Assembly: GCF_041276405.1 (NCBI RefSeq)
Contig: NZ_JBGGGT010000002.1
Span: forward strand, 1,835,001 to 1,899,000
Source of the DNA: Microvirga sp. TS319
GTDB taxonomy: Bacteria; Pseudomonadota; Alphaproteobacteria; Rhizobiales; Beijerinckiaceae
Length of the DNA: 64,000 nt
Direction of reading: 5' to 3'
In this document: piece after piece, positions 1 through 64,000 of the stretch
Layout of the letters: every line of letters starts with the position of its first letter
Position numbering within the stretch: the first letter of the stretch is position 1
The notes under the pieces: model-generated
The model's input: the letters and a program-made list of their open reading frames with translations, nothing else
Told to the model about the DNA's origin: nothing
Databases searched by the model: none
Position numbers and translations under genes: made by a program

Positions 1-1
1 C

Positions 2-670
2 CGGGCTATGAAGGGTCACCAGGACGACGTCTCCTCGGTGCAGTTCAAGGGCGATGACAAACTCAAGACGGCCTTCTTCGCCGAGACTACGTCCAAGATC
101 ATCGTGGTTGCGAACAACGGACGCTTCTTCACGCTCGATGCGTCGAAGCTGCCCGGCGGCCGCGGCTTCGGCGATCCGATCCGCCTCATGGTAGATCTGG
201 AGGAGGGCGCCGATTTCATCGCGGCCTTCCCCTACAAGGCGGGCTCGAAACTGCTCGTGGCGGGGTCCGACGGGCGCGGCTTCATCGTACCGGCCGACGA
301 CGTCACGGCGAATACGCGCAAGGGCAAGCAGGTTCTCAATCTCGATGCACCGGCCGTCATGGTGGTCTGCACCGAGGCCGAGGGCGATCACATCGCCATC
401 ATCGGCGAGAACCGGAAGCTCCTGATCTTCCCCGCGAAGCAGCTGCCGGAAATGAGCCGCGGCAAGGGCGTGCGCCTCCAGCGCTACAAGGACGGCGGCG
501 TGTCCGACGCCAAGGTGTTCACCCTGAAGGAAGGCCTCACCTGGAAGGATACTTCAGGCCGCACCTGGACGGTGGCGAAGGAGGATCTGCGCGACTGGCT
601 GGGCGATCGCACCGAGGCCGGACGCCTTCCGCCGAAAGGCTTCCCGAAATCCAACAAGTTCGGGGAATGA
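2..670 (+). CDS. parC: DNA topoisomerase IV subunit A, C-terminal part (5' truncated by window edge)
   Basis: ParC is the DNA-cutting subunit of topoisomerase IV, which decatenates daughter chromosomes with ParE. Only the last ~222 residues are inside the window; the frame is open to the left edge, so the first visible ATG (position 8) is internal. The visible part is the beta-pinwheel C-terminal domain that binds and bends DNA: repeated blades with GRFFTLDASKLPGGRGFGDP, a GSDGRGFIV turn, an NRKLLIFPAKQLPEMSRGKG blade and a final basic tail line up with the end of known ParC proteins rather than GyrA. No catalytic Tyr region is visible. It is followed directly by a strong hairpin terminator. 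ParC versus GyrA is decided by blade spacing and is fairly secure. Confidence 0.88.
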   Translation, partial: RAMKGHQDDVSSVQFKGDDKLKTAFFAETTSKIIVVANNGRFFTLDASKLPGGRGFGDPIRLMVDLEEGADFIAAFPYKAGSKLLVAGSDGRGFIVPADDVTANTRKGKQVLNLDAPAVMVVCTEAEGDHIAIIGENRKLLIFPAKQLPEMSRGKGVRLQRYKDGGVSDAKVFTLKEGLTWKDTSGRTWTVAKEDLRDWLGDRTEAGRLPPKGFPKSNKFGE

Positions 671-674
671 CATG

Positions 675-708
675 AAGGAAAGGCCCGCCGGAAGGCGGGC
701 CTTTCCTT
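675..708. terminator. Bidirectional rho-independent terminator between convergent genes
   Basis: A perfect 15-bp inverted repeat (AAGGAAAGGCCCGCC, loop GGAA, then its complement) starts 4 nt after the parC stop. Its A/T-rich outer arm gives a short T-rich tail on either strand, and its right end reaches the stop codon of the convergent minus-strand regulator, so it can serve both genes. Confidence 0.85.
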
Positions 709-1366
709 ATGGGCCTGTCGCTTCCGGTGCGGCATGCTCCTTGCGGGGTACGATGCGATAAGTGCAGCGGCGGCCACCGTGGAGAAGATGCTCTTCCCGG
801 CGAACGACCGCGCCGGGCCCGAGAACGGCCGAGAAGATGGCGAGTTCGGATCGGCAGAAGCCCTGGCAGGCCGCCGCCGCGATGCAGATCGGGCAATGGT
901 TTTCGATCAGGAGGAAGCTGCCGTCCGCCTCCCGCGACCAGGACGCCATGTAGCCTTCCTGGCTGCGAAGGTCCGCCAAGGCCGCGACCCTTGCCAGCAG
1001 GCTGGCCCTGTCGGCCATCCGGGCACCATAGACCTCGAGGACGTCCCGCTCCCGTCGGGCGATCAGCCGGTCGAGGCCCTCCGGCCCAAAGACATCGGCG
1101 ACGCCGCGAAGGATCTCGACCGTCAGGCCCGCGTGATTGTCGGGAAAGCGCCCGTGTCCCTTGTCCGTGAGCGACCAACGGCGCTTGGGTCTGCCGACCC
1201 CGAGCCTCTCGTCGTCATAGGCCACGAGCCCGGCGGCATGGAGGCGGTCGAGCTGCTGGCGCATGGCGACGGGGGTCGTTCCCAGTGTCTGAGCCAGCGC
1301 GGCAGCCGTCTGAGGCCCGTGGGCCTTCAGCGCATGGAGCAGGCGATCGGAAGGGCGATTGTCCAT
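707..1366 (-). CDS. SufR-like / ArsR-type HTH transcriptional regulator with C-terminal cysteine cluster
   Basis: A 219-residue regulator. Residues ~6-70 form a winged helix (TAAALAQTLGTTPVAMRQQL recognition region, then a basic wing VGRPKRRW). The C-terminal half carries the arrangement Cys158-x2-Cys161-x5-Cys167-x3-Cys171 and a lone Cys201 in RRCTYRI, the layout typical of the COG2345/SufR group, whose best known members bind an Fe-S cluster through such cysteines. It is divergent from an MFS exporter, with ~100 bp between the start codons, so it probably controls that exporter and itself; this is inference from layout. Whether it holds an Fe-S cluster, another metal, or senses thiol oxidation cannot be told from sequence. 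The stop codon sits inside the shared terminator. Confidence 0.8.
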   Translation of the reverse strand: MDNRPSDRLLHALKAHGPQTAAALAQTLGTTPVAMRQQLDRLHAAGLVAYDDERLGVGRPKRRWSLTDKGHGRFPDNHAGLTVEILRGVADVFGPEGLDRLIARRERDVLEVYGARMADRASLLARVAALADLRSQEGYMASWSREADGSFLLIENHCPICIAAAACQGFCRSELAIFSAVLGPGAVVRREEHLLHGGRRCTYRIVPRKEHAAPEATGP

Positions 1367-1405
1367 GCTCGTAGCTTAATGCGATCGTCGAATAAAACAA
1401 GCAAT

Positions 1406-1437
1406 GACTTTCTAAATAGACTTGGCTAAAGAAAGTC
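1406..1437. promoter_or_regulatory. Candidate operator dyad between divergent regulator and MFS gene
   Basis: An inverted repeat GACTTTCT (1406-1413) ... AGAAAGTC (1430-1437) with a 16-nt A/T-rich spacer lies in the only intergenic space between the cysteine-rich regulator and the exporter. The region is markedly richer in A+T than its surroundings. It is the best candidate for the regulator's binding site; no binding evidence is available. Confidence 0.4.
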
Positions 1438-1468
1438 TTCCCTTTTCGAATCGCCGGATGCCCGCGCC

Positions 1469-2872
1469 ATGGACGAAGTCAGAGACGGTCGGCCGCCCGC
1501 CGCTCTTTTCCCGAACGCCCTGGTGCTCATGCTGACGCTCTGCCTGGGGGAAGGGATTTACGCGCTCAACAGCTTCCTCGTCTCCACGTCCCTGCCTTCG
1601 GCCGTGATCGAACTCGGCGGCGCCGCCCTCATCGGCTGGGCCTTCACGGTCTATCTGGTGGCCGCCATCGTCGGGGGCGCCTCGGCCGGTTTCCTCAAGG
1701 CCCGGCTGGGTGCCCGTCGACTGCTCATCTGGCCGGCCATCGTCTTTCTGGCAGGCACGCTCCTGGCGAGCGAAGCATCCTCCATGATCACGGTCCTCGT
1801 CGGCAGAACGCTGCAAGGGCTCGGAGAGGGGATCATCGCGGCAGCCTGCTACGTTCTCGTGGCGGAGTTCCTGCCGCCGCGGCTGGTGCCGCGGTTCTTC
1901 GGCCTGATCGCGGTGACATGGGCGGGATGCGCCTTCGGCGGCCCGCTCCTGGCCGGCTTCGTCACGGAGACCTGGTCGTGGCGTGCCGCTTTTCTCATGA
2001 ACGTCCCTCTCATTCTGATCTTCATGGGGCTCGTCCTCGCGATCATTCCGCCAGGTCGGGGCGGTGCCGCAAAGGGAATGCCGCCGCTCGGACGTCTTGC
2101 CGCAATCGCGGCCGGCATCATGCTGATCGCCGTCGCGGGGCTACAGTCGCAATGGTGGCTGACGGCGGGACTCGTGGGCTTGGCCATCGCCATGCTGGCC
2201 GGCATCGTCCTTCTCGACAAGCGCAGCCGCTACCGTCTGTTTCCAAGCGACGCCTTCTCGCTGGCCTCGACGGTAGGGGCTGGGTTGTGGGTCGCGCTGC
2301 TGATGCCGGTAGCGCAGGCATCCACCTCTGTGTACCTGCCTTTGTCCCTTCAGCGGCTCTGGGACTATAGTCCGACCGAGGCGGGCTTCGTGTCCGCTCT
2401 CATGGCGCTGTCCTGGTCGGCGGCGGCATTCGCCGTGTCATTCGTGAGCCGCGCGCCTTGGCCCCGGCGGCTCGTCCGGTCGGGGCCGCTGCTTCTGGTT
2501 CTGGGGCTTGCGGGCGCGGCCCTCGCCCTTCTGTCCGAGCTGCCATGGGTTCTGATCGGAGCCCAGATCGCCATCGGTTGCGGATTCGGCATCAGCTGGG
2601 CGTTTCTCAGCCAAGCGATCATGACGTCCGCCCGTCCGGGAGAACAGGATCTCGCCTCCGGTCTGGTGCCTACGACGCAATCCGCCGGATACGCCATCGG
2701 GGCCGCGACAGCCGGGATCATCGCCCAGGCAGCCGGGTTCGACGGCGACCTCGCGCCGGAGATCCTTGCTCCCGCGATGGTTGCGGTCTTCTCGGCGAGC
2801 GCCGTCATGGCCGTCGGCGCATGGCTGGTGAGCCTCCGGGTCGCGGCCACTTCGACGGAAGGCACAGCCTGA
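1469..2872 (+). CDS. MFS transporter, DHA2-like multidrug exporter
   Basis: A 467-residue inner-membrane protein with about 14 hydrophobic segments, the size and layout of drug:H+ antiporters of the 14-span type. The first half shows a motif-A-like loop (GFLKARLGARRLL) and a motif-C-like glycine-rich helix (GCAFGGPLLAGFVTETWSWR). The C-terminal half is less typical but keeps the helix pattern, and a central hydrophilic loop is short. Divergent from the SufR-like regulator, which probably controls it. The ATG at 1469 has no clear Shine-Dalgarno sequence, so the start could be slightly different. Substrate cannot be predicted; export of a toxic or redox-active compound would fit the regulator type, but this is inference. 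Confidence 0.82.
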   Translation: MDEVRDGRPPAALFPNALVLMLTLCLGEGIYALNSFLVSTSLPSAVIELGGAALIGWAFTVYLVAAIVGGASAGFLKARLGARRLLIWPAIVFLAGTLLASEASSMITVLVGRTLQGLGEGIIAAACYVLVAEFLPPRLVPRFFGLIAVTWAGCAFGGPLLAGFVTETWSWRAAFLMNVPLILIFMGLVLAIIPPGRGGAAKGMPPLGRLAAIAAGIMLIAVAGLQSQWWLTAGLVGLAIAMLAGIVLLDKRSRYRLFPSDAFSLASTVGAGLWVALLMPVAQASTSVYLPLSLQRLWDYSPTEAGFVSALMALSWSAAAFAVSFVSRAPWPRRLVRSGPLLLVLGLAGAALALLSELPWVLIGAQIAIGCGFGISWAFLSQAIMTSARPGEQDLASGLVPTTQSAGYAIGAATAGIIAQAAGFDGDLAPEILAPAMVAVFSASAVMAVGAWLVSLRVAATSTEGTA

Positions 2873-2895
2873 TCGGGCACGTGACGACGGTAAGC

Positions 2896-3570
2896 TCAAC
2901 CCGCCGTTCCGCCCGTCGTCTCGGTCGGGTTCTGCATCTCGGGTGGCACCGGACCGCGCTCGCCCGCGCCGTTCTCCAACTTGGCGGCGATCTCCGCTAC
3001 GTGGCGTCCCTGGAAGCGTGCGCCGCCCAGTTCGTTCTCGCTCGGCTGGCGTGATCCGTCGCCGCCCGCGAGCGTCGTCGCCCCGTAGGGAGTGCCGCCG
3101 GAGATTTCGTCCATCTTCGTTTGCCCGGGATAGGAATAGGGCAGGCCGACGATGATCATGCCGTGATGGAGCAGGGTGGTGTGAAACGACGTGATGGTCG
3201 TCTCCTGGCCGCCATGCTGGGTCGCCGTCGATGCGAACACGCTGCCGACCTTGCCGATCAGCGCGCCTTTCACCCACAGGCCGCCGGTCTGATCGAGGAA
3301 GTTGCGCATCTGCGCCGCCATGTTGCCGTAGCGGGTCGGTGTGCCGAAGATGATCGCGTCGTAATCGGCGAGTTCGTTCGGGTCCGCGATGGGGGCGTCC
3401 TGGTCGGTCTTCATGCCGGATGCGCGCGCGATCTCGCCCGGCACGAGTTCGGGAACGCGCTTGACGGTGACCTCGGTCCCAGCGACCGAGCGCGCGCCTT
3501 CCGCAATGGCCCGGGCCATCGTTTCGATATGCCCATAGGATGAGTAGTAGAGAACGAGAATCTTGGCCAT
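2896..3570 (-). CDS. wrbA: NAD(P)H:quinone oxidoreductase, WrbA type
   Basis: Flavodoxin-like FMN enzyme that reduces quinones by two electrons, avoiding semiquinone radicals. Evidence: the N-terminal phosphate-binding loop after beta-1 ([16 protein letters not shown]), the [20 protein letters not shown] segment, and [18 protein letters not shown], all hallmarks of WrbA. It is 224 residues, about 25 longer than typical WrbA; the extra residues are a Pro/Glu/Thr-rich C-terminal tail ([18 protein letters not shown]) that looks disordered. The start is supported by GAAGGG upstream. Convergent with the MFS gene (23 nt between stops). Confidence 0.93.
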
Positions 3571-3663
3571 CGCGTATCCCTTCGCATCCGAAAGTCACGC
3601 AGGAACGAGTGGCCGACGCGCGTTGTTCCGGACCGGGGGGCTAGGGATTCGATCGGAACACGG

Positions 3664-4446
3664 TCATCCCACCCGCACCCAGCCGTGGGCGCCGAGGCGC
3701 TCCTGGGGGGTGAAGCGGGCCTTGTAGCCCATCTTCTTCGAACCCTCGACCCAGTAGCCGAGATAGAGATACGGCAATCCCTTCGCCCTGGCGCGCCGGA
3801 TGTGGTCGAGGATCATGAAGGTGCCGAGGCTGCGGTCCTGACGGTCCGGATCGTAGAAGGAATAGACCATCGACAGGCCGTCGCTCATCACGTCGGTGAG
3901 GGCGACCGCGATGAGGTCGCCCTCACCGCGCCCGGTGATGCCACTGTCGATTCCGCGGCGGCGGTATTCGATCAGCAGCGTGTCCACGTGGCTGTCCTCG
4001 ACCATCATGGAATAGTCGAGCACCGACATGTCGGCCATGCCGCCATCGGCATGACGGGCATCGACGTAGCGGCGGAAGAGCGCATATTGCTCCGAACTCG
4101 GCCGGTTCGGGATCTCGTTGCCGATCAGGTCGGCGTTGTTCCTGAGCACGCGTTTCAGATTGCCCGAGGGCTCGAATTCGCCCGTGAGGACGCGGACGGA
4201 CACGCAGGCTCTGCAGGTGTCGCAGGCCGGACGGTAGGCGATCGTCTGCGAGCGGCGGAAGCCTCCCTGAGTGAGGATCTCGTTCAGCTCGCGACCGCGC
4301 CGGCCCACGATATGCGTGAAGACTTTCCGTTCCTCCTTGCCCGGCAGGTAAGGGCAGACGGACGGGGAGGTCAGATAGAATTGCGGGGCGTCGCGGGAGT
4401 GACTCGTCAAGCCGGAAAGCCTTGTGGAGAAACCTTGAGCGCTCAA
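3664..4446 (-). CDS. bpt: Aspartate/glutamate leucyltransferase (N-end rule, arginyltransferase family)
   Basis: Transfers leucine from Leu-tRNA to proteins with N-terminal Asp or Glu, marking them for ClpS/ClpAP degradation. The sequence has the family pattern from start to end: [39 protein letters not shown] with the CDTCRAC cysteines, and [14 protein letters not shown] ... [20 protein letters not shown] near the end. The longest frame starts at a TTG (4446) preceded by GGAG; an in-frame TTG at 4410 gives a start ([11 protein letters not shown]) that looks more like other family members, so the start is uncertain by 12 codons. Last gene of a probable minus-strand run livH-like, ilvA, RDD, bpt. 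Confidence 0.92.
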
Positions 4447-4512
4447 TCAACGCTCCAAGGATAACATTGGTGCCCGCCCCGTCCAGGAAAAGAGAGCAGG
4501 TGTCGCAGCCCG

Positions 4513-4998
4513 CTATTCGCTGCGGACGATCATCATGCCCGTGAGCAGGTCGCGGATGAAGCGTCCGTCGTTGCGGATGAAGCCGACCAGCACGTCGCAG
4601 GCCCAGAGCAGGAAGGTCGAGATGGCGACGTAGAAGAAGAGCGCATGCACGGCGGCCGCGAGCATCGAGACCCGGCGGCCCGTGGACGGGTCGATCACGC
4701 GCAGGCCCATGCTGCGCATGCCGACGGTCGCCTGATTGGGGCCGCCGATGGTCACCGCGTTGTAGACGATGAAGATAAGCGCCGTGAGGGGCAGGGCGAA
4801 GAACAGGCCCCAGCCGAGCCCCAGGGTGATGAGGCCGAGAAAGAAGATGCCGATGGAAATCAGCACAACCCAGAGCGCGATGACGAGCAGGTCGATGAGA
4901 TAGGCCCAGAACCGGCGCGCGATCACGCCGTCCGTCAGGCGGCTATCCGCCGGGAACGTGTTGTAGTCGATGGTCGGCGGGTAGGGCCGATTGACCAT
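4513..4998 (-). CDS. RDD family integral membrane protein
   Basis: A 161-residue membrane protein. The RDD signature is visible as RRFWAYLIDLLVIALW (the Arg and Asp residues that name the domain), followed by a second long hydrophobic span, then TVGMRSMGLRVIDPSTGRR and a third span, ending FIRDLLTGMMIV. Function of the family is mostly unknown; some members are proposed ion exchangers. Start supported by GAGGAA 6 nt upstream. It begins 9 nt after the ilvA stop and precedes bpt by 66 nt; the RDD-bpt neighbourhood suggests co-transcription, not a shared function. Confidence 0.85.
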   Translation of the reverse strand: MVNRPYPPTIDYNTFPADSRLTDGVIARRFWAYLIDLLVIALWVVLISIGIFFLGLITLGLGWGLFFALPLTALIFIVYNAVTIGGPNQATVGMRSMGLRVIDPSTGRRVSMLAAAVHALFFYVAISTFLLWACDVLVGFIRNDGRFIRDLLTGMMIVRSE

Positions 4999-5007
4999 GT
5001 TGCTTCC

Positions 5008-6270
5008 TCAATAGGCGGTCTCGGACAGGCCGCGCGAGTCGATCCGTCGCGGTGCGAGGCCCTCCGCCTTGAGGGCCTCGAATACCTCCAATGTATGTTG
5101 TCTGTCGCGAGTTTCGATAGTGATGTCGATGGAAACGCCTTTGGCGGGCACGTCGAGGAAGAGGCGGCCGTGGGAGACTTCGAGGATGTTGGCGCCCAGG
5201 TTCCCGAGAAGGCTCGCCACACGTCCCAGGAGTCCGGGCCTGTCGTGGGACGTGATCCGGAAGGAGGCGATCCTGTCGTCCCGCTCCAGTTCGCGCACCA
5301 TGACCGAGGCGAGGATACGGGCATCGATATTACCGCCGCAGAGCACCAGGCCGACCCGCTTGCCTTCGAAGCGCTCGGGCTCGGCCAGCATGGCGGCGAG
5401 CCCCGCCGCGCCCGCGCCCTCGGCCATGGTCCGCTGCAGGGTGGCATAGGCGTTCACTGCGCGCTCGATCAGCGGTTCCTCGACAAGGATGATGTCCGGG
5501 ACGAGATCCCGCACGATCGGCAGCGGCAATTGGCCCACGGTCTTGACCGCGATGCCTTCCGCCAGCGTCGCGCCGCCGATGGGACGCTCCTCGCCGCGGA
5601 TCGCATTCGTGAAGGACGGGTAGAGGGCCGCCTCGACGCCGATGATCTCGATGGAGGGCTTCAGGGCCTTCGCGGCGACGGCGATTCCCGAGATCAGGCC
5701 GCCGCCCCCGATGGGCACGACGATCTGGTCGAGATCGGGCGCATCGGCCAGCATTTCCATCGCGATGGTGCCCTGACCCGCCATGACCTTCGGATCGTCG
5801 TAGGGATGGACGAAGACGAGCCCCTCGGCCTCGGCGATCTCGCGCGCCTTGGCGGCGGACTCGTAGAGCGTCTCGCCGAACAGCACCACGCGCGCGCCGT
5901 AGGAGCGGGTATTCTCTGCCTTCACCAGGGGAGCGCTCTCCGGCATGACGATGACGGCCGGGATGCCGAAGCGCCGGGCGTGGTAGGCCACGGCCTGGGC
6001 ATGGTTGCCCGCCGACATGGCGATGACGCCGCGGCGGCGCTCCTCGGGCGCCAGGCTCTCCAGCTTGTTGACCGCGCCGCGCTCCTTGAAGGAGCCGGTG
6101 GGCTGCATGTTCTCGTGCTTGACGCAGACATTCGCGCCCGTGATCTGGGAAAGGCGGGGCGCAGGCACCAGAGGCGTGCGCAGAACCTGGCCCCGAACGG
6201 TGTCGGCTGCGCGCTCCACGTCCTGCAGGGTGATGGCATAATCGGCCACGGCTTCCTCCGGTTTTCCCAT
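5008..6270 (-). CDS. ilvA: Threonine ammonia-lyase (threonine dehydratase) with C-terminal ACT domain
   Basis: PLP enzyme converting threonine to 2-oxobutanoate and ammonia, the first committed step to isoleucine. The PLP-lysine motif PTGSFKERGA gives Lys62; the phosphate-binding glycine loop is PIGGGGLISG; the later CGGNIDARIL motif is also present. Residues ~335-415 form a single ACT domain (SFRITSHDRPGLLGRVASLL), giving a 420-residue protein like the short IlvA/TdcB-with-ACT form, rather than the 500-residue E. coli IlvA. Start ATG at 6270 has AAGGA 7 nt upstream; a long open frame continues above it but is the antisense-like overlap of the next gene. Operon partners lie on both sides with short gaps. 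Confidence 0.93.
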   Translation of the reverse strand: MGKPEEAVADYAITLQDVERAADTVRGQVLRTPLVPAPRLSQITGANVCVKHENMQPTGSFKERGAVNKLESLAPEERRRGVIAMSAGNHAQAVAYHARRFGIPAVIVMPESAPLVKAENTRSYGARVVLFGETLYESAAKAREIAEAEGLVFVHPYDDPKVMAGQGTIAMEMLADAPDLDQIVVPIGGGGLISGIAVAAKALKPSIEIIGVEAALYPSFTNAIRGEERPIGGATLAEGIAVKTVGQLPLPIVRDLVPDIILVEEPLIERAVNAYATLQRTMAEGAGAAGLAAMLAEPERFEGKRVGLVLCGGNIDARILASVMVRELERDDRIASFRITSHDRPGLLGRVASLLGNLGANILEVSHGRLFLDVPAKGVSIDITIETRDRQHTLEVFEALKAEGLAPRRIDSRGLSETAY

Positions 6271-6296
6271 GATATCATCCTTAGGCGGAATCTTCC

Positions 6297-7628
6297 TTAG
6301 ACAGTTCTCGGCGTCGTGTCCTGAAAGCCCAGCAATCCGCCGGGCCGGAAGATCAGAAAGACGACGAGCGCCGCATAGAGAGCGATATCCCGTCCCTCGA
6401 TCGGCAGATAAGCCGACCAGACGGTTTCGAACAATCCGATGACGAAACCGCCGAGCAGCGCCCCCGGCACCGAGCCGATGCCGCCGATCACCGCGCCGAT
6501 CAGGGCCTTCAGGCCATACTGAAACCCGCCCGCAAAGCCCAGGCCCCCGTACTGCACGACGATCAGCATGCCCGAGAGGCCCGCCATGGCTCCCGCAAGG
6601 GCGAGCGTCTGCGTCAGGAGGCGCGAGCCGTCGACGCCCATGATCGCCGCCGCGCGGGCGTCGTCCGCGACGGCCCGCCACGCCCGTCCGAAGGCCGTCG
6701 CCTTCATCAGCCACAAGAGCCCGAGCGCGGCGATCAGCCCGGTCCCGGCCGTCATGACGCTGATGGGCGTGAGGCTGACCAGGAAGCTCCCCGCCCGGGC
6801 CAGGGGCCACGCATCGGCCCAGATGGGGGGCAGCCAGATCGTTACCGGGCTCTGGACGAGGCGCAGATATTCCATCAGGGCGAGCGAGAGGCCGACCGTC
6901 GCGATGAGGCTCGGTTGGGAGCTGGCCGTGGTGATGCGGCCGATTGTGAAATATCCGCCGACGGCGCTGTGCATCGCGCCCGCGAAGACGGCGCCCGCGA
7001 GACCCGCCGCGAGTCCCAGAAGCGGGGAGTTCAAGCCCGACACGATGACCAGGGCCGCTCCCGTGACGGTGGCGGCCGATCCCACGGCCGCGAGTTCCCC
7101 GAAGGCCAGGTTGACGCGCCCGCTCAGACCGAAGACCAGCGCGAAGGCCACGGACAGAAGGGCGTAGATCGCCGTACGCGGGAGGCTCACCAGAATCTGC
7201 TGCAGCCAATAGGCTAATCCGGCCGGAAGCTCGATCAACGCCGCGTCCGGCGGGCTGCCCGGATCCGCCGCGATGCCCTCGGGCGTTTCGAGATAATAGT
7301 GCTTGAGCATGTAGAGGCTCGCGCCCGAGATCGGGCCTTCCTCGGTGGCGAGCCCGGTCAGCTCGGACTTGTCGAGGGACAGGCCCTCGGCCGCGAAGGT
7401 GCAGACGACATAGCGGTCGAGCGGGGGATGGTCCGGCGATTCGGCCGAGTAGAGCACCGTCAGGCTTCGCGGTGCCGGGCCTTCCTGGATGCGCTGGACT
7501 GTGATCGACGCGCCTGGATTAAGGGCCGGCAGGGTGGACCGGCATATGCGCGCCTGATCCGCGTCGATGGACAGGCCGCAGGCACTCAGCAGGGCAAAGG
7601 GGACGATAAGGACCAGATTTCGGAACAT
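6297..7628 (-). CDS. Branched-chain amino acid ABC permease (LivH family) with N-terminal lipoprotein-like domain
   Basis: A 443-residue two-part protein. Residues 1-17 look like a lipoprotein signal ending in the lipobox LLSAC (Cys17); residues ~18-130 are a soluble, presumably periplasmic segment with two cysteines (29 and 76); residues ~131-443 are a LivH-type permease with about eight spans, including FGLSGRVNLAFGELAAVGSA, a coupling-helix region (FGRAWRAVADDARAAAIMGV) and a final GLLG.. end. LivH proteins are usually ~290 residues with no such front end. No LivM, LivG, LivF or LivK gene is next to it. The longest frame begins at 7670; ATG 7628 is chosen because it starts the signal sequence and has AGGA 9 nt upstream. 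Followed 26 nt later by ilvA, which fits a branched-chain amino acid link. Confidence 0.8.
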   Translation of the reverse strand: MFRNLVLIVPFALLSACGLSIDADQARICRSTLPALNPGASITVQRIQEGPAPRSLTVLYSAESPDHPPLDRYVVCTFAAEGLSLDKSELTGLATEEGPISGASLYMLKHYYLETPEGIAADPGSPPDAALIELPAGLAYWLQQILVSLPRTAIYALLSVAFALVFGLSGRVNLAFGELAAVGSAATVTGAALVIVSGLNSPLLGLAAGLAGAVFAGAMHSAVGGYFTIGRITTASSQPSLIATVGLSLALMEYLRLVQSPVTIWLPPIWADAWPLARAGSFLVSLTPISVMTAGTGLIAALGLLWLMKATAFGRAWRAVADDARAAAIMGVDGSRLLTQTLALAGAMAGLSGMLIVVQYGGLGFAGGFQYGLKALIGAVIGGIGSVPGALLGGFVIGLFETVWSAYLPIEGRDIALYAALVVFLIFRPGGLLGFQDTTPRTV

Positions 7629-7750
7629 GCCCTTGGTCCTGTGCAGCTCTGAATATTGCGTGGACACCAAAGGTTTCAGCTTCTTGCTTTGCTCAGATGC
7701 GCCAGTTTAGCTATGTTGTATCGAAGCCGCGAGCCGCACAGAGAGGGCCG

Positions 7751-8470
7751 ATGAATCCGAAATGTGTAGCTTTCGTGCGGCTGATTGCAATCTCTTTTAC
7801 GTTCTGGGTTTTTTCCGCTGAAGCCCGATCCCAGGAGGCATGGGTGGACCCCTGGCTTGAAAACTCCCAGGTTCCAGCGATCGCCGCCAAGGCACCTGGA
7901 TTCAACCATGGGACGAGCCTCTGCTCAATTCACGCATACTTGCGGAAGCTGAATCCCAGAGGGGCCAACCTCAGAGCAGGCCCGGGACGGAATTTTCTCA
8001 TCGTGGCGCGAATAGCCGGAGCCAACCCGGAAGATGACATGCAGCCAGAGTTTCAGGTGATCGGCGCGCGAAACGGCTGGCTAATGATCCACGATCCCCA
8101 CTGGGCGGAGTATGGTGCCGACAATCCGCAGGTGCTTTACAAGGGATCCGCCTGGGTTGCCCCGGGTCTAATCGCATTCGACATGGAGGGCTACACGCTC
8201 TTTTCCAAGCCAAGGATCGGGGCAGCCGTCCTTCTCGCGCTCAAAGGTCCCGAGGAGGAATGGACCGGCGCCAACGTCAGAGTCGAGCAGGTGCATGGCT
8301 GCAGCGGAGGCTTCCTCGACATCACCGTCAGGAAGAAGGATGGAACGAGGAGCCGTGGGTGGTTCGCCGCCATCTGTGGCAATCAGGGGACTACATGCTC
8401 GTTCGGCAATGAGCCGCTTATGATCGAGGAACGCAGGGGAAAACTCATCAGCGCGACAGACCCGGAGTGA
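7751..8470 (+). CDS. Secreted SH3-domain protein
   Basis: A 239-residue protein with a Sec-type signal peptide (basic start, then the FVRLIAISFTFWVF core and a site near AEARSQEA). A bacterial SH3b-like motif follows: GANLRAGPGRNFLIVARI, then VIGARNGWLMIHDP. A second half with GSAWVAPGLIAF resembles another SH3-like strand set. Four cysteines in the mature part could form disulfides in the periplasm. The start at 7751 (GAGAGGG just upstream) is preferred over the longer frame at 7697, because the extra residues would spoil the signal peptide. Divergent from the LivH-fusion gene. Such proteins often bind peptidoglycan or peptides; no specific role can be assigned. Confidence 0.7.
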   Translation: MNPKCVAFVRLIAISFTFWVFSAEARSQEAWVDPWLENSQVPAIAAKAPGFNHGTSLCSIHAYLRKLNPRGANLRAGPGRNFLIVARIAGANPEDDMQPEFQVIGARNGWLMIHDPHWAEYGADNPQVLYKGSAWVAPGLIAFDMEGYTLFSKPRIGAAVLLALKGPEEEWTGANVRVEQVHGCSGGFLDITVRKKDGTRSRGWFAAICGNQGTTCSFGNEPLMIEERRGKLISATDPE

Positions 8471-8501
8471 CAGGTCTGTCGTACCGATTGTGAGAGCGCG
8501 G

Positions 8502-9602
<1,101 letters not shown>

Positions 9603-9747
9603 TTAAATCGCTCTAAAAAAGGGCTCGGCGTCGCATTCGGAACATTCCTGAGGGAAAACAGACAGGGCTGCCATGCATTGACGGTAACCTTGGGCGCTGT
9701 TTAATCGCCAGGATGGGCATTCGGGCCGAAGCAGGGAAAGGCGCTCC

Positions 9748-10800
9748 ATGGACGAGAACGCGGAAGTGACATGCGAAAAGCACGGTGCCGCCGGCATCAT
9801 CACGCTCAATCGTCCCCGCGCCCTCAACGCCCTGACCCTGACCATGGTGCGCGAGATGCGCCGGGCCCTCGATGCCTGGGCCGCGGACCCGGAGGTCTCC
9901 CGCATCGTCGTCCAGGGCGCCGGCGAGAAGGCGTTCTGCGCGGGTGGCGACATCCGCCGCCTCACCGATCTTCTGCAGGCGGGCGAGCGCGACGAAGCGC
10001 TCGCGTTCTGGCGCGAGGAGTATCAGCTCAACATTCGGATCAAGCATTACCCGAAGCCATATGTCTCCCTCATCGACGGCATCGTCATGGGCGGCGGTGT
10101 CGGCGTGTCTCTGCACGGATCCCACCGCGTCGCGGGCGAGCGCTATCTCTTCGCGATGCCGGAAGTCGGCATCGGCTTCTTTCCCGACGTGGGCGCGACC
10201 TATGCCCTGCCGCGCCTTCCCGGCCGCACCGGCATGTATCTGGCGCTGACCGGCGAGCGGGTGAAGCAGGCCGACGCGGTGATGCTCGGCCTCGCCACCC
10301 ATGCGGTCCCGAGCGCCGCGATGGAGTCCCTGCGCCAGGCCCTGATCGCAGGCGAGCCGGTGGACGAGGCGCTGGCAAAGGCCTCCTTCGATCCCGGACC
10401 CGCGCCGTTGAGTCCGGAGCGCGCGGTCATCGATTCCTGTTTCTCGGCCGGGAGCGTCGCCGGCGTGCTGGAGTGCCTCGACGAGGCAGTGGATCAGGGC
10501 AGCGAATTCGCGGCCAGGACGGCGGCGGGCATGCGCGCCAAGTCGCCGACCAGCATGAGCATCGCCTTCGAGCAGGTGCGCCGAGGCGCCTCCCTGTCCT
10601 TCGAGGACGCCATGAGGACCGAGTTCCGCATCGTCTCCCGAATCGGCGACGGCAGGGACTTCTTCGAGGGTGTCCGGGCGGTTCTGGTCGACAAGGACAA
10701 TCAGCCCCGCTGGGATCCGGCCACCCTCGAGGGCGTGACGCGGGAAGCGGTCGAGCGCTACTTCGCGGGCCTGGGCGCCCACGAACTGGAGACCCGCTGA
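9748..10800 (+). CDS. 3-hydroxyisobutyryl-CoA hydrolase (enoyl-CoA hydratase family)
   Basis: Hydrolyses 3-hydroxyisobutyryl-CoA in valine breakdown. The crotonase fold is seen from NRPRALNALTLTMV through the oxyanion-hole segments EKAFCAGGDIRRL and DGIVMGGGVGVSLHG. The following MPEVGIGFFPDVGATYALPR is the signature that separates HIBCH-type hydrolases from plain enoyl-CoA hydratases, with the catalytic Glu and Asp in MPE and PDVG. The ~350-residue length and C-terminal half (SPTSMSIAFEQVRRG, DFFEGVRAVLVDKD) also match that subfamily. Its stop overlaps the start of the next small membrane gene by one base (TGATG), so the two are translationally coupled. Confidence 0.9.
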   Translation: MDENAEVTCEKHGAAGIITLNRPRALNALTLTMVREMRRALDAWAADPEVSRIVVQGAGEKAFCAGGDIRRLTDLLQAGERDEALAFWREEYQLNIRIKHYPKPYVSLIDGIVMGGGVGVSLHGSHRVAGERYLFAMPEVGIGFFPDVGATYALPRLPGRTGMYLALTGERVKQADAVMLGLATHAVPSAAMESLRQALIAGEPVDEALAKASFDPGPAPLSPERAVIDSCFSAGSVAGVLECLDEAVDQGSEFAARTAAGMRAKSPTSMSIAFEQVRRGASLSFEDAMRTEFRIVSRIGDGRDFFEGVRAVLVDKDNQPRWDPATLEGVTREAVERYFAGLGAHELETR

Positions 10801-11258
10801 TGCCCCGGAACGGCAACCACGGCGCAGCGCAGGAAGCCGCGCGGGACTATCTCTCGGACCGGATCGAGGAGCGTCCGGCAGCACCCGCCTCCATGCGCTG
10901 GGGCTTCGTCCTGACCTGGTTCATGCGGGTGCTCGCGATCATCTGGATCATGAAGGGGCTCAGCTCCTGGTCGGTGATCCTGGGGATCTGGACGCCCGCC
11001 GGTCAGTTCGAGGCCCGGTCGACGGGTTACCAGGCGATGATCATCTATTTCGCCCTGATCGACCTGATCGCGGCGGTCGGACTGTGGATGGCCGGCACCT
11101 GGGGCGGGATCATGTGGCTCCTGGCGGTCATGAGCCATCTGATCCTCGCGGCCTTCTTCCCGAGCATCGTCTCCAGCGGCATTCTCACGATCGTGTTCTT
11201 CCTCACGCTCGTGGCGGTCTATGTGGCGGTGTCCTGGCTCGCGGCCCAGGAGGAATAG
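10800..11258 (+). CDS. Small four-span membrane protein (DUF6163-like)
   Basis: A 152-residue protein with a hydrophilic N-terminus (~30 residues) and four hydrophobic segments: roughly 35-60, 75-98, 102-120 and 124-145. It resembles the uncharacterised DUF6163 family found in Hyphomicrobiales; that name is given from memory of the family's shape and is only moderately secure. The ATG shares a base with the stop of the hydroxyisobutyryl-CoA hydrolase gene, so expression is coupled, but a functional link to valine catabolism is not shown. Confidence 0.65.
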   Translation: MPRNGNHGAAQEAARDYLSDRIEERPAAPASMRWGFVLTWFMRVLAIIWIMKGLSSWSVILGIWTPAGQFEARSTGYQAMIIYFALIDLIAAVGLWMAGTWGGIMWLLAVMSHLILAAFFPSIVSSGILTIVFFLTLVAVYVAVSWLAAQEE

Positions 11259-11535
11259 GCGAGCTCCCGCGCGGCCGGGTTTCCCGGAGGCGCGCCTCAC
11301 ACAGAAGTGTATCCTCAAGAACACAGTTCGGAGATACATCGCAGGAGAGGCCGGTCGCGAGGGCTGAAGTCGGAGCCGAGGACAATTTTGCCATAAAACG
11401 GCCCCGAAGTTCTTCGTTTTCGATACCGTTCCTTAATTCTATCCCGGCAGTTTTTGCTGGGAGCGGGGTGCTCCGGACGATGGTCCTGACGCTTCCCGTC
11501 GCCGAGCCACACCTAACCGAGAAGAGCCTGCGCTC

Positions 11536-12792
11536 ATGTTGTCCCGCCGTACCCTCCTGACAGGATCGCTTGCCCTTGTCCTTACGCCGGCCACTGTCGC
11601 CATGGCGCAGACCCAGGCCGAGTGGTCGCAGAATTACGAAGCCGTCTCGCGCACCCGCGTGCAGCGGACCTCGACTCCGATGCTCTCCCAGGAATCCCTG
11701 GCCGCAACCGAGCAGATGATCGAGTATTACCGGAACATCGCCGCCCGCGGCGGATGGCAGCCCGTCCAGGGCGTGCAGGGCCTGCGCGTCGGTTCCAAGA
11801 GCCCGGCCGTGGCCGCTCTGCGCCAGCGCCTCATCATCACGGGCGATCTCGATCAGTCGGCGGGCGAATCGCCGATCTACGATTCCTATGTGGAGGCCGG
11901 CGTGCGCCGCTTCCAGGCTCGGCACGGCATCAGCTCCACCGGCACCGTGACGGCCGCGACCGTGGCCGCGATGAACGTGCCTGTCGACATCCGCATCCGC
12001 CAGCTCGAGATCAACGTGGCGCGCCTGCGCAGCCTCGTGGCCGGTGGCCTGCCGAACCGCTACGTGGTCGCCAACATCCCGGCCGCGCTCGTCGAGACCG
12101 TGGAGGGAGGCATGGTCCATACCCGCCACGCCGCCGGCGTCGGCAAGAGCGACCGCCAGTCTCCGCTCCTGAACACCAAGGTGGTCGAGGTCAACTTCAA
12201 CCCCTACTGGACCGTGCCCGCTTCGATCATCAAGAAGGATCTGATCCCGAAGATGCAGAAGGAGCCGAACTACCTGACGGACAACAAGATCCGCATCTTC
12301 AGCGGGGACCGGGAGATTCTCCCGTCCCAGGTCAACTGGTTCTCGGACGAGGCGACCCGCTACCGCTTCCGTCAGGACCCGGGCGGCGAACTCAACTCCA
12401 TGGGCTTCGTGCGCATCAACATTCCGAACCAGCACGGCGTGTACATGCACGACACGCCCTCGAAGGGCATCTTCGGCGACGATTTCCGCTTCGTCTCCTC
12501 GGGCTGCATTCGTGTGCAGAACGTGCGCGACTATATCGAGTGGCTCCTGAAGGACACCCCCGGCTGGAGCCGCGAGCAGATCGACGCCACGTTCAAGTCG
12601 GGCGACCGGGTCGACGCGCGGCTGGCCCAGCCGGTGCCGATCCACTGGATCTACATGACGGCCTGGGCGACTCCGGACGGGCTCGTGCAGTTCCGCGACG
12701 ACATCTACAACAAGGACGGTCTCGGCGCCTCCATCCCGGTGGCGAGCCGCACCCCGACCGAGCCGGACGAGGAAATGTTCCTCCAGAACTAA
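11536..12792 (+). CDS. L,D-transpeptidase with peptidoglycan-binding domain (YcbB/LdtD type)
   Basis: Periplasmic enzyme that makes 3-3 cross-links in peptidoglycan or attaches lipoproteins. Residues 1-24 are a signal peptide with a twin-arginine start (SRRTLLTGSLALVL, AMA cleavage site). Residues ~82-147 are a PG_binding_1 domain (VGSKSPAVAALRQRL). Residues ~176-345 are the YkuD catalytic domain, with His305 in YMHDTPSK and the nucleophile Cys324 in SSGCIRV. The domain order is that of YcbB, but at 418 residues it is shorter than the ~600-residue E. coli protein. It follows a 277-bp gap that must hold its promoter, and ends at a clear terminator. Confidence 0.9.
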   Translation: MLSRRTLLTGSLALVLTPATVAMAQTQAEWSQNYEAVSRTRVQRTSTPMLSQESLAATEQMIEYYRNIAARGGWQPVQGVQGLRVGSKSPAVAALRQRLIITGDLDQSAGESPIYDSYVEAGVRRFQARHGISSTGTVTAATVAAMNVPVDIRIRQLEINVARLRSLVAGGLPNRYVVANIPAALVETVEGGMVHTRHAAGVGKSDRQSPLLNTKVVEVNFNPYWTVPASIIKKDLIPKMQKEPNYLTDNKIRIFSGDREILPSQVNWFSDEATRYRFRQDPGGELNSMGFVRINIPNQHGVYMHDTPSKGIFGDDFRFVSSGCIRVQNVRDYIEWLLKDTPGWSREQIDATFKSGDRVDARLAQPVPIHWIYMTAWATPDGLVQFRDDIYNKDGLGASIPVASRTPTEPDEEMFLQN

Positions 12793-12815
12793 GGTCCGCG
12801 AATCCCGGAAAGACG

Positions 12816-12847
12816 ACAGCCCGCCTCCCAGGCGGGCTGTTGCTTTT
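12816..12847 (+). terminator. Rho-independent terminator after the L,D-transpeptidase gene
   Basis: An 11-bp perfect stem (ACAGCCCGCCT, loop CCC, AGGCGGGCTGT) followed by TGCTTTT, 24 nt after the stop codon. Confidence 0.85.
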
Positions 12848-12968
12848 CATGAGCCGGGTCCACAAGTCCCTGGAGCGGCTTGGCGCGCTCGGGCTCCCCA
12901 TGATAAAGGCCTGGGCCATCGGGAACTGAGCACCTTCAGGCGGGGCTCACAGCAAGGCGAGAACGACC

Positions 12969-14273
12969 ATGAGCGCGAGCGAAGCAGCAAGAAATCACCT
13001 GTCCAACAGCTTTTTCTCGGCCAGCCTCGCCGACAGCGATCCCGAGATTGCCCGCGCCATCGGGCTCGAACTCGGCCGCCAGCGCGACGAGATCGAGCTG
13101 ATCGCCTCGGAAAACATCGTCTCCCGCGCCGTCCTGGAGGCCCAGGGCTCGGTGATGACCAACAAATACGCGGAGGGCTATCCGGGCCGCCGCTATTACG
13201 GCGGCTGCCAGTTCGTCGACATGGCCGAGGAGCTCGCCATCGAGCGCGCCAAGCGCCTCTTCGACTGCAGGTTCGCCAACGTCCAGCCCAATTCCGGCTC
13301 CCAGGCCAACCAGGCCGTGTTCATGGCGCTCATGAAGCCGGGCGACACCTTCATGGGCCTGGACCTCGCCTGCGGCGGCCACCTGACCCACGGCTCGCCC
13401 GTGAACATGTCGGGCAAGTGGTTCAACGTGGTGAGCTACAAGGTCCGCGAGAGCGATCAGATCATCGACATGGACGAGGTCGCCCGCCTCGCCCGCGAGC
13501 ACAAGCCGAAGGTGATCGTGGCCGGCGGCTCGGCCTATTCCCGGTTCTGGGACTTCGCCCGCTTCCGCGAGATCGCCGACGAGGTCGGGGCGTTCTTCAT
13601 GGTGGACATCGCCCACTTCGCCGGTCTCGTGGCGGGCGGCGCGCATCCGTCGCCGTTCCCCCATGCCCATGTGGTCACGACCACCACGCACAAGACCCTG
13701 CGCGGTCCGCGCGGCGGCATGATCCTCACCAATGACGAGGACATCGCCAAGAAGGTGAATTCGGCGATCTTCCCCGGCCTCCAGGGCGGCCCGCTCATGC
13801 ACGTGATCGCCGCCAAGGCCGTGGCCTTCGGCGAGGCCCTCCGCCCCGAGTTCAAGCTCTACGCCCACGCGGTGGTGGAGAACGCCAAGGTGCTCGCCGA
13901 TGCCATGCTGGCCGGCGGCTACGCCATTGTGGCGGGCGGCACGGACAACCATTTGATGCTGGTGGACCTGCGCCCGAAGAAGCTCACCGGCAAGGCGGCC
14001 GAGGCGGCTCTGGGCCGCGCCCACATCACCTGCAACAAGAACGGCGTGCCCTTCGATCCCGAGAAGCCGATGGTGACCTCCGGCATCCGTCTCGGCACCC
14101 CCGCCGCGACCTCGCGTGGCTTCGGCGTGGCCGAGTTCCGGACGGTCGGCGAGCTGATCGTCGAGGCGCTCGACGGTCTTGCCAAGCACGGTGAGGAAGG
14201 CAACGCCCCGGTCGAAGAATCGGTGAAGGTCCGCGTGCACGAGCTGACCCGCCGCTTCCCGATCTACGCATAA
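12969..14273 (+). CDS. glyA: Serine hydroxymethyltransferase
   Basis: PLP enzyme interconverting serine + tetrahydrofolate with glycine + 5,10-methylene-tetrahydrofolate, the main one-carbon source. The PLP-lysine motif is clear ([16 protein letters not shown]), as are [25 protein letters not shown] and the C-terminal [14 protein letters not shown]. Length (434) is normal. It is the first gene of a run glyA-nrdR-ribD-ribE-ribH-nusB-thiL with very short gaps; the grouping is typical of alphaproteobacteria. The 130 bp upstream of the ATG, after the transpeptidase terminator, must contain the promoter but no clear -35/-10 pair was picked out. Confidence 0.97.
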
Positions 14274-14286
14274 AACCGGATCGACC

Positions 14287-14784
14287 ATGCGCTGTCCCTA
14301 TTGCGGGAGTCTCGACACCCAGGTGAAGGATTCCCGGCCGACGGACGACTCCTCCTCCATCCGCCGCCGCCGCGTCTGTCCGGATTGCGGCGGCCGGTTC
14401 ACGACCTTCGAGCGCGTGCAGCTGCGCGAGCTGACGGTGGTGAAGCGCTCGGGGAGGCGCGTGCCCTTCGACCGGGACAAGCTCCAGCAATCGGTGGATG
14501 TGGCCCTGCGCAAGCGCTCCGTCGATCCCGAGCGCGTCGAGCGCATGATCAACGGCATCGTGCGCCAGCTCGAGAGCATGGGCGACGGCGAGGTGCCGAG
14601 CGAAACCGTGGGCGAGCTCGTCATGGAAGGCCTCAAGGCGCTCGATGACGTGGCCTATGTGCGCTTCGCCTCCGTCTACAAGAACTTCCGCGAGGCCAAG
14701 GATTTCGAAGAGATTCTCGGGAAACTGGCGGAAGAGCCGGAGGACGCTCCGCCTCTCCAGAAGAAGCCCGCGCAGTCCGAGTGA
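14287..14784 (+). CDS. nrdR: Transcriptional repressor NrdR
   Basis: ATP/dATP-sensing repressor of ribonucleotide reductase genes. The zinc ribbon uses Cys3, Cys6, Cys31 and Cys34 (MRCPYCG ... VCPDCGG), followed by an ATP-cone ([20 protein letters not shown] to [17 protein letters not shown]). 165 residues is the usual ~150 plus a short acidic/Pro-rich tail. It starts 13 nt after glyA and its TGA overlaps the ribD ATG by one base. Confidence 0.97.
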
Positions 14785-15920
14785 TGAGTTCGTCCGGCGC
14801 ACAGGATCGGGTTTTGGAACGACACCCATGGGACGAGCGCTTCATGCGCCTCGCCATCGCGCTCGGCGAGCGCAATCTCGGCCTCACCTGGCCCAACCCT
14901 TCCGTGGGCTCCGTCGTGGTGGACGAGAGCGGGGATGCCCCTGTCATCGTCGCTCAAGGAGCGACCCAGGCGGGCGGGCGTCCGCATGCGGAGCGGGTCG
15001 CGCTCGCGGCGGCCGGTGAGCGGGCGAGGGGGGCGACCCTCTACGTCTCCCTGGAGCCATGCTCCCACCACGGCAGGACGCCTCCCTGCGCCGATGCGGT
15101 CGTGGAGGCGGGCGTCACCCGCGTGATCTCGGCCGTCGAGGACCCGGATACCCGCGTCGCCGGGCTGGGCCACGCCCGGCTGCGCGCCGCCGGAATCGAG
15201 GTGGTGGCCGGCTGCCTGGAGCCTCTGGCGCGCCGCGCCCATCGCGGGCACATCGCCCGTGTCACGAGGGGACGGCCCGTCGTCACCGTGAAGCTCGCCC
15301 GCACGACCGAAGGCCTGGCGGGGTCGCGCAACGGACCGCGCCTGATGATCACGGGGGACATCGCGAACGCGAAGGTGCACCTGATGCGCGCCCATGCGGA
15401 TGCCGTCATGGTCGGCGTCGGCACGATCCTGGCCGACGATCCGCTGCTCAACGTGCGCCTGCCCGGCCTCGAGAGCCGCGCGCCCGTCCGCATCGTGCTC
15501 GACTCGCATCTGCGCACGCCCCTGACGGCCCGCATCGTCGCGGGCGCCCGCGAGATCCCGACCTGGATCGTCACCACGCTTGCCGCGCCCGTTGGGGCGG
15601 AGCGCGCCCTCGTCGCGGGGGGCGTCGAGGTGCTGCGGGTCGCGGACGAGGGTGGGCAGGTGTCGCTTTCCGAGGCCCTGACCCTGCTCGGGACCCGCGG
15701 GCTGACCCGGCTGTTCTGCGAAGGCGGGCCGGGGCTTGCCGATGCGCTGGCCCGGGCCGATCTCATCGACGAGCTGATCCTGGTCACCGGCCGTTCCGCG
15801 CGCGGCGAGGGCGATGTCCCGGCCCTCGGGCTGGCACTGCAGGACCGCATGGACGCCCTCGACCTCTACGCCGACGAACAGGTCGGCTCCGATCTTTTCA
15901 TGTTCTGGGAGAAGCCCTGA
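14784..15920 (+). CDS. ribD: Bifunctional diaminohydroxyphosphoribosylaminopyrimidine deaminase / 5-amino-6-(5-phosphoribosylamino)uracil reductase
   Basis: Catalyses the second and third steps of riboflavin synthesis. The N-terminal deaminase has the zinc site HAERVAL plus EPCSHHGRTPPC; the C-terminal reductase begins near PVVTVKLARTTEGLAGSRNG and has GVGTILADDPLLNVR and FCEGGPGLADAL. 378 residues. ATG at 14784 overlaps the nrdR stop (TGATG); a GTG one codon earlier is possible. The end overlaps ribE by one base, so nrdR-ribD-ribE are translationally coupled. Confidence 0.96.
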   Translation: MSSSGAQDRVLERHPWDERFMRLAIALGERNLGLTWPNPSVGSVVVDESGDAPVIVAQGATQAGGRPHAERVALAAAGERARGATLYVSLEPCSHHGRTPPCADAVVEAGVTRVISAVEDPDTRVAGLGHARLRAAGIEVVAGCLEPLARRAHRGHIARVTRGRPVVTVKLARTTEGLAGSRNGPRLMITGDIANAKVHLMRAHADAVMVGVGTILADDPLLNVRLPGLESRAPVRIVLDSHLRTPLTARIVAGAREIPTWIVTTLAAPVGAERALVAGGVEVLRVADEGGQVSLSEALTLLGTRGLTRLFCEGGPGLADALARADLIDELILVTGRSARGEGDVPALGLALQDRMDALDLYADEQVGSDLFMFWEKP

Positions 15921-16555
15921 TGTTTACGGGAATCGTGACCGATATCGGCGAGGTCGTGTCCGAGGAAGGGGCGCAGGGCACCCTGAAGCGCCTGCGGATC
16001 GATGCGTCCTACGACCCTGAGACCATTGTGCTCGGCGCCTCCATCGCCTGCGGAGGCCCCTGCCTGACGGTCGTGGCCGTCGGCGCGCGCGAGGGCGGCT
16101 GCTGGTTCGACGTGGATGCGGCGGCGGAGACGCTGGACCGCACCACCGTGGGCGAGTGGAAGGCGGGAACGCGGATCAACCTGGAGCGCTCTCTCAAGAT
16201 CGGCGACGAACTCGGCGGTCATATCGTCACCGGCCACGTGGACGGCTTGGCCACCATCGTGGCCCGGGAGGCGATCACCGCCGGCGACGATCCCTGGGGG
16301 CCGACCGCGCGCTTCGTCATCCGGGCGCCGTCCGCTCTTGCGCCCTTCATCGCTGAGAAGGGCTCCGTATGCCTCGACGGCACGTCTCTGACCGTCAACT
16401 CGGTCGAAGGCGATCTCTTCTCGGTGCTCATCATCCCTCACACGCTCGCCGTGACCACCTGGGGCGAGCGCCAGGAGGGCGACAGGCTCAACCTGGAGGT
16501 CGACCTCATGGCCCGCTATGCGGCACGGCTTGCGGAGGCACGCCGGGCGGAGTAG
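15920..16555 (+). CDS. ribE: Riboflavin synthase, alpha subunit
   Basis: Dismutates two 6,7-dimethyl-8-ribityllumazine molecules to riboflavin. Two lumazine-binding repeats are seen, the first starting [12 protein letters not shown] with the CGGPCLTVV segment, the second starting around residue 98 ([10 protein letters not shown]) with [14 protein letters not shown]. 211 residues. Start overlaps the ribD stop by one base. Confidence 0.96.
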
Positions 16556-16650
16556 GGGAACGTCCATCTCATTCGTGTTCACCCAAATCGATCGCCGCTG
16601 CCCGTTCGGCGCCGAACCTCTCCGACAAGGGGAGGATGAAGGACTCTCCC

Positions 16651-17139
16651 ATGGTCTCGCATTCCGAAAAGCCGCAAGGCTCCCGTCCGCCGGTCCCCGG
16701 CGCCCGCATCCTGATCGTCGAAGCGCGGTTCTATGACGATATCGCCGACGAGCTGCTGCGCGGCGCGCAAGGCGCGGCCGAGGCGGCCCAGGCGAAAACG
16801 GAGGTGCTGACCCTCGACGGCGCGCTCGAGATCCCGGCGACGGTCGCCATCGCTCTCGATGCCGCCGAGAAGGCGGGCAAGCCCTACGATGCCGTCGTGG
16901 CGCTCGGCTGCGTGATCCGCGGCGAGACGGGGCATTACGACATCGTGGCGGGCGAGAGCGCCCGGGCCCTGATGGATCTGTCGGTCGCCCGCAAGATCCC
17001 GCTCGCCAACGGCATCCTGACCGTGGAGAATGACGACCAAGCCTGGACCCGGGCGAGCGTGAGCGAATTGAATAAGGGTGCGGGTGCCGTGGAAGCGGCG
17101 CTCGCCGTTCTGCGCATCAAGCAACAACTGGAGGCCTGA
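16651..17139 (+). CDS. ribH: 6,7-dimethyl-8-ribityllumazine synthase
   Basis: Makes the lumazine precursor from the pyrimidine product of RibD and dihydroxybutanone phosphate. Key segments: [32 protein letters not shown] and [17 protein letters not shown] (with the active-site His). 162 residues. Start 16651 has AAGGA 7 nt upstream; an in-frame ATG at 16636 is too close to its purine tract. The 95-bp gap after ribE shows no FMN-riboswitch fold that I can recognise. Ends 2 nt before nusB. Confidence 0.95.
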
Positions 17140-17141
17140 TC

Positions 17142-17624
17142 ATGACGAAGCCTGCAGAGCGCTCGGCCGCTCGCCTCGCTGCCGTCCAGGCCCTCTACCA
17201 GATGGATCTCTCCGGCAAGACCGTCACGGACGCGCTGGCCGAGTTCGAGGCTTTCTGGATCGGGCGCGAGGTGGAAGGCATCGAGTTCAAGCCGTCCGAC
17301 ATCGAATTCTTCCGCAACGTCATCTCCGGCGTGGTCCAGAACCAGCGCCCCATCGACGTGAAGATCGACAAGGCTCTTTCCGAGGGCTGGCCCCTGCGCC
17401 GCGTCGAAGCCGTGCTGCGCGCCATCCTGCGTGCCGGCGGCTACGAGCTCATGTTCCGCAAGGATGTTCCGGCCCGCGTCGTGATCACCGAATACGTGGA
17501 CGTCACGCATGGCTTCTATGGCGAGGATGAGCCCGGCCTCGTGAACGCGGTGCTCGATACGCTCACCCGCGAAGTTCGCCCCGGCGAACTGGAAAAGAAG
17601 GCGGCCGGGCAGGGGAAACGCTGA
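17142..17624 (+). CDS. nusB: Transcription antitermination factor NusB
   Basis: Binds the boxA RNA with NusE/S10 in rRNA antitermination. All-helical family pattern: RSAARLAAVQALYQMDLSG at the start and RRVEAVLRAILRAGGYELMF ... VVITEYVDVTHGFYGEDEPGLVNAVLDTL at the end are diagnostic. 160 residues. The ribH-nusB-thiL order is widespread in proteobacteria. Confidence 0.96.
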   Translation: MTKPAERSAARLAAVQALYQMDLSGKTVTDALAEFEAFWIGREVEGIEFKPSDIEFFRNVISGVVQNQRPIDVKIDKALSEGWPLRRVEAVLRAILRAGGYELMFRKDVPARVVITEYVDVTHGFYGEDEPGLVNAVLDTLTREVRPGELEKKAAGQGKR

Positions 17625-17632
17625 GGCTCCGG

Positions 17633-18640
17633 ATGGCGGCACCGTCAGGCCATGGCTCCCACGGGCGTCCCGGCGAGGACAGCCTGATCGCCCGTTTCTT
17701 CGCGCCGCTGGCGGGCGAGGGAGGCCTCGGGCTGAAGGACGACGCCGCATGCCTGTCCCCACGGCCGGGCCACGATCTCGTGCTGACGACGGACGCCCTG
17801 GTCGAGTCGGTCCATTTCCTGCCCGAGGATGCTCCCGCTTCCATCGCCCGGAAGGCGCTCGGCGTGAATGTGTCGGATCTTGCCGCCAAGGGGGCGGAAC
17901 CAGTGGGGTTTCTCCTGAGCTTCGCCCTTCCCGGGGCCTGGACCGAGGAATGGCTTGCCGCTTTCGCCTCGGGTCTCGGGCAGGCATCGCGCGATTTCTC
18001 CTGCCCGCTCCTCGGCGGAGATACGGTCAAGGCGAATGGAGCGCTCACCCTCTCGGTCACGGCTCTCGGAGAGGTCCCCGCCGGAACGATGGTCCGTCGT
18101 ACGAATGCCAGGGCCGGCGACCTGATCTGCGTCACCGGCACGATCGGCGATGCGGCGCTGGGACTAAAGCTCCGACGGGCTCCCGCCTGGGCCGGGAATC
18201 TATCGCCTGAGGAGAGGGCGCATCTGGCCGACCGCTACCTCCATCCGCAGCCGCGCCACCGGCTCGCGCGGGCGGTGCGGGACCATGCCCATGCCGCCAT
18301 GGACGTGTCGGACGGACTTGCGGGCGATCTCGCCAAGATGATGCGGGCAAGCGGCGTTTCGGCGGTCGTCGAGGCGGAAAAGGTGCCGCTCTCGCCCGGT
18401 GTCCGGAAGGCCGTCGCGACCGATCCTGGGCTCTTCGACCTGGCCGTCACGGGCGGGGACGATTACGAGATTCTCTGCACGCTCCCGGAAAAGAATCTCG
18501 ACAGTTTCGTGAAAGAGGCTGATAGCGTGGGCGTCATGGTGTCCGCCATAGGCCGAGTCGTCGATGGGCATGAAGCCGCGGTCTTTCGGATACAGGGTGC
18601 TGAAAGACGCTACGATGCAGGCTCATTCTCCCACTTCTGA
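17633..18640 (+). CDS. thiL: Thiamine-monophosphate kinase
   Basis: Phosphorylates thiamine phosphate to thiamine diphosphate with ATP. Family motifs: GLKDDAACLS and VLTTDALVESVHFLP (metal/ATP-binding), VSDLAAKGAEPVGFLLS, LLGGDTVKANG, AMDVSDGLAGDLAKM and TGGDDYEILCT. 335 residues. It starts 8 nt after nusB, and its last 26 nt overlap the next gene, an MFS transporter. Confidence 0.95.
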   Translation: MAAPSGHGSHGRPGEDSLIARFFAPLAGEGGLGLKDDAACLSPRPGHDLVLTTDALVESVHFLPEDAPASIARKALGVNVSDLAAKGAEPVGFLLSFALPGAWTEEWLAAFASGLGQASRDFSCPLLGGDTVKANGALTLSVTALGEVPAGTMVRRTNARAGDLICVTGTIGDAALGLKLRRAPAWAGNLSPEERAHLADRYLHPQPRHRLARAVRDHAHAAMDVSDGLAGDLAKMMRASGVSAVVEAEKVPLSPGVRKAVATDPGLFDLAVTGGDDYEILCTLPEKNLDSFVKEADSVGVMVSAIGRVVDGHEAAVFRIQGAERRYDAGSFSHF

Positions 18641-19814
18641 CGCGCTTGCGAAGCGCAATGCCGTCGTTCTCGCCATGGCGACGGCTCTGGGCGGTTCGAG
18701 CCCCGCGATCGTCGTCTCCCTCGGCGGCCTCGTCGGGCAGACGCTCGCCGACAACAAGGAACTCGCCACCCTTCCCGTGAGCCTGCTCAATCTGGGCCTG
18801 GCGCTCGGCACGATTCCCGCCGCCATGCTCATGCGGCGAGTCGGGCGGCGCATCGGCTACATCGTCGGAGCGGGCATCGGTCTCTTCGGCGGGTGCCTTG
18901 CGGCCTTCGGCATCGTCTCCACCAGCTTCCTGCTGTTCTGCCTGGGCACGACCGTCATCGGCATGTACGGCTCCTTCAACCAGAGCTATCGCTTCGCCGC
19001 GACCGATGCTGCCTCCGAATCCTTCAAGGCTCGGGCGATTTCCTGGGTCATGATGGGCGGCATCGCGGCCGGGTTCATCGGGCCTCAAACGGTCATCTGG
19101 CTCCAGGATGCCGCGCCGTCCGCGCCGTTCTCGGGGGCGTTCCTGGGGCAGGCGGCGCTCGCCCTCATGTCCATGGTGGTCGTCTCGTTCCTCAAGCCCG
19201 TGCCAGTGAGCGCGGCCCCGAAGGTGGGCGGCCGGCCGTTGAGCGAGATCGTGACGCAGCCCCGGTTCGTCGTCGCGGTCGTGGCGGGCCTCGTCTCCTA
19301 TGCGCTCATGAGTTTCGTCATGACCGCCGCGCCCATGGCCATGGTGGGATGCGGGCATAGCGTCGGCGATGCGGCCTCCGGCATCCGCTGGCATATCCTG
19401 GCCATGTTCGGCCCGAGTTTCTTCACCGGGCGTCTCATCGCACGCTTCGGCAAGGGGCCGGTGACCGCGGCGGGGCTGTGCCTCATCGCCGTATCGGCCG
19501 TCATCGGCCTGTCCGGTATCGACCTGGCCCATTTCTGGGCCACGCTCATCCTCCTGGGTCTCGGCTGGAACTTCGGCTTCATCGGCGCGACCGCCATGGT
19601 GACCGATTGCTACCGGCCGGAGGAGCGCACGAAGGTCCAGGCGGCCAACGATTTCCTGGTCTTCGGCTCGGTCGCCGTCGCGTCCTTCTCGTCGGGGAAG
19701 CTCCTGAACGCGGGCGGCTGGGAGACCGTGAACTGGATGGTCTTCCCGCCCGTCGCCGTCGCGCTACTTCTGCTAGCTTGGCAGCAGAAGGCGTGGCGGG
19801 CCGTACCCGCATAA
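18615..19814 (+). CDS. MFS transporter, 12-span
   Basis: A 399-residue major facilitator with about 12 hydrophobic segments. A motif-A-like loop between spans 2 and 3 reads MLMRRVGRRIGYIVG; MYGSFNQSYRFAATDAA and a later WNFGFIGATAMVTDCYRPEE loop are recognisable in a group of uncharacterised proteobacterial MFS proteins. The longest frame starts at 18564 inside thiL; ATG 18615 is chosen because the protein then begins a few residues before the first span. It overlaps the thiL 3' end by 26 nt, so it is probably read from the same transcript. Substrate unknown. Confidence 0.8.
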   Translation: MQAHSPTSDALAKRNAVVLAMATALGGSSPAIVVSLGGLVGQTLADNKELATLPVSLLNLGLALGTIPAAMLMRRVGRRIGYIVGAGIGLFGGCLAAFGIVSTSFLLFCLGTTVIGMYGSFNQSYRFAATDAASESFKARAISWVMMGGIAAGFIGPQTVIWLQDAAPSAPFSGAFLGQAALALMSMVVVSFLKPVPVSAAPKVGGRPLSEIVTQPRFVVAVVAGLVSYALMSFVMTAAPMAMVGCGHSVGDAASGIRWHILAMFGPSFFTGRLIARFGKGPVTAAGLCLIAVSAVIGLSGIDLAHFWATLILLGLGWNFGFIGATAMVTDCYRPEERTKVQAANDFLVFGSVAVASFSSGKLLNAGGWETVNWMVFPPVAVALLLLAWQQKAWRAVPA

Positions 19815-19910
19815 AGTCTAAACGGCTTCCTGTGGGTTGGACGGGAAGTATCGTTGCGAACGGCCTAGTTTTTTGCGACCAAATATGAAGTTCGCTGGGG
19901 GTGGAGGCCG

Positions 19911-19936
19911 TTCAAGGCCTGAAGTCAGGCCTTGAA
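19911..19936. promoter_or_regulatory. 12-bp perfect palindrome upstream of hppA
   Basis: TTCAAGGCCTGA, a 2-nt centre (AG), and the exact complement TCAGGCCTTGAA, ending 37 nt before the hppA start codon. The tight centre favours a DNA operator for a dimeric protein, or an RNA stem with a 6-8 nt loop if the central pairs open. Confidence 0.4.
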
Positions 19937-19973
19937 GAGCGGCTTTCTGCTTTCCCATAACAAGGATGGCACG

Positions 19974-22097
19974 ATGGCACTCACCCTTATTATTCTGGGC
20001 GGGCTTCTCTCGATTGCGTATGGCCTCTGGGCCATCAGCGACGTGATGAAGCGCGACGCCGGTTCTCAGCGCATGCAGGAAATCGCAGGCGCGGTTGCCG
20101 AAGGCGCAAAAGCCTATCTCCGCAGGCAATATTCGACGATCGCAATCGTGGGGGTGGTGCTGTTCGCCATCATCGCCTACTTCCTCGGCATCCGTGTCGC
20201 CATCGGCTTCGCCATCGGGGCGATCCTGTCCGGGGCGGCGGGCTTCATCGGCATGAACGTCGCCGTTCGCGCCAATGTCCGCACCGCACAGGCTGCAACG
20301 CACTCCCTTGGCGGCGGACTGGACGTGGCCTTCAAGGCGGGCGCGGTCACCGGCATGCTCGTGGCCGGACTCGCACTGCTGGGCGTGGCGCTTTACTTCG
20401 GCTATCTCACCCGGATCGACGGGCTGGCCCCCGACAGCCGCACCGTCATCGACAGCCTCGTGGCGCTGGGCTTCGGCGCTTCGCTGATCTCCATCTTCGC
20501 CCGTCTCGGCGGCGGCATCTTCACCAAGGGCGCGGATGTCGGCGGCGACCTCGTGGGCAAGGTGGAAGCGGGCATTCCCGAGGACGACCCGCGCAACCCG
20601 GCCACCATCGCCGACAACGTGGGCGACAATGTCGGCGACTGCGCCGGCATGGCCGCGGACCTGTTCGAGACCTACGCGGTGACCGTGGTCGCCACCATGG
20701 TGCTGGCGGCGATCTTCTTCGGCGGGCAGAGCATTCTCGACTCGATGCTCCTGTATCCGCTCGCCATCGGCGCGGCCTGCATCGTCACATCGATCATCGG
20801 CACATTCTTCGTGAAGCTCGGTCAGAACGAGTCGATCATGGGGGCCCTCTACAAGGGCCTTACCGCGACCGGCATCCTGTCCGCGATCGCGATCGCGCTC
20901 GTGACCTGGCAGATGATCGGCTTCGGCCCGATCGAGGGCACCGAGTTTACCGGCCAAGCCCTGTTCTGGTGCGCGATCATCGGTCTGTTGGTGACCGCCT
21001 TCATCGTCGTCATCACCGAATATTACACCGGCGTTGGCTTCCGTCCGGTGCGCTCGATCGCTCAGTCTTCGGTGACGGGGCACGGCACGAACGTGATCCA
21101 GGGCCTTGCGGTTTCTCTGGAATCCACCGCATTGCCGACCATCGTGATCATCGCGGGCATCATCGTGGCGTTCAAGCTCGCGGGCCTCTTCGGCATCGCG
21201 ATCGCGGTCACGGCCATGCTGGCCCTCGCGGGCATGATCGTCGCCCTCGACGCCTTCGGGCCGGTGACGGACAATGCGGGCGGCATCGCGGAAATGGCGG
21301 GCCTGCCCAAGGAGGTGCGCAGGTCCACGGACGCTCTGGACGCCGTGGGCAACACCACCAAGGCCGTCACGAAGGGCTACGCGATCGGCTCGGCGGGCCT
21401 GGGCGCGCTCGTGCTCTTCGCGGCCTATACCTCGGACCTGACCTATTTCACGAAGAACGCGGAGCAGTATCCCTACTTCCAGGGCGTGGCACCGGACTTC
21501 TCGCTCACCAATCCCTATGTGGTGGTGGGCCTGTTGTTCGGCGGCCTCATTCCGTTCCTGTTCGGCGGCATCGCCATGACGGCGGTGGGCCGGGCGGCGG
21601 GTGCGGTGGTGGAGGAAGTGCGCCGTCAGTTCCGTGAGAGGCCGGGTATCATGGCGGGAACCGACCGGCCGGATTACGGCCGCGCGGTCGACATGCTCAC
21701 CCGCGCCGCGATCAAGGAAATGATCGTGCCCTCGCTCCTGCCGGTGCTGGCGCCGATCGTGACCTATTTCGTGATCTACTGGGTGGCCGGGAAATCCCAG
21801 GCCTTCTCGGCGCTCGGGGCGATGCTGCTCGGCGTGATCGTGACGGGTCTCTTCGTCGCGATCTCCATGACGTCGGGCGGCGGCGCCTGGGACAACGCCA
21901 AGAAATCCTTCGAGGACGGCTTCACCGATGCCTCCGGCTCGACCCATCACAAGGGCTCGGAGGCTCACAAGGCCTCCGTGACCGGGGATACGGTCGGCGA
22001 CCCCTACAAGGACACGGCGGGACCTGCCGTGAACCCGGCGATCAAGATCACCAACATCATCGCTCTCCTGCTGTTGGCGATCCTGGCGCACTCGTAA
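19974..22097 (+). CDS. hppA: H+-translocating inorganic pyrophosphatase (K+-independent type)
   Basis: A membrane pump that uses pyrophosphate hydrolysis to move protons. 707 residues, about 16 hydrophobic spans. The substrate site is complete: [40 protein letters not shown] and, near the end, GGAWDNAKK and [15 protein letters not shown]. The subtype-determining segment reads [18 protein letters not shown]; a Lys after GNTT marks K+-independent pumps, as opposed to Ala in K+-dependent ones (established for this family). ATG 19974 has AAGGA 7 nt upstream; the longer frame from 19932 would add residues not seen in the family. Own transcription unit, ending at a strong terminator. Confidence 0.96.
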
Positions 22098-22122
22098 GGC
22101 CCGAAGGTCGGACTTTCATCAG

Positions 22123-22148
22123 ACCCGCGGCGCAGGCCGCGGGTTTTT
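22123..22148 (+). terminator. Rho-independent terminator of hppA
   Basis: 9-bp perfect stem (ACCCGCGGC, loop GCAG, GCCGCGGGT) running into a T5 tract, 25 nt after the hppA stop. Confidence 0.9.
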
Positions 22149-22162
22149 CGTCGGTGCCGACA

Positions 22163-22193
22163 AAGAAAAAGGCCGGGCGCTCGACCCGGCCTT
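22163..22193 (-). terminator. Rho-independent terminator facing the minus-strand bamE gene
   Basis: On the minus strand, AAGGCCGGG, a 7-nt loop and CCCGGCCTT are followed by TTTTTC. It lies back to back with the hppA terminator and separates it from the convergent bamE gene, with two repeat elements between. Confidence 0.75.
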
Positions 22194-22218
22194 CTGTTGG
22201 ATAGGATTTCCCGTCTCA

Positions 22219-22332
22219 GCGCATCGTGCGAAAAAATGGCCACGGTTTTTCGCCAGAACGATGCGCTCATCTAAGGAAGGAGCATCGGATGCAATCCCAA
22301 AAGTGCAAATCCACTTTTCACGTCCGATGCTC
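22219..22332. repeat. Two interspersed palindromic repeats (GCGCATCGTGCG and GAGCATCGGACG types)
   Basis: 22219-22266 is flanked by GCGCATCGT / ACGATGCGC; 22280-22332 is flanked by GAGCATCGGA / TCCGATGCTC with an inner ACTTTT/AAAAGT symmetry. Read on the minus strand the second begins right at the bamE stop (TAG shared with ...TAGAGCATCGGACG). Same families recur at 24.0, 27.3, 51.2, 55.7, 56.0 and 58.5 kb. Confidence 0.85.
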
Positions 22333-22787
22333 TAGGTTCCGAACGGGTTGAAGCTGTTCGTGCCCTTGAGGATCTGGCCGAGGAAGCTCGTTTCTGCGCC
22401 GCCGGACGGGGTGGTGCGGCTGATGAAATCGAAGACCTTGCCGTCCTGAATGCCGTAGAGGCCAACACGCTCCACGCGCAGATTCCCGTCGAAATAGACG
22501 GCGGTGACCCGCTGGTCCACGACCGTCTCGCTCATGAACTGGAACGTACGGCGCGACTTCTGGCTGATATAGTACCAGCTCTTGTTGCCGACGGTGGACA
22601 CGGTCGAGGGGGTGCCGAGGGTCTGGAGCACCTGGTCGGCGCTCATGCCCTTCTTCACCTGGTTCACGGCGTTCTCGTCGAGCTGATATCCGCGGGCAAA
22701 TTCCTCACCCATCGTGCAGGCCGCAACCGAGGTGGCCAGGAAAGTCGCAGTAGCCAAGCGTACCAAAAGAGGATGATATCGACGCAT
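22332..22787 (-). CDS. bamE: Outer membrane assembly lipoprotein BamE (SmpA/OmlA family)
   Basis: Small lipoprotein of the BAM complex that inserts beta-barrel proteins in the outer membrane. The first 24 residues are a lipoprotein signal with lipobox VAAC (Cys24). The SmpA/OmlA domain follows (~40-125): NAVNQVKKGMSADQVLQTLG, SKSRRTFQF and VTAVYFDGNLRVERVG. 151 residues. A longer frame continues upstream, but the signal peptide fixes the start at 22787. The stop codon coincides with the edge of a palindromic repeat. Divergent from the cytochrome chaperone gene. Confidence 0.92.
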   Translation of the reverse strand: MRRYHPLLVRLATATFLATSVAACTMGEEFARGYQLDENAVNQVKKGMSADQVLQTLGTPSTVSTVGNKSWYYISQKSRRTFQFMSETVVDQRVTAVYFDGNLRVERVGLYGIQDGKVFDFISRTTPSGGAETSFLGQILKGTNSFNPFGT

Positions 22788-22890
22788 TGTACGGTTCTTC
22801 CAGGAATGCGGCGCGGATGAGCTTGCGCCTATGGATCGTGATGGCGTAACCCGAGGTTTCGATTTTGACAAGCTTGGAAGGGAAAAGGCT

Positions 22891-23436
22891 GTGATCTTCA
22901 GTCTCTTCCGCAAGGATCCCCGGCGCACGGCCATCGCGGCTCTCTATGCGAGAATCGCCGATGCCTCCCGCGTTCCGGGGCTCTATGCGGCACTCGGCAT
23001 CCCGGACAGTCTCGAGGGGCGCTTCGAATCCCTCTCGCTGCACATGATCCTCGCCCTGCGGGCCTTGAGGGGGCTTCCGCCTCCTGCCGACGACGTGGCG
23101 AAGGACCTCACGGATGCCTTTTTCCGGGACATGGACGCCTCCCTGCGAGAGATGGGTGTCGGCGACACGGTCGTGCCCAAACGCATGAAGAAGGTGGCCG
23201 CCGCCTTCTACGGCAGGGCTCAGGCCTATGATCCGGCCCTCAACGCCGGCAACGCGGCCGAGCTGGCCGAGGCCCTGGGACGGAATGCCCTCGGTGGCGA
23301 TGCACCTGCCGCGGGGCTCGCGCGTTATGCCTTGGCAGCGGACGCGAGCCTTAAAGCCGTCACGCTGGAGATGTTACTCGAATCCGGTCCCGCCTTCCCG
23401 GCGCCCGAGGCCTTCTCAGAGGAGGGAAGCCGATGA
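22891..23436 (+). CDS. Ubiquinol-cytochrome c chaperone family protein (CBP3/UQCC1-like)
   Basis: A 181-residue homologue of mitochondrial Cbp3, which helps cytochrome b assembly into the bc1 complex. Family features: YARIADASRVPGLYAALGIPD, then LHMILALRALRGL and LTDAFFRDMDASLREMGVGD, and VPKRMKKVAAAFYGRAQAYD. The GTG at 22891 is chosen because relatives begin with M(I/F)xxLF, and GGAAGGG precedes it; an ATG at 22831 in frame is possible. It overlaps the next gene (DUF177) by 4 nt (ATGA), a pairing commonly seen in alphaproteobacteria. Confidence 0.88.
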   Translation: MIFSLFRKDPRRTAIAALYARIADASRVPGLYAALGIPDSLEGRFESLSLHMILALRALRGLPPPADDVAKDLTDAFFRDMDASLREMGVGDTVVPKRMKKVAAAFYGRAQAYDPALNAGNAAELAEALGRNALGGDAPAAGLARYALAADASLKAVTLEMLLESGPAFPAPEAFSEEGSR

Positions 23437-23948
23437 CCCCTGAAACCGTTGGTCCCTTGTCGCGCCTTGTGGACGTCATGAACATCCCGCCGCGCGGGCA
23501 GGAGATCCACGTGGAGGCGAGCGCCGAGGAGAGGGACGCCCTCGCCAAGGATTTCGGGATGCCGGGCATCCGGGCGCTCTCCGGCGACTTCAAGCTCGAC
23601 AACACCGCCAAGGGCATCCACGTCACCGGGGTCGTCAAAGCGTCCATCACGCAGGTCTGCGTCGTCACCCTCGACCCTTTCGATTCGGATATCGAGGAGG
23701 AGGTCGAGGTGGATTTCGCGGAACCCTCCGGGATGCCGGCCGAGCCGCCGACCGATATCAACGAATACGAACCGCCGGATGAGATCATCAACGGCCAGAT
23801 CGATCTGGGGGCGCTGACCGCCGAGTTCCTGGCGCTCGGCCTCGATCCCTACCCGCGTAAGCCCGGAGTGGATTTCGATTATCGCGACCCGGGCGACGCC
23901 AAGGATTCGCCCTTCGCGGCCCTTGGCAAGCTCAAGGCTGACGAGTAA
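23433..23948 (+). CDS. YceD / DUF177 family protein
   Basis: A 171-residue soluble, acidic protein. DUF177 proteins are linked in many bacteria to 23S rRNA/ribosome metabolism and often sit beside rpmF, plsX and fabH. Visible family features are the VTGVVKASITQVCVVTLDPF strand with its conserved cysteine and the EYEPPDEIINGQIDLGALTA segment ending in ALGLDPYPRKPG. The start overlaps the preceding chaperone stop (ATGA). No rpmF lies between it and plsX; a repeat cluster does. Role inferred from family only. Confidence 0.87.
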   Translation: MTPETVGPLSRLVDVMNIPPRGQEIHVEASAEERDALAKDFGMPGIRALSGDFKLDNTAKGIHVTGVVKASITQVCVVTLDPFDSDIEEEVEVDFAEPSGMPAEPPTDINEYEPPDEIINGQIDLGALTAEFLALGLDPYPRKPGVDFDYRDPGDAKDSPFAALGKLKADE

Positions 23949-24019
23949 GCGGAAGCGTTCCGGATCAATGACTTGCGGGGGCGTGGCTCCCGTGGCCACC
24001 TCTGTCGAGGCTCTACAGT

Positions 24020-24182
24020 ATCGGACGTGACATCGAACCCGCATCCGATGCCCTAGTCGATAGTGTGAGCATCGAATTAATCCCAAAAGTGGAATCCCCT
24101 TTTGGATCCGATGCTCTAAGCCTCTGTTTTTGAGCATCTTTTCACGTAAGACCGGTTCCCACTTTTGCGTTCGATGATCTAG
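24020..24182. repeat. Cluster of three palindromic repeats between DUF177 and plsX
   Basis: The 307-bp gap 23949-24255 holds three members of the GAGCATCGGACG family: 24020-24049 (short), 24067-24116 (full, GAGCATCGA ... CCGATGCTC with AAAAGTGGA/CCCCTTTT inner arms) and 24132-24180 (reverse orientation, degenerate). No ORF of note. The plsX promoter should lie between the last copy and the ATG at 24256, or within the cluster. Confidence 0.8.
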
Positions 24183-24255
24183 AATTCGGTTGCGATGCTG
24201 TCGCAAAAAGGTATTTTCCGCCCCCTGTCCAAGCCGAAAGAAAGAATAAGCGGTT

Positions 24256-25290
24256 ATGTCGAAGCCAGTGCGTATTTCGCTCGATGCGATGGGGGGGGAC
24301 CACGGCCCGTCGATCGTCATCCCTGGTGCGGCCCTGGCCCTCGAGCGTCATCCCGATATCCGCTTTCTCATGTTCGGCAACGAGGCACTGATCGCGCCGC
24401 TTCTGAATGCCCATCCCAGGCTCAAGGCTGCGACCGAGCTTCGCCATACCGAGATCTCCATCGGAATGGACGACAAGCCGAGCCAGGCGATCCGCATGGG
24501 GCGCGGCAAGTCCTCCATGTGGAAGGCCGTCCAGGCGGTTCGGGACGGAGAGGCGGACGCCGCCGTCTCCGCCGGCAACACCGGCGCCCTGATGGCCACG
24601 GCCAAGATCTGCCTGAAGACCATGGCCCATATCGAGCGTCCGGCGATCGCCGCCATGTGGCCGACCATGCGCGGCGAGAGCATCGTGCTTGACGTCGGCG
24701 CTACCATTGGGGCGGATGCGGGGCACCTGGTGGACATGGCCATCATGGGCGCCGCCATGGCGCGGATCGTGTTCGACCTGGAGCGGCCGACCGTGGGCCT
24801 GCTCAATGTCGGCACAGAGGAAATCAAGGGGATCGAGGCCGTCAAGGAAGCCGGCCGGATTCTCAGGGAGATGGACGCTCCCTATCTCGAGTATCGCGGC
24901 TTCGTGGAAGGCGACGATATCGGGAGGGGGACGGTGGACGTGGTCGTCACCGAGGGGTTTACGGGCAATATCGCCTTGAAGACCGCCGAGGGAACGGCCA
25001 AGCAGATCGGCCAGTATCTCCGCTCGGCCATGAGCCGCACTCTGATGGCCAAGATCGGTTATCTGTTTGCGAAACAGGCCTTTAACGCTCTCAGGGACAA
25101 GATGGACCCGCGCAAGGTCAATGGCGGTCTCTTTCTGGGCCTCGAGGGGGTGGTCGTGAAGAGTCACGGCGGCACGGACGATCTGGGCTTCGCCAGTGCC
25201 ATCGACGTGGCCTACGACATGGCGCATTTTGAATTGATGAAGACCATCCGGGGCATGCTTGAGCATGGTCCGGTCGGGCACGAGGCCTGA
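24256..25290 (+). CDS. plsX: Phosphate acyltransferase PlsX
   Basis: Makes acyl-phosphate from acyl-ACP and phosphate, the substrate for PlsY in phospholipid synthesis. Family signature is intact: [11 protein letters not shown] at the start, [18 protein letters not shown], and the C-terminal [16 protein letters not shown] and [12 protein letters not shown]. 344 residues. fabH begins 13 nt after the stop, so the two are co-transcribed. Confidence 0.96.
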
Positions 25291-25303
25291 GGAAAGTAGT
25301 ATC

Positions 25304-26281
25304 TTGAAACGCATCCGTTCCGTTGTGCGCGGGGTCGGCTCCTACCTGCCCAAACGTAAGCTGACCAATCAGGACCTCGAGAAGATCGTGGACACCACGC
25401 ACGACTGGATCGTGCAGCGCACGGGCATCGAGCAGCGCTATATCGCCGATGACAGCGAAACCACGTCGGTTCTCGGCATCAAGGCCGCCGAGGCGGCGCT
25501 CGCCGATGCAGGGCTCGACGCGCAGGATATCGACCTGATCGTCTGTGCAACCTCGACACCGGATCATACCTTCCCGTCCACGGCGACGATGATCCAGAAC
25601 GGCCTTGGAATCACCCACGGCGCAGCTTTCGACCTGCAGGCGGTCTGCACCGGATTCGTTTACGCCGTCGCCACCGCCGACAAGTTCCTGCAATCGGGCT
25701 CGCACAAGCGCGCCCTCGTGATCGGCGCCGAGACCTTCTCGCGGATCCTCGACTGGACCGACAGGACCACCTGCGTGCTCTTCGGGGACGGCGCCGGCGC
25801 GCTTGTGCTGGAAGCGCAGGAGGGGGAGGGAGCGCCCGCCGACCGCGGGGTCCTGACCTCGCATCTGCGCTCGGACGGCCGCTACCGCGAGAAGCTCTAT
25901 GTCGACGGAGGGCCGGGTTCCACCAAGACTACCGGAGTCCTGAAAATGGAAGGCCGCGAGGTGTTCAAGTTCGCCGTAGGCATGGTCGCCGACGTGGTGC
26001 AGGACGCCTTCAAGGCCAGCGGCACGACCCCCGAGGAACTGAAATGGTTCGTGCCGCATCAGGCGAACAGGCGCATCATCAGCGCGAGCGCCGAGAAGCT
26101 CGGGATCGCACCCGACAAAGTGGTGATCACCGTCGATCGGCACGGCAATACCTCGGCCGCCTCGATCCCGCTGGCCCTCGACGTGGCCCGCAAGGACGGA
26201 CGGATCAAGGATGGCGACCTCGTCATGATCGAGGCGATCGGCGGCGGCTTCACATGGGGCAGCGCGCTCATACGGTGGTAG
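25304..26281 (+). CDS. fabH: Beta-ketoacyl-ACP synthase III
   Basis: Condenses acetyl-CoA with malonyl-ACP to start fatty acid synthesis. The catalytic triad is present: Cys115 in [13 protein letters not shown], His in [11 protein letters not shown] and Asn in [14 protein letters not shown]. 325 residues from the TTG at 25304, which has GAGGAAAG about 7-10 nt upstream; an in-frame ATG at 25259 lies inside plsX and would add residues absent from the family. Convincing member of the plsX-fabH-ihfA-merR cluster typical of alphaproteobacteria. Confidence 0.95.
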
Positions 26282-26314
26282 GAATATAGGCCACTCAGTC
26301 TATATGGGAATCCC

Positions 26315-26343
26315 TTGACGGCAAGTCTAAGGTTGACCATACG
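26315..26343 (+). promoter_or_regulatory. Possible sigma-70 promoter of ihfA
   Basis: TTGACG (26315-26320), 17-nt spacer, CATACG (26338-26343), 67 nt before the ihfA ATG. The -35 is good and the -10 weak. An overlapping TTGACC-N17-TAGCGT is an alternative. Confidence 0.35.
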
Positions 26344-26409
26344 AAGCCATCTGCATAGCGTCTTAACTGATTGAAAGACCAAAGAACTCATTCTGGCCCG
26401 GGGAGCTCA

Positions 26410-26721
26410 ATGGCTGGCAAAACTGTGACGAGAGCGGATCTGAGCGAGGCCGTCTACCAGAAGGTAGGCCTTTCGAGGACCGAATCGGCCGAACTGGTCG
26501 AGCGGGTCCTGGCAGAGATCTGTGACAGCCTGGCCGCCGGCGAAACCGTCAAGCTGTCCTCGTTCGGCTCGTTCGTCGTGCGCAGCAAGGGCGAACGCGT
26601 CGGCCGCAATCCAAAGACCGGCGTCGAAGTTCCCATCGATCCGCGCCGTGTCATGGTGTTCAAGCCTTCCAACGTCCTGAAAGCCTATATCAACGGCGAG
26701 ACCGTCGAGGGCGAGGACTGA
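26410..26721 (+). CDS. ihfA: Integration host factor subunit alpha
   Basis: DNA-bending nucleoid protein, dimer with IhfB. HU/IHF fold with the beta-arm motif [20 protein letters not shown] and the alpha-type N-terminus [20 protein letters not shown]. 103 residues. ATG 26410 has GGGGAG 4 nt upstream; the frame continues up to 26371 but that start is not in the family. The alpha-subunit call is supported by the following MerR gene, a frequent ihfA partner. Confidence 0.95.
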
Positions 26722-26728
26722 GGCCCAG

Positions 26729-27238
26729 ATGGCCGGTGGTGCCATGGACAAGAGCCCGGACGCGTTCCGCACCATCAGCGAGGTGGCAGAGGATCTCGAC
26801 GTTCCGCAGCATGTGCTGCGCTTCTGGGAAACCCGCTTCAGCCACATCAAACCCCTGAAGCGCGGCGGCGGCCGCCGCTACTACCGCCCCGACGACGTGG
26901 ATCTCCTCAAGGGGATCCGACATCTCCTCTACGGCGAAGGCTATACGATCAGGGGCGTGCAGCGCATCCTCAAGGCGGAGGGCGTACGGTTCGTCCAGGC
27001 CATCGGCCGGGGCGAGGAGAGCGTGTCCCCGTCCGGCTCCGACCCAGGCGAGCCTGTCGGGAGCGACGACGAGGTCCTCGCCGAACCGTCCTACGGCGAA
27101 TCCGAAGCCGTTCTGGCCGAAGCGGGCCTGCCTGAAGAATCGCTGCGCAGGCTACAGGCGGCCCTGGAAGAGCTGATCGAGTGCGATCGGGTGCTCCGTT
27201 CCCTCAAAACACCTGCTGAAACGATTGCATCCGAATAG
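26729..27238 (+). CDS. MerR family transcriptional regulator
   Basis: N-terminal MerR-type winged helix (~14-85): [20 protein letters not shown], then [20 protein letters not shown] and [20 protein letters not shown]. The C-terminal half is acidic and low-complexity, with a short helix at the end and no cysteine-based metal site. 169 residues. It lies 7 nt after ihfA; this ihfA-MerR pair is conserved in alphaproteobacteria, but the regulator's target is not known to me. Confidence 0.9.
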
Positions 27239-27272
27239 GATCTCGCATCTCTCCAGGTTGAATTTTATCCTA

Positions 27273-27531
27273 GAGCATCGGACGTGAAAAGTGGACCCGC
27301 TTTTGGGATCCAATCCGATGCTCCACTCCTTGAATGGCGCATCGTGCGGACCCGAAGGGCCACGGTCGTGAAAACCGGGGCCACTTTTCACTGGCGCGAC
27401 CCGCTGGGTCCGCACGATGCGCTAGAGGATCGGACGTGACGAATGAACTCCACCTTTGGGTCCGATGCACCCTTCCTGGAAAGAGCGCATCGTTCTTGCG
27501 AAAACCGGGGCCCCTCTTTCGCACGATGCGC
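27273..27531. repeat. Cluster of four palindromic repeats upstream of tRNA-Asp
   Basis: The 421-bp gap 27239-27659 has no credible ORF. It holds alternating members of two families: 27273-27323 (GAGCATCGGACG ... TCCGATGCTC), 27337-27422 (GCGCATCGTGCGG ... CCGCACGATGCGC, long form with GGACCCGAAGGGCC-type arms), 27429-27476 (ATCGGACGTG ... GTCCGAT) and 27485-27531 (GCGCATCGT ... ACGATGCGC). Confidence 0.85.
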
Positions 27532-27601
27532 TACGGGAAGACCGCGCAGCTGCGCCGCGAAGGTTTTTGAGGTCGATCTGAAAACACCTGCAGGGAACCG
27601 C

Positions 27602-27630
27602 TTGACAGGGAACAGGGCGGCCCTTAAAGC
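27602..27630 (+). promoter_or_regulatory. Promoter of tRNA-Asp
   Basis: TTGACA (27602-27607), 17-nt spacer, TAAAGC (27625-27630); predicted transcription start is ~22 nt before the mature tRNA 5' end. The -35 is consensus. Confidence 0.6.
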
Positions 27631-27659
27631 ACCCACACACCGCTTCGGCGGTCCAATGC

Positions 27660-27736
27660 GCGGGCGTAGCTCAGTCGGTTAGAGTGCCGGCCTGTCACGC
27701 CGGAGGTCGCGGGTTCGAGCCCCGTCGCCCGCGCCA
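27660..27736 (+). tRNA. tRNA-Asp (GTC)
   Basis: 77-nt cloverleaf: 7-bp acceptor GCGGGCG/CGCCCGC with discriminator G and encoded CCA; anticodon stem CCGGC ... GCCGG around the loop CTGTCAC, anticodon GTC; T-arm GCGGG-TTCGAGC-CCCGT with one G-T pair. The sequence closely resembles other bacterial tRNA-Asp genes. No integrated element follows its 3' end. Confidence 0.97.
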
Positions 27737-27923
27737 CTTTCTCTCTCCCTACATCGATTTAGCTGCTTGAGGCAGCCGTCCACCCGGGGCGAGTGTCGGC
27801 GGTTCGATTGCCGCATGCGCGCGAAGCGTGGCACTTTTTTAGATCTTGTGCATTTCCCACAGAGTTCCCGGCTCTTCTGCCGCCTGCACGAGAGCCCGAC
27901 GGGCGTGCTGTAGGGTTGTGTCG

Positions 27924-28349
27924 ATGGTCTCGAGGATTTTTACCAGCTTCTCCAACTGGGTGGCGCAGGTCTCCGGGCGACCCGTGACCTTCGCGCTCAG
28001 TCTCTTGGTCATTTTCGTCTGGGCTGTGTCCGGCCCGCTCTTCGGCTTCTCGGATACGTGGCAGCTGGTGGTGAATACCGGCACCACGATCGTGACCTTC
28101 CTGATGGTGTTCCTGATCCAGAACACCCAGAACCGGGACGGAGCCGCGATCCAGGCCAAGCTCGACGAGTTGATCCGGGCCAGCGCGGCTCAGAACGTCT
28201 TCATCGGCATCGAGCACCTGACGCAAGAGGAGCTGGACGAGATTCGGGCCAAATGCGAGGCCAAAGCCAAGGCGGACAGCGCCGCAAATCGAGCGGAGGA
28301 GAAGGCCAACCGCAGGGCTGCCCATGCGGCCGAGCAGGCAACATCATAG
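27924..28349 (+). CDS. Low-affinity iron permease family protein
   Basis: A 141-residue membrane protein of the family named after yeast Fet4 (PF04120-like). Two close hydrophobic spans (~20-40 and ~50-70) are joined by [20 protein letters not shown]; then [20 protein letters not shown], the best conserved piece, leads into a charged, Ala/Lys/Glu-rich coiled tail. The longer frame from 27846 is dropped because the family starts close to [19 protein letters not shown]. Iron transport by the bacterial members is assumed, not well shown. Stands alone between tRNA-Asp and nuoA. Confidence 0.85.
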
Positions 28350-28525
28350 TTTGGAATGGTTCTTTTTCGGGCAGCCCAAACACTTGTCAGGGCAGGGGAA
28401 CTCGGTTAAGCCTCCGGCCACAAACCGCCGTTTGTCGCAGGACCTTCCTTCGGGCCTTTCTGTGGCTTAAATGCGTGGCATGCCGCCGGCCGACCCGGCC
28501 GTGCTTCGTTTCTTCTGGGTGTCGT

Positions 28526-28891
28526 ATGACGAATCTCCTCGCCGACTACCTGCCTCTCGTGATCTTCATCGGCGTGTCGCTCCTGATCGGAGTGGCGCTG
28601 CTCGTGGCGCCGTTCATCGTCGCCTACAGTAAGCCCGATTCGGAGAAGCTTTCCGCTTACGAGTGCGGGTTCAATGCCTTCGATGACGCACGCATGAAAT
28701 TCGACGTGCGCTTCTATCTGGTCGCTATTCTCTTCATCATTTTCGACCTGGAGGTAGCCTTCCTGTTCCCCTGGGCCATCGTGTTCGGGAACCTTGGCTG
28801 GTTCGGCTTTCTCTCGATGATGCTCTTCCTCGGCGTCCTGACCATCGGCTTCGTCTATGAGTGGAAGAAAGGGGCCCTGGAATGGGATTGA
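28526..28891 (+). CDS. nuoA: NADH-quinone oxidoreductase subunit A
   Basis: Membrane subunit of complex I near the quinone site. Three hydrophobic spans; the loop [20 protein letters not shown] with its conserved cysteine, then [20 protein letters not shown], are diagnostic. 121 residues. First gene of nuoA-N; the 176-bp upstream gap must carry the operon promoter. Its end overlaps nuoB by 10 nt. Confidence 0.97.
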
Positions 28892-29466
28892 TCTCCGACA
28901 ACCAGTCCACCCTGGTGGCTCCCGCCCCCCGGGGTATCCTCGACCCGAACACCGGCAAGCCGGTGGGCTCGACAGATCCCTACTTCGTCTCCATCAACGA
29001 CGAGCTGTCCGACAAGGGGTTTCTCGTCGCTTCGTCCGAGGAGCTCGTCAAGTGGGCGCGCACCGGTTCGCTCATGTGGATGACCTTCGGGTTGGCGTGC
29101 TGCGCCGTCGAGATGATGCAGATGTCCATGCCGCGCTACGACGTCGAGCGCTTCGGCTTCGCGCCGCGCGCCTCGCCGCGCCAGTCGGACGTGATGATCG
29201 TCGCCGGCACGCTCACCAACAAGATGGCGCCCGCGCTCCGCAAGGTCTATGACCAGATGCCCGAGCCGCGTTACGTCATCTCCATGGGCTCCTGCGCCAA
29301 TGGCGGCGGCTACTATCACTATTCCTATTCGGTGGTTCGCGGCTGCGACCGCATCGTTCCGGTCGACATCTACGTGCCTGGCTGTCCTCCGACCGCGGAG
29401 GCGCTCCTCTATGGCGTGCTTCTTCTCCAGAAGAAGATCCGCCGCACCGGCACCATCGAGCGCTGA
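28882..29466 (+). CDS. nuoB: NADH-quinone oxidoreductase subunit B
   Basis: Carries the terminal [4Fe-4S] cluster N2 that reduces quinone. Ligand pattern: tandem Cys in [24 protein letters not shown] and [14 protein letters not shown]. 194 residues with an N-terminal extension of ~35 residues. Start 28882 (MGLISDNQ) has GAAAGGGG 9 nt upstream and overlaps the nuoA end, so the two are coupled. Confidence 0.97.
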
Positions 29467-29481
29467 GCAAAGGTCATCTTC

Positions 29482-30084
29482 ATGAGTGCTGAGCTCCAAG
29501 CCCTGAGCGATCACATCGCCTCGTCCCTCGGCGAGGCGATCGAGGATCGCGCGATCGCTTTCAACGAGTTGACGCTCGTTGCCCGTCTCGAGGAGATCGG
29601 GCGGGTCGTGACGTTCCTGCGGGACGACCCGCAGTGCCGTTTCGTCTGCTTCATCGATATCTGCGGCGCGGATTATCCGGCCCGCGAGAAGCGCTTCGAC
29701 GTGGTCTATCATTTCCTGGCGCCCCACCATAACCGCCGCATCCGGGTGAAGGTGGAGACGGACGAGGTGACCCCGGTCCCCTCGATCATCGGGCTCTTCC
29801 CGGCCGCCAACTGGTTCGAGCGCGAGACCTACGATCTCTACGGCGTCCTGTTCTCGGGCCATCCGGACCTGCGCCGGCTTCTCACCGATTACGGCTTCGA
29901 GGGACATCCGCTCCGCAAGGACTTCCCGCTCACCGGCTATGTCGAGGTTCGCTACGACGACGGCCAGGGGCGCGTGGTCTATGAGCCGGTGAAGCTTAGC
30001 CAGGAATTCCGCAACTTCGACTTCCTCTCTCCCTGGGAGGGCACGGACTACGTGCTGCCCGGCGATGAGAAGGCCAAGGCTTAA
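29482..30084 (+). CDS. nuoC: NADH-quinone oxidoreductase subunit C
   Basis: Peripheral-arm 30-kDa subunit joining NuoB and NuoD. Family signature [20 protein letters not shown] followed by [21 protein letters not shown]. 200 residues; separate from nuoD, unlike the E. coli nuoCD fusion. Confidence 0.97.
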
Positions 30085-30102
30085 AGGCGGAAAGGGCGAC
30101 CC

Positions 30103-31293
30103 ATGGGCGAGCATAATATCCGCAACTTCACGATCAACTTCGGTCCCCAGCACCCGGCCGCGCACGGCGTGCTCCGTCTCGTTCTGGAGCTCGACGGCGA
30201 GCTGGTCGAGCGCGTGGACCCGCATATCGGCCTGCTCCATCGCGGCACCGAGAAGCTGATCGAGTACAAGACCTACGTTCAGGCCAATCCCTATTTCGAC
30301 CGGCTCGACTACGTCGCGCCGATGAACCAGGAACACGCCTTCTGCCTCGCGACGGAAAAACTCCTCGGGATCGAGGTTCCGCGTCGCGCGCAGCTGATCC
30401 GCGTCCTGTTCTCAGAGATCGGCCGTCTGCTGTCGCACCTCCTCAACGTGACCACGCAGGCGATGGACGTCGGCGCGCTCACGCCGCCTCTCTGGGGCTT
30501 CGAGGAGCGCGAGAAGCTCATGATCTTCTACGAGCGCATCTCCGGGTCGCGCATGCACGCCAACTACTTCCGGCCGGGCGGCGTGAACATGGACATCCAG
30601 CCCGAGCTGATCGACGATATCGAGGCCTTCTGCGATCCGTTCCTGAAGGTGCTGGACGACCTCGACATCCTCGTCATGGGCAGCCGGATCTTCAAGCAGC
30701 GCAACGTGGATATCGGCACGCTCACCCTCGACGATTGCTGGAAGTGGGGCTTCTCCGGTGTGCTTGTGCGCAGCTGCGGCGTGGCCTGGGACCTGCGCAA
30801 GTCGCAACCCTACGAGTGCTACGAGGAGATGGAGTTCGATATCCCCGTGGGTCTCAACGGCGACAATTACGACCGCCAGGTGATCCGCATGGAGGAGATG
30901 CGCCAGAGCGTGCGCATCATGCGTCAGTGCCTGGACAAGCTGCGCGCTCCGGACGGGCAGGGGCCGGTCAATACGCTCGACGGCAAGGTCGCCCCGCCCG
31001 CGCGCAAGGACATGAAGCGCTCCATGGAAGCGCTGATCCACCACTTCAAGCTCTACACGGAAGGCTTCCACGTCCCCGCCGGCGAGGTCTATGCGGCCGT
31101 GGAGGCTCCGAAGGGAGAGTTCGGCGTGTACCTGGTTTCGGACGGCACCAACAAGCCGTATCGCTGCCACGTGCGCGCTCCGGGCTTCGCCCACCTTCAG
31201 GGCATGGATTTCATGTGCCGCGGCCACATGCTGGCCGACGTCGCAGGCATTCTCGGTTCGATCGACATCGTGTTCGGTGAAGTGGACCGGTAA
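30103..31293 (+). CDS. nuoD: NADH-quinone oxidoreductase subunit D
   Basis: 49-kDa subunit forming part of the quinone pocket. Diagnostic segments: [36 protein letters not shown], and near the end [20 protein letters not shown]. 396 residues. Nineteen nt after nuoC. Confidence 0.97.
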
Positions 31294-31411
31294 GAAACGA
31301 TCCGGGCTCGCTGCCGGGCCCGGAACACGCTGTTTGAAGGCGTGATCGAAGAGTTCAAGTCGTGAATGGCCGGGCTCGCGCTCGGCCATGACGATGAGGA
31401 GAAGAGTCAAA

Positions 31412-32464
31412 ATGGCCGTTCGTAAGCTCGCGCCTGAAGAAATGCAGCCTGAGAGCTTCGTGCTCTCGTCCGAGACGGAAGCTTTCGCCCAGCAGCAGAT
31501 CGCCAAGTATCCGCCCGGTCGTGAGGCCTCGGCGGTGATCGCGCTTCTCGGGAAGGCGCAGGAGCAGGCCGGTGGCTGGCTGCCCCGGAAAGCCATCGAG
31601 GCCGTTGCCGCGCGCCTCGACATGCCGATCATCCGTGTGATGGAGGTGGTGACCTTCTACACGATGTTCAACCTTGAGCCGGTCGGAAAATACTTCATCC
31701 AGTTCTGCGGCACCACGCCCTGCGTGCTGCGCGGCGCGGGCGACATCAAGAAGGTGCTCGAGAAGCGCATCGGCGACCAGAACCATGTCACCGCCGACGG
31801 CAAATTCTCCTGGCTCGAGGTCGAGTGCCTGGGCGCCTGCTGCAACGCCCCGATGGTGCAGATCAACGACGATTATTACGAGGACCTGACGACGGAGAAC
31901 TTCGAGAAGCTGCTCGACGACCTCGCCGCCGGCCGGCCCGTCAAGACGGGCTCCCAGATCGGGCGCGTGACCTCCGAGCCGTTCGAGGCCGTCAACACGT
32001 TGCAGGATCCTTCGCTGTACGACGGATCCCAGGTCGGCGCCTGGCGCAAGCGCTTCGAGGAGCAGGCCCAGCCCGCAGCGACCGGCGAGGCTGCTGCCGC
32101 GACCGCATCGATACCCCAGGACGCCAAGGCCGCGAAGCCTCCTGCGGGCCGCCCGATCGAGAGCGATGCGGCCGATACGCCGGCCAAGCGCGCGAAGGAC
32201 GGCGAGGTTCCCGTGAAGCCGGTCGACCGGAAGGAGGCCGCCGATCCGTCGAAGGCCACAATGGGCGGCGCGCAAACGCAAAAGGGGGCGGAGCCCGCTC
32301 CTCAGAGCAGCAAGTCCTATGTGGCCTCGCCCGGCAAGGGCGCCGTGCCGACAAGCCCCACGACACCGAATGCCGGTACGCCTCCGGCCCAGTCCGAGGC
32401 GCGCCGCGACGGCAGCGAGAGCAAGCCGGGCGTGGTCGTCGACAAAGACAACAAGACGTCCTGA
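31412..32464 (+). CDS. nuoE: NADH-quinone oxidoreductase subunit E with long C-terminal extension
   Basis: 24-kDa subunit with the [2Fe-2S] cluster N1a. The thioredoxin-like domain is residues ~15-175, with ligands Cys99, Cys104, Cys139 and Cys143 (FCGTTPC ... ECLGACC). At 350 residues it is about twice the usual core; from ~220 on it is an Ala/Pro/Lys/Ser-rich stretch with few hydrophobics that looks disordered. ATG 31412 ([15 protein letters not shown]) has GAGGAGAAG upstream. Long NuoE tails are known in Hyphomicrobiales, with no known function. Confidence 0.95.
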
Positions 32465-32480
32465 GGGGAGTGAGCTTAAG

Positions 32481-33782
32481 ATGCTTCAGGATAAGGATCG
32501 CATTTTCACCAACCTCTACGGCTTCCATTCGCCGGGCCTCCAGGCTGCGAAGATGCGCGGCGCATGGGACGGAACGAAGTTCCTTCTGGAGAAGGGCCGC
32601 GACTGGATCATCGACGAGATGAAGGCATCGGGGCTGCGGGGCCGCGGCGGCGCGGGCTTCCCCACGGGCCTGAAATGGTCGTTCATGCCCAAGCAGTCGG
32701 ACGGGCGTCCGCACTACCTCGTCGTCAATGCCGACGAGTCGGAGCCCGGGACCTGCAAGGACCGCGAGATCATGCGGAACGACCCGCATCTTCTCGTCGA
32801 GGGCTGCCTCATCGCTTCCTTCGCGATGGGCGCGCACGCGGCCTACATCTATATCCGCGGCGAGTACGTCGCTGAGCGTCACGCGCTCCAGCGCGCGGTG
32901 GACGAGGCCTATGAGGCCGGTCTCATCGGCAAGGACAACGTCCACGGCTACCCCTTCGACCTCTACGTCCACCACGGCGCAGGCGCCTACATCTGCGGCG
33001 AGGAGACGGCTCTCATCGAAAGCCTGGAAGGCAAGAAGGGCATGCCCCGCCTGAAGCCGCCGTTCCCGGCTAATATGGGCCTCTACGGCTGCCCGACGAC
33101 GGTGAACAACGTGGAGTCGATCGCGGTCGCGGGCACGATCCTGCGGCGCGGCGCATCCTGGTTCTCGAGCATCGGCCGGCCGAACAACGTCGGCACCAAG
33201 CTCTTCTGCGTGTCGGGCCACGTGAACAAGCCCTGCAACGTGGAAGAGGCCATGGGCCTCACGTTCCGGGAGCTGATCGACCGCCATTGCGGCGGCATCC
33301 GCGGCGGCTGGGACAACCTGCTCGGCGTGATTCCGGGCGGTTCGTCCGTTCCGGTCGTTCCGGCCGAGCAGATCATCGACGCGCCGATGGATTTCGACAC
33401 GCTGCGCAACCTGAAGTCCGGTCTCGGCACCGCGGCCGTGATCGTCATGGACAAGTCCACCGACATCGTTCGCGCCATCGCCCGGATCTCGTATTTCTAC
33501 AAGCACGAGAGCTGCGGCCAGTGCACCCCGTGCCGCGAGGGCACCGGCTGGATGTGGCGCGTGCTCAACCGTATGGCCGAGGGCCGCGCCCAGAAGCGCG
33601 AAATCGACATGCTGCTCGAAGTCTCGACCCAGATCGAGGGCCATACCATCTGCGCGCTCGGCGACGCGGCTGCCTGGCCGGTCCAGGGTCTGATCCGGCA
33701 CTTCCGTCACGAGATCGAGAAGCGGATCGACGACTACGCGGCGAACCCGCATTCAGAATCCGTCATGATCGCGGCGGAGTGA
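32481..33782 (+). CDS. nuoF: NADH-quinone oxidoreductase subunit F
   Basis: 51-kDa subunit with the NADH and FMN sites and a [4Fe-4S] cluster (N3). The NADH/FMN glycine loop is [16 protein letters not shown]; the N3 ligand motif is [15 protein letters not shown]. 433 residues. Eight nt before nuoG. Confidence 0.97.
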
Positions 33783-33790
33783 GAGTGAAG

Positions 33791-35869
33791 ATGGCTAAAA
33801 TCATCGTTGATGGCGTCGAGGTCGACGTCCCCGCCGAGTACACGCTGCTTCAGGCTGCCGAGGCTGCGGGAGCCGAGGTTCCGCGCTTCTGCTACCACGA
33901 ACGGCTCTCGATCGCCGGCAATTGCCGCATGTGCCTCGTCGAGGTGAAGGGCGCGCCGAAGCCGGTGGCGTCCTGCGCCTGGGGCGTGCGCGACTGCCGC
34001 CCGGGCCCGAACGGCGAGCCGCCGGAAATCTCGACCAAGTCGCCGACCGTGAAGAAGGCGCGCGAGGGGGTGATGGAGTTCCTCCTGATCAACCACCCGC
34101 TCGACTGCCCGATCTGCGACCAGGGTGGACAGTGCGACCTGCAGGACCAGGCCATGGCCTACGGCGTCGACACCAGCCGCTTCCATGAGAACAAGCGCGC
34201 GGTGGCCGACAAGTATCTCGGCCCGCTCGTGCGGACCTCCATGAACCGCTGCATTCACTGCACCCGTTGCGTGCGCTTCACCGCCGAGGTGGCGGGCGTG
34301 CCCGACATGGGCGCCCTGTGGCGCGGCGAGGACATGGAGATCACGAGCTATCTCGAAAAGGCGCTCGGCTCCGAACTCCAGGCCAACATCGCGGATCTCT
34401 GTCCGGTGGGGGCTCTCACCCACAAGCCGGAATCCTTCCACTACCGTCCGTGGGAACTCACCAAGACCGATTCCATCGATGTGATGGATGCGGTTGGCTC
34501 GTCGATTCGCGTGGATTCCCGCGGCCGTGAGGTCATGCGCATCCTGCCCCGCGTGAACGAGGCGGTGAACGAGGAGTGGATCTCCGACAAGACCCGTCAG
34601 GTCGTCGACGGCCTGCGGCTGCAGCGCCTCGACCGTCCGTTCGTGCGCGAGAACGGCCGCCTTCGCCCGGCTTCCTGGCAGGAGGCCTTCGCGACCATCG
34701 CGGCCCGGGTGAAGGGCACGCACGCCAAGAAGATCGGCGCCATCGTCGGTGATCTGGCCGCCGTCGAGGAGATGTTCGCCCTGAAGCTGCTCATGGAGAG
34801 CCTCGGCGTGACGAACGTCGATGCCCGTCAGGACGGCACGGTGCTGTCGCCGGCCCATGGCCGGGGCTCCTACCTGTTCAACACGACGATTCCCGGCATC
34901 GAGAATGCCGACGCGATCCTGATCGTGGGCTCCAACCCGCGTTTCGAGGCTTCGCTCGTCAACGTGCGCATCCGCAAGCGCTGGCGCGCCGGACCTCCGC
35001 CGATCGCCCTGATCGGCGAGCATGCCGACCTGACCTATCCTTACGAGTACCTCGGCGCGGGTCCCGAGACCCTGGCCGAGCTGGCCTCCGGCCGCCACAG
35101 CTTCATCGAGAAGCTACGCGGGGCCGAGCGTCCGCTGATCATCGTGGGGCAGGGGGCGCTGGCGCGTCCGGACGGCCTTTCCGTCCTCTCCGCCGTCGCG
35201 AAGCTCGCCCAGGACGTGGGCGCCGTGAAGGATGGCTGGAACGGCTTCTCGGTTCTGCACACCGCAGCCTCGCGCGTCGGTGCGCTCGATCTCGGCCTCG
35301 TGCCGGGCGAGGGCGGCCTGACCGCCCGGCAGATGGCCGAAGGCGGCGTGGACGTGCTGTTCAACCTCGGCGCCGACGAGATCGAGATCGCTCCCGGCGC
35401 TTTCGTGATCTATCAGGGCACCCACGGCGACCGTGGCGCTCACCGCGCCGACGTCATCCTGCCGGCAGCGACCTACACGGAAAAATCCGGCACCTACGTC
35501 AACACCGAGGGCCGGGTGCAGATGGCCAATCGCGCGGCCTTCGCGCCGGGCGAGGCCCGCGAGGACTGGGCGATCCTGCGCGCCCTGTCGGACGTGCTGG
35601 GCCATCGCCTCCCATTCGACTCGCTGAATGTGCTGCGGGCCAAGCTCTATGTCGCTCATCCGCATTTCGCGGCCATCGATACCGTTCGTCCGGCCGACGG
35701 CGCTGCCGCCGTCCAGGCGCTTGCCGGCCTCGGCGGCACCCCCGCCCGAGAGGCTTTCGCGAGCGCGGTGACGGACTTCTATTTGACGAACCCGATCGCC
35801 CGCGCGTCCGGCGTCATGGCCGAGTGCTCGGCGCTCGCCCGCGAGCTGAAGCTCGAAGCGGCCGAGTAA
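33791..35869 (+). CDS. nuoG: NADH-quinone oxidoreductase subunit G
   Basis: 75-kDa subunit with clusters N1b, N4 and N5. N-terminal [2Fe-2S] ligands: [18 protein letters not shown]; the His-Cys3 and Cys4 clusters follow at [15 protein letters not shown] and [12 protein letters not shown]. The rest is a molybdopterin-enzyme-like fold without cofactor residues. 692 residues, the mitochondrial/alphaproteobacterial size. Start at 33791 is within a longer open frame that covers the nuoF end. Confidence 0.97.
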
Positions 35870-35887
35870 GAGAGGAGAGAAAGAACC

Positions 35888-36913
35888 ATGGAATTTGGAG
35901 ATATCCTCCTCGCCGTCGCGATCATGCTGGGCAAGAGCGTGCTCATGCTGGTGGCGCTTCTCGTCTTCATCGCCTATGCGCTCTATGCCGACCGCAAGGT
36001 CTGGGCTGCGGTTCAGCTGCGGCGCGGTCCGAACGTGGTCGGCCCATGGGGCCTGCTCCAATCCTTCGCGGACCTTCTCAAGTTCGTGCTGAAGGAGCCG
36101 GTGATCCCGGCGCCCGCCAACAAGGGCATGTTCCTCCTGGCTCCGCTGGTGATGTGCACCCTCTCGCTCGCGGCCTGGGCGGTCATTCCGCTCAACGCGG
36201 GTTGGGCGATCGCCGACATCAACGTGGGCATTCTCTACATCTTCGCGATCTCGTCGCTTGGCGTCTACGGCGTCATCATGGGCGGGTGGGCCTCGAACTC
36301 GAAATACCCGTTCCTGGGCGCGCTCCGCTCGGCCGCCCAGATGGTGTCCTACGAGGTCTCCATCGGCTTCGTCATCGTGACCGTGCTGATGTGCGCCGGC
36401 ACCCTGAACCTGTCGCAGATCGTCGAGTCGCAGAACACGCGGGCAGGCATCCTCGGCTGGTACTGGCTGCCGCTCTTCCCGATGTTCGTGGTGTTCTTCA
36501 TCTCGGCCATGGCCGAGACCAACCGCCCGCCCTTCGACCTGCCCGAGGCCGAATCCGAGCTGGTGGCCGGCTACATGGTGGAATATTCCTCCACCCCGTA
36601 CCTGCTGTTCATGCTCGGCGAATACGTGGCCATCATGACCATGTGCGCGCTCGGCACCATCCTGTTCCTCGGCGGCTGGCTGTCCCCGATCCCCTTCGCG
36701 CCCTTTACCTGGGTGCCGGGCGTGATCTGGTTCGTGCTCAAGGCGAGCTTCCTCTTCTTCCTCATCGCCATGGTGAAGGCCCTGGTGCCCCGCTACCGCT
36801 ACGATCAGCTCATGCGCCTGGGCTGGAAGGTCTTCCTTCCGCTCTCGCTCGCCATGGTGGTCATCGTGGCGGCCGTGCTGATGATCACCGGCACTGCGCC
36901 GGGCATGCGCTAA
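35888..36913 (+). CDS. nuoH: NADH-quinone oxidoreductase subunit H
   Basis: Membrane subunit linking the quinone chamber to the pumping arm. Conserved loop pieces: [20 protein letters not shown], then the [23 protein letters not shown] helix (read as [19 protein letters not shown]) and [20 protein letters not shown]. Eight spans, 341 residues. Confidence 0.97.
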
Positions 36914-36923
36914 GGAGATCGAC

Positions 36924-37412
36924 ATGAAGATCGGTCAGTTCTTCAACGCCCTTCTTCTGAAGGAGTTCGTGGCGGGCTTCATCCTGACGGCGAAGTACTT
37001 CGTCAAGCCGAAGGCCACGCTCAACTATCCCTTCGAGATGGGCCATCGCGGGCCGCGTTTCCGTGGCGAGCACGCGCTGCGCCGCTACCCCAACGGGGAA
37101 GAGCGTTGCATCGCCTGCAAGCTCTGCGAGGCGATCTGCCCCGCCCAGGCCATCACCATCGAGGCCGGCCCCCGCCGCAACGATGGCACCCGCCGGACGA
37201 CGCGCTACGACATCGACATGGTGAAGTGCATCTATTGCGGCATGTGCCAGGAGGCCTGCCCGGTGGACGCCATCGTTGAGGGGCCCAATTTCGAGTTCTC
37301 CGTGGAAACCCGCGAGGAGCTTCTCTACGACAAGGCCAAGCTTCTCGCGAACGGGGAGCGTTGGGAGCGTGAAATCGCGAAGAACATCGCGAAGACCGCG
37401 CCCTATCGGTAA
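36924..37412 (+). CDS. nuoI: NADH-quinone oxidoreductase subunit I
   Basis: Ferredoxin-like TYKY subunit with two [4Fe-4S] clusters (N6a, N6b): [16 protein letters not shown] and [17 protein letters not shown]. 162 residues. TAAGGAG sits 6 nt before the ATG. Followed by an unusual 240-bp gap before nuoJ. Confidence 0.97.
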
Positions 37413-37536
37413 GTGGAGCATCGTCCGCGGCGTGGATCCCGGTCCACGGCGGACTATGCCTCGCAAAAATCACGAGCTGGTCCCGCGAAGCGGGCCGGCT
37501 CCGGAATTCCTGCCCGGCAAAGGGCAGGGGGCATGC

Positions 37537-37650
37537 ATGTCCGGCGGGTTGTTCCCTCCGGATTCGGAATTTATAGACAGGCCATCGGATTCCCGTCGGG
37601 AGTTCCTGGCTACGTCGGAAGGGGCCGCACTCGAGGCGGCTTGTGTTTGA
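37537..37650 (+). CDS. Possible 37-residue small ORF in the nuoI-nuoJ gap
   Basis: The 240-bp space 37413-37652 is the only real gap inside the nuo operon. It contains an ORF of 38 codons with GGGG-rich sequence 5-8 nt before its ATG, whose TGA ends 2 nt before the nuoJ ATG, as in a coupled gene. The C-terminal half reads [20 protein letters not shown], which looks like a twin-arginine signal core, though placed internally. Codon third-position G+C is only moderate. It could be a small coupled gene, a decayed fragment, or chance; I cannot name a family. Confidence 0.25.
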
Positions 37651-37652
37651 GC

Positions 37653-38267
37653 ATGACGGTTACCGCCGCCTTCTTCTATCTGTTCGCGACCATTACGATC
37701 GCTTCCGGTTTCATGGTGATCGCCTCCCGCAATCCCGTGCAGTCGGTGCTCTTCCTCATCCTGGCCTTCGTCAATGCGGCGGGGCTGTTCGTGATGATGG
37801 GGGCCGAGTTCCTCGCGATGATCCTGGTGATCGTCTATGTGGGAGCGGTCGCGGTGCTCTTCCTCTTCGTCGTCATGATGCTCGACGTGGATTTTGCTGC
37901 GCTGCGCCAGGGCTTCCTGCAATACCTGCCCTTCGGAGCGCTGATCGGCATCGTGCTGCTGATCGAGCTCATCTTTGTCGTGAGCGCCTACGTGATCGAT
38001 CCGGGCCTGATCCGCGCGCCCGCGGTTCCGATCCCGGCCGCCGACGTGATGACCAACACCGAGGCGCTGGGGCATGTGCTCTACACCCGCTACTTCTATT
38101 TCTTCCAGACCGCCGGTCTGATCCTGCTCGTGGCCATGATCGGCGCCATCGTGCTCACGCTTCGCGAGCGTGTCGGGGTGCGCCGCCAGAACATCTCGAT
38201 GCAGAACGCCCGGACTCAGGAAACGGCCGTCCAGGTGCGGAAGGTCCCCTTCCGCCAGGGTATCTAA
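37653..38267 (+). CDS. nuoJ: NADH-quinone oxidoreductase subunit J
   Basis: Membrane subunit of the pumping arm. Five spans; conserved [40 protein letters not shown] and the MMLD motif. 204 residues from the ATG at 37653; the longer frame upstream covers the nuoI-nuoJ gap and is not credible. No strong Shine-Dalgarno, which fits coupling to something read just upstream. Confidence 0.96.
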
Positions 38268-38278
38268 GGAGACACGCG

Positions 38279-38587
38279 ATGGTTATCGGATTGGGCCATT
38301 ATCTCACCGTCGCCGCCGTGCTCTTCACGCTCGGTGTGTTCGGAATCTTCATCAACCGGAAGAACGTCATCGTCATCCTGATGTCCATCGAGCTGATCCT
38401 GCTCTCGGTGAACATCAACATGGTGGCCTTCTCGACTCACCTGAACGACATCGTCGGCCAGGTCTTCGCCCTGCTGATCCTGACGGTCGCGGCGGCCGAG
38501 GCAGCCATCGGCCTTGCCATTCTGGTGGTCTTCTTCCGCAACCGCGGCTCGATCGCGGTTGAAGACGTCAATATGATGAAGGGCTAA
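38279..38587 (+). CDS. nuoK: NADH-quinone oxidoreductase subunit K
   Basis: Three-span ND4L-like subunit with the buried glutamates needed for pumping ([14 protein letters not shown] and [16 protein letters not shown]). 102 residues, normal size. TAAGGAG 8 nt before the ATG, overlapping the nuoJ stop. Confidence 0.97.
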
Positions 38588-38611
38588 GCCCGCACGGCAA
38601 AGTAGACGAAC

Positions 38612-40647
<2,036 letters not shown>

Positions 40648-40648
<1 letters not shown>

Positions 40649-42159
40649 TGCTCGGCTTCGGCATCCTCTCCGGCCTTCTCATCCTGCCGCTGGTCGGTGC
40701 GGCGTTCATCCTCACGCTCCGCGGCGACAGCGAAGCGGCGCGCTCCAACGCCCGTTGGGCCGCTCTCGCCACGACGCTGGCAACCTTCATCCTGTCGCTC
40801 GTCGCGTGGGGCCGGTTCGACACGGCGACGGCCAGCTTCCAGCTGGTCGAGAGCCACGTCTGGCTGACGGACACGATCCGCTTCAAGCTCGGCGTGGACG
40901 GCTTCTCCATCCCGCTCATCCTGCTCACCACGTTCCTGATGCCGTTCTGCATCCTGGCTTCGTGGGACTCCATCGGGCATCGCGTGAAGGAATATTACGT
41001 CGCGTTCCTCGTCCTCGAGACGACGATGATCGGCGTGTTCTGCGCGCTCGACCTCGTGCTCTTCTACCTGTTCTTCGAGGCTGGCCTCATTCCGATGTTC
41101 CTCATCATCGGCATCTGGGGCGGCAAGCGCCGCATCTACGCGAGCTTCAAGTTCTTCCTCTATACGCTGCTCGGCTCGGTGCTGATGCTGCTCGCCATCA
41201 TGGCCATGTACTGGCAGGCGGGTACCACGGACATCCCGACGCTGCTCGCGTTCAAGTTCCCCTACAACCTCCAGATCTGGCTGTGGCTCGCCTTCTTCGC
41301 GTCCTTCGCCGTGAAGATGCCGATGTGGCCGGTCCATACCTGGTTGCCCGACGCGCACGTGGAAGCGCCGACGGCGGGCTCGGTGATCCTGGCGGGCGTG
41401 CTCCTGAAGATGGGCGGATACGGCTTCATCCGTGTCTCGCTGCCCATGTTCCCGGATGCCTCCGTGTACTTCGCGCCGCTCGTCTTCGCCCTCTCGGTCA
41501 TCGCCATCATCTACACCTCGCTCGTCGCCCTGATGCAGGAGGACATCAAGAAGCTCATCGCCTATTCCTCGGTGGCGCATATGGGCTTCGTGACCATGGG
41601 CCTGTTCAGCATGAACGAGCAGGGCATCCAGGGCGCGATGTTCACCATGATCTCCCACGGCCTGGTCTCCGGCGCGCTCTTCCTCTGCGTCGGCGTGATC
41701 TACGACCGGATGCATACCCGCGAGATCAAGGCCTATGGCGGCCTCGTGAACCGGATGCCCATGTATGCGGTGGTGTTCCTGATCCTCACCATGGCGAACG
41801 TGGCGCTTCCCGGCACCTCGGGCTTCATCGGCGAGTTCCTGACCCTCATGGGCACGTTCCGGTCCAACACCTGGGTGGCTTTCTTCGCCACGACGGGCGT
41901 GATCCTCTCGGCGGCCTACGCGCTCTGGCTCTATCGCCGCGTGGTCTACGGAGAGCTCGACAAGCCCGCGCTCCAGACCATCACGGATCTGAACCGCCGC
42001 GAGATCATCACCTTCGTGCCGCTGGTGCTGCTGATCATCTATTACGGTGTGCAGCCCGGCCCGATCCTCGACACCTTCGCCGTGCCGACGGATGCGCTCA
42101 TGCAGAGCGTCCAGGCAGCGCTCTCCACCGTTAAAACGGCGGCTCTCTCCGCACACTGA
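40648..42159 (+). CDS. nuoM: NADH-quinone oxidoreductase subunit M
   Basis: Antiporter-like pump subunit (ND4). Conserved [40 protein letters not shown] and [15 protein letters not shown]. 503 residues, 13-14 spans. Start overlaps the nuoL stop by one base (TAATG). Confidence 0.97.
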
Positions 42160-42166
42160 GGTCATG

Positions 42167-43606
42167 ATGAACCCCGTCCTCACCCTTCCCGCTTTCGGCC
42201 CCGTGCTGCCGGAGATCATCCTGGCAGCGGGCGCTCTCGTCCTGGTCCTGTTCGGCGCCATTCGCGGCGAGCGCTCCGGCGAGGGCATGAACCTCATCGC
42301 CCTCGCGCTACTGGCGGTCACGTTCGTGGCCGTCCTGATGCTGCCCGGCGAGCGCGTCGAAACCATGTACGGTTCCTTCGTGATCGACAGCTTCGCCAAG
42401 TTCATGAAGGCCCTGACGCTCATCGCCTCCGCAGGCGGCGTGATCCTTTCGATGGATTACATGCGCCGCGAGGGCATCAGCCGGTTCGAGTACCCGATCC
42501 TGATCGTGCTCTCGACGCTCGGCATGCTGATGGTGATCTCGGCCAACGACTTGATCGCGCTCTATCTCGGCCTTGAGCTGCTGAGCCTTTCGTCCTACGT
42601 GATCGCGGCCTTCGATCGCGACAACGTCCGCTCGACGGAAGCCGGCCTGAAGTATTTCGTGCTGGGCTCCCTGTCCTCCGGCATGCTGCTCTATGGCGCA
42701 TCGCTGGTTTACGGCTTCACCGGAAACGTGTCCTTCCCGGCCATCGCGGGGATCCTCCAGGGTCAGGTGGGCATCGGCGCCATCGTGGGCATCGTGTTCA
42801 TCGCGGCCGGTATCGCTTTCAAGATCTCGGCCGTGCCGTTCCACATGTGGACCCCCGACGTATACGAGGGCTCGCCGACGCCGGTGACCGCCTTCTTCTC
42901 CGCCGCCCCCAAGATGGCCGGCATGGCCATGGCCATTCGCGTCTTCATCGATGCGTTCCCGAACATCGTCGGCCAGTGGCAGCAGATCATCGTGTTCATT
43001 GCCATCGCGTCCATGGCGCTGGGCTCCTTCGCGGCGATCGGCCAGCGGAACCTCAAGCGCCTGATGGCCTATTCCTCCATCGGCAACGTCGGCTACGCGT
43101 TGATCGGCCTGGCGGCCGGTACGGTCGAGGGCGTCCAGGGCGTCGCCGTCTATATGGCGATCTATCTCGCCATGACGCTCGGCGCCTTCGCGGTCATCCT
43201 GGGGATGCGTCGCGGCAACGTGATGTACGAGAACGTCGAAGACCTGTCGGGCCTCGCCCGCACCCATCCGGTCCTCGCCTTCTGTCTCGCGATGATCATG
43301 TTCTCTCTCGCGGGCATTCCGCCGCTGGCCGGGTTCTTCGCCAAGTTCGCGGTGTTCACCGCCGCGATCAACGCCAACCTCGTCGCGCTCGCCATCATCG
43401 GCGTCGTGACCAGCGTGGTGGGCGCGTACTATTACCTGCGCATCGTGAAGGTGATGTATTTCGACGAGCCGGGGGCAGCGTACGATTCCATGCCGGCGGG
43501 CGTAAGGCTGGTCCTCGGCCTGTCCAGCGTCTTCGTCGTGCTCTTCGGCATCGTTCCGGCTCCGCTGGTCGCGGCAGCCGGCACGGCCGCGCGCTCCCTG
43601 TTCTGA
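42167..43606 (+). CDS. nuoN: NADH-quinone oxidoreductase subunit N
   Basis: Antiporter-like pump subunit (ND2). Conserved LGLELLSLSSYVIAAFDRDN, FKISAVPFHMWTPDVYEGSP and the YSSIGNVGYALIGLAAGT lysine-helix region. 479 residues from ATG 42167, which has GAGG 5 nt upstream; an adjacent ATG at 42164 adds one Met. Last nuo gene; its TGA overlaps the birA ATG by one base. Confidence 0.96.
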   Translation: MNPVLTLPAFGPVLPEIILAAGALVLVLFGAIRGERSGEGMNLIALALLAVTFVAVLMLPGERVETMYGSFVIDSFAKFMKALTLIASAGGVILSMDYMRREGISRFEYPILIVLSTLGMLMVISANDLIALYLGLELLSLSSYVIAAFDRDNVRSTEAGLKYFVLGSLSSGMLLYGASLVYGFTGNVSFPAIAGILQGQVGIGAIVGIVFIAAGIAFKISAVPFHMWTPDVYEGSPTPVTAFFSAAPKMAGMAMAIRVFIDAFPNIVGQWQQIIVFIAIASMALGSFAAIGQRNLKRLMAYSSIGNVGYALIGLAAGTVEGVQGVAVYMAIYLAMTLGAFAVILGMRRGNVMYENVEDLSGLARTHPVLAFCLAMIMFSLAGIPPLAGFFAKFAVFTAAINANLVALAIIGVVTSVVGAYYYLRIVKVMYFDEPGAAYDSMPAGVRLVLGLSSVFVVLFGIVPAPLVAAAGTAARSLF

Positions 43607-44412
43607 TGGTGGATCTGTCGCACGCAGCCGAGGCCGCCGGTTACCGGCTCATCTCGATCGAGGCGACGGACTCGACCAATGACGATGCGCTCCAGGCGGC
43701 GCGCTCCGGCGATCCGGGGCCGCTCTGGATCGTTTCGGCGGAGCAGCGCGCGGGCAGGGGGCGGCACGGCCGCCAATGGTCATCCCCCCAGGGCAATCTC
43801 TACGCCAGCCTCCTGCTGATCGATCCTTGCGAGCCGCAGCACGCCCCACAGCTCGGCTTCGTCGCGGGCCTTGCCCTGCACGAGGCCGTCGAGGCGGTCA
43901 CGGGGGTCGGCGCTCCGCGCCTCTCCCTCAAGTGGCCGAACGATCTTCTGCTCGACGGGGCCAAGGTGTCGGGCCTTCTCCTCGAGGGGCACAGGCTTGC
44001 GGGCAATGGCCCGCTTGCGATCGTTATCGGCTTCGGCGTGAACGTGGCTTTCGCCCCGACCGGCACGCCGTACCCGGCCCTGGCCCTGCAGACCGCGAGG
44101 CTTGGCCTGACGCGTGCCGACATGTTCCGGGCACTCTCCGCTTCCTTCGCGCAAACCTTCGCCGCATGGCGCAATGCAGCGCGCCTGAACGCCGCCGATC
44201 CCTTCGGGCCGATCCGTCGGCTGTGGCTGGAGCGGGCGGCCGGGATCGGGCGGGAGGTGACGCTTCGCCTTCCCGCCGGAGAGAAGCGCGGTGTCTTCGA
44301 AGGGCTCGACCGGTTCGGACGCCTGCAGCTGAAAACCGTCTCAGGCGCAGAGCTCATCGATGCCGGCGATCTTTATTTTCCTCATTTGCTGCACGATATA
44401 GCCAGACCTTAG
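43606..44412 (+). CDS. birA: Biotin--[acetyl-CoA-carboxylase] ligase (no DNA-binding domain)
   Basis: Attaches biotin to carboxylase carrier proteins. Motifs: IEATDSTNDDALQAARSG, the ATP/biotinyl-AMP loop GRGRHGRQWSSPQGNLYAS and LKWPNDLLLDGAKVSGLLLE. 268 residues; the N-terminal winged helix of E. coli BirA is absent, so it is a ligase only. Its ATG overlaps the nuoN stop (TGATG): the ligase is the 15th gene of the nuo transcript, an arrangement common in alphaproteobacteria. Confidence 0.94.
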   Translation: MVDLSHAAEAAGYRLISIEATDSTNDDALQAARSGDPGPLWIVSAEQRAGRGRHGRQWSSPQGNLYASLLLIDPCEPQHAPQLGFVAGLALHEAVEAVTGVGAPRLSLKWPNDLLLDGAKVSGLLLEGHRLAGNGPLAIVIGFGVNVAFAPTGTPYPALALQTARLGLTRADMFRALSASFAQTFAAWRNAARLNAADPFGPIRRLWLERAAGIGREVTLRLPAGEKRGVFEGLDRFGRLQLKTVSGAELIDAGDLYFPHLLHDIARP

Positions 44413-44440
44413 CGCTGGCATGACAAGGTCTTGATCAAGA

Positions 44441-46114
44441 ATGGCATCCTCCCAGGACGAATTGGTTTTTCTGCCTCTCGGCGGACTCGGCGAAATCGGC
44501 ATGAATGCCGCCCTTTACGGCTTCGGCTCCGAGGCGAACCGGCAATGGATCCTCGTCGATTGCGGCATGGGATTCGGCGGCGAGGAACAGCTGCCGGGGA
44601 TCGACCTCGTCTATCCGGACCTGCGCTTCATCGAAGAGGAGCGGCACAACCTTCTCGGGATCTTCATCACCCATGCGCATGAAGACCATATCGGTGCCCT
44701 CGTGGAGATGTGGCCGCGCCTGCGCGCGCCCGTCTATGCCACGAAATTCGCCATCGGGCTTCTCGAGACCCGCCGGCTGTCCGAGGCCGATGCGCCGAAG
44801 GTCGACCTCAATGAGATCGCTCCCGGGCAGCGCCTGAATCTCGGTCCCTTCGACATCGAGTACGTGCCGGTGGCGCATTCGATTCCCGAATCCAATGCTC
44901 TCGCGATCCGTACTCCTCAGGGGTTGGTGGTCCATACGGGCGACTGGAAGCTCGATCCGACTCCCTATCTCGGGAGCCTCACGTCCGAGGAAGCCTTCCG
45001 CAAGCTGGGCGAGGAGGGCGTTCTCGCCCTCGTGTGCGATTCCACCAATGTGGTGCGGGAGGGCGAGAGCCCGAGCGAGGCGGATGTGGCGAGAAATCTC
45101 GCCACGCTCATCAAGGATGCGCCGCATCGTGTCGCCGTCACCACCTTCGCGTCGAACGTCGCCCGAATCCGCTCGGTAGCGGAAGCGGCAAGGGAGTGCG
45201 ATCGCGAGGTCGTCGTGGTCGGCCGGGCCATGGACCGCGTGGTGGAGGTCGCGAAGGAGTGCGGCTATCTCGACAACCTGCCTGAATTCCGCTCCGCCGA
45301 GAATTTCGGCTACATGCCGCGGGACAAGGTCGTCGCCATCCTCACGGGTTCGCAGGGCGAACCCCGTGCGGCTCTTGCCCGCATCGCATCCGGCGAGCAT
45401 CCCGACATTTCGCTCACGGCCGGGGACAGGGTGATCTTCTCGTCCCGCGCCATTCCCGGCAACGAGAAGGGTATCGGCTCCATCATCAACAGCCTCATTG
45501 AGCAGGGCGTCGAGGTCGTGACGGACCGCACGGAGCTGGTGCACGTCTCCGGCCATCCCCGCAGGGGCGAGCTGGCGAAGATGTACGAGTGGACGAAGCC
45601 GCGCATCGCGGTTCCGGCCCATGGCGAGCCGCTTCATCTTGCCGAACATGCCAAATTCGCGCGCCAGCAGGGCGTGCCGGAGGTAGTGCGGGCGAAGAAC
45701 GGCACTCTCGTGCGCCTCGCGCCCGGCAAGGCCGAGATCATCGATACCGTACCCGCCGGACGCGTCTACAAGGATGGCAACATTGTCATCCCGGCAGGCG
45801 AGCGGGCGATCCCGGAGCGCCGGAAGCTCGCGTTCGCGGGCATCGTGACGGTCGCCATCGCGCTCGACGACCGCGGCGAAATCGCCGGCGATCCGGTGGT
45901 GGACGTGATGGGGCTGCCCGAGAAGAACCGGCAGGGCCGCGATCTGACCGACATCGTCGCCGATGCGGTGGCGGATCTCCTCGATAGCCTGTCCAAGGCC
46001 AAGCGCCGCGATCCCGAAGCCGTCGAGAACGCCGTCCATCGGGCCGTGCGCGCCGCGGTCAATCAGGAATGGGGCAAGAAGCCCGCCTGCCATGTGCTCG
46101 TCATCGAAGTATAA
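44441..46114 (+). CDS. rnj: Ribonuclease J
   Basis: Metallo-beta-lactamase/beta-CASP nuclease with endo- and 5'-exonuclease activity in mRNA decay and rRNA maturation. The metal-binding motif is FITHAHEDHIGALVEMWPRL; further ligands lie in VPVAHSIPESN and VVHTGDWKLD, and the beta-CASP part includes GSQGEPRAALARIASGEH and HVSGHPRRGEL. 557 residues. 28 nt after birA. Confidence 0.95.
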   Translation: MASSQDELVFLPLGGLGEIGMNAALYGFGSEANRQWILVDCGMGFGGEEQLPGIDLVYPDLRFIEEERHNLLGIFITHAHEDHIGALVEMWPRLRAPVYATKFAIGLLETRRLSEADAPKVDLNEIAPGQRLNLGPFDIEYVPVAHSIPESNALAIRTPQGLVVHTGDWKLDPTPYLGSLTSEEAFRKLGEEGVLALVCDSTNVVREGESPSEADVARNLATLIKDAPHRVAVTTFASNVARIRSVAEAARECDREVVVVGRAMDRVVEVAKECGYLDNLPEFRSAENFGYMPRDKVVAILTGSQGEPRAALARIASGEHPDISLTAGDRVIFSSRAIPGNEKGIGSIINSLIEQGVEVVTDRTELVHVSGHPRRGELAKMYEWTKPRIAVPAHGEPLHLAEHAKFARQQGVPEVVRAKNGTLVRLAPGKAEIIDTVPAGRVYKDGNIVIPAGERAIPERRKLAFAGIVTVAIALDDRGEIAGDPVVDVMGLPEKNRQGRDLTDIVADAVADLLDSLSKAKRRDPEAVENAVHRAVRAAVNQEWGKKPACHVLVIEV

Positions 46115-46146
46115 GAGGGCACGTTCTTATCCTTGAGGGAGACATC

Positions 46147-46551
46147 ATGCTGGGCCGGTTGAACCACGTCGCCATTGCCGTCCGCGATATCGCGGCGGCA
46201 TCGCGGCTCTACCGCGACACGCTGGGGGCGCAGGTGTCGGAGCCCGACGCCCTGGAGGAGCATGGCGTCACGGTTGTCTTCGTGTCTCTGCCGAACACCA
46301 AGATCGAGCTTCTGGAGCCCCTTGGTGGTGACTCCCCCATTGGCCGATTCCTGGAGAGAAATCCGGATGGCGGTATCCACCACATCTGCTACGAGGTGGA
46401 GGATATCCTAGCCGCGAGGGACCAGCTTGTGAATTCCGGGGCCAGGGTGCTGGGTTCAGGCGAGCCGAAGATCGGAGCTCACGGAAAGCCGGTGCTTTTC
46501 CTGCATCCCAAGGATTTCAACGGAACCCTCATCGAACTCGAACAAGCCTGA
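46147..46551 (+). CDS. mce: Methylmalonyl-CoA epimerase
   Basis: Interconverts the two methylmalonyl-CoA stereoisomers in propionate/branched-chain catabolism. Two VOC-fold modules with metal ligands in LNHVAIAV, GGIHHICYEV and TLIELEQ; FVSLPNTKIELLEPLG is typical. 134 residues. The upstream hydroxyisobutyryl-CoA hydrolase (9.7 kb) belongs to the same wider pathway, but is not linked. Start ATG 46147 after GAGGGAGAC. Confidence 0.94.
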   Translation: MLGRLNHVAIAVRDIAAASRLYRDTLGAQVSEPDALEEHGVTVVFVSLPNTKIELLEPLGGDSPIGRFLERNPDGGIHHICYEVEDILAARDQLVNSGARVLGSGEPKIGAHGKPVLFLHPKDFNGTLIELEQA

Positions 46552-46561
46552 GGACAAGCTG

Positions 46562-46897
46562 TTGACAAGATTGATCAAGGCCCTTGCCTCCACCCTCTGG
46601 TCCACCCTGGCCGTCGTGCTCGTCGTCACGGGCGTCGCCGTTGCCATCGTGGTCGCCGGTTTCGATCTGCGCCTGAGCGGGGGCATCGCGCTCTACTTCG
46701 TGATCTGGTGGATCCTGCTCTTCGCGATCCTCCCCTTCGGCGTGCGCAGCCAGGCCGAGAGCGGGGATATCGTGGCCGGTACGGAGCCGGGTGCCCCGAC
46801 CGCCCATGGGCTCCAGGAGAAGGCAATCTGGACGAGCCTGGTGTCGGCCGTCGTCCTGATCTTTGCAGCGGCGGTCTTTCCGCTCGCGGGGCTCTGA
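46562..46897 (+). CDS. DUF1467 family two-span membrane protein
   Basis: A 111-residue protein with two hydrophobic spans. The family core is clear: YFVIWWILLFAILPFGVRSQ, then a short loop with AGTEPGAPTAHGLQEK and a second span. It begins with TTG (46562), with GAGG 8 nt upstream. Located between mce and proS, its usual place in alphaproteobacteria. Function unknown. Confidence 0.88.
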   Translation: MTRLIKALASTLWSTLAVVLVVTGVAVAIVVAGFDLRLSGGIALYFVIWWILLFAILPFGVRSQAESGDIVAGTEPGAPTAHGLQEKAIWTSLVSAVVLIFAAAVFPLAGL

Positions 46898-47174
46898 GGG
46901 TTTCCTTCGAAGTTCGTCCTACGGATTCGTTGCCATGGCCGCAGGAGGCCATGGCCGTTTCCCATCGTGGCTGCAGCCCCACGGTCCGGCATCCTGTGCA
47001 GGCGAGTACCCATATCCGTGATCGGGTGGGGAGAGGCACCCCGCGCCTTGCAGCCTCTTCCGGCCTCGTTGGCGGAGATGGATCCCGGGTTCTCGCTCCG
47101 CTCGCCCCGCGAGCATCGGCCCCGGGGCCGGCATGAGACAGGGCACGGCCGGGAGAACGTGCGAGAACGGGGCG

Positions 47175-47206
47175 ATAAAAGAAAAAAGCAAGGCTTTCGC
47201 CTTGCT
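47175..47206 (-). terminator. Minus-strand rho-independent terminator without an annotated gene
   Basis: On the minus strand AGCAAGGC, tetraloop GAAA and GCCTTGCT run into TTTTTTCTTTTATC. Such a GAAA-capped stem with a long T tract is a strong intrinsic terminator. Nothing annotated on the minus strand ends here, so a small RNA or small gene from 47210-47540 is implied. Confidence 0.7.
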
Positions 47207-47310
47207 CAACTGCCTTTTGGCGTTGTTCTGACCCCTGGCTTTTTAGCACCAGCGCCTGAACCGGCGCTTGGGGATCGCGTTCCTCCCGAAACTCGGACCG
47301 CAGCCTCTGC

Positions 47311-47394
47311 CTATTTGAAGGTCTGAGACGTTGCGATTGTTTTATAGTTGGCTTCCCTAACGGTGTCACTATTTTTGGGCATGCCCTGATGCAT
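47311..47394 (-). CDS. Possible 27-residue small ORF ending before the orphan terminator
   Basis: Starts MHQGMPKNSDTVREANYKTI; hydrophilic, basic, no membrane span. A TACAAT -10-like hexamer lies about 15 nt upstream on the minus strand, giving an almost leaderless message; no Shine-Dalgarno is seen. The stop is ~105 nt before the GAAA-tetraloop terminator. Base composition is unlike its surroundings. Could equally be part of a non-coding RNA. Confidence 0.25.
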   Translation of the reverse strand: MHQGMPKNSDTVREANYKTIATSQTFK

Positions 47395-47549
47395 TTTACG
47401 GCACTTATTGTATTGATCTTTGGTCTAATCCATTGCGTCGCAGGCCACTGGGATGGATGGCACCTTGTCTTTTCGCCGTAGCCTGTGTTGTGTGCTGAAA
47501 CCGAGTCGTGACTCACCGTTCCATTCTTGATCGAGACTGAAGGCGTCCT

Positions 47550-48878
47550 ATGCGTTTGAGCCGCTATTTCCTCCCCATTCTCCGCGAGACGCCGAAAGAG
47601 GCGGAGATCGTCTCCCACCGCCTGATGCTGCGCGCCGGCATGATCCGCCAGGAGGCCGCGGGCATCTATGCCTGGCTGCCGCTCGGCCTGAAAGTGCTCA
47701 ACAAGATCAATGCCATCGTCCGCGAGGAGCAGAACCGCTCCGGCGCCATCGAGCTGCTGATGCCGACCATCCAGTCGGCCGATCTCTGGCGGGAATCGGG
47801 CCGCTACGATGCCTATGGCAAGGAGATGCTGCGCATCCAGGACCGGCACGAGCGCGACATGCTCTTCGGACCCACCAACGAGGAGATGATCACGGAGATT
47901 TTCCGGGGCTATGTGCGCTCCTACAAGGACCTGCCCCTGAACCTCTACCATATCCAGTGGAAGTTCCGTGACGAGGTGCGCCCGCGCTTCGGCGTGATGC
48001 GGTCCCGCGAGTTCCTGATGAAGGACGCCTATTCCTTCGACCTGGACCAGCAGGGCGCGGTCCATTCCTACAACAAGATGTTCGTGGCCTATCTTCGCAC
48101 CTTCGCCCGCATGGGCCTCAAGGCGATCCCGATGCGCGCCGACACCGGTCCCATCGGCGGCAACCTGAGCCACGAGTTCATCATTCTCGCCGCCACCGGC
48201 GAGAGCGAGGTGTTCTGCCACGCCGATTACCTGGATTACGAGACCCCGTCGGCGGACACGAATTTCGACGACGTCGCCGGTCTGCAGAGCACCGTCGACA
48301 AGTGGACGTCGCTCTATGCGGCGACGTCGGAAATGCACGACGCCACGGCCTTCGACGCCGTTCCGGCCGACAGGAAGATGTCGGCCCGCGGTATCGAGGT
48401 CGGCCATATCTTCTATTTCGGAACCAAGTATTCCGAGCCGATGGGCGCGAAGGTCATGGGACCCGACGGGCAGGAGAAGCCGGTCCATATGGGCTCCTAT
48501 GGCATCGGCCCGAGCCGTCTGATCGCCGCCATCATCGAGGCGAGCCACGACGAAAACGGCATCATCTGGCCCGAGGCCGTGGCTCCGTTCGACGTGGCGA
48601 TCCTCAACCTGAAAGTAGGGGATTCCGGCACCGACGCGGCGAGCGAGCGCCTTTACCGCGAGCTTTCCGCAGCCGGCCGCGACGTGCTCTATGACGATCG
48701 CGACGAGCGTCCCGGCGGCAAATTCGCCACCGCCGATCTCATCGGCGTTCCGTGGCAGGTGCTGATCGGGCCGAAGAGCCTCGCCGAAGGCAAGGTGGAG
48801 CTGAAGAATCGTGCGACCGGCGAGCGTGCGCTTTTGTCGGTCGACGAGGTGGTCACCCGGCTGACGGCGCATAAATAA
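47550..48878 (+). CDS. proS: Prolyl-tRNA synthetase (short alphaproteobacterial form)
   Basis: Charges tRNA-Pro. Class II motifs: motif 1-like [20 protein letters not shown], motif 2 in [20 protein letters not shown] and motif 3 in [16 protein letters not shown], then an anticodon-binding domain from ~345. 442 residues: the full editing insertion of E. coli ProRS is replaced by a short segment, as in other alphaproteobacteria, which usually rely on a separate ProXp-type editing protein. Confidence 0.95.
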
Positions 48879-48884
48879 GCCCAC

Positions 48885-50159
48885 ATGGCCAAGGAAGCAC
48901 CGACCGGAACCAAGCCTTTCTCGCTCTTCGAGTGGATGCTCGCCGGGCGCTACCTGCGCACGCGACGGCGGGAAGGGTTCGTTTCGGTCATCGCCGGCTT
49001 CTCGTTCCTAGGGATCATGCTGGGCGTCGCGACGCTCATCGTGGTGCTCTCGGTCATGAACGGTTTTCGCAAGGAGCTGCTCGACAAGATCGTGGGCATC
49101 AACGGCCATATCTTCGTGGCGCCCATCGAGAGACCGCTCACCGATTACCCGGAGGTCGCCGCCCGCATCGCCGCCGTGCCGGGTGTGAAGCGGGCGATCC
49201 CGCTGGTCGAGGGCCAGGCCTTTGGCTCCTCGCAATACAACGGCAGCGGCGTCCTGGTGCGCGGCATTCGCGGCAACGATCTGCGCCAGATCGAGCACAT
49301 CGCGGACAATATCCGCCAGGGGTCGCTGGACAAGTTTGACGAGGGCGAGGGCGTCGTCATCGGTCGCCGCCTGGCCGAAGCCCTGTCGATTCAGGCCGGA
49401 GATACGCTCACCCTGATCACGCCGCGGGGCGCCGCGACGCCATTCGGCACGGCGCCGCGGGTGAAGGGATATCCGGTCAAGGCCGTGTTCGAGATTGGCA
49501 TGTCGGAGTTCGATTCCACCTTCGTCTTCATGCCGCTCACCGAGGCGCAGAACTATTTCAACCGCCAGGGCGACGTGCAGCTGATCGAAGTCTATCTCAA
49601 CGACGCCGACAAGGTGGATCAGGCTCGCGTCGCCATCGAGGAGGCGGCGGGCAGGCCGATTCTGATGACCGATTGGCGGCAGCGCAACCGCACCTTCTTC
49701 GGGGCCCTGGAGGTGGAGCGGAACGTGATGTTCCTCATCCTCACGCTCATCGTTCTGGTGGCTGCGCTCAACATCATCTCCGGTCTCATCATGCTCGTGA
49801 AGGACAAGTCCAGCGACATCGCGATCCTGCGCACCATGGGGGCGACGCGCGGAGCGGTGATGCGCATCTTCCTGATCACGGGCGCGTCCATCGGTATCGT
49901 CGGCACCCTCGCGGGGTTCGGGCTCGGGCTGCTCCTCGCGCTCAATGTCGAGCACATCCGCGATTTCATCTCCCGGCTGACGAACACCAACCTGTTTCCG
50001 GCGGAGCTCTATTTCCTCAGCCGATTGCCGGCTGACGTGAATCCTACCGAGGTCGCGACCATTCTCATCATGGCGATGGTCCTGTCGCTGCTGGCGACCC
50101 TCTATCCCTCCTGGCGGGCTGCGAAGCTCGATCCCGTCGAAGCGTTGCGTTACGGTTAG
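48885..50159 (+). CDS. lolC: Lipoprotein-releasing ABC transporter permease (LolC/LolE family)
   Basis: Membrane part of LolCDE, which extracts outer-membrane lipoproteins from the inner membrane. Four spans: one N-terminal ([20 protein letters not shown]) and three C-terminal, with a ~220-residue periplasmic domain between. The MacB/LolC-type end [19 protein letters not shown] is present. 424 residues. A single LolC/E-like gene here suggests a homodimeric LolFD-type transporter, as seen in many bacteria other than gammaproteobacteria (inference). lolD starts 2 nt later. Confidence 0.93.
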
Positions 50160-50161
50160 AT

Positions 50162-50857
50162 ATGGCGTCCGGACAAACCCAGCCAGCTCTCCACCTTTCA
50201 CATGTCGAGCGCCGCTATCCGCAAGGGGACACGTTCCTCGAGGTGCTGCGCGGCACCGAACTCGCGATCTGGCCGGGCGAAATCGTGGCCCTCATCGCGC
50301 CTTCCGGGACGGGAAAATCGACGCTGCTCCACGTCGCGGGCCTTCTCGAAAAGCCCGACGGGGGCGAGGTCTTCGTCGGCGGCAAGCCGACATCGCATAT
50401 GAGCGACAAGGAGCGCACCCGCGTGCGCCGGGAGGAGCTGGGCTTCGTCTACCAGTTCCACCACCTGCTGCCGGAATTGTCGGCGATCGAGAACGTGGTC
50501 ATCCCGCAGCTCATCCGTGGCCTGCCGAAGGCTGAAGCCGAGGATCGCGCGACCCAGCTCCTGACCTTCCTGGGGCTAGGCAAGCGCCTCAAGCACCGCC
50601 CCGGCGAACTCTCCGGCGGCGAGCAGCAGCGGGTCGCCATCGCCCGCGCGGTCGCCAATGCACCGCGCCTGCTGCTGGCGGACGAGCCGACCGGCAATCT
50701 CGACCCGCACACCGCGGACCGCGTCTTCCAGACGCTGGTCGCCATCGTGCGCGCCTCGCGCCTCGCGGCGCTGATCGCTACGCACAACTTGGAGCTCGCG
50801 GCCCGCATGGACCGCCGCGTGACGATCCGTGACGGGCTGATCGTGCAATTGCCGTAG
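50162..50857 (+). CDS. lolD: Lipoprotein-releasing ABC transporter ATPase LolD
   Basis: ATPase partner of the LolC permease. Walker [13 protein letters not shown], signature [14 protein letters not shown], Walker [14 protein letters not shown]-loop LIATHNLEL. The [20 protein letters not shown] segment is typical of LolD/MacB. 231 residues. After it comes a long non-coding stretch. Confidence 0.95.
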
Positions 50858-51911
50858 AAGACGGCTCGGGCGCATCCGTGGAGACCTGCAGGGCGGGGAA
50901 ATACGGCCCTTCTGTCAGCCTACCGGCGCAAGGATGACCGGAGAAGGGCTATCGTGTTGTCTCGTCGCCGGTGCAGGACGGAAGCCGGCTTTCGGACGTG
51001 AGAACCCCGACTTTAGCGGCCGGTATCGGCCGTGGACGATCCCCGCTCATAGTCGGGGAGTTGCGGCGATGGGATGATCTTATACCGCATAGGCCGACTG
51101 GCTCGACACGTTTCATCGGTCGTCCGAGTTCATCGAGGCCCTCCGGCTTCTGCTCGCTCCGCTGATGCCTCCCGCATGACCTAGAGCATCGTGCGAAGAA
51201 GTGGGAACCGGTTCTTCGCGAAAAACGATGCTTCGCCAAAGAGAAAGAGCAAGCATTCTGATCCCGTCAGAATGCAATTTGCTCTAGAGCATCGGACGTG
51301 AAAAGTGGAATCCACATTTGGGATCCAATCCGATGCTCCACTCCTTAGATGAGCGCATCGTTTGAGCGGACCCGAAGGGCCGCGCCAGCGAATACCGGAT
51401 CCACTTTTCGCTAGAGCATCGAACGTGAAAAGTGGGAACCGGTTTTGCGTGGAAAGATGCTCAAGACCATAGACTTACAGCGTCGGACATGAGTTCGATT
51501 TCACGCCCGACGCTGTAGCGCGGCCCGCTGGGTCCGCACGATGCGCTAGCTCGTGATGCGCGGCATCCGCGACCTGGTCCGCCCTGTGCGTTCGACGAGG
51601 GCCTTCTGGTCCTTCGGGCTCCCGGGACGCGCAGGGCCGGTGGATGATCGACCGTCACGACCCCAAGCCGCAGATCGTCGATCGAGACAATTCGTCGGAG
51701 CCGATCGAACGCTGCGGGATGGTCCAGGGGCTGTTCGGACAGCCCGGGGAGTGAGCGATCCTCACTCTGTCAACACGGGTCCCGTGAGGGCCGTCGCAAG
51801 TGGCAACTCCTGATCGTGTCCGCCGATCCGGCCCCGTCGCCCCGCGAAGGCCCTTCTTCCGCCGCTTTAAAGCTCCGTTGACTCTAATCGCAGCGCCGTG
51901 TCCTCGCTGAC
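50858..51911. other. Long intergenic region between lolD and the SOS-box gene
   Basis: About 1.05 kb with no convincing gene. 50858-51183: G+C-rich sequence with no recognisable feature. 51184-51548: dense repeat cluster (listed separately). 51549-51911: an open frame reading in through WMIDRHDPKPQIVDRDNSSE and stopping at ~51754 is protein-like for ~36 codons from the ATG at 51644, without a Shine-Dalgarno; it may be a gene remnant. A TTGACT at 51878 has no matching -10. Confidence 0.5.
51184..51548. repeat. Dense cluster of about seven palindromic repeats of three families
   Basis: 51184-51232 (GAGCATCGTGCG ... ACGATGC), 51246-51285 (AGAGCAA ... GCATTCTGA / TCAGAATGC ... TTTGCTCT, a third type), 51287-51338 (GAGCATCGGACG ... 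TCCGATGCTC), 51353-51413 (GCGCATCG, with GGACCCGAAGGGCC), 51414-51462 (GAGCATCGAACG ... GATGCTC), 51478-51515 (CAGCGTCGGAC ... CCGACGCTG, a covaried variant) and 51518-51548 (right half ending CCGCACGATGCGC). Paired base changes in both arms of several copies keep the stems. Confidence 0.85.
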
Positions 51912-51955
51912 TTTACAGGGAACATTCAACGAACATAAATGAACACATAGAGAAC
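51912..51955 (+). promoter_or_regulatory. Tandem GAAC-N7-GAAC (LexA/SOS-type) boxes over a candidate promoter
   Basis: Box 1 is GAACATTCAACGAAC (51920-51934), box 2 is GAACACATAGAGAAC (51941-51955). Both match exactly the direct repeat GAAC-N7-GAAC (GTTC-N7-GTTC on the other strand) established as the LexA site in alphaproteobacteria. Their starts are 21 bp apart, two helical turns. A promoter TTTACA (51912-51917)-N17-ATAAAT (51935-51940) would place box 1 in the spacer and box 2 over the transcription start, the classic layout for repression. Confidence 0.75.
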
Positions 51956-51967
51956 AGGAGATCGGAC

Positions 51968-52069
51968 ATGCTTCGCATCATCATCGAAACCGCCGCTGAA
52001 ATCACCTCTCTCATCGTGTTCGGATCCGCCGTGGCAATCTGGGCCCTGGTCCTGGCACCGATCGCCTGA
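51968..52069 (+). CDS. 33-residue single-span membrane peptide, probably SOS-induced (SidA-like candidate)
   Basis: A 34-codon ORF with a textbook ribosome binding site (AGGAG, 7 nt before the ATG). The peptide begins MLRIIIETAAEITS and continues LIVFGSAVAIWALVLAPIA: a short charged N-terminus then a ~20-residue hydrophobic span to the end. Two LexA-type boxes overlap its promoter, the second ending 12 nt before the ATG. Caulobacter crescentus SidA, an SOS-induced cell division inhibitor, is a 29-residue single-span inner-membrane peptide under LexA control; size, topology and regulation agree, and that is the basis of the suggestion. I cannot align the two sequences here. It lies 165 bp upstream of dnaE, on the same strand. 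Alternative: a type I toxin-like peptide or other small stress protein. Confidence 0.7.
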   Translation: MLRIIIETAAEITSLIVFGSAVAIWALVLAPIA

Positions 52070-52173
52070 TACCCGGAATTAACACTCATACACAGGGTTT
52101 AACAGGAGCGCCTCCCGTTGAGCGTTCGCGAGAAACACTAGTGGATCTTCCACTGTCAAGCCTCGCGGACGCT

Positions 52174-52208
52174 ACGAGAATCGGGCAGTGTGAAGTCCAT
52201 ATTCTCGT
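52174..52208. promoter_or_regulatory. Inverted repeat in the dnaE leader
   Basis: ACGAGAAT (52174-52181) and ATTCTCGT (52201-52208), 19 nt apart, ending 26 nt before the dnaE GTG. Followed by AATAAAATT rather than a T tract, so not a terminator on the plus strand. It may be an operator or a leader stem. Confidence 0.35.
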
Positions 52209-52234
52209 AATAAAATTCCGGTTAGGCGTTCAAA

Positions 52235-55200
52235 GTGGCACGCATTCTCCAGGACGTGGGGTTCGTCCATCTGCACGTGCACTCCTCGTATTCGCTGCTC
52301 GAGGGGGCCCTGAAAGTCGCGCAGCTGCAGAAGCTCGCGGCTGCCGACAAGCAACCGGCCCTGGCGCTTACCGACACCAACAATCTGTTCGGCGCGCTCG
52401 AATTCTCGGAGAAGATGGCCGGGTCGGGTATTCAGCCCATCGCCGGCGTTCAGCTTTCCGTCTGCTTCGAGGAGCCCGATCCGGTCGCCCGGGTCATGCC
52501 TCAACCCGCCAATATCGTGGTGCTCGCGCAGATGGAGGAGGGCTACCGCAACCTCATGCGGCTCGTGAGCCATGCCTATTTCGGCGTGCCGCTCGGCGAG
52601 ACGCCGCGTGTCGCGGCTCCTGTTCTCACGACCCACAGCGAAGGCCTCATCGCCCTGACCGGCGGCTTTTCCGGGCCGCTCGACTGCGCTTTGCGCAACG
52701 GCGGCCGCCAGGAGCTGGCGCAGGCGCGCCTCGACATGCTCAAGAGCGCCTTCGGCCATCAGCTTTACGTGGAGATCCAGCGCCACGGCCTCGACGAGGA
52801 GCGGATGGTGGAGGGCGAGCTGATCGCGCTCGCCGATCGCAACGGCCTTCCCATCGTGGCCACCAACGAGCCGTTCTTCTCCTCGCCGAAGGATTACGAG
52901 GCGCACGACGCGCTGCTGGCCATCGCCGAGGGCCAGATCGTTTCCAACGGCAATCGCCGACGCCTTTCGCCCGAGCATTGCTTCAGGACGCGTCAGCAGA
53001 TGATGGAGCTGTTCTCCGATCTGCCCGATGCGCTCGGCGCGACCGTCGAGATCGCCATGCGCTGTTCGACGCGCGTGCGGACCCGCAAGCCCATCCTGCC
53101 GAATTTCGGCACCGGCGCCGACGCGGCGACGCTCGACGAGGGCGAGGAGCTTCAGCGCCAGGCGGAGGAAGGGCTCGCCAGGAGGCTTGCCGCGCATGGT
53201 CCCGCGCCGGGCCTGACCGAGCAGGATTACCAGGACCGGCTCGCGTTCGAGATCGGCATCATCCGCAAGATGAAGTTCCCCGGCTACTTCCTCATCGTGG
53301 CGGACTTCATCAAATGGGCGAAGCAGCACGACATTCCCGTCGGTCCGGGCCGCGGCTCGGGTGCGGGATCTCTCGTCGCATACGCACTCACGATCACCGA
53401 TCTCGATCCATTGCGGTTCACGTTGCTCTTCGAGCGCTTCCTCAATCCGGAACGCGTGTCGATGCCCGACTTCGACATCGACTTCTGCGTGGAAGGCCGC
53501 GAGCGCGTGATCGAATACGTGCAGAAGCGCTATGGCGAGGAGCAGGTCGCCCAGATCATCACGTTCGGTACGCTGCTGGCGCGCGGCGTGATGCGCGACG
53601 TGGGCCGCGTGCTCGAAATGCCTTACGGCCAGGTCGACAAGCTCACCAAGCTGGTTCCGCAGAACCCGGCCAATCCGGTGACCCTGGCGCAGGCGATCGA
53701 AGGCGAGCCGAAACTGCAGGCCGCCATCGACGAGGAGCCGGTCGTCAAGCGCATGCTCGACATTGCGCAGAAACTCGAGGGACTGCACCGTCACGCATCG
53801 ACCCACGCCGCAGGCGTCGTGATCGGCGACCGTCCGCTGCAGGAACTGGTGCCGCTCTACCGAGACCCGAAGACCGGCATGCGCGTGACCCAATTCAACA
53901 TGAAATGGGTCGAGCAGGCGGGTCTGGTGAAGTTCGACTTCCTCGGCCTGAAGACGCTCACCGTGCTGCGCACGGCGGTCGACCTCATCAAGCGGAAGGA
54001 CATTCACATCGATCTGTCCGCGCTGCCGCTCGACGACCGCAAGACCTACGAGATGCTCCGGCGCGGCGAAACGGTCGGCGTGTTCCAGGTGGAATCGGTC
54101 GGCATGCGCAAGGCGCTCGTCGAAATGGAGACCGACCGTTTCGAGGATATCATCGCGCTCGTGGCGCTCTACCGCCCGGGTCCGATGGCGAACATCCCGG
54201 TCTATTGCGCGCGCAAGCTCGGAAAGGACGAGCACAACAAGAAGGATTGGTACCCCCACGACAAGCTGGAGCCGATCCTGCGCGAGACCTTCGGCATCAT
54301 CGTCTACCAGGAGCAGGTGATGGAGGTCGCGAAGGTCCTCGCCGGCTACTCGCTCGGCGACGCCGACCTTCTGCGCCGCGCCATGGGCAAGAAGATCAAG
54401 GCGGAAATGGATGCGCAGCGCGAGCGCTTCGTCGCCGGCTCCGCCAAGGACGGCCTCGACAAGGCGAAAGCCAACGAGATCTTCGATCTGCTCGCGAAAT
54501 TCGCCGATTACGGCTTCAACAAGAGCCACGCGGCGGCCTATGCCCTCGTGGCATTCCAGACCGCCTATCTCAAGGCGAATTTCCCGGTCGAATTCCTGGC
54601 GGCGTCGATGACGCTCGATCTCGACAACACGGACAAGCTCTCGGAATTCCGCCGCGAGGCCCAGCGCCTCGGCTTCAAGGTGATCCCGCCCACCATCAAC
54701 CGCTCGGGCGTGGTGTTCGACGTGGTCTATGATGCGGAGGGTCAGGGCTCCATCCTCTACGCGCTGGCTGCCGTGAAGGGCGTGGGTCGCCAGGCCATCG
54801 AGGCGGTGGTGGAGGCGAGAGGCGACGAGTCCTTCAAGGATCTCGCGGATTTCGCGCGCCGCATCAATCCCAAGGCGCTCAACAAGCGCACGCTCGAAAA
54901 CCTCATCGCGGCCGGCGCTTTCGACGAGCTGGAGCCGGACCGGGCGAAAGCCTGCGCCTCCATCGACGCCATGATGAGCCTCGCCCAGCAATCCTATGAG
55001 GCGGCCAATGGCGGCATGATCGACATGTTCGGCGGCATGGCCTCGGCGGACGTGCAGCTTCGTATCCCTCCTTATGAGCCCTGGCCCTCCGCCGAGCGGC
55101 TGCAGCGCGAATACGATGCCGTCGGCTTCTTCCTCTCGGGCCATCCGCTCGATGAATACGGCGATCTGCTCCAGAAGCTGCGGGTGCAGAGCTGGGCCGA

Positions 55201-55708
55201 TTTCTGCCGCTCCGTGAAGGCGGGCAACTCCGTCGGCAAGGTCGCGGCGACCATTCTCGACCGGCAGGAGCGGCGCACGAAAACCGGCAACAAGATGGGC
55301 ATCCTGACCCTCTCGGATCAGACCGGGCAATTCGAGGCCATCATCTTCTCGGAAGGGCTCATGCGTCTGCGGGATGTGCTGGAGCCCGGGACCGCCGTCG
55401 TCCTGATGCTCCAGGCGGGCGTCGAGGGCGAGGAGGTGAGGGCGCGGATCGGCATGGCCGAACCTCTGGAGGAGGCCATCGCCAAGCACCAGAAGGGCAT
55501 GCGGATCTTCCTGCGCGACGAGCGCCCCATTTCCAGCGTCTACGAACGCCTGAAGGTGAGAGGCGAGGGGGAGGTGTCCCTCGTGCTGATCCTCGACGAC
55601 GGCGACCGGGAGGTCGAAGTGAAGCTCCCCGGCAAGTACATGGCCACGCCCCAGATCGCCGGTGCTCTCCGGGCCGTGCCCGGGGTGGTCGAGGTGCAGA
55701 TGAGCTAG
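52235..55708 (+). CDS. dnaE: DNA polymerase III subunit alpha
   Basis: Replicative polymerase. N-terminal PHP domain (FVHLHVHSSYSLLEGALKVA), polymerase core with GPGRGSGAGSLVAYALTITD and PDFDIDFCVEGRERVIEYV (catalytic aspartates), FGIIVYQEQVMEVAKVLAGY, then helix-hairpin-helix, OB fold (GKVAATILDRQERRTKTGNK) and a C-terminal tail. 1157 residues, the DnaE1 size, not the shorter mutasome DnaE2. GTG start at 52235 with only a weak AGG upstream. The stop TAG doubles as the first bases of a palindromic repeat. Confidence 0.95.
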   Translation: MARILQDVGFVHLHVHSSYSLLEGALKVAQLQKLAAADKQPALALTDTNNLFGALEFSEKMAGSGIQPIAGVQLSVCFEEPDPVARVMPQPANIVVLAQMEEGYRNLMRLVSHAYFGVPLGETPRVAAPVLTTHSEGLIALTGGFSGPLDCALRNGGRQELAQARLDMLKSAFGHQLYVEIQRHGLDEERMVEGELIALADRNGLPIVATNEPFFSSPKDYEAHDALLAIAEGQIVSNGNRRRLSPEHCFRTRQQMMELFSDLPDALGATVEIAMRCSTRVRTRKPILPNFGTGADAATLDEGEELQRQAEEGLARRLAAHGPAPGLTEQDYQDRLAFEIGIIRKMKFPGYFLIVADFIKWAKQHDIPVGPGRGSGAGSLVAYALTITDLDPLRFTLLFERFLNPERVSMPDFDIDFCVEGRERVIEYVQKRYGEEQVAQIITFGTLLARGVMRDVGRVLEMPYGQVDKLTKLVPQNPANPVTLAQAIEGEPKLQAAIDEEPVVKRMLDIAQKLEGLHRHASTHAAGVVIGDRPLQELVPLYRDPKTGMRVTQFNMKWVEQAGLVKFDFLGLKTLTVLRTAVDLIKRKDIHIDLSALPLDDRKTYEMLRRGETVGVFQVESVGMRKALVEMETDRFEDIIALVALYRPGPMANIPVYCARKLGKDEHNKKDWYPHDKLEPILRETFGIIVYQEQVMEVAKVLAGYSLGDADLLRRAMGKKIKAEMDAQRERFVAGSAKDGLDKAKANEIFDLLAKFADYGFNKSHAAAYALVAFQTAYLKANFPVEFLAASMTLDLDNTDKLSEFRREAQRLGFKVIPPTINRSGVVFDVVYDAEGQGSILYALAAVKGVGRQAIEAVVEARGDESFKDLADFARRINPKALNKRTLENLIAAGAFDELEPDRAKACASIDAMMSLAQQSYEAANGGMIDMFGGMASADVQLRIPPYEPWPSAERLQREYDAVGFFLSGHPLDEYGDLLQKLRVQSWADFCRSVKAGNSVGKVAATILDRQERRTKTGNKMGILTLSDQTGQFEAIIFSEGLMRLRDVLEPGTAVVLMLQAGVEGEEVRARIGMAEPLEEAIAKHQKGMRIFLRDERPISSVYERLKVRGEGEVSLVLILDDGDREVEVKLPGKYMATPQIAGALRAVPGVVEVQMS

Positions 55709-55824
55709 AGCATCGGACGCAAAAGTGGGAACCGGTTTTGCGTGAAAAGATGCTCAACATCATAGGCTTAGAGCATCGTGCGGACCCAGCGGGCCGCGCT
55801 AGCGAAAAGTGGACCCGGTTTTGC
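55708..55824. repeat. Two palindromic repeats directly at the dnaE stop
   Basis: 55708-55755 (GAGCATCGGACGC ... GATGCTC, with AAAAGTGGG/CGGTTTTGCG) starts on the last base of the dnaE TAG. 55771-55824 is a hybrid (GAGCATCGTGCGGACCCAGCGGGCC then AAAAGTGGACCCGGTTTTGCG) joining halves of both families. The rest of the 352-bp gap to 56060 shows nothing else; dnaE has no other obvious terminator, so the first stem may act as one. Confidence 0.8.
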
Positions 55825-56041
55825 GTGAACGGGCAGGTCATCGTCCCGACACGCTCCTGTCATTTCCGTCGCTCTTGTCGTCATGCGCGGCCCTGAGCCG
55901 GGCATCCACGTCTTCATGACGCGGCGTTTCCCAGACGTGAATAGCCGGGGCACGCCGAGCCATGACGAAGGCGGTGCGCGCTCTGCGACGGCTCCGCCAG
56001 ACAGGGCCTCAAGACGTTAAACTGGGGGCCCCGACGACAGC

Positions 56042-56071
56042 ATCGGACGTGGGTTCGAACTCACGTCCGAT
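56042..56071. repeat. Short palindromic repeat containing the stop of the MFS gene
   Basis: ATCGGACGTG (56042-56051) and CACGTCCGAT (56062-56071), a perfect 10-bp pair of arms with a 10-nt centre. The minus-strand MFS gene reads into the arm, so its last codons and TGA are made of repeat sequence. Confidence 0.75.
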
Positions 56072-57404
56072 TCTCTTGAACGGGGATATCCGGCGGAGCC
56101 GAGTGTCGGGCGCTCCGCCGCTCGATCCCTCGCAGACGCAGCGCGGTGACGAGCGCGACGGCGAGCATGATCGCGACGAGGCCCGCGACGGCGTTCCAGC
56201 CACCGCCTGCCCAGAACCAGCCTCCCACCGTGCCCATCACGCTGGAACCGACATAATACGCGAGCAGGTAGAGGGACGAGGCGTGGCCCTTGGACCCGAC
56301 GGCGAGGCGCCCGACCCAGCCGCTCGCGACCGAGTGGGTGATGAAGAAGCCGATCGTGCTGGCGATCACCCCGGCGATCACGCCCACGAGCGACGACGTA
56401 AGCGTCAGGGCGGTTCCAACCGCCATGGTGGCGATGCCGGCGAGCAGGATGGGGGAGCGCCCGAGGCGGTCCGCCAGATTGCCGGCGAGCGTCGAGGCGA
56501 TCGCCCCGAGGAGATAAACCAGGAAGATCGCGCCGATCTGCGCGGGCGTGAGGTCGAAGGGCGCGGAACTCAGGCGGAACGTCAGGTAGTTGAACATGGT
56601 GACGTTGATTCCGAGCGCGAGAAAGCCCGTCAGGAAGAGCAGCGGCAGGCCGGGCGTCCGCAGGTGCTTCAACCATGCCTCCCGGTGGTGAGCCATCATT
56701 CCTCCGGTGGTGCGCGGGAAGAAATTCCGCGATGGCGGCAGGAGCGCAAAGAAGCCCAGGGAGGCCAAGAGCCCCAGTACCCCGATCCCGCCGGATGCGA
56801 CGCGCCAGGAGAAATACTCTGTGACCACTCCGGCGCTGATCCGGCCGAGCATGGCGCCGAAGGCGGTTCCTCCCACATAGAGACCCATCGCGGTGCCGAG
56901 AGCCTTTGGGTGGATCTCCTCGGCGAGATAGGCCATCGCGACCGCCGGCACTCCTCCGAGCACGAGGCCTTCGAGAGCACGGAGAATCAGCAGCATGTGC
57001 CAGTCAGGGGCGATAGCGCTTCCGACATGGAGGATCGCCGCGCCGCACATCGATCCGAACATCAGCGCACGGCGGCTCACGGTTTCCGAAATGGCTCCGG
57101 CGCACAGGATCGCGAAGGCGAGGCAGCCGGTCGTGAGCGAAAGCGCGAGGGAGCCCGCCGAGGGACTGACACGGAATTCCTCCACCAGGTGGGGCAGGAG
57201 CGGCTGCACGGCATAGATCAGCGAGAAGGTCGCGAAGCCCGCCAGGAAGAGAGCCAGGCTGATCCGCCGGTAGGCCGGCGTCCCACGCTCGGTCCATCGC
57301 GGGGCGCGAGGGGCGGCGATGTCGGTGTGATCATCCAGCCGTGCGCGCGGATTTCGGTTCGATCGGGGCAGAGGCATGCGGGACAGAAGCTTGGCGGTGA
57401 TCAT
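56061..57404 (-). CDS. MFS transporter, YnfM-like
   Basis: A 447-residue 12-span transporter resembling E. coli YnfM (arabinose-efflux-type group). Motifs: SLIYAVQPLLPHLVEEFRVS after the first span (typical of this group), RALEGLVLGGVPAVAMAYLA, and the central-loop motif GNLADRLGRSPILLAGI. The frame extends to a TTG at 57416; ATG 57404 is used. Divergent from a LysR regulator, the same pairing as ynfM with its neighbour ynfL in E. coli. The C-terminus (ENRT) runs into a palindromic repeat. Substrate unknown. Confidence 0.85.
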   Translation of the reverse strand: MITAKLLSRMPLPRSNRNPRARLDDHTDIAAPRAPRWTERGTPAYRRISLALFLAGFATFSLIYAVQPLLPHLVEEFRVSPSAGSLALSLTTGCLAFAILCAGAISETVSRRALMFGSMCGAAILHVGSAIAPDWHMLLILRALEGLVLGGVPAVAMAYLAEEIHPKALGTAMGLYVGGTAFGAMLGRISAGVVTEYFSWRVASGGIGVLGLLASLGFFALLPPSRNFFPRTTGGMMAHHREAWLKHLRTPGLPLLFLTGFLALGINVTMFNYLTFRLSSAPFDLTPAQIGAIFLVYLLGAIASTLAGNLADRLGRSPILLAGIATMAVGTALTLTSSLVGVIAGVIASTIGFFITHSVASGWVGRLAVGSKGHASSLYLLAYYVGSSVMGTVGGWFWAGGGWNAVAGLVAIMLAVALVTALRLRGIERRSARHSAPPDIPVQENRT

Positions 57405-57492
57405 CCGGGTGCTCAAAGAGGCTGACGTCAGGCTTCAGCGCGCCTGTTCCGACTCCTAGCCCTTCCCAAGCCATGCCACATCAGCAATTTAC

Positions 57493-57511
57493 TTCGATCA
57501 GCTATAGCGAA
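57493..57511. promoter_or_regulatory. Candidate LysR box between divergent MFS and lysR genes
   Basis: TTCG (57493-57496)-N11-CGAA (57508-57511), a dyad with the T-N11-A geometry of LysR-type sites, in the ~120-bp divergent gap and 15 nt before the LysR ATG. TATA-rich sequence follows. Confidence 0.45.
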
Positions 57512-57525
57512 ATTATATAGGCGCC

Positions 57526-58461
57526 ATGGATATCGCACAGCTTCGGACTTTCATCCACGTGGCCGCACTCGGCAGCCTCAGCAAGGCGGCGGGGCGGCTT
57601 CGGATCGCTCAGCCGGCTCTCAGCCGCCAGATCCGGATGCTGGAACAGGAGCTTGGCGTCCGCCTGTTCGACCGGCACGGGAGGGGCATGGTCATCACCG
57701 AGCGGGGGCGGGAGGCTCTCAAGCATGCGACCCGGGTGATGGCAGAGCTGGACGGGCTCAGGGCCAGTGTCGCCGGTTCGGAGGCTTCGCTGGCCGGCCA
57801 CGTGGCCATCGGCATGTCGCCGACGGTCGCCGACGTGATTTCGGTGCCGTTCGTCACGGCCTTTCGCGCCCGGTATCCGGGCGTCATGGTGCAGCTGGTC
57901 AGCGCCTATTCGGGATATCTCCTGGATTGGCTGTACCGGGGCGAAATCGATCTGGCGGTTCTCTACGATCCCAAAGTGACCCGCTCTCTCCGGTCGGAGA
58001 CGCTGATGCAGGAGAGCCTCTTCCTGATCGGGCCTCCCGATATCGCCACCCCGAGCGGGCGCGCTCTGGCTTTCGCGGAGGCTGCGCGCATGCCTCTGCT
58101 GCTGCCGAGCGCTCGGCATGGCTTGCGCAACATCCTGGAACGCTTCGCTCAGGAAGCCGGCGTCTCCCTCAACGTGACGGTGGAAATGGACAGCTATGCG
58201 GGGCTCAAGGATCTCGTGCGGCTGGGATACGGCTGTACGGTCCTGCCTCTCGCCCCGATCTACGAGGATGTGACGGCGGGCCGTCTCGTCGCCCTGCCGA
58301 TCCGCGATCCGTCGCCGACCCGGCAGCTGGTGCTCTCCTATCCGTCGGACAGATCCGCATCGCGGGCGGCTGGACTCGCCGGCGAATCGCTCAAGGCCAT
58401 CATGGCGGATCATGTCAGCCGCGGGATCTGGAGAGGAGAAATGCCGGAAAGCGGTCGATAG
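57526..58461 (+). CDS. LysR family transcriptional regulator
   Basis: N-terminal winged helix (1-60): [20 protein letters not shown] and [20 protein letters not shown], then [14 protein letters not shown]. The ligand-binding half (~90-290) has the usual two alpha/beta lobes ([39 protein letters not shown]). 311 residues. Probably activates the divergent MFS gene in response to its substrate. The stop TAG is the first three bases of a palindromic repeat copy. Confidence 0.92.
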
Positions 58462-58508
58462 AGCCTCGGACGCGGGAAGTGGATTCGCATTTTTGGAGTC
58501 CGATGCTC
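58461..58508. repeat. Palindromic repeat copy abutting the lysR stop
   Basis: GAGCCTCGGACGCGGGAAGTGG ... GGAGTCCGATGCTC in variant form, 48 nt; begins inside the lysR stop codon (TAG-AGC...), as in dnaE and bamE. The rest of the gap up to 58623 shows no gene. Confidence 0.7.
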
Positions 58509-58623
58509 GAGGCGGCCGGAATCGCGGGGAGGGCCCTCCATGGCCCCTCTCCCAGGCGCCGGGCCGCATTGCGCGGGGCCTTTCCGTCCGTCACGCTACC
58601 CATCGGGCGGACGACTCTTTCAA

Positions 58624-58652
58624 CTTGCATTTCGAGCCGGTTGCCCCTATAT
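58624..58652 (+). promoter_or_regulatory. Promoter of rpsB
   Basis: CTTGCA (58624-58629), 17-nt spacer, CTATAT (58647-58652): very close to the alphaproteobacterial housekeeping consensus CTTGAC-N17-CTATAT. It leaves a leader of ~100 nt, which is typical room for S2 autoregulation, though no defined element is recognised. Confidence 0.7.
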
Positions 58653-58757
58653 GCGCCCGCATCCCACACGCGGAAATCGCCTCGTGAGCCCATGAGGTAT
58701 CCCGGTGGCCGGAAGGTCCGGCCCACTGTTCCGCGGAGGCTTAACCGGAGAATAACT

Positions 58758-59774
58758 ATGGCGCTTCCCGATTTCTCGATGCGTCAGCTGCTGGAAGCTG
58801 GCGCTCACTTTGGCCACCAGGCCCACCGCTGGAACCCGAAGATGGGTCAATACATCTTCGGCACCCGCAACAACATCCACATCATCGACCTCGCTCAGTC
58901 GGTCCCGATGATGCACCGCGCTCTCCAGGCCGTCAGCGACACGGTCGCCAAGGGCGGTCGCGTGCTCTTCGTCGGCACGAAGCGTCAGGCTGCCGACGCG
59001 GTCGCCGATGCTGCCAAGCGTTCTGCTCAGTACTACGTGAACTCCCGCTGGCTCGGCGGCATGCTCACCAACTGGAAGACGATTTCCGGCTCGATCCAGC
59101 GCCTGCGCAAGGTCGACGAGATCCTCGCCGGCGGCGGCCAGGGCCTCACGAAGAAAGAGCGCCTCATGCTCGCTCGTGAGAAGGAAAAGCTCGAGCGCGC
59201 TCTCGGCGGCATCAAGGACATGGGCGGCACGCCCGACCTGATCTTCGTCATCGACACCAACAAGGAGCAGCTGGCGATCAAGGAGGCGAACCGCCTCGGC
59301 ATCCCGGTGGCCGCCATCGTCGACACGAACTGCGATCCTGACGGCATCGCTTTCCCGGTCCCGGCTAACGACGATGCCGGTCGCGCGATCTCGCTGTACT
59401 GCGATCTCGTCGCCCGCGCGGCTCTCGACGGCATCTCCCGCGGCGCCGGCGCCATGGGCATCGATATCGGCGAGTCCGAGAACCCGATGGCCGAAGAGCT
59501 CCCGGCGAACGACACCGCCGCCTACGAAGGCGAGCAGTTCGAGCGTCTGGCCGCTCCCCGCGGCGCTCCGGACGATCTGACCAAGCTCAACGGCGTTGGC
59601 CCGCAGCTCGAGAAGAAGCTGAACGAAGCCGGCATCTTCCACTACTGGCAGTTCGCCGCCATGCAGGCCGGCGACATCGCTCAGCTCGACAAGGACCTGA
59701 AGCTGAACGGCCGTCTCGAGCGCGATGGCTGGATCGACCAGGCCCGCTCGATGATCGAAGCCGCTGCGGCGTAA
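58758..59774 (+). CDS. rpsB: Small-subunit ribosomal protein S2 with C-terminal helix-hairpin-helix extension
   Basis: Ribosomal protein S2. Core (~1-240) has [34 protein letters not shown] and [20 protein letters not shown]. At 338 residues it is ~90 longer than E. coli S2: residues ~271-338 form a helix-hairpin-helix-like domain ([20 protein letters not shown], then FHYWQFAAM), like the small HhH tails seen in several alphaproteobacterial proteins. ATG 58758 with CGGAG 8 nt upstream; the open frame extends far upstream by chance. Confidence 0.95.
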
Positions 59775-59782
59775 GTCTCTCG

Positions 59783-59849
59783 GCGCCGCCTTGCCATCGG
59801 CGGCGCTTGAACGAATGCTCGAGCCCGGCGTTCCATGAGCGCCGGGCTC
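59783..59849 (+). terminator. Two hairpins between rpsB and tsf (attenuator/partial terminator)
   Basis: Stem 1: GCGCCGCC / GGCGGCGC (59783-59806, 8-nt loop). Stem 2: GAGCCCGGCG / CGCCGGGCTC (59821-59849, 9-nt loop) followed by CCTCT. Neither has a good T tract, so read-through into tsf is likely; they may lower tsf expression or stabilise rpsB mRNA. Confidence 0.5.
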
Positions 59850-59881
59850 CCTCTATGCAAGAACCCGTGAAAGGATAAGCC

Positions 59882-60811
59882 ATGGCGAATATCACCGCTG
59901 CGATGGTGAAGGAGCTGCGCGAGACGACCAGCGCCGGCATGATGGACTGCAAGGCTGCTCTCGCCGAGACCAACGGCGACATGGAAGCCGCCATCGATTG
60001 GCTCCGCAAGAAGGGTCTCTCCAAGGCCGCCAAGAAGGCCGGCCGCGTCGCCGCCGAAGGCCTCGTCGCCGTCGAGTCGTCCGGCCACACCGCGACCATT
60101 CTCGAGGTCAACTCGGAGACGGACTTCGTCGCCCGCAACGACCAGTTCCAGGCCTTCGTCCGCGAAGCCGCCAAGATCGGCCTGAACGGCAACGGCACCA
60201 TCGAGACCCTCGAGGCCGCGACCTTCCCGGGCTCCAGCGTCACGGTGAAGGACCGCCTGCAGGAGCTCATCGCCACCATCGGCGAGAACATGACCCTGCG
60301 TCGGACCGCCAAGCTCGAAGTCTCGAAGGGCGTGATCGCGTCCTACGTGCACAATGCCGTGTCCGAAGGTCTCGGCAAGATCGGCGTGCTGGTTGCGCTC
60401 GAATCCGAGGGCGACGTCGAGGCTCTGAGCACGCTCGGCCGTCAGATCGCCATGCACGTGGCGGCGACCAACCCGGTCGCGCTTGACGCTTCGGGTGTCG
60501 ACCAGACCACCATCGACCGCGAGACCGCGATCCTGCGCGACAAGAATGCCGGCAAGCCCGACAACGTCATGCAGAAGATCGTCGAGAGCGGCCTGAAGAG
60601 CTACTTCAAGGAAGTGACGCTTCTCGAGCAGCCTTTCGTGCACGATCCGTCGAAGACCGTGACCCAGGTTCTCAAGGAAGCCGAGTCCAAGGCCGGCAAG
60701 CCGGTCGCCCTGAAGGCCTTCGTCCGCTACGCTCTCGGCGAGGGCATCGAGAAGGAAGAGGCCCCGGATTTCGCGGCGGAAGTCGCGGCCCAGGCCGGTC
60801 TCAAGGCCTAA
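59882..60811 (+). CDS. tsf: Elongation factor Ts
   Basis: Nucleotide exchange factor for EF-Tu. N-terminal UBA-like domain ([20 protein letters not shown], then [20 protein letters not shown]) and the Ts core with [13 protein letters not shown] and [18 protein letters not shown]. 309 residues. Follows rpsB as in nearly all bacteria. Confidence 0.97.
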
Positions 60812-60825
60812 GGTTACGAAACTCA

Positions 60826-60853
60826 AAAACGGCGGCTTCTCAGCCGCCGTTTT
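60826..60853 (+). terminator. Rho-independent terminator after tsf
   Basis: 12-bp perfect stem AAAACGGCGGCT, loop TCTC, AGCCGCCGTTTT, 14 nt after the tsf stop. pyrH starts 37 nt later and may need its own promoter or read-through. Confidence 0.85.
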
Positions 60854-60890
60854 CATGAGAGGATCTGTCAACCGATAGGAGAGTCCGACA

Positions 60891-61604
60891 GTGGCACAAT
60901 TCCGGCGCATTCTGGTGAAGCTTTCGGGAGAGGCTTTGATGGCTCCCGACGGATATTGGCTCGATACGCAAGTCCTTTCGAGCCTTGCCCAGGATCTCGC
61001 CAACGCCACCAGGGCGGGCTTCGAGATCGCCGTCGTGATCGGCGGCGGCAACATCATCCGGGGCGCCCGCATGAGCGCCGCCGGCTGGATTGATCGCCCC
61101 ACGGCCGATTCCATGGGCATGCTCGGAACGGTCATGAACTCGCTGGCCGTCGAGACGGCCCTGAACGCCGCCGGGGTGCCGGCCCGCACGATGTCGGCGG
61201 TGTCCATGCCCACGATCTGCGAGACCTACGCGCGCCAGCCCGCGCTGCATCACCTGGACAAAGGCCAGGTGATCGTTCTCGCGGGCGGCACCGGCAACCC
61301 GTTCTTCACGACCGACACGGCGGCCGTGCTCCGCGCAGCCGAGCTGAAATGCGATGCGGTGCTCAAGGCGACCCAAGTGGACGGCGTTTACTCCGCCGAC
61401 CCCAAGAAGGATCCCGAGGCGGTCCGGTTCGATCGGCTTACCCATGACGAGGCTATCGCCAAGGACCTGAAGGTGATGGACACTGCGGCCTTCGCGCTCG
61501 CTCGGGAAAGCAGGCTCTCGATCATCGTCGGCTCGGTCCATGCTCCGAGCTCCGTGACCGACCTTCTCCTCGGAAAGGTGCCCTCGACCGCCGTCGTCCC
61601 CTGA
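60891..61604 (+). CDS. pyrH: UMP kinase
   Basis: Phosphorylates UMP to UDP; allosteric hexamer of the amino-acid kinase fold. Motifs: RILVKLSGEALM, VVIGGGNIIRGARMSAAGWI, GGTGNPFFTTDTAAVLRAAE and ATQVDGVYSADPKKDP. 237 residues. GTG start at 60891 with AGGAG 9 nt upstream. Confidence 0.96.
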   Translation: MAQFRRILVKLSGEALMAPDGYWLDTQVLSSLAQDLANATRAGFEIAVVIGGGNIIRGARMSAAGWIDRPTADSMGMLGTVMNSLAVETALNAAGVPARTMSAVSMPTICETYARQPALHHLDKGQVIVLAGGTGNPFFTTDTAAVLRAAELKCDAVLKATQVDGVYSADPKKDPEAVRFDRLTHDEAIAKDLKVMDTAAFALARESRLSIIVGSVHAPSSVTDLLLGKVPSTAVVP

Positions 61605-61743
61605 GCCGGGCGCATGCTGGACGCGTTCCGTGCAGAGGCGGCGCTGGCTTTCACCGGCGCCGTCCCCCGGTCCGCAGACGCGGACCTCCGAATTACCCGC
61701 CGAAACGATGCGGGGCTTGAAGTGAGGGCAACGGGCCGGTCCC

Positions 61744-61776
61744 AAAGTGGCATCCACTTTCCCCGCCCGATGCTCC
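61744..61776. repeat. Degenerate repeat half-copy between pyrH and frr
   Basis: AAAGTGG-CAT-CCACTTT core followed by CCCGATGCTCC, matching the right half of the GAGCATCGGACG family; the left arm is lost. The 243-bp pyrH-frr gap otherwise shows no feature. Confidence 0.5.
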
Positions 61777-61847
61777 AGGGGGCCTTGATGCGGGACCCCG
61801 GGCAGCGTAAGCCCGTTCATAGACAGTTCGCGTAAGGAAAAGATCTC

Positions 61848-62408
61848 ATGGCTACGACCTTTGACCTCGCCGATGTGAAGCGCCGCATGCAGGGCGCCAT
61901 CAACGCTTTCAAGAATGACCTGGGCAGCCTTCGCACGGGCCGCGCCTCGCCCAGCCTTCTCGATCCGATTCAGATCGATGCCTACGGCGCGATGATGCCG
62001 ATCTCGCAGGTCGCCACGGTGAACGTGCCGGAGCCGCGCCTGCTGAGCGTGCAGGTATGGGACCGCGGCATGGTCTCGGCCGTGGAGAAGGCGATTCGTG
62101 AATCGGACCTCGGACTTAACCCTCAGACCGAGGGCCAGGTGATCCGCCTGCGGATCCCCGAGATGAACGAGCAGCGCCGCAAGGAAATGGTGAAGGTTGC
62201 GCATAAATACGCCGAAGAGGCGCGCATCGCGGTTCGCCACGTCCGCCGCGACGGCCTCGATCTGCTCAAGAAGCTCGAGAAGGACTCGGCCATCAGCGAG
62301 GACGACGCCAAGCGGGACGGCGAGCAGGTGCAGAAGGCCACCGACCAGTTCGTGGCCGAAATCGAGCAGGTCCTGGTGGCAAAGGAAAAGGAAATCATGC
62401 AAGTCTAA
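61848..62408 (+). CDS. frr: Ribosome recycling factor
   Basis: Splits post-termination ribosomes with EF-G. Family pattern: [59 protein letters not shown] and [20 protein letters not shown]. 186 residues. Tenth-base-scale spacing to uppS. Confidence 0.97.
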
Positions 62409-62435
62409 GCCATTGACTTGCATTGGAACCTTATC

Positions 62436-63203
62436 ATGAGCGGCGAAGCCAAGCGGTCGGCTCCCATCCTTGCCCCCGACAGGGAAGGCGAGGGGCTGCC
62501 GGCCCATGTTGCCATCATCATGGATGGAAACGGCCGCTGGGCCGCTCAGAGAGGCCTGCCTCGTTTCGAGGGGCATAGGAAAGGCATCGAGGCGATCCGC
62601 CGGGCTGTCCGCACGGCGACCGATCTCGGTATCCGCCACCTCACCGTCTACAGCTTTTCAGCCGAGAACTGGCGCCGACCCCAGGAGGAGGTCTCCTTCC
62701 TCATGGGGCTGCTCAAACGCTTCGTGCGCCATGACCTCGCGGAACTCCACTCCAACAATGTGCGGGTCCGCATCATCGGCGAGCGGGAGGGGCTCACCTC
62801 CGATATCAGCCTGCTGCTGGACGAGGCCGAGCAGCTGACCCGGGGCAATACGGGCCTGAATCTCGTGATCGCGTTCAATTACGGTGGCCGCCAGGAGATC
62901 GTCAGCGCCGTCCGAGCTCTGGCCCGGAAGGTGCAGGAGGGCGTACTCGATCCCGATGCCATCGATATGCGCATGCTCGGAGCATTCCTCGATACCCGCG
63001 ACATCCCGGATCCGGATCTCGTCATCCGCACCTCGGGCGAGCAACGGGTGTCGAACTTCCTGACGTGGCAGACGGCCTATTCCGAGTTCGTTTTTCTTCC
63101 GGTCTTCTGGCCCGATTTCGACGAGGCCGCGTTCAGGGCCGCACTCGACGAATATCGCCGGCGCGACCGGCGGTTCGGCGGACTGAGCGCCAAGGCCTTC
63201 TGA
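62436..63203 (+). CDS. uppS: Isoprenyl transferase (undecaprenyl diphosphate synthase)
   Basis: Makes the C55 lipid carrier for peptidoglycan and O-antigen. Motifs: [19 protein letters not shown] (catalytic Asp), [19 protein letters not shown] and the C-terminal [20 protein letters not shown]. 255 residues from ATG 62436; a TTG at 62418 in frame gives six more. cdsA starts 2 nt after the stop. Confidence 0.96.
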
Positions 63204-63205
63204 CG

Positions 63206-64000
63206 ATGGCCAGCATAGAAGGTCCAGCCTTGGCTCCGAAGGCCCCATCCAGCGAACTCAGAACCCGAGTGCTCTCCGCGATTGTCATGGTCGCGCTGGC
63301 CCTCGGCGCCGCCTATTGGGGCGGATGGCCCTTCGCCCTGTTCTGGCTCGCCGCCGGCATCGCGATCATGATCGAATGGACCGACATGACCAAGGTGGAG
63401 CCGCGGCGGAGCGTGCAGGCGGTTCTCGGCTTGGGGTTGGTGGCTCTGACGCTGCTGCTCCTCTCCGGCGGGAGCGTCGCGGCCGGAGGCGCGGTGGCGC
63501 TGGTCACGCTCGTCATCGGGGTTCTTCTCGCGAAGGGCCGGGAGGGCAGGCTCTGGGCTGCGTCCGGTTTCGTCTATGCGGCGGTCATCGTGCTCGTACC
63601 CCCGCTGGTGCGGGCCTATCCGGAGATCGGTCTGCTCGGACTGGTCTGGATGTTCGGGGTGGTGTGGGCGACCGATATTGCGGCCTATTTCACGGGGCGT
63701 ACCCTGGGAGGGCCCAAGCTCTGCCCAGCCATCAGCCCGAAGAAAACCTGGTCGGGGTTCCTGGGCGGACTTTTTGCCGCAATCCTGGTCGGCTTCCTGG
63801 TCGTGTCCGTGGGCAAGCGCTTCGGCCTGGAGCACACCTTCGGCGCCTGGAGCACGATCGCGTTGTCGTCGGTCGCATCCGTCGCCAGCCAGATCGGGGA
63901 CCTGGGAGAATCCGCACTCAAGCGCCATTGCGACATCAAAGATTCGAGCCATCTTATTCCTGGGCATGGCGGTGTGATGGACCGCCTCGACGGCTTCTGG
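63206..64000 (+). CDS. cdsA: Phosphatidate cytidylyltransferase (3' end beyond window)
   Basis: Makes CDP-diacylglycerol for phospholipid synthesis. 265 codons are visible and the frame is open at the window end. About seven hydrophobic spans, then ISPKKTWSGFLGGLFAAIL and the family signature running through SQIGDLGESALKRHCDIKD and HGGVMDRLDGFW, so only a few residues should be missing. Last gene of the rpsB-tsf-pyrH-frr-uppS-cdsA order. Confidence 0.95.
   Translation, partial: MASIEGPALAPKAPSSELRTRVLSAIVMVALALGAAYWGGWPFALFWLAAGIAIMIEWTDMTKVEPRRSVQAVLGLGLVALTLLLLSGGSVAAGGAVALVTLVIGVLLAKGREGRLWAASGFVYAAVIVLVPPLVRAYPEIGLLGLVWMFGVVWATDIAAYFTGRTLGGPKLCPAISPKKTWSGFLGGLFAAILVGFLVVSVGKRFGLEHTFGAWSTIALSSVASVASQIGDLGESALKRHCDIKDSSHLIPGHGGVMDRLDGFW

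Follow-up and report, generated by a model that had tools for sequence, protein, structure and literature searches.

What is encoded by the short open reading frame (ORF) ahead of dnaE in this DNA, how is it regulated, and is it related to SidA, the small SOS-induced membrane protein that acts on FtsW in Caulobacter and stops division during DNA repair? An earlier note on the window (the whole stretch analysed, 64,000 nucleotides) had proposed a SidA-like candidate inhibitor of cell division. Here the locus, its conservation and its relationship to the Caulobacteraceae peptides are taken in turn, followed by the function that they suggest.

The locus and its SOS operator

The ORF lies on the + strand at positions 51968-52069, begins with ATG and has 33 codons, with MLRIIIETAAEITSLIVFGSAVAIWALVLAPIA as its product, a candidate membrane peptide. 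A Shine-Dalgarno sequence, AGGAG, is found at 51956-51960 (+ strand), 7 nt ahead of the ATG. Two exact matches to GAAC-N7-GAAC precede it on the same strand, LexA-box 1 at 51920-51934 (GAACATTCAACGAAC) and LexA-box 2 at 51941-51955 (GAACACATAGAGAAC), and the end of box 2 is 12 nt from the ATG; reading frame, ribosome binding site and boxes are thus all as the earlier note had described them. The conserved downstream neighbour is dnaE (DNA polymerase III alpha; 52235-55708, + strand, GTG start), which has the better of the genome's two matches to TIGR00594. A -35-like hexamer, TTTACA (51912-51917, + strand), and a -10-like hexamer, ATAAAT (51935-51940, + strand), which follows 17 nt past it, form a plausible promoter, in which box 1 would lie within the spacer and box 2 would cover the transcription start. 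TTTACA is retained at 35 of the 36 genus loci, and a consensus promoter scan of the locus did not report the TTTACA/ATAAAT pair.

The window has five GAAC-N7-GAAC boxes against 1.54 expected, a number reached in 3 of 100 shuffles, and across the whole genome the pattern occurs 211 times and its reversed form 122 times. Given this chance expectation in the window and the 122 reversed-pattern matches, a single box is weak evidence. Chance does not account for two boxes within 36 nt whose distance from a conserved ORF is itself conserved. Box 1 is exact at all 36 loci of the genus (window included) and box 2 at 32, so that no locus is without an exact box and 32 carry the pair; the boxes are positioned at -48 to -51 and -27 to -30, respectively. 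The same kind of box occurs at the SOS genes of the source genome: a GTTC-N7-GTTC box starts 73 nt ahead of the recA ORF start, and the box GAACACAGCGGGAAC starts about 80 nt ahead of the LexA family match of lexA. The published Caulobacter SOS box is GTTCN7GTTC (PMC9578287). Since the boxes stand before recA and lexA of the source genome, they are of the kind that its own SOS system uses as operator. LexA control of the 33-residue peptide gene, which had been only apparent from the window, is therefore strongly supported by the shared operator and by its conservation together with the ORF.

Other boxes were also noted. One in the opposite orientation (61815-61829) lies about 20 nt ahead of an ORF starting ATGGCTACGACCTTT, which we take to resemble frr; given the expected number, this box is probably a chance match. 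Elsewhere in the source genome (L068, G000:C1:723145-723175), two tandem boxes, the first starting 51 nt before it, precede a 179-aa ORF with no Pfam match, a candidate for a further SOS gene.

Upstream of the peptide promoter, about 1 kb (50858-51911) has no convincing gene; it begins after a gene ending at 50857, which by its look we presume to be lolD-like. This region has long, imperfect inverted repeats (51366-51385/51518-51537 and 51476-51492/51501-51517). Four places in the window, where 0 would be expected, carry a motif close to AAAGTGGGAACCGGTTTT: 51429-51446, 55722-55739, 51198-51215 and 24148-24165. The two exact copies flank the peptide-dnaE unit. An Rfam scan of 50850-52400 gave two hits below threshold; each is to a Brucella sRNA and lies on the upstream side of the promoter. 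Positions 51402-51538 match the Brucella sRNA CI27 (RF02600) weakly, with 26.2 bits, below the gathering threshold of 59.8.

The peptide itself is predicted to be a single-span membrane peptide of the SidA size class (33 aa against about 29). AlphaFold2, run on the single sequence, gave one helix over residues 2-29 with a mean pLDDT of 96.6, the hydrophobic stretch covers approximately residues 12-32, and the highest 17-residue hydropathy is 2.36, in agreement with the one membrane span proposed before. No family in NCBIfam or Pfam matched the peptide.

Conservation in the genus, the order and the class

A homologue of the peptide was identified in 35 of the 36 other genomes of the same genus, with E values of 5.2e-4 or better; the sole exception, G026, is an assembly in 780 contigs. 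Among 35 genus ORFs, pairwise differences at codon positions 1, 2 and 3 amount to 3,122, 1,270 and 7,508, respectively. Mean dN is 0.130 and mean dS 0.810 over 584 of the 595 pairs, pairs with dS outside 0.05-3 being excluded. The ratio of 0.16 provides the codon-level conservation that the earlier note had named as a check, and 51968-52069 is a genuine gene under purifying selection at the protein level. At 35 of the 36 genus loci, dnaE is encoded downstream on the same strand after a gap of about 102-169 nt, L007 having no match. Extra copies of the peptide without an exact upstream box were observed at L040 (G007), L037 (G027), L038 (G050) and L296 (G591). The second copy in G007 has an internal stop, and no dnaE was found adjoining the second copies L038 and L296.

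The Hyphomicrobiales, which we take to be the order of the source genome, include rhizobia and methylotrophs. A profile of 27 peptides (A1), already including those of G007, G050 and G055, was used to search this order, and 50 of 297 genomes matched at E 0.01 or better, the window's genome included. Among 50 order loci found in this way (52 listed places less the window and G706), dnaE is downstream on the same strand in 45 and a box lies within 80 nt of the ORF in 39, both features being present in 38. In the window's own family, 8 of 11 genomes of other genera gave no match to A1. The same search of 385 genomes across the class made G421 alone stand out besides the window; the other 29 matching genomes gave weak and mostly partial matches.

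The use of DnaE as query removes the bias of peptide-based searching. Its N-terminus matched in 101 of 101 order genomes, and the region upstream was taken in for 90 of them, the 11 with the lowest DnaE scores being left out; 1,500 nt were read for 30 loci, and 900 nt or up to the contig end for 60. Membrane ORFs of 24-60 aa with a membrane-grade hydrophobic stretch, starting within 90 nt of the box start, were accepted. An exact box was identified in 49 of the 90 Hyphomicrobiales loci; in 45 of the 49, counting the window, a membrane ORF of about 30 aa lies behind the box, so the expectation of short ORFs behind boxes ahead of dnaE in other members of the order is borne out. With the reversed box, one of the 90 loci has a box and none has an ORF. 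The boxed loci with no membrane ORF are those of G451, G046, G476 and G517, and the boxed membrane ORF of G447 lies 1.1 kb from dnaE. No exact box was found in the remaining 41 loci.

The survey was extended to a sample of the class, in which 163 genomes were drawn, 152 had a DnaE match, 110 loci were examined and 42 were left out. A box is present in 17 of the 110 loci, and all 17 have a membrane ORF; the reversed-box control gave two loci with a box and no ORFs. At random positions in the unboxed class loci such an ORF was found in 204 of 3,720 draws, or 155 of 3,720 within the last 450 nt (4.2-5.5%). Fifteen of the 17 boxed genomes are from outside the order and belong to 11 families, G000 and G130 being inside it. 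Two of the eight genomes of the window's family with no A1 profile match, G130 and G249, do have an ORF behind a box when the search starts from dnaE. The other 93 class loci have no exact box. A locus with no box is not the same as an absent gene, as G483 has a membrane ORF before dnaE without a box and one family (f215) has an ORF behind a degenerate box. In this family (L294, L297, L299, L301 and L302) a 27-residue peptide is encoded before dnaE behind GAAC-N7-ATAC, suggesting drift of the operator.

Relationship to SidA

SidA of C. crescentus is a 29-residue, SOS-induced inner-membrane protein (PMC4211646). In the Caulobacteraceae, a membrane ORF of mostly 29-31 aa lies behind the same boxes and before dnaE in 95 of 130 loci, a count that accepts only ATG starts and exact boxes. 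The 130 loci comprise 50 unnamed and 80 named ones, which partly overlap, and several contigs are short at an end; named contigs include those of Caulobacter segnis, Phenylobacterium and Brevundimonas. Of 61 Caulobacter genomes, 60 contain a homologue of the C. segnis ORF (E 0.01 or better; in G813 over 17 residues only). Among 30 Caulobacter loci that were fetched, dnaE is downstream in all, after a gap of about 41-140 nt, and the box is exact in 17 and looks degenerate in the remaining 13. The sidA locus tag is CCNA_02004 (PMC11034885), and dnaE of C. crescentus is CC1926 (PMC1839093). As recN is CCNA_02062 (PMC12700426) and has the old-style tag CC1983, CC1926 should fall at about CCNA_02003-02005, adjacent to sidA. 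Based on locus tags, length and regulation, the Caulobacteraceae ORF before dnaE is almost certainly sidA, and the Caulobacteraceae peptides encoded at this place are here called SidA-type.

The sequences of the two groups were compared by profiles, with 20,000 decoys as a control. Scored with the SidA-type profile, the window peptide reaches 1.7 bits (2,051 of 20,000 decoys), which is not significant, and none of 18 peptides of its genus is recognised (281 to 16,010 of 20,000 decoys). With hhalign, A1 against A2 gave a probability of 3.8% (E 0.011), again not significant, and direct comparison of the peptide with SidA was dropped as proof. A3 against A2 gave 75% (E 2.5e-5), A3 having some misplaced rows. 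Peptides of other Hyphomicrobiales connect the groups. Several of 17 such peptides are recognised by the SidA-type profile, with up to 23.5 bits and 0 of 20,000 decoys, others having up to 10,443 of 20,000. A profile of these 17 scores the window peptide at 33.2 bits (0 of 20,000 decoys), a value favoured by selection because the 17 bridging peptides come mostly from searches with the genus peptides. The same profile gives the 22 SidA-type peptides 2.8-23.7 bits; 14 of the 22 are at 20 or fewer of 20,000 decoys, and the worst is at 1,836.

The dnaE-only ORFs (45 distinct, window left out) were scored with both profiles. At 20 or fewer of 20,000 decoys there are 15 by the genus profile and 12 by the SidA-type profile, where 0.05 would be expected by chance; the median decoy counts are 335 and 1,300 of 20,000, respectively. 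By these scores the kinship appears real and the divergence strong. Of the 43 distinct Hyphomicrobiales peptides that the dnaE survey supplied, 25 contain the SidA-type motif [DE]..[AS][LF]..[VILC]..F, against a mean of 0.08 after shuffling. These 43 come from 44 of the 46 survey ORFs, without that of the window and one of the pair at G462, and two were shortened to an internal ATG; of the two ORFs at G181, one was used in the comparison. The motif occurs in 1 of 15 peptides from outside the order, and the window peptide lacks it, having acidic residues at 7 and 11 and not at 8.

The likeness to SidA therefore consists of a gene before dnaE under GAAC-N7-GAAC control, a length of 29-33 residues, one hydrophobic span, N-terminal basic and then acidic residues, and a family link through other Hyphomicrobiales peptides. 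The differences are also clear. The window peptide has 33 residues, with two acidic residues, E7 and E11, instead of one at position 8, and, unlike the Caulobacteraceae peptides, its span is rich in A and I, with a tryptophan at 25 and without their FVWMMC core. Common ancestry of the window peptide and SidA is supported by the chain of intermediates and the shared locus, rather than by direct similarity. The SidA likeness first suggested from the window alone thus holds, with the order of boxes, ORF and dnaE shared by the Caulobacteraceae and with Hyphomicrobiales peptides bridging both sequence groups. From its sequence and setting, the peptide is a probable divergent SidA orthologue, unexpectedly widespread.

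Proposed function and its alternatives

The following scheme is proposed. In the undamaged cell, LexA would occupy the two promoter-overlapping boxes and block transcription. After RecA-triggered cleavage of LexA, a short transcript with a strong ribosome binding site would be produced, and the 33-residue peptide made from it would insert into the membrane as one helix, its N-terminus probably cytoplasmic (arginine at residue 3). By analogy with SidA, the peptide would most likely bind the late divisome, at FtsW and possibly FtsN, and septal wall synthesis would be held inactive until repair ends. SidA has been described as holding FtsW/FtsI/FtsN inactive (PMC4211646). As a whole, we consider it likely that the gene is the sidA orthologue by locus and ancestry, released from LexA, and that its product holds the late divisome inactive, the part on division being what we infer from SidA.

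Other small membrane inhibitors of division induced by DNA damage are YneA of Bacillus, SosA of Staphylococcus and ChiZ of Mycobacterium, which differ in belonging to Gram-positive and mycobacterial lineages. FtsW is an interaction partner of YneA, and in AlphaFold 3 models of low confidence ChiZ, SosA and SidA sit on FtsW too, with SidA modelled on one side of TM7 and YneA, ChiZ and SosA on the other. Caulobacter has a second such protein, DidA, likewise a small damage-induced membrane inhibitor of division, but SOS-independent and driven by DriD rather than LexA (PMC4211646).

DidA binds FtsN (PMC4211646), and a SidA-lineage SOS membrane peptide could likewise have another target here, for example FtsN, a protease or a transporter. 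The strong divergence of the window sequence from the SidA-type set would fit such a change. No result of this analysis indicates another target, however, and the retention of operator and locus favours a retained function, so that we hold a changed target to be improbable.

A peptide of the TisB/DinQ type, which would depolarise the inner membrane and slow growth instead of acting on division, has a similarly small chance of being correct. TisB is similar in length to the window peptide. Both TisB and DinQ of Escherichia coli are SOS-induced single-span peptides of similar size, and DinQ, which is toxic and 27 aa long, is under LexA control and has an antisense RNA (PMC3567139). Size, single span and LexA control would thus fit equally well. 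These systems differ, however, in being type I toxin-antitoxin pairs that involve an antisense RNA and processed mRNAs, and the tisB start region is structured; a peptide of this type would be restrained by an antisense RNA and a structured leader. From the presumed transcription start, the leader at the window locus would be short; AGGAG stands 7 nt ahead of the ATG, no stable fold was found, and the folding of the presumed transcript (51946-52069) is no more stable than that of shuffled sequences (z +1.29). No inverted repeat of at least 12 nt links the ORF or its leader to 50850-52300, and no Rfam antisense RNA was identified in 50850-52400, although an antisense RNA overlapping in cis would escape both searches. 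Sequence and locus tie the peptide to the SidA-type set instead.

That the ORF is a leader whose translation controls dnaE, the peptide itself being unimportant, would fit the immediate downstream position of dnaE in 35 of 36 genus, 30 of 30 Caulobacter and 45 of 50 order loci, but is made very improbable by the variable distance to dnaE (the gaps given above for Caulobacter and the genus, and a dnaE start 97 to 762 nt past the ORF start over 45 order loci) together with conservation at the protein level, where it is the residues of a membrane helix that are conserved. A consensus scan of the window found no + strand terminator between ORF and dnaE.

In the literature searched, the passages retrieved describe SidA for Caulobacter only; among the matches listed, none concerns SidA in Hyphomicrobiales or an SOS-induced inhibitor of division from that order. 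Much of the Alphaproteobacteria may have inherited from a common ancestor a SidA-type checkpoint peptide whose gene stands ahead of dnaE and is controlled by LexA, the peptide diverging fast while locus and operator are kept, a proposal that we hold with as much doubt as belief. A peptide diverging in this way would be lost to similarity searches alone, and its divergence would perhaps track the divisome target. The locus rule, by which a LexA box, a membrane ORF of about 30 codons and dnaE follow one another, gives candidates in 45 of 90 order genomes with no need of peptide similarity, and the natural variants that it supplies would help to map the action of the peptide on FtsW. As ORFs this short are easily missed, a whole checkpoint layer may be hidden, and, if the proposal is true, the peptide may be the unrecognised SulA counterpart of the Hyphomicrobiales and of several further orders.
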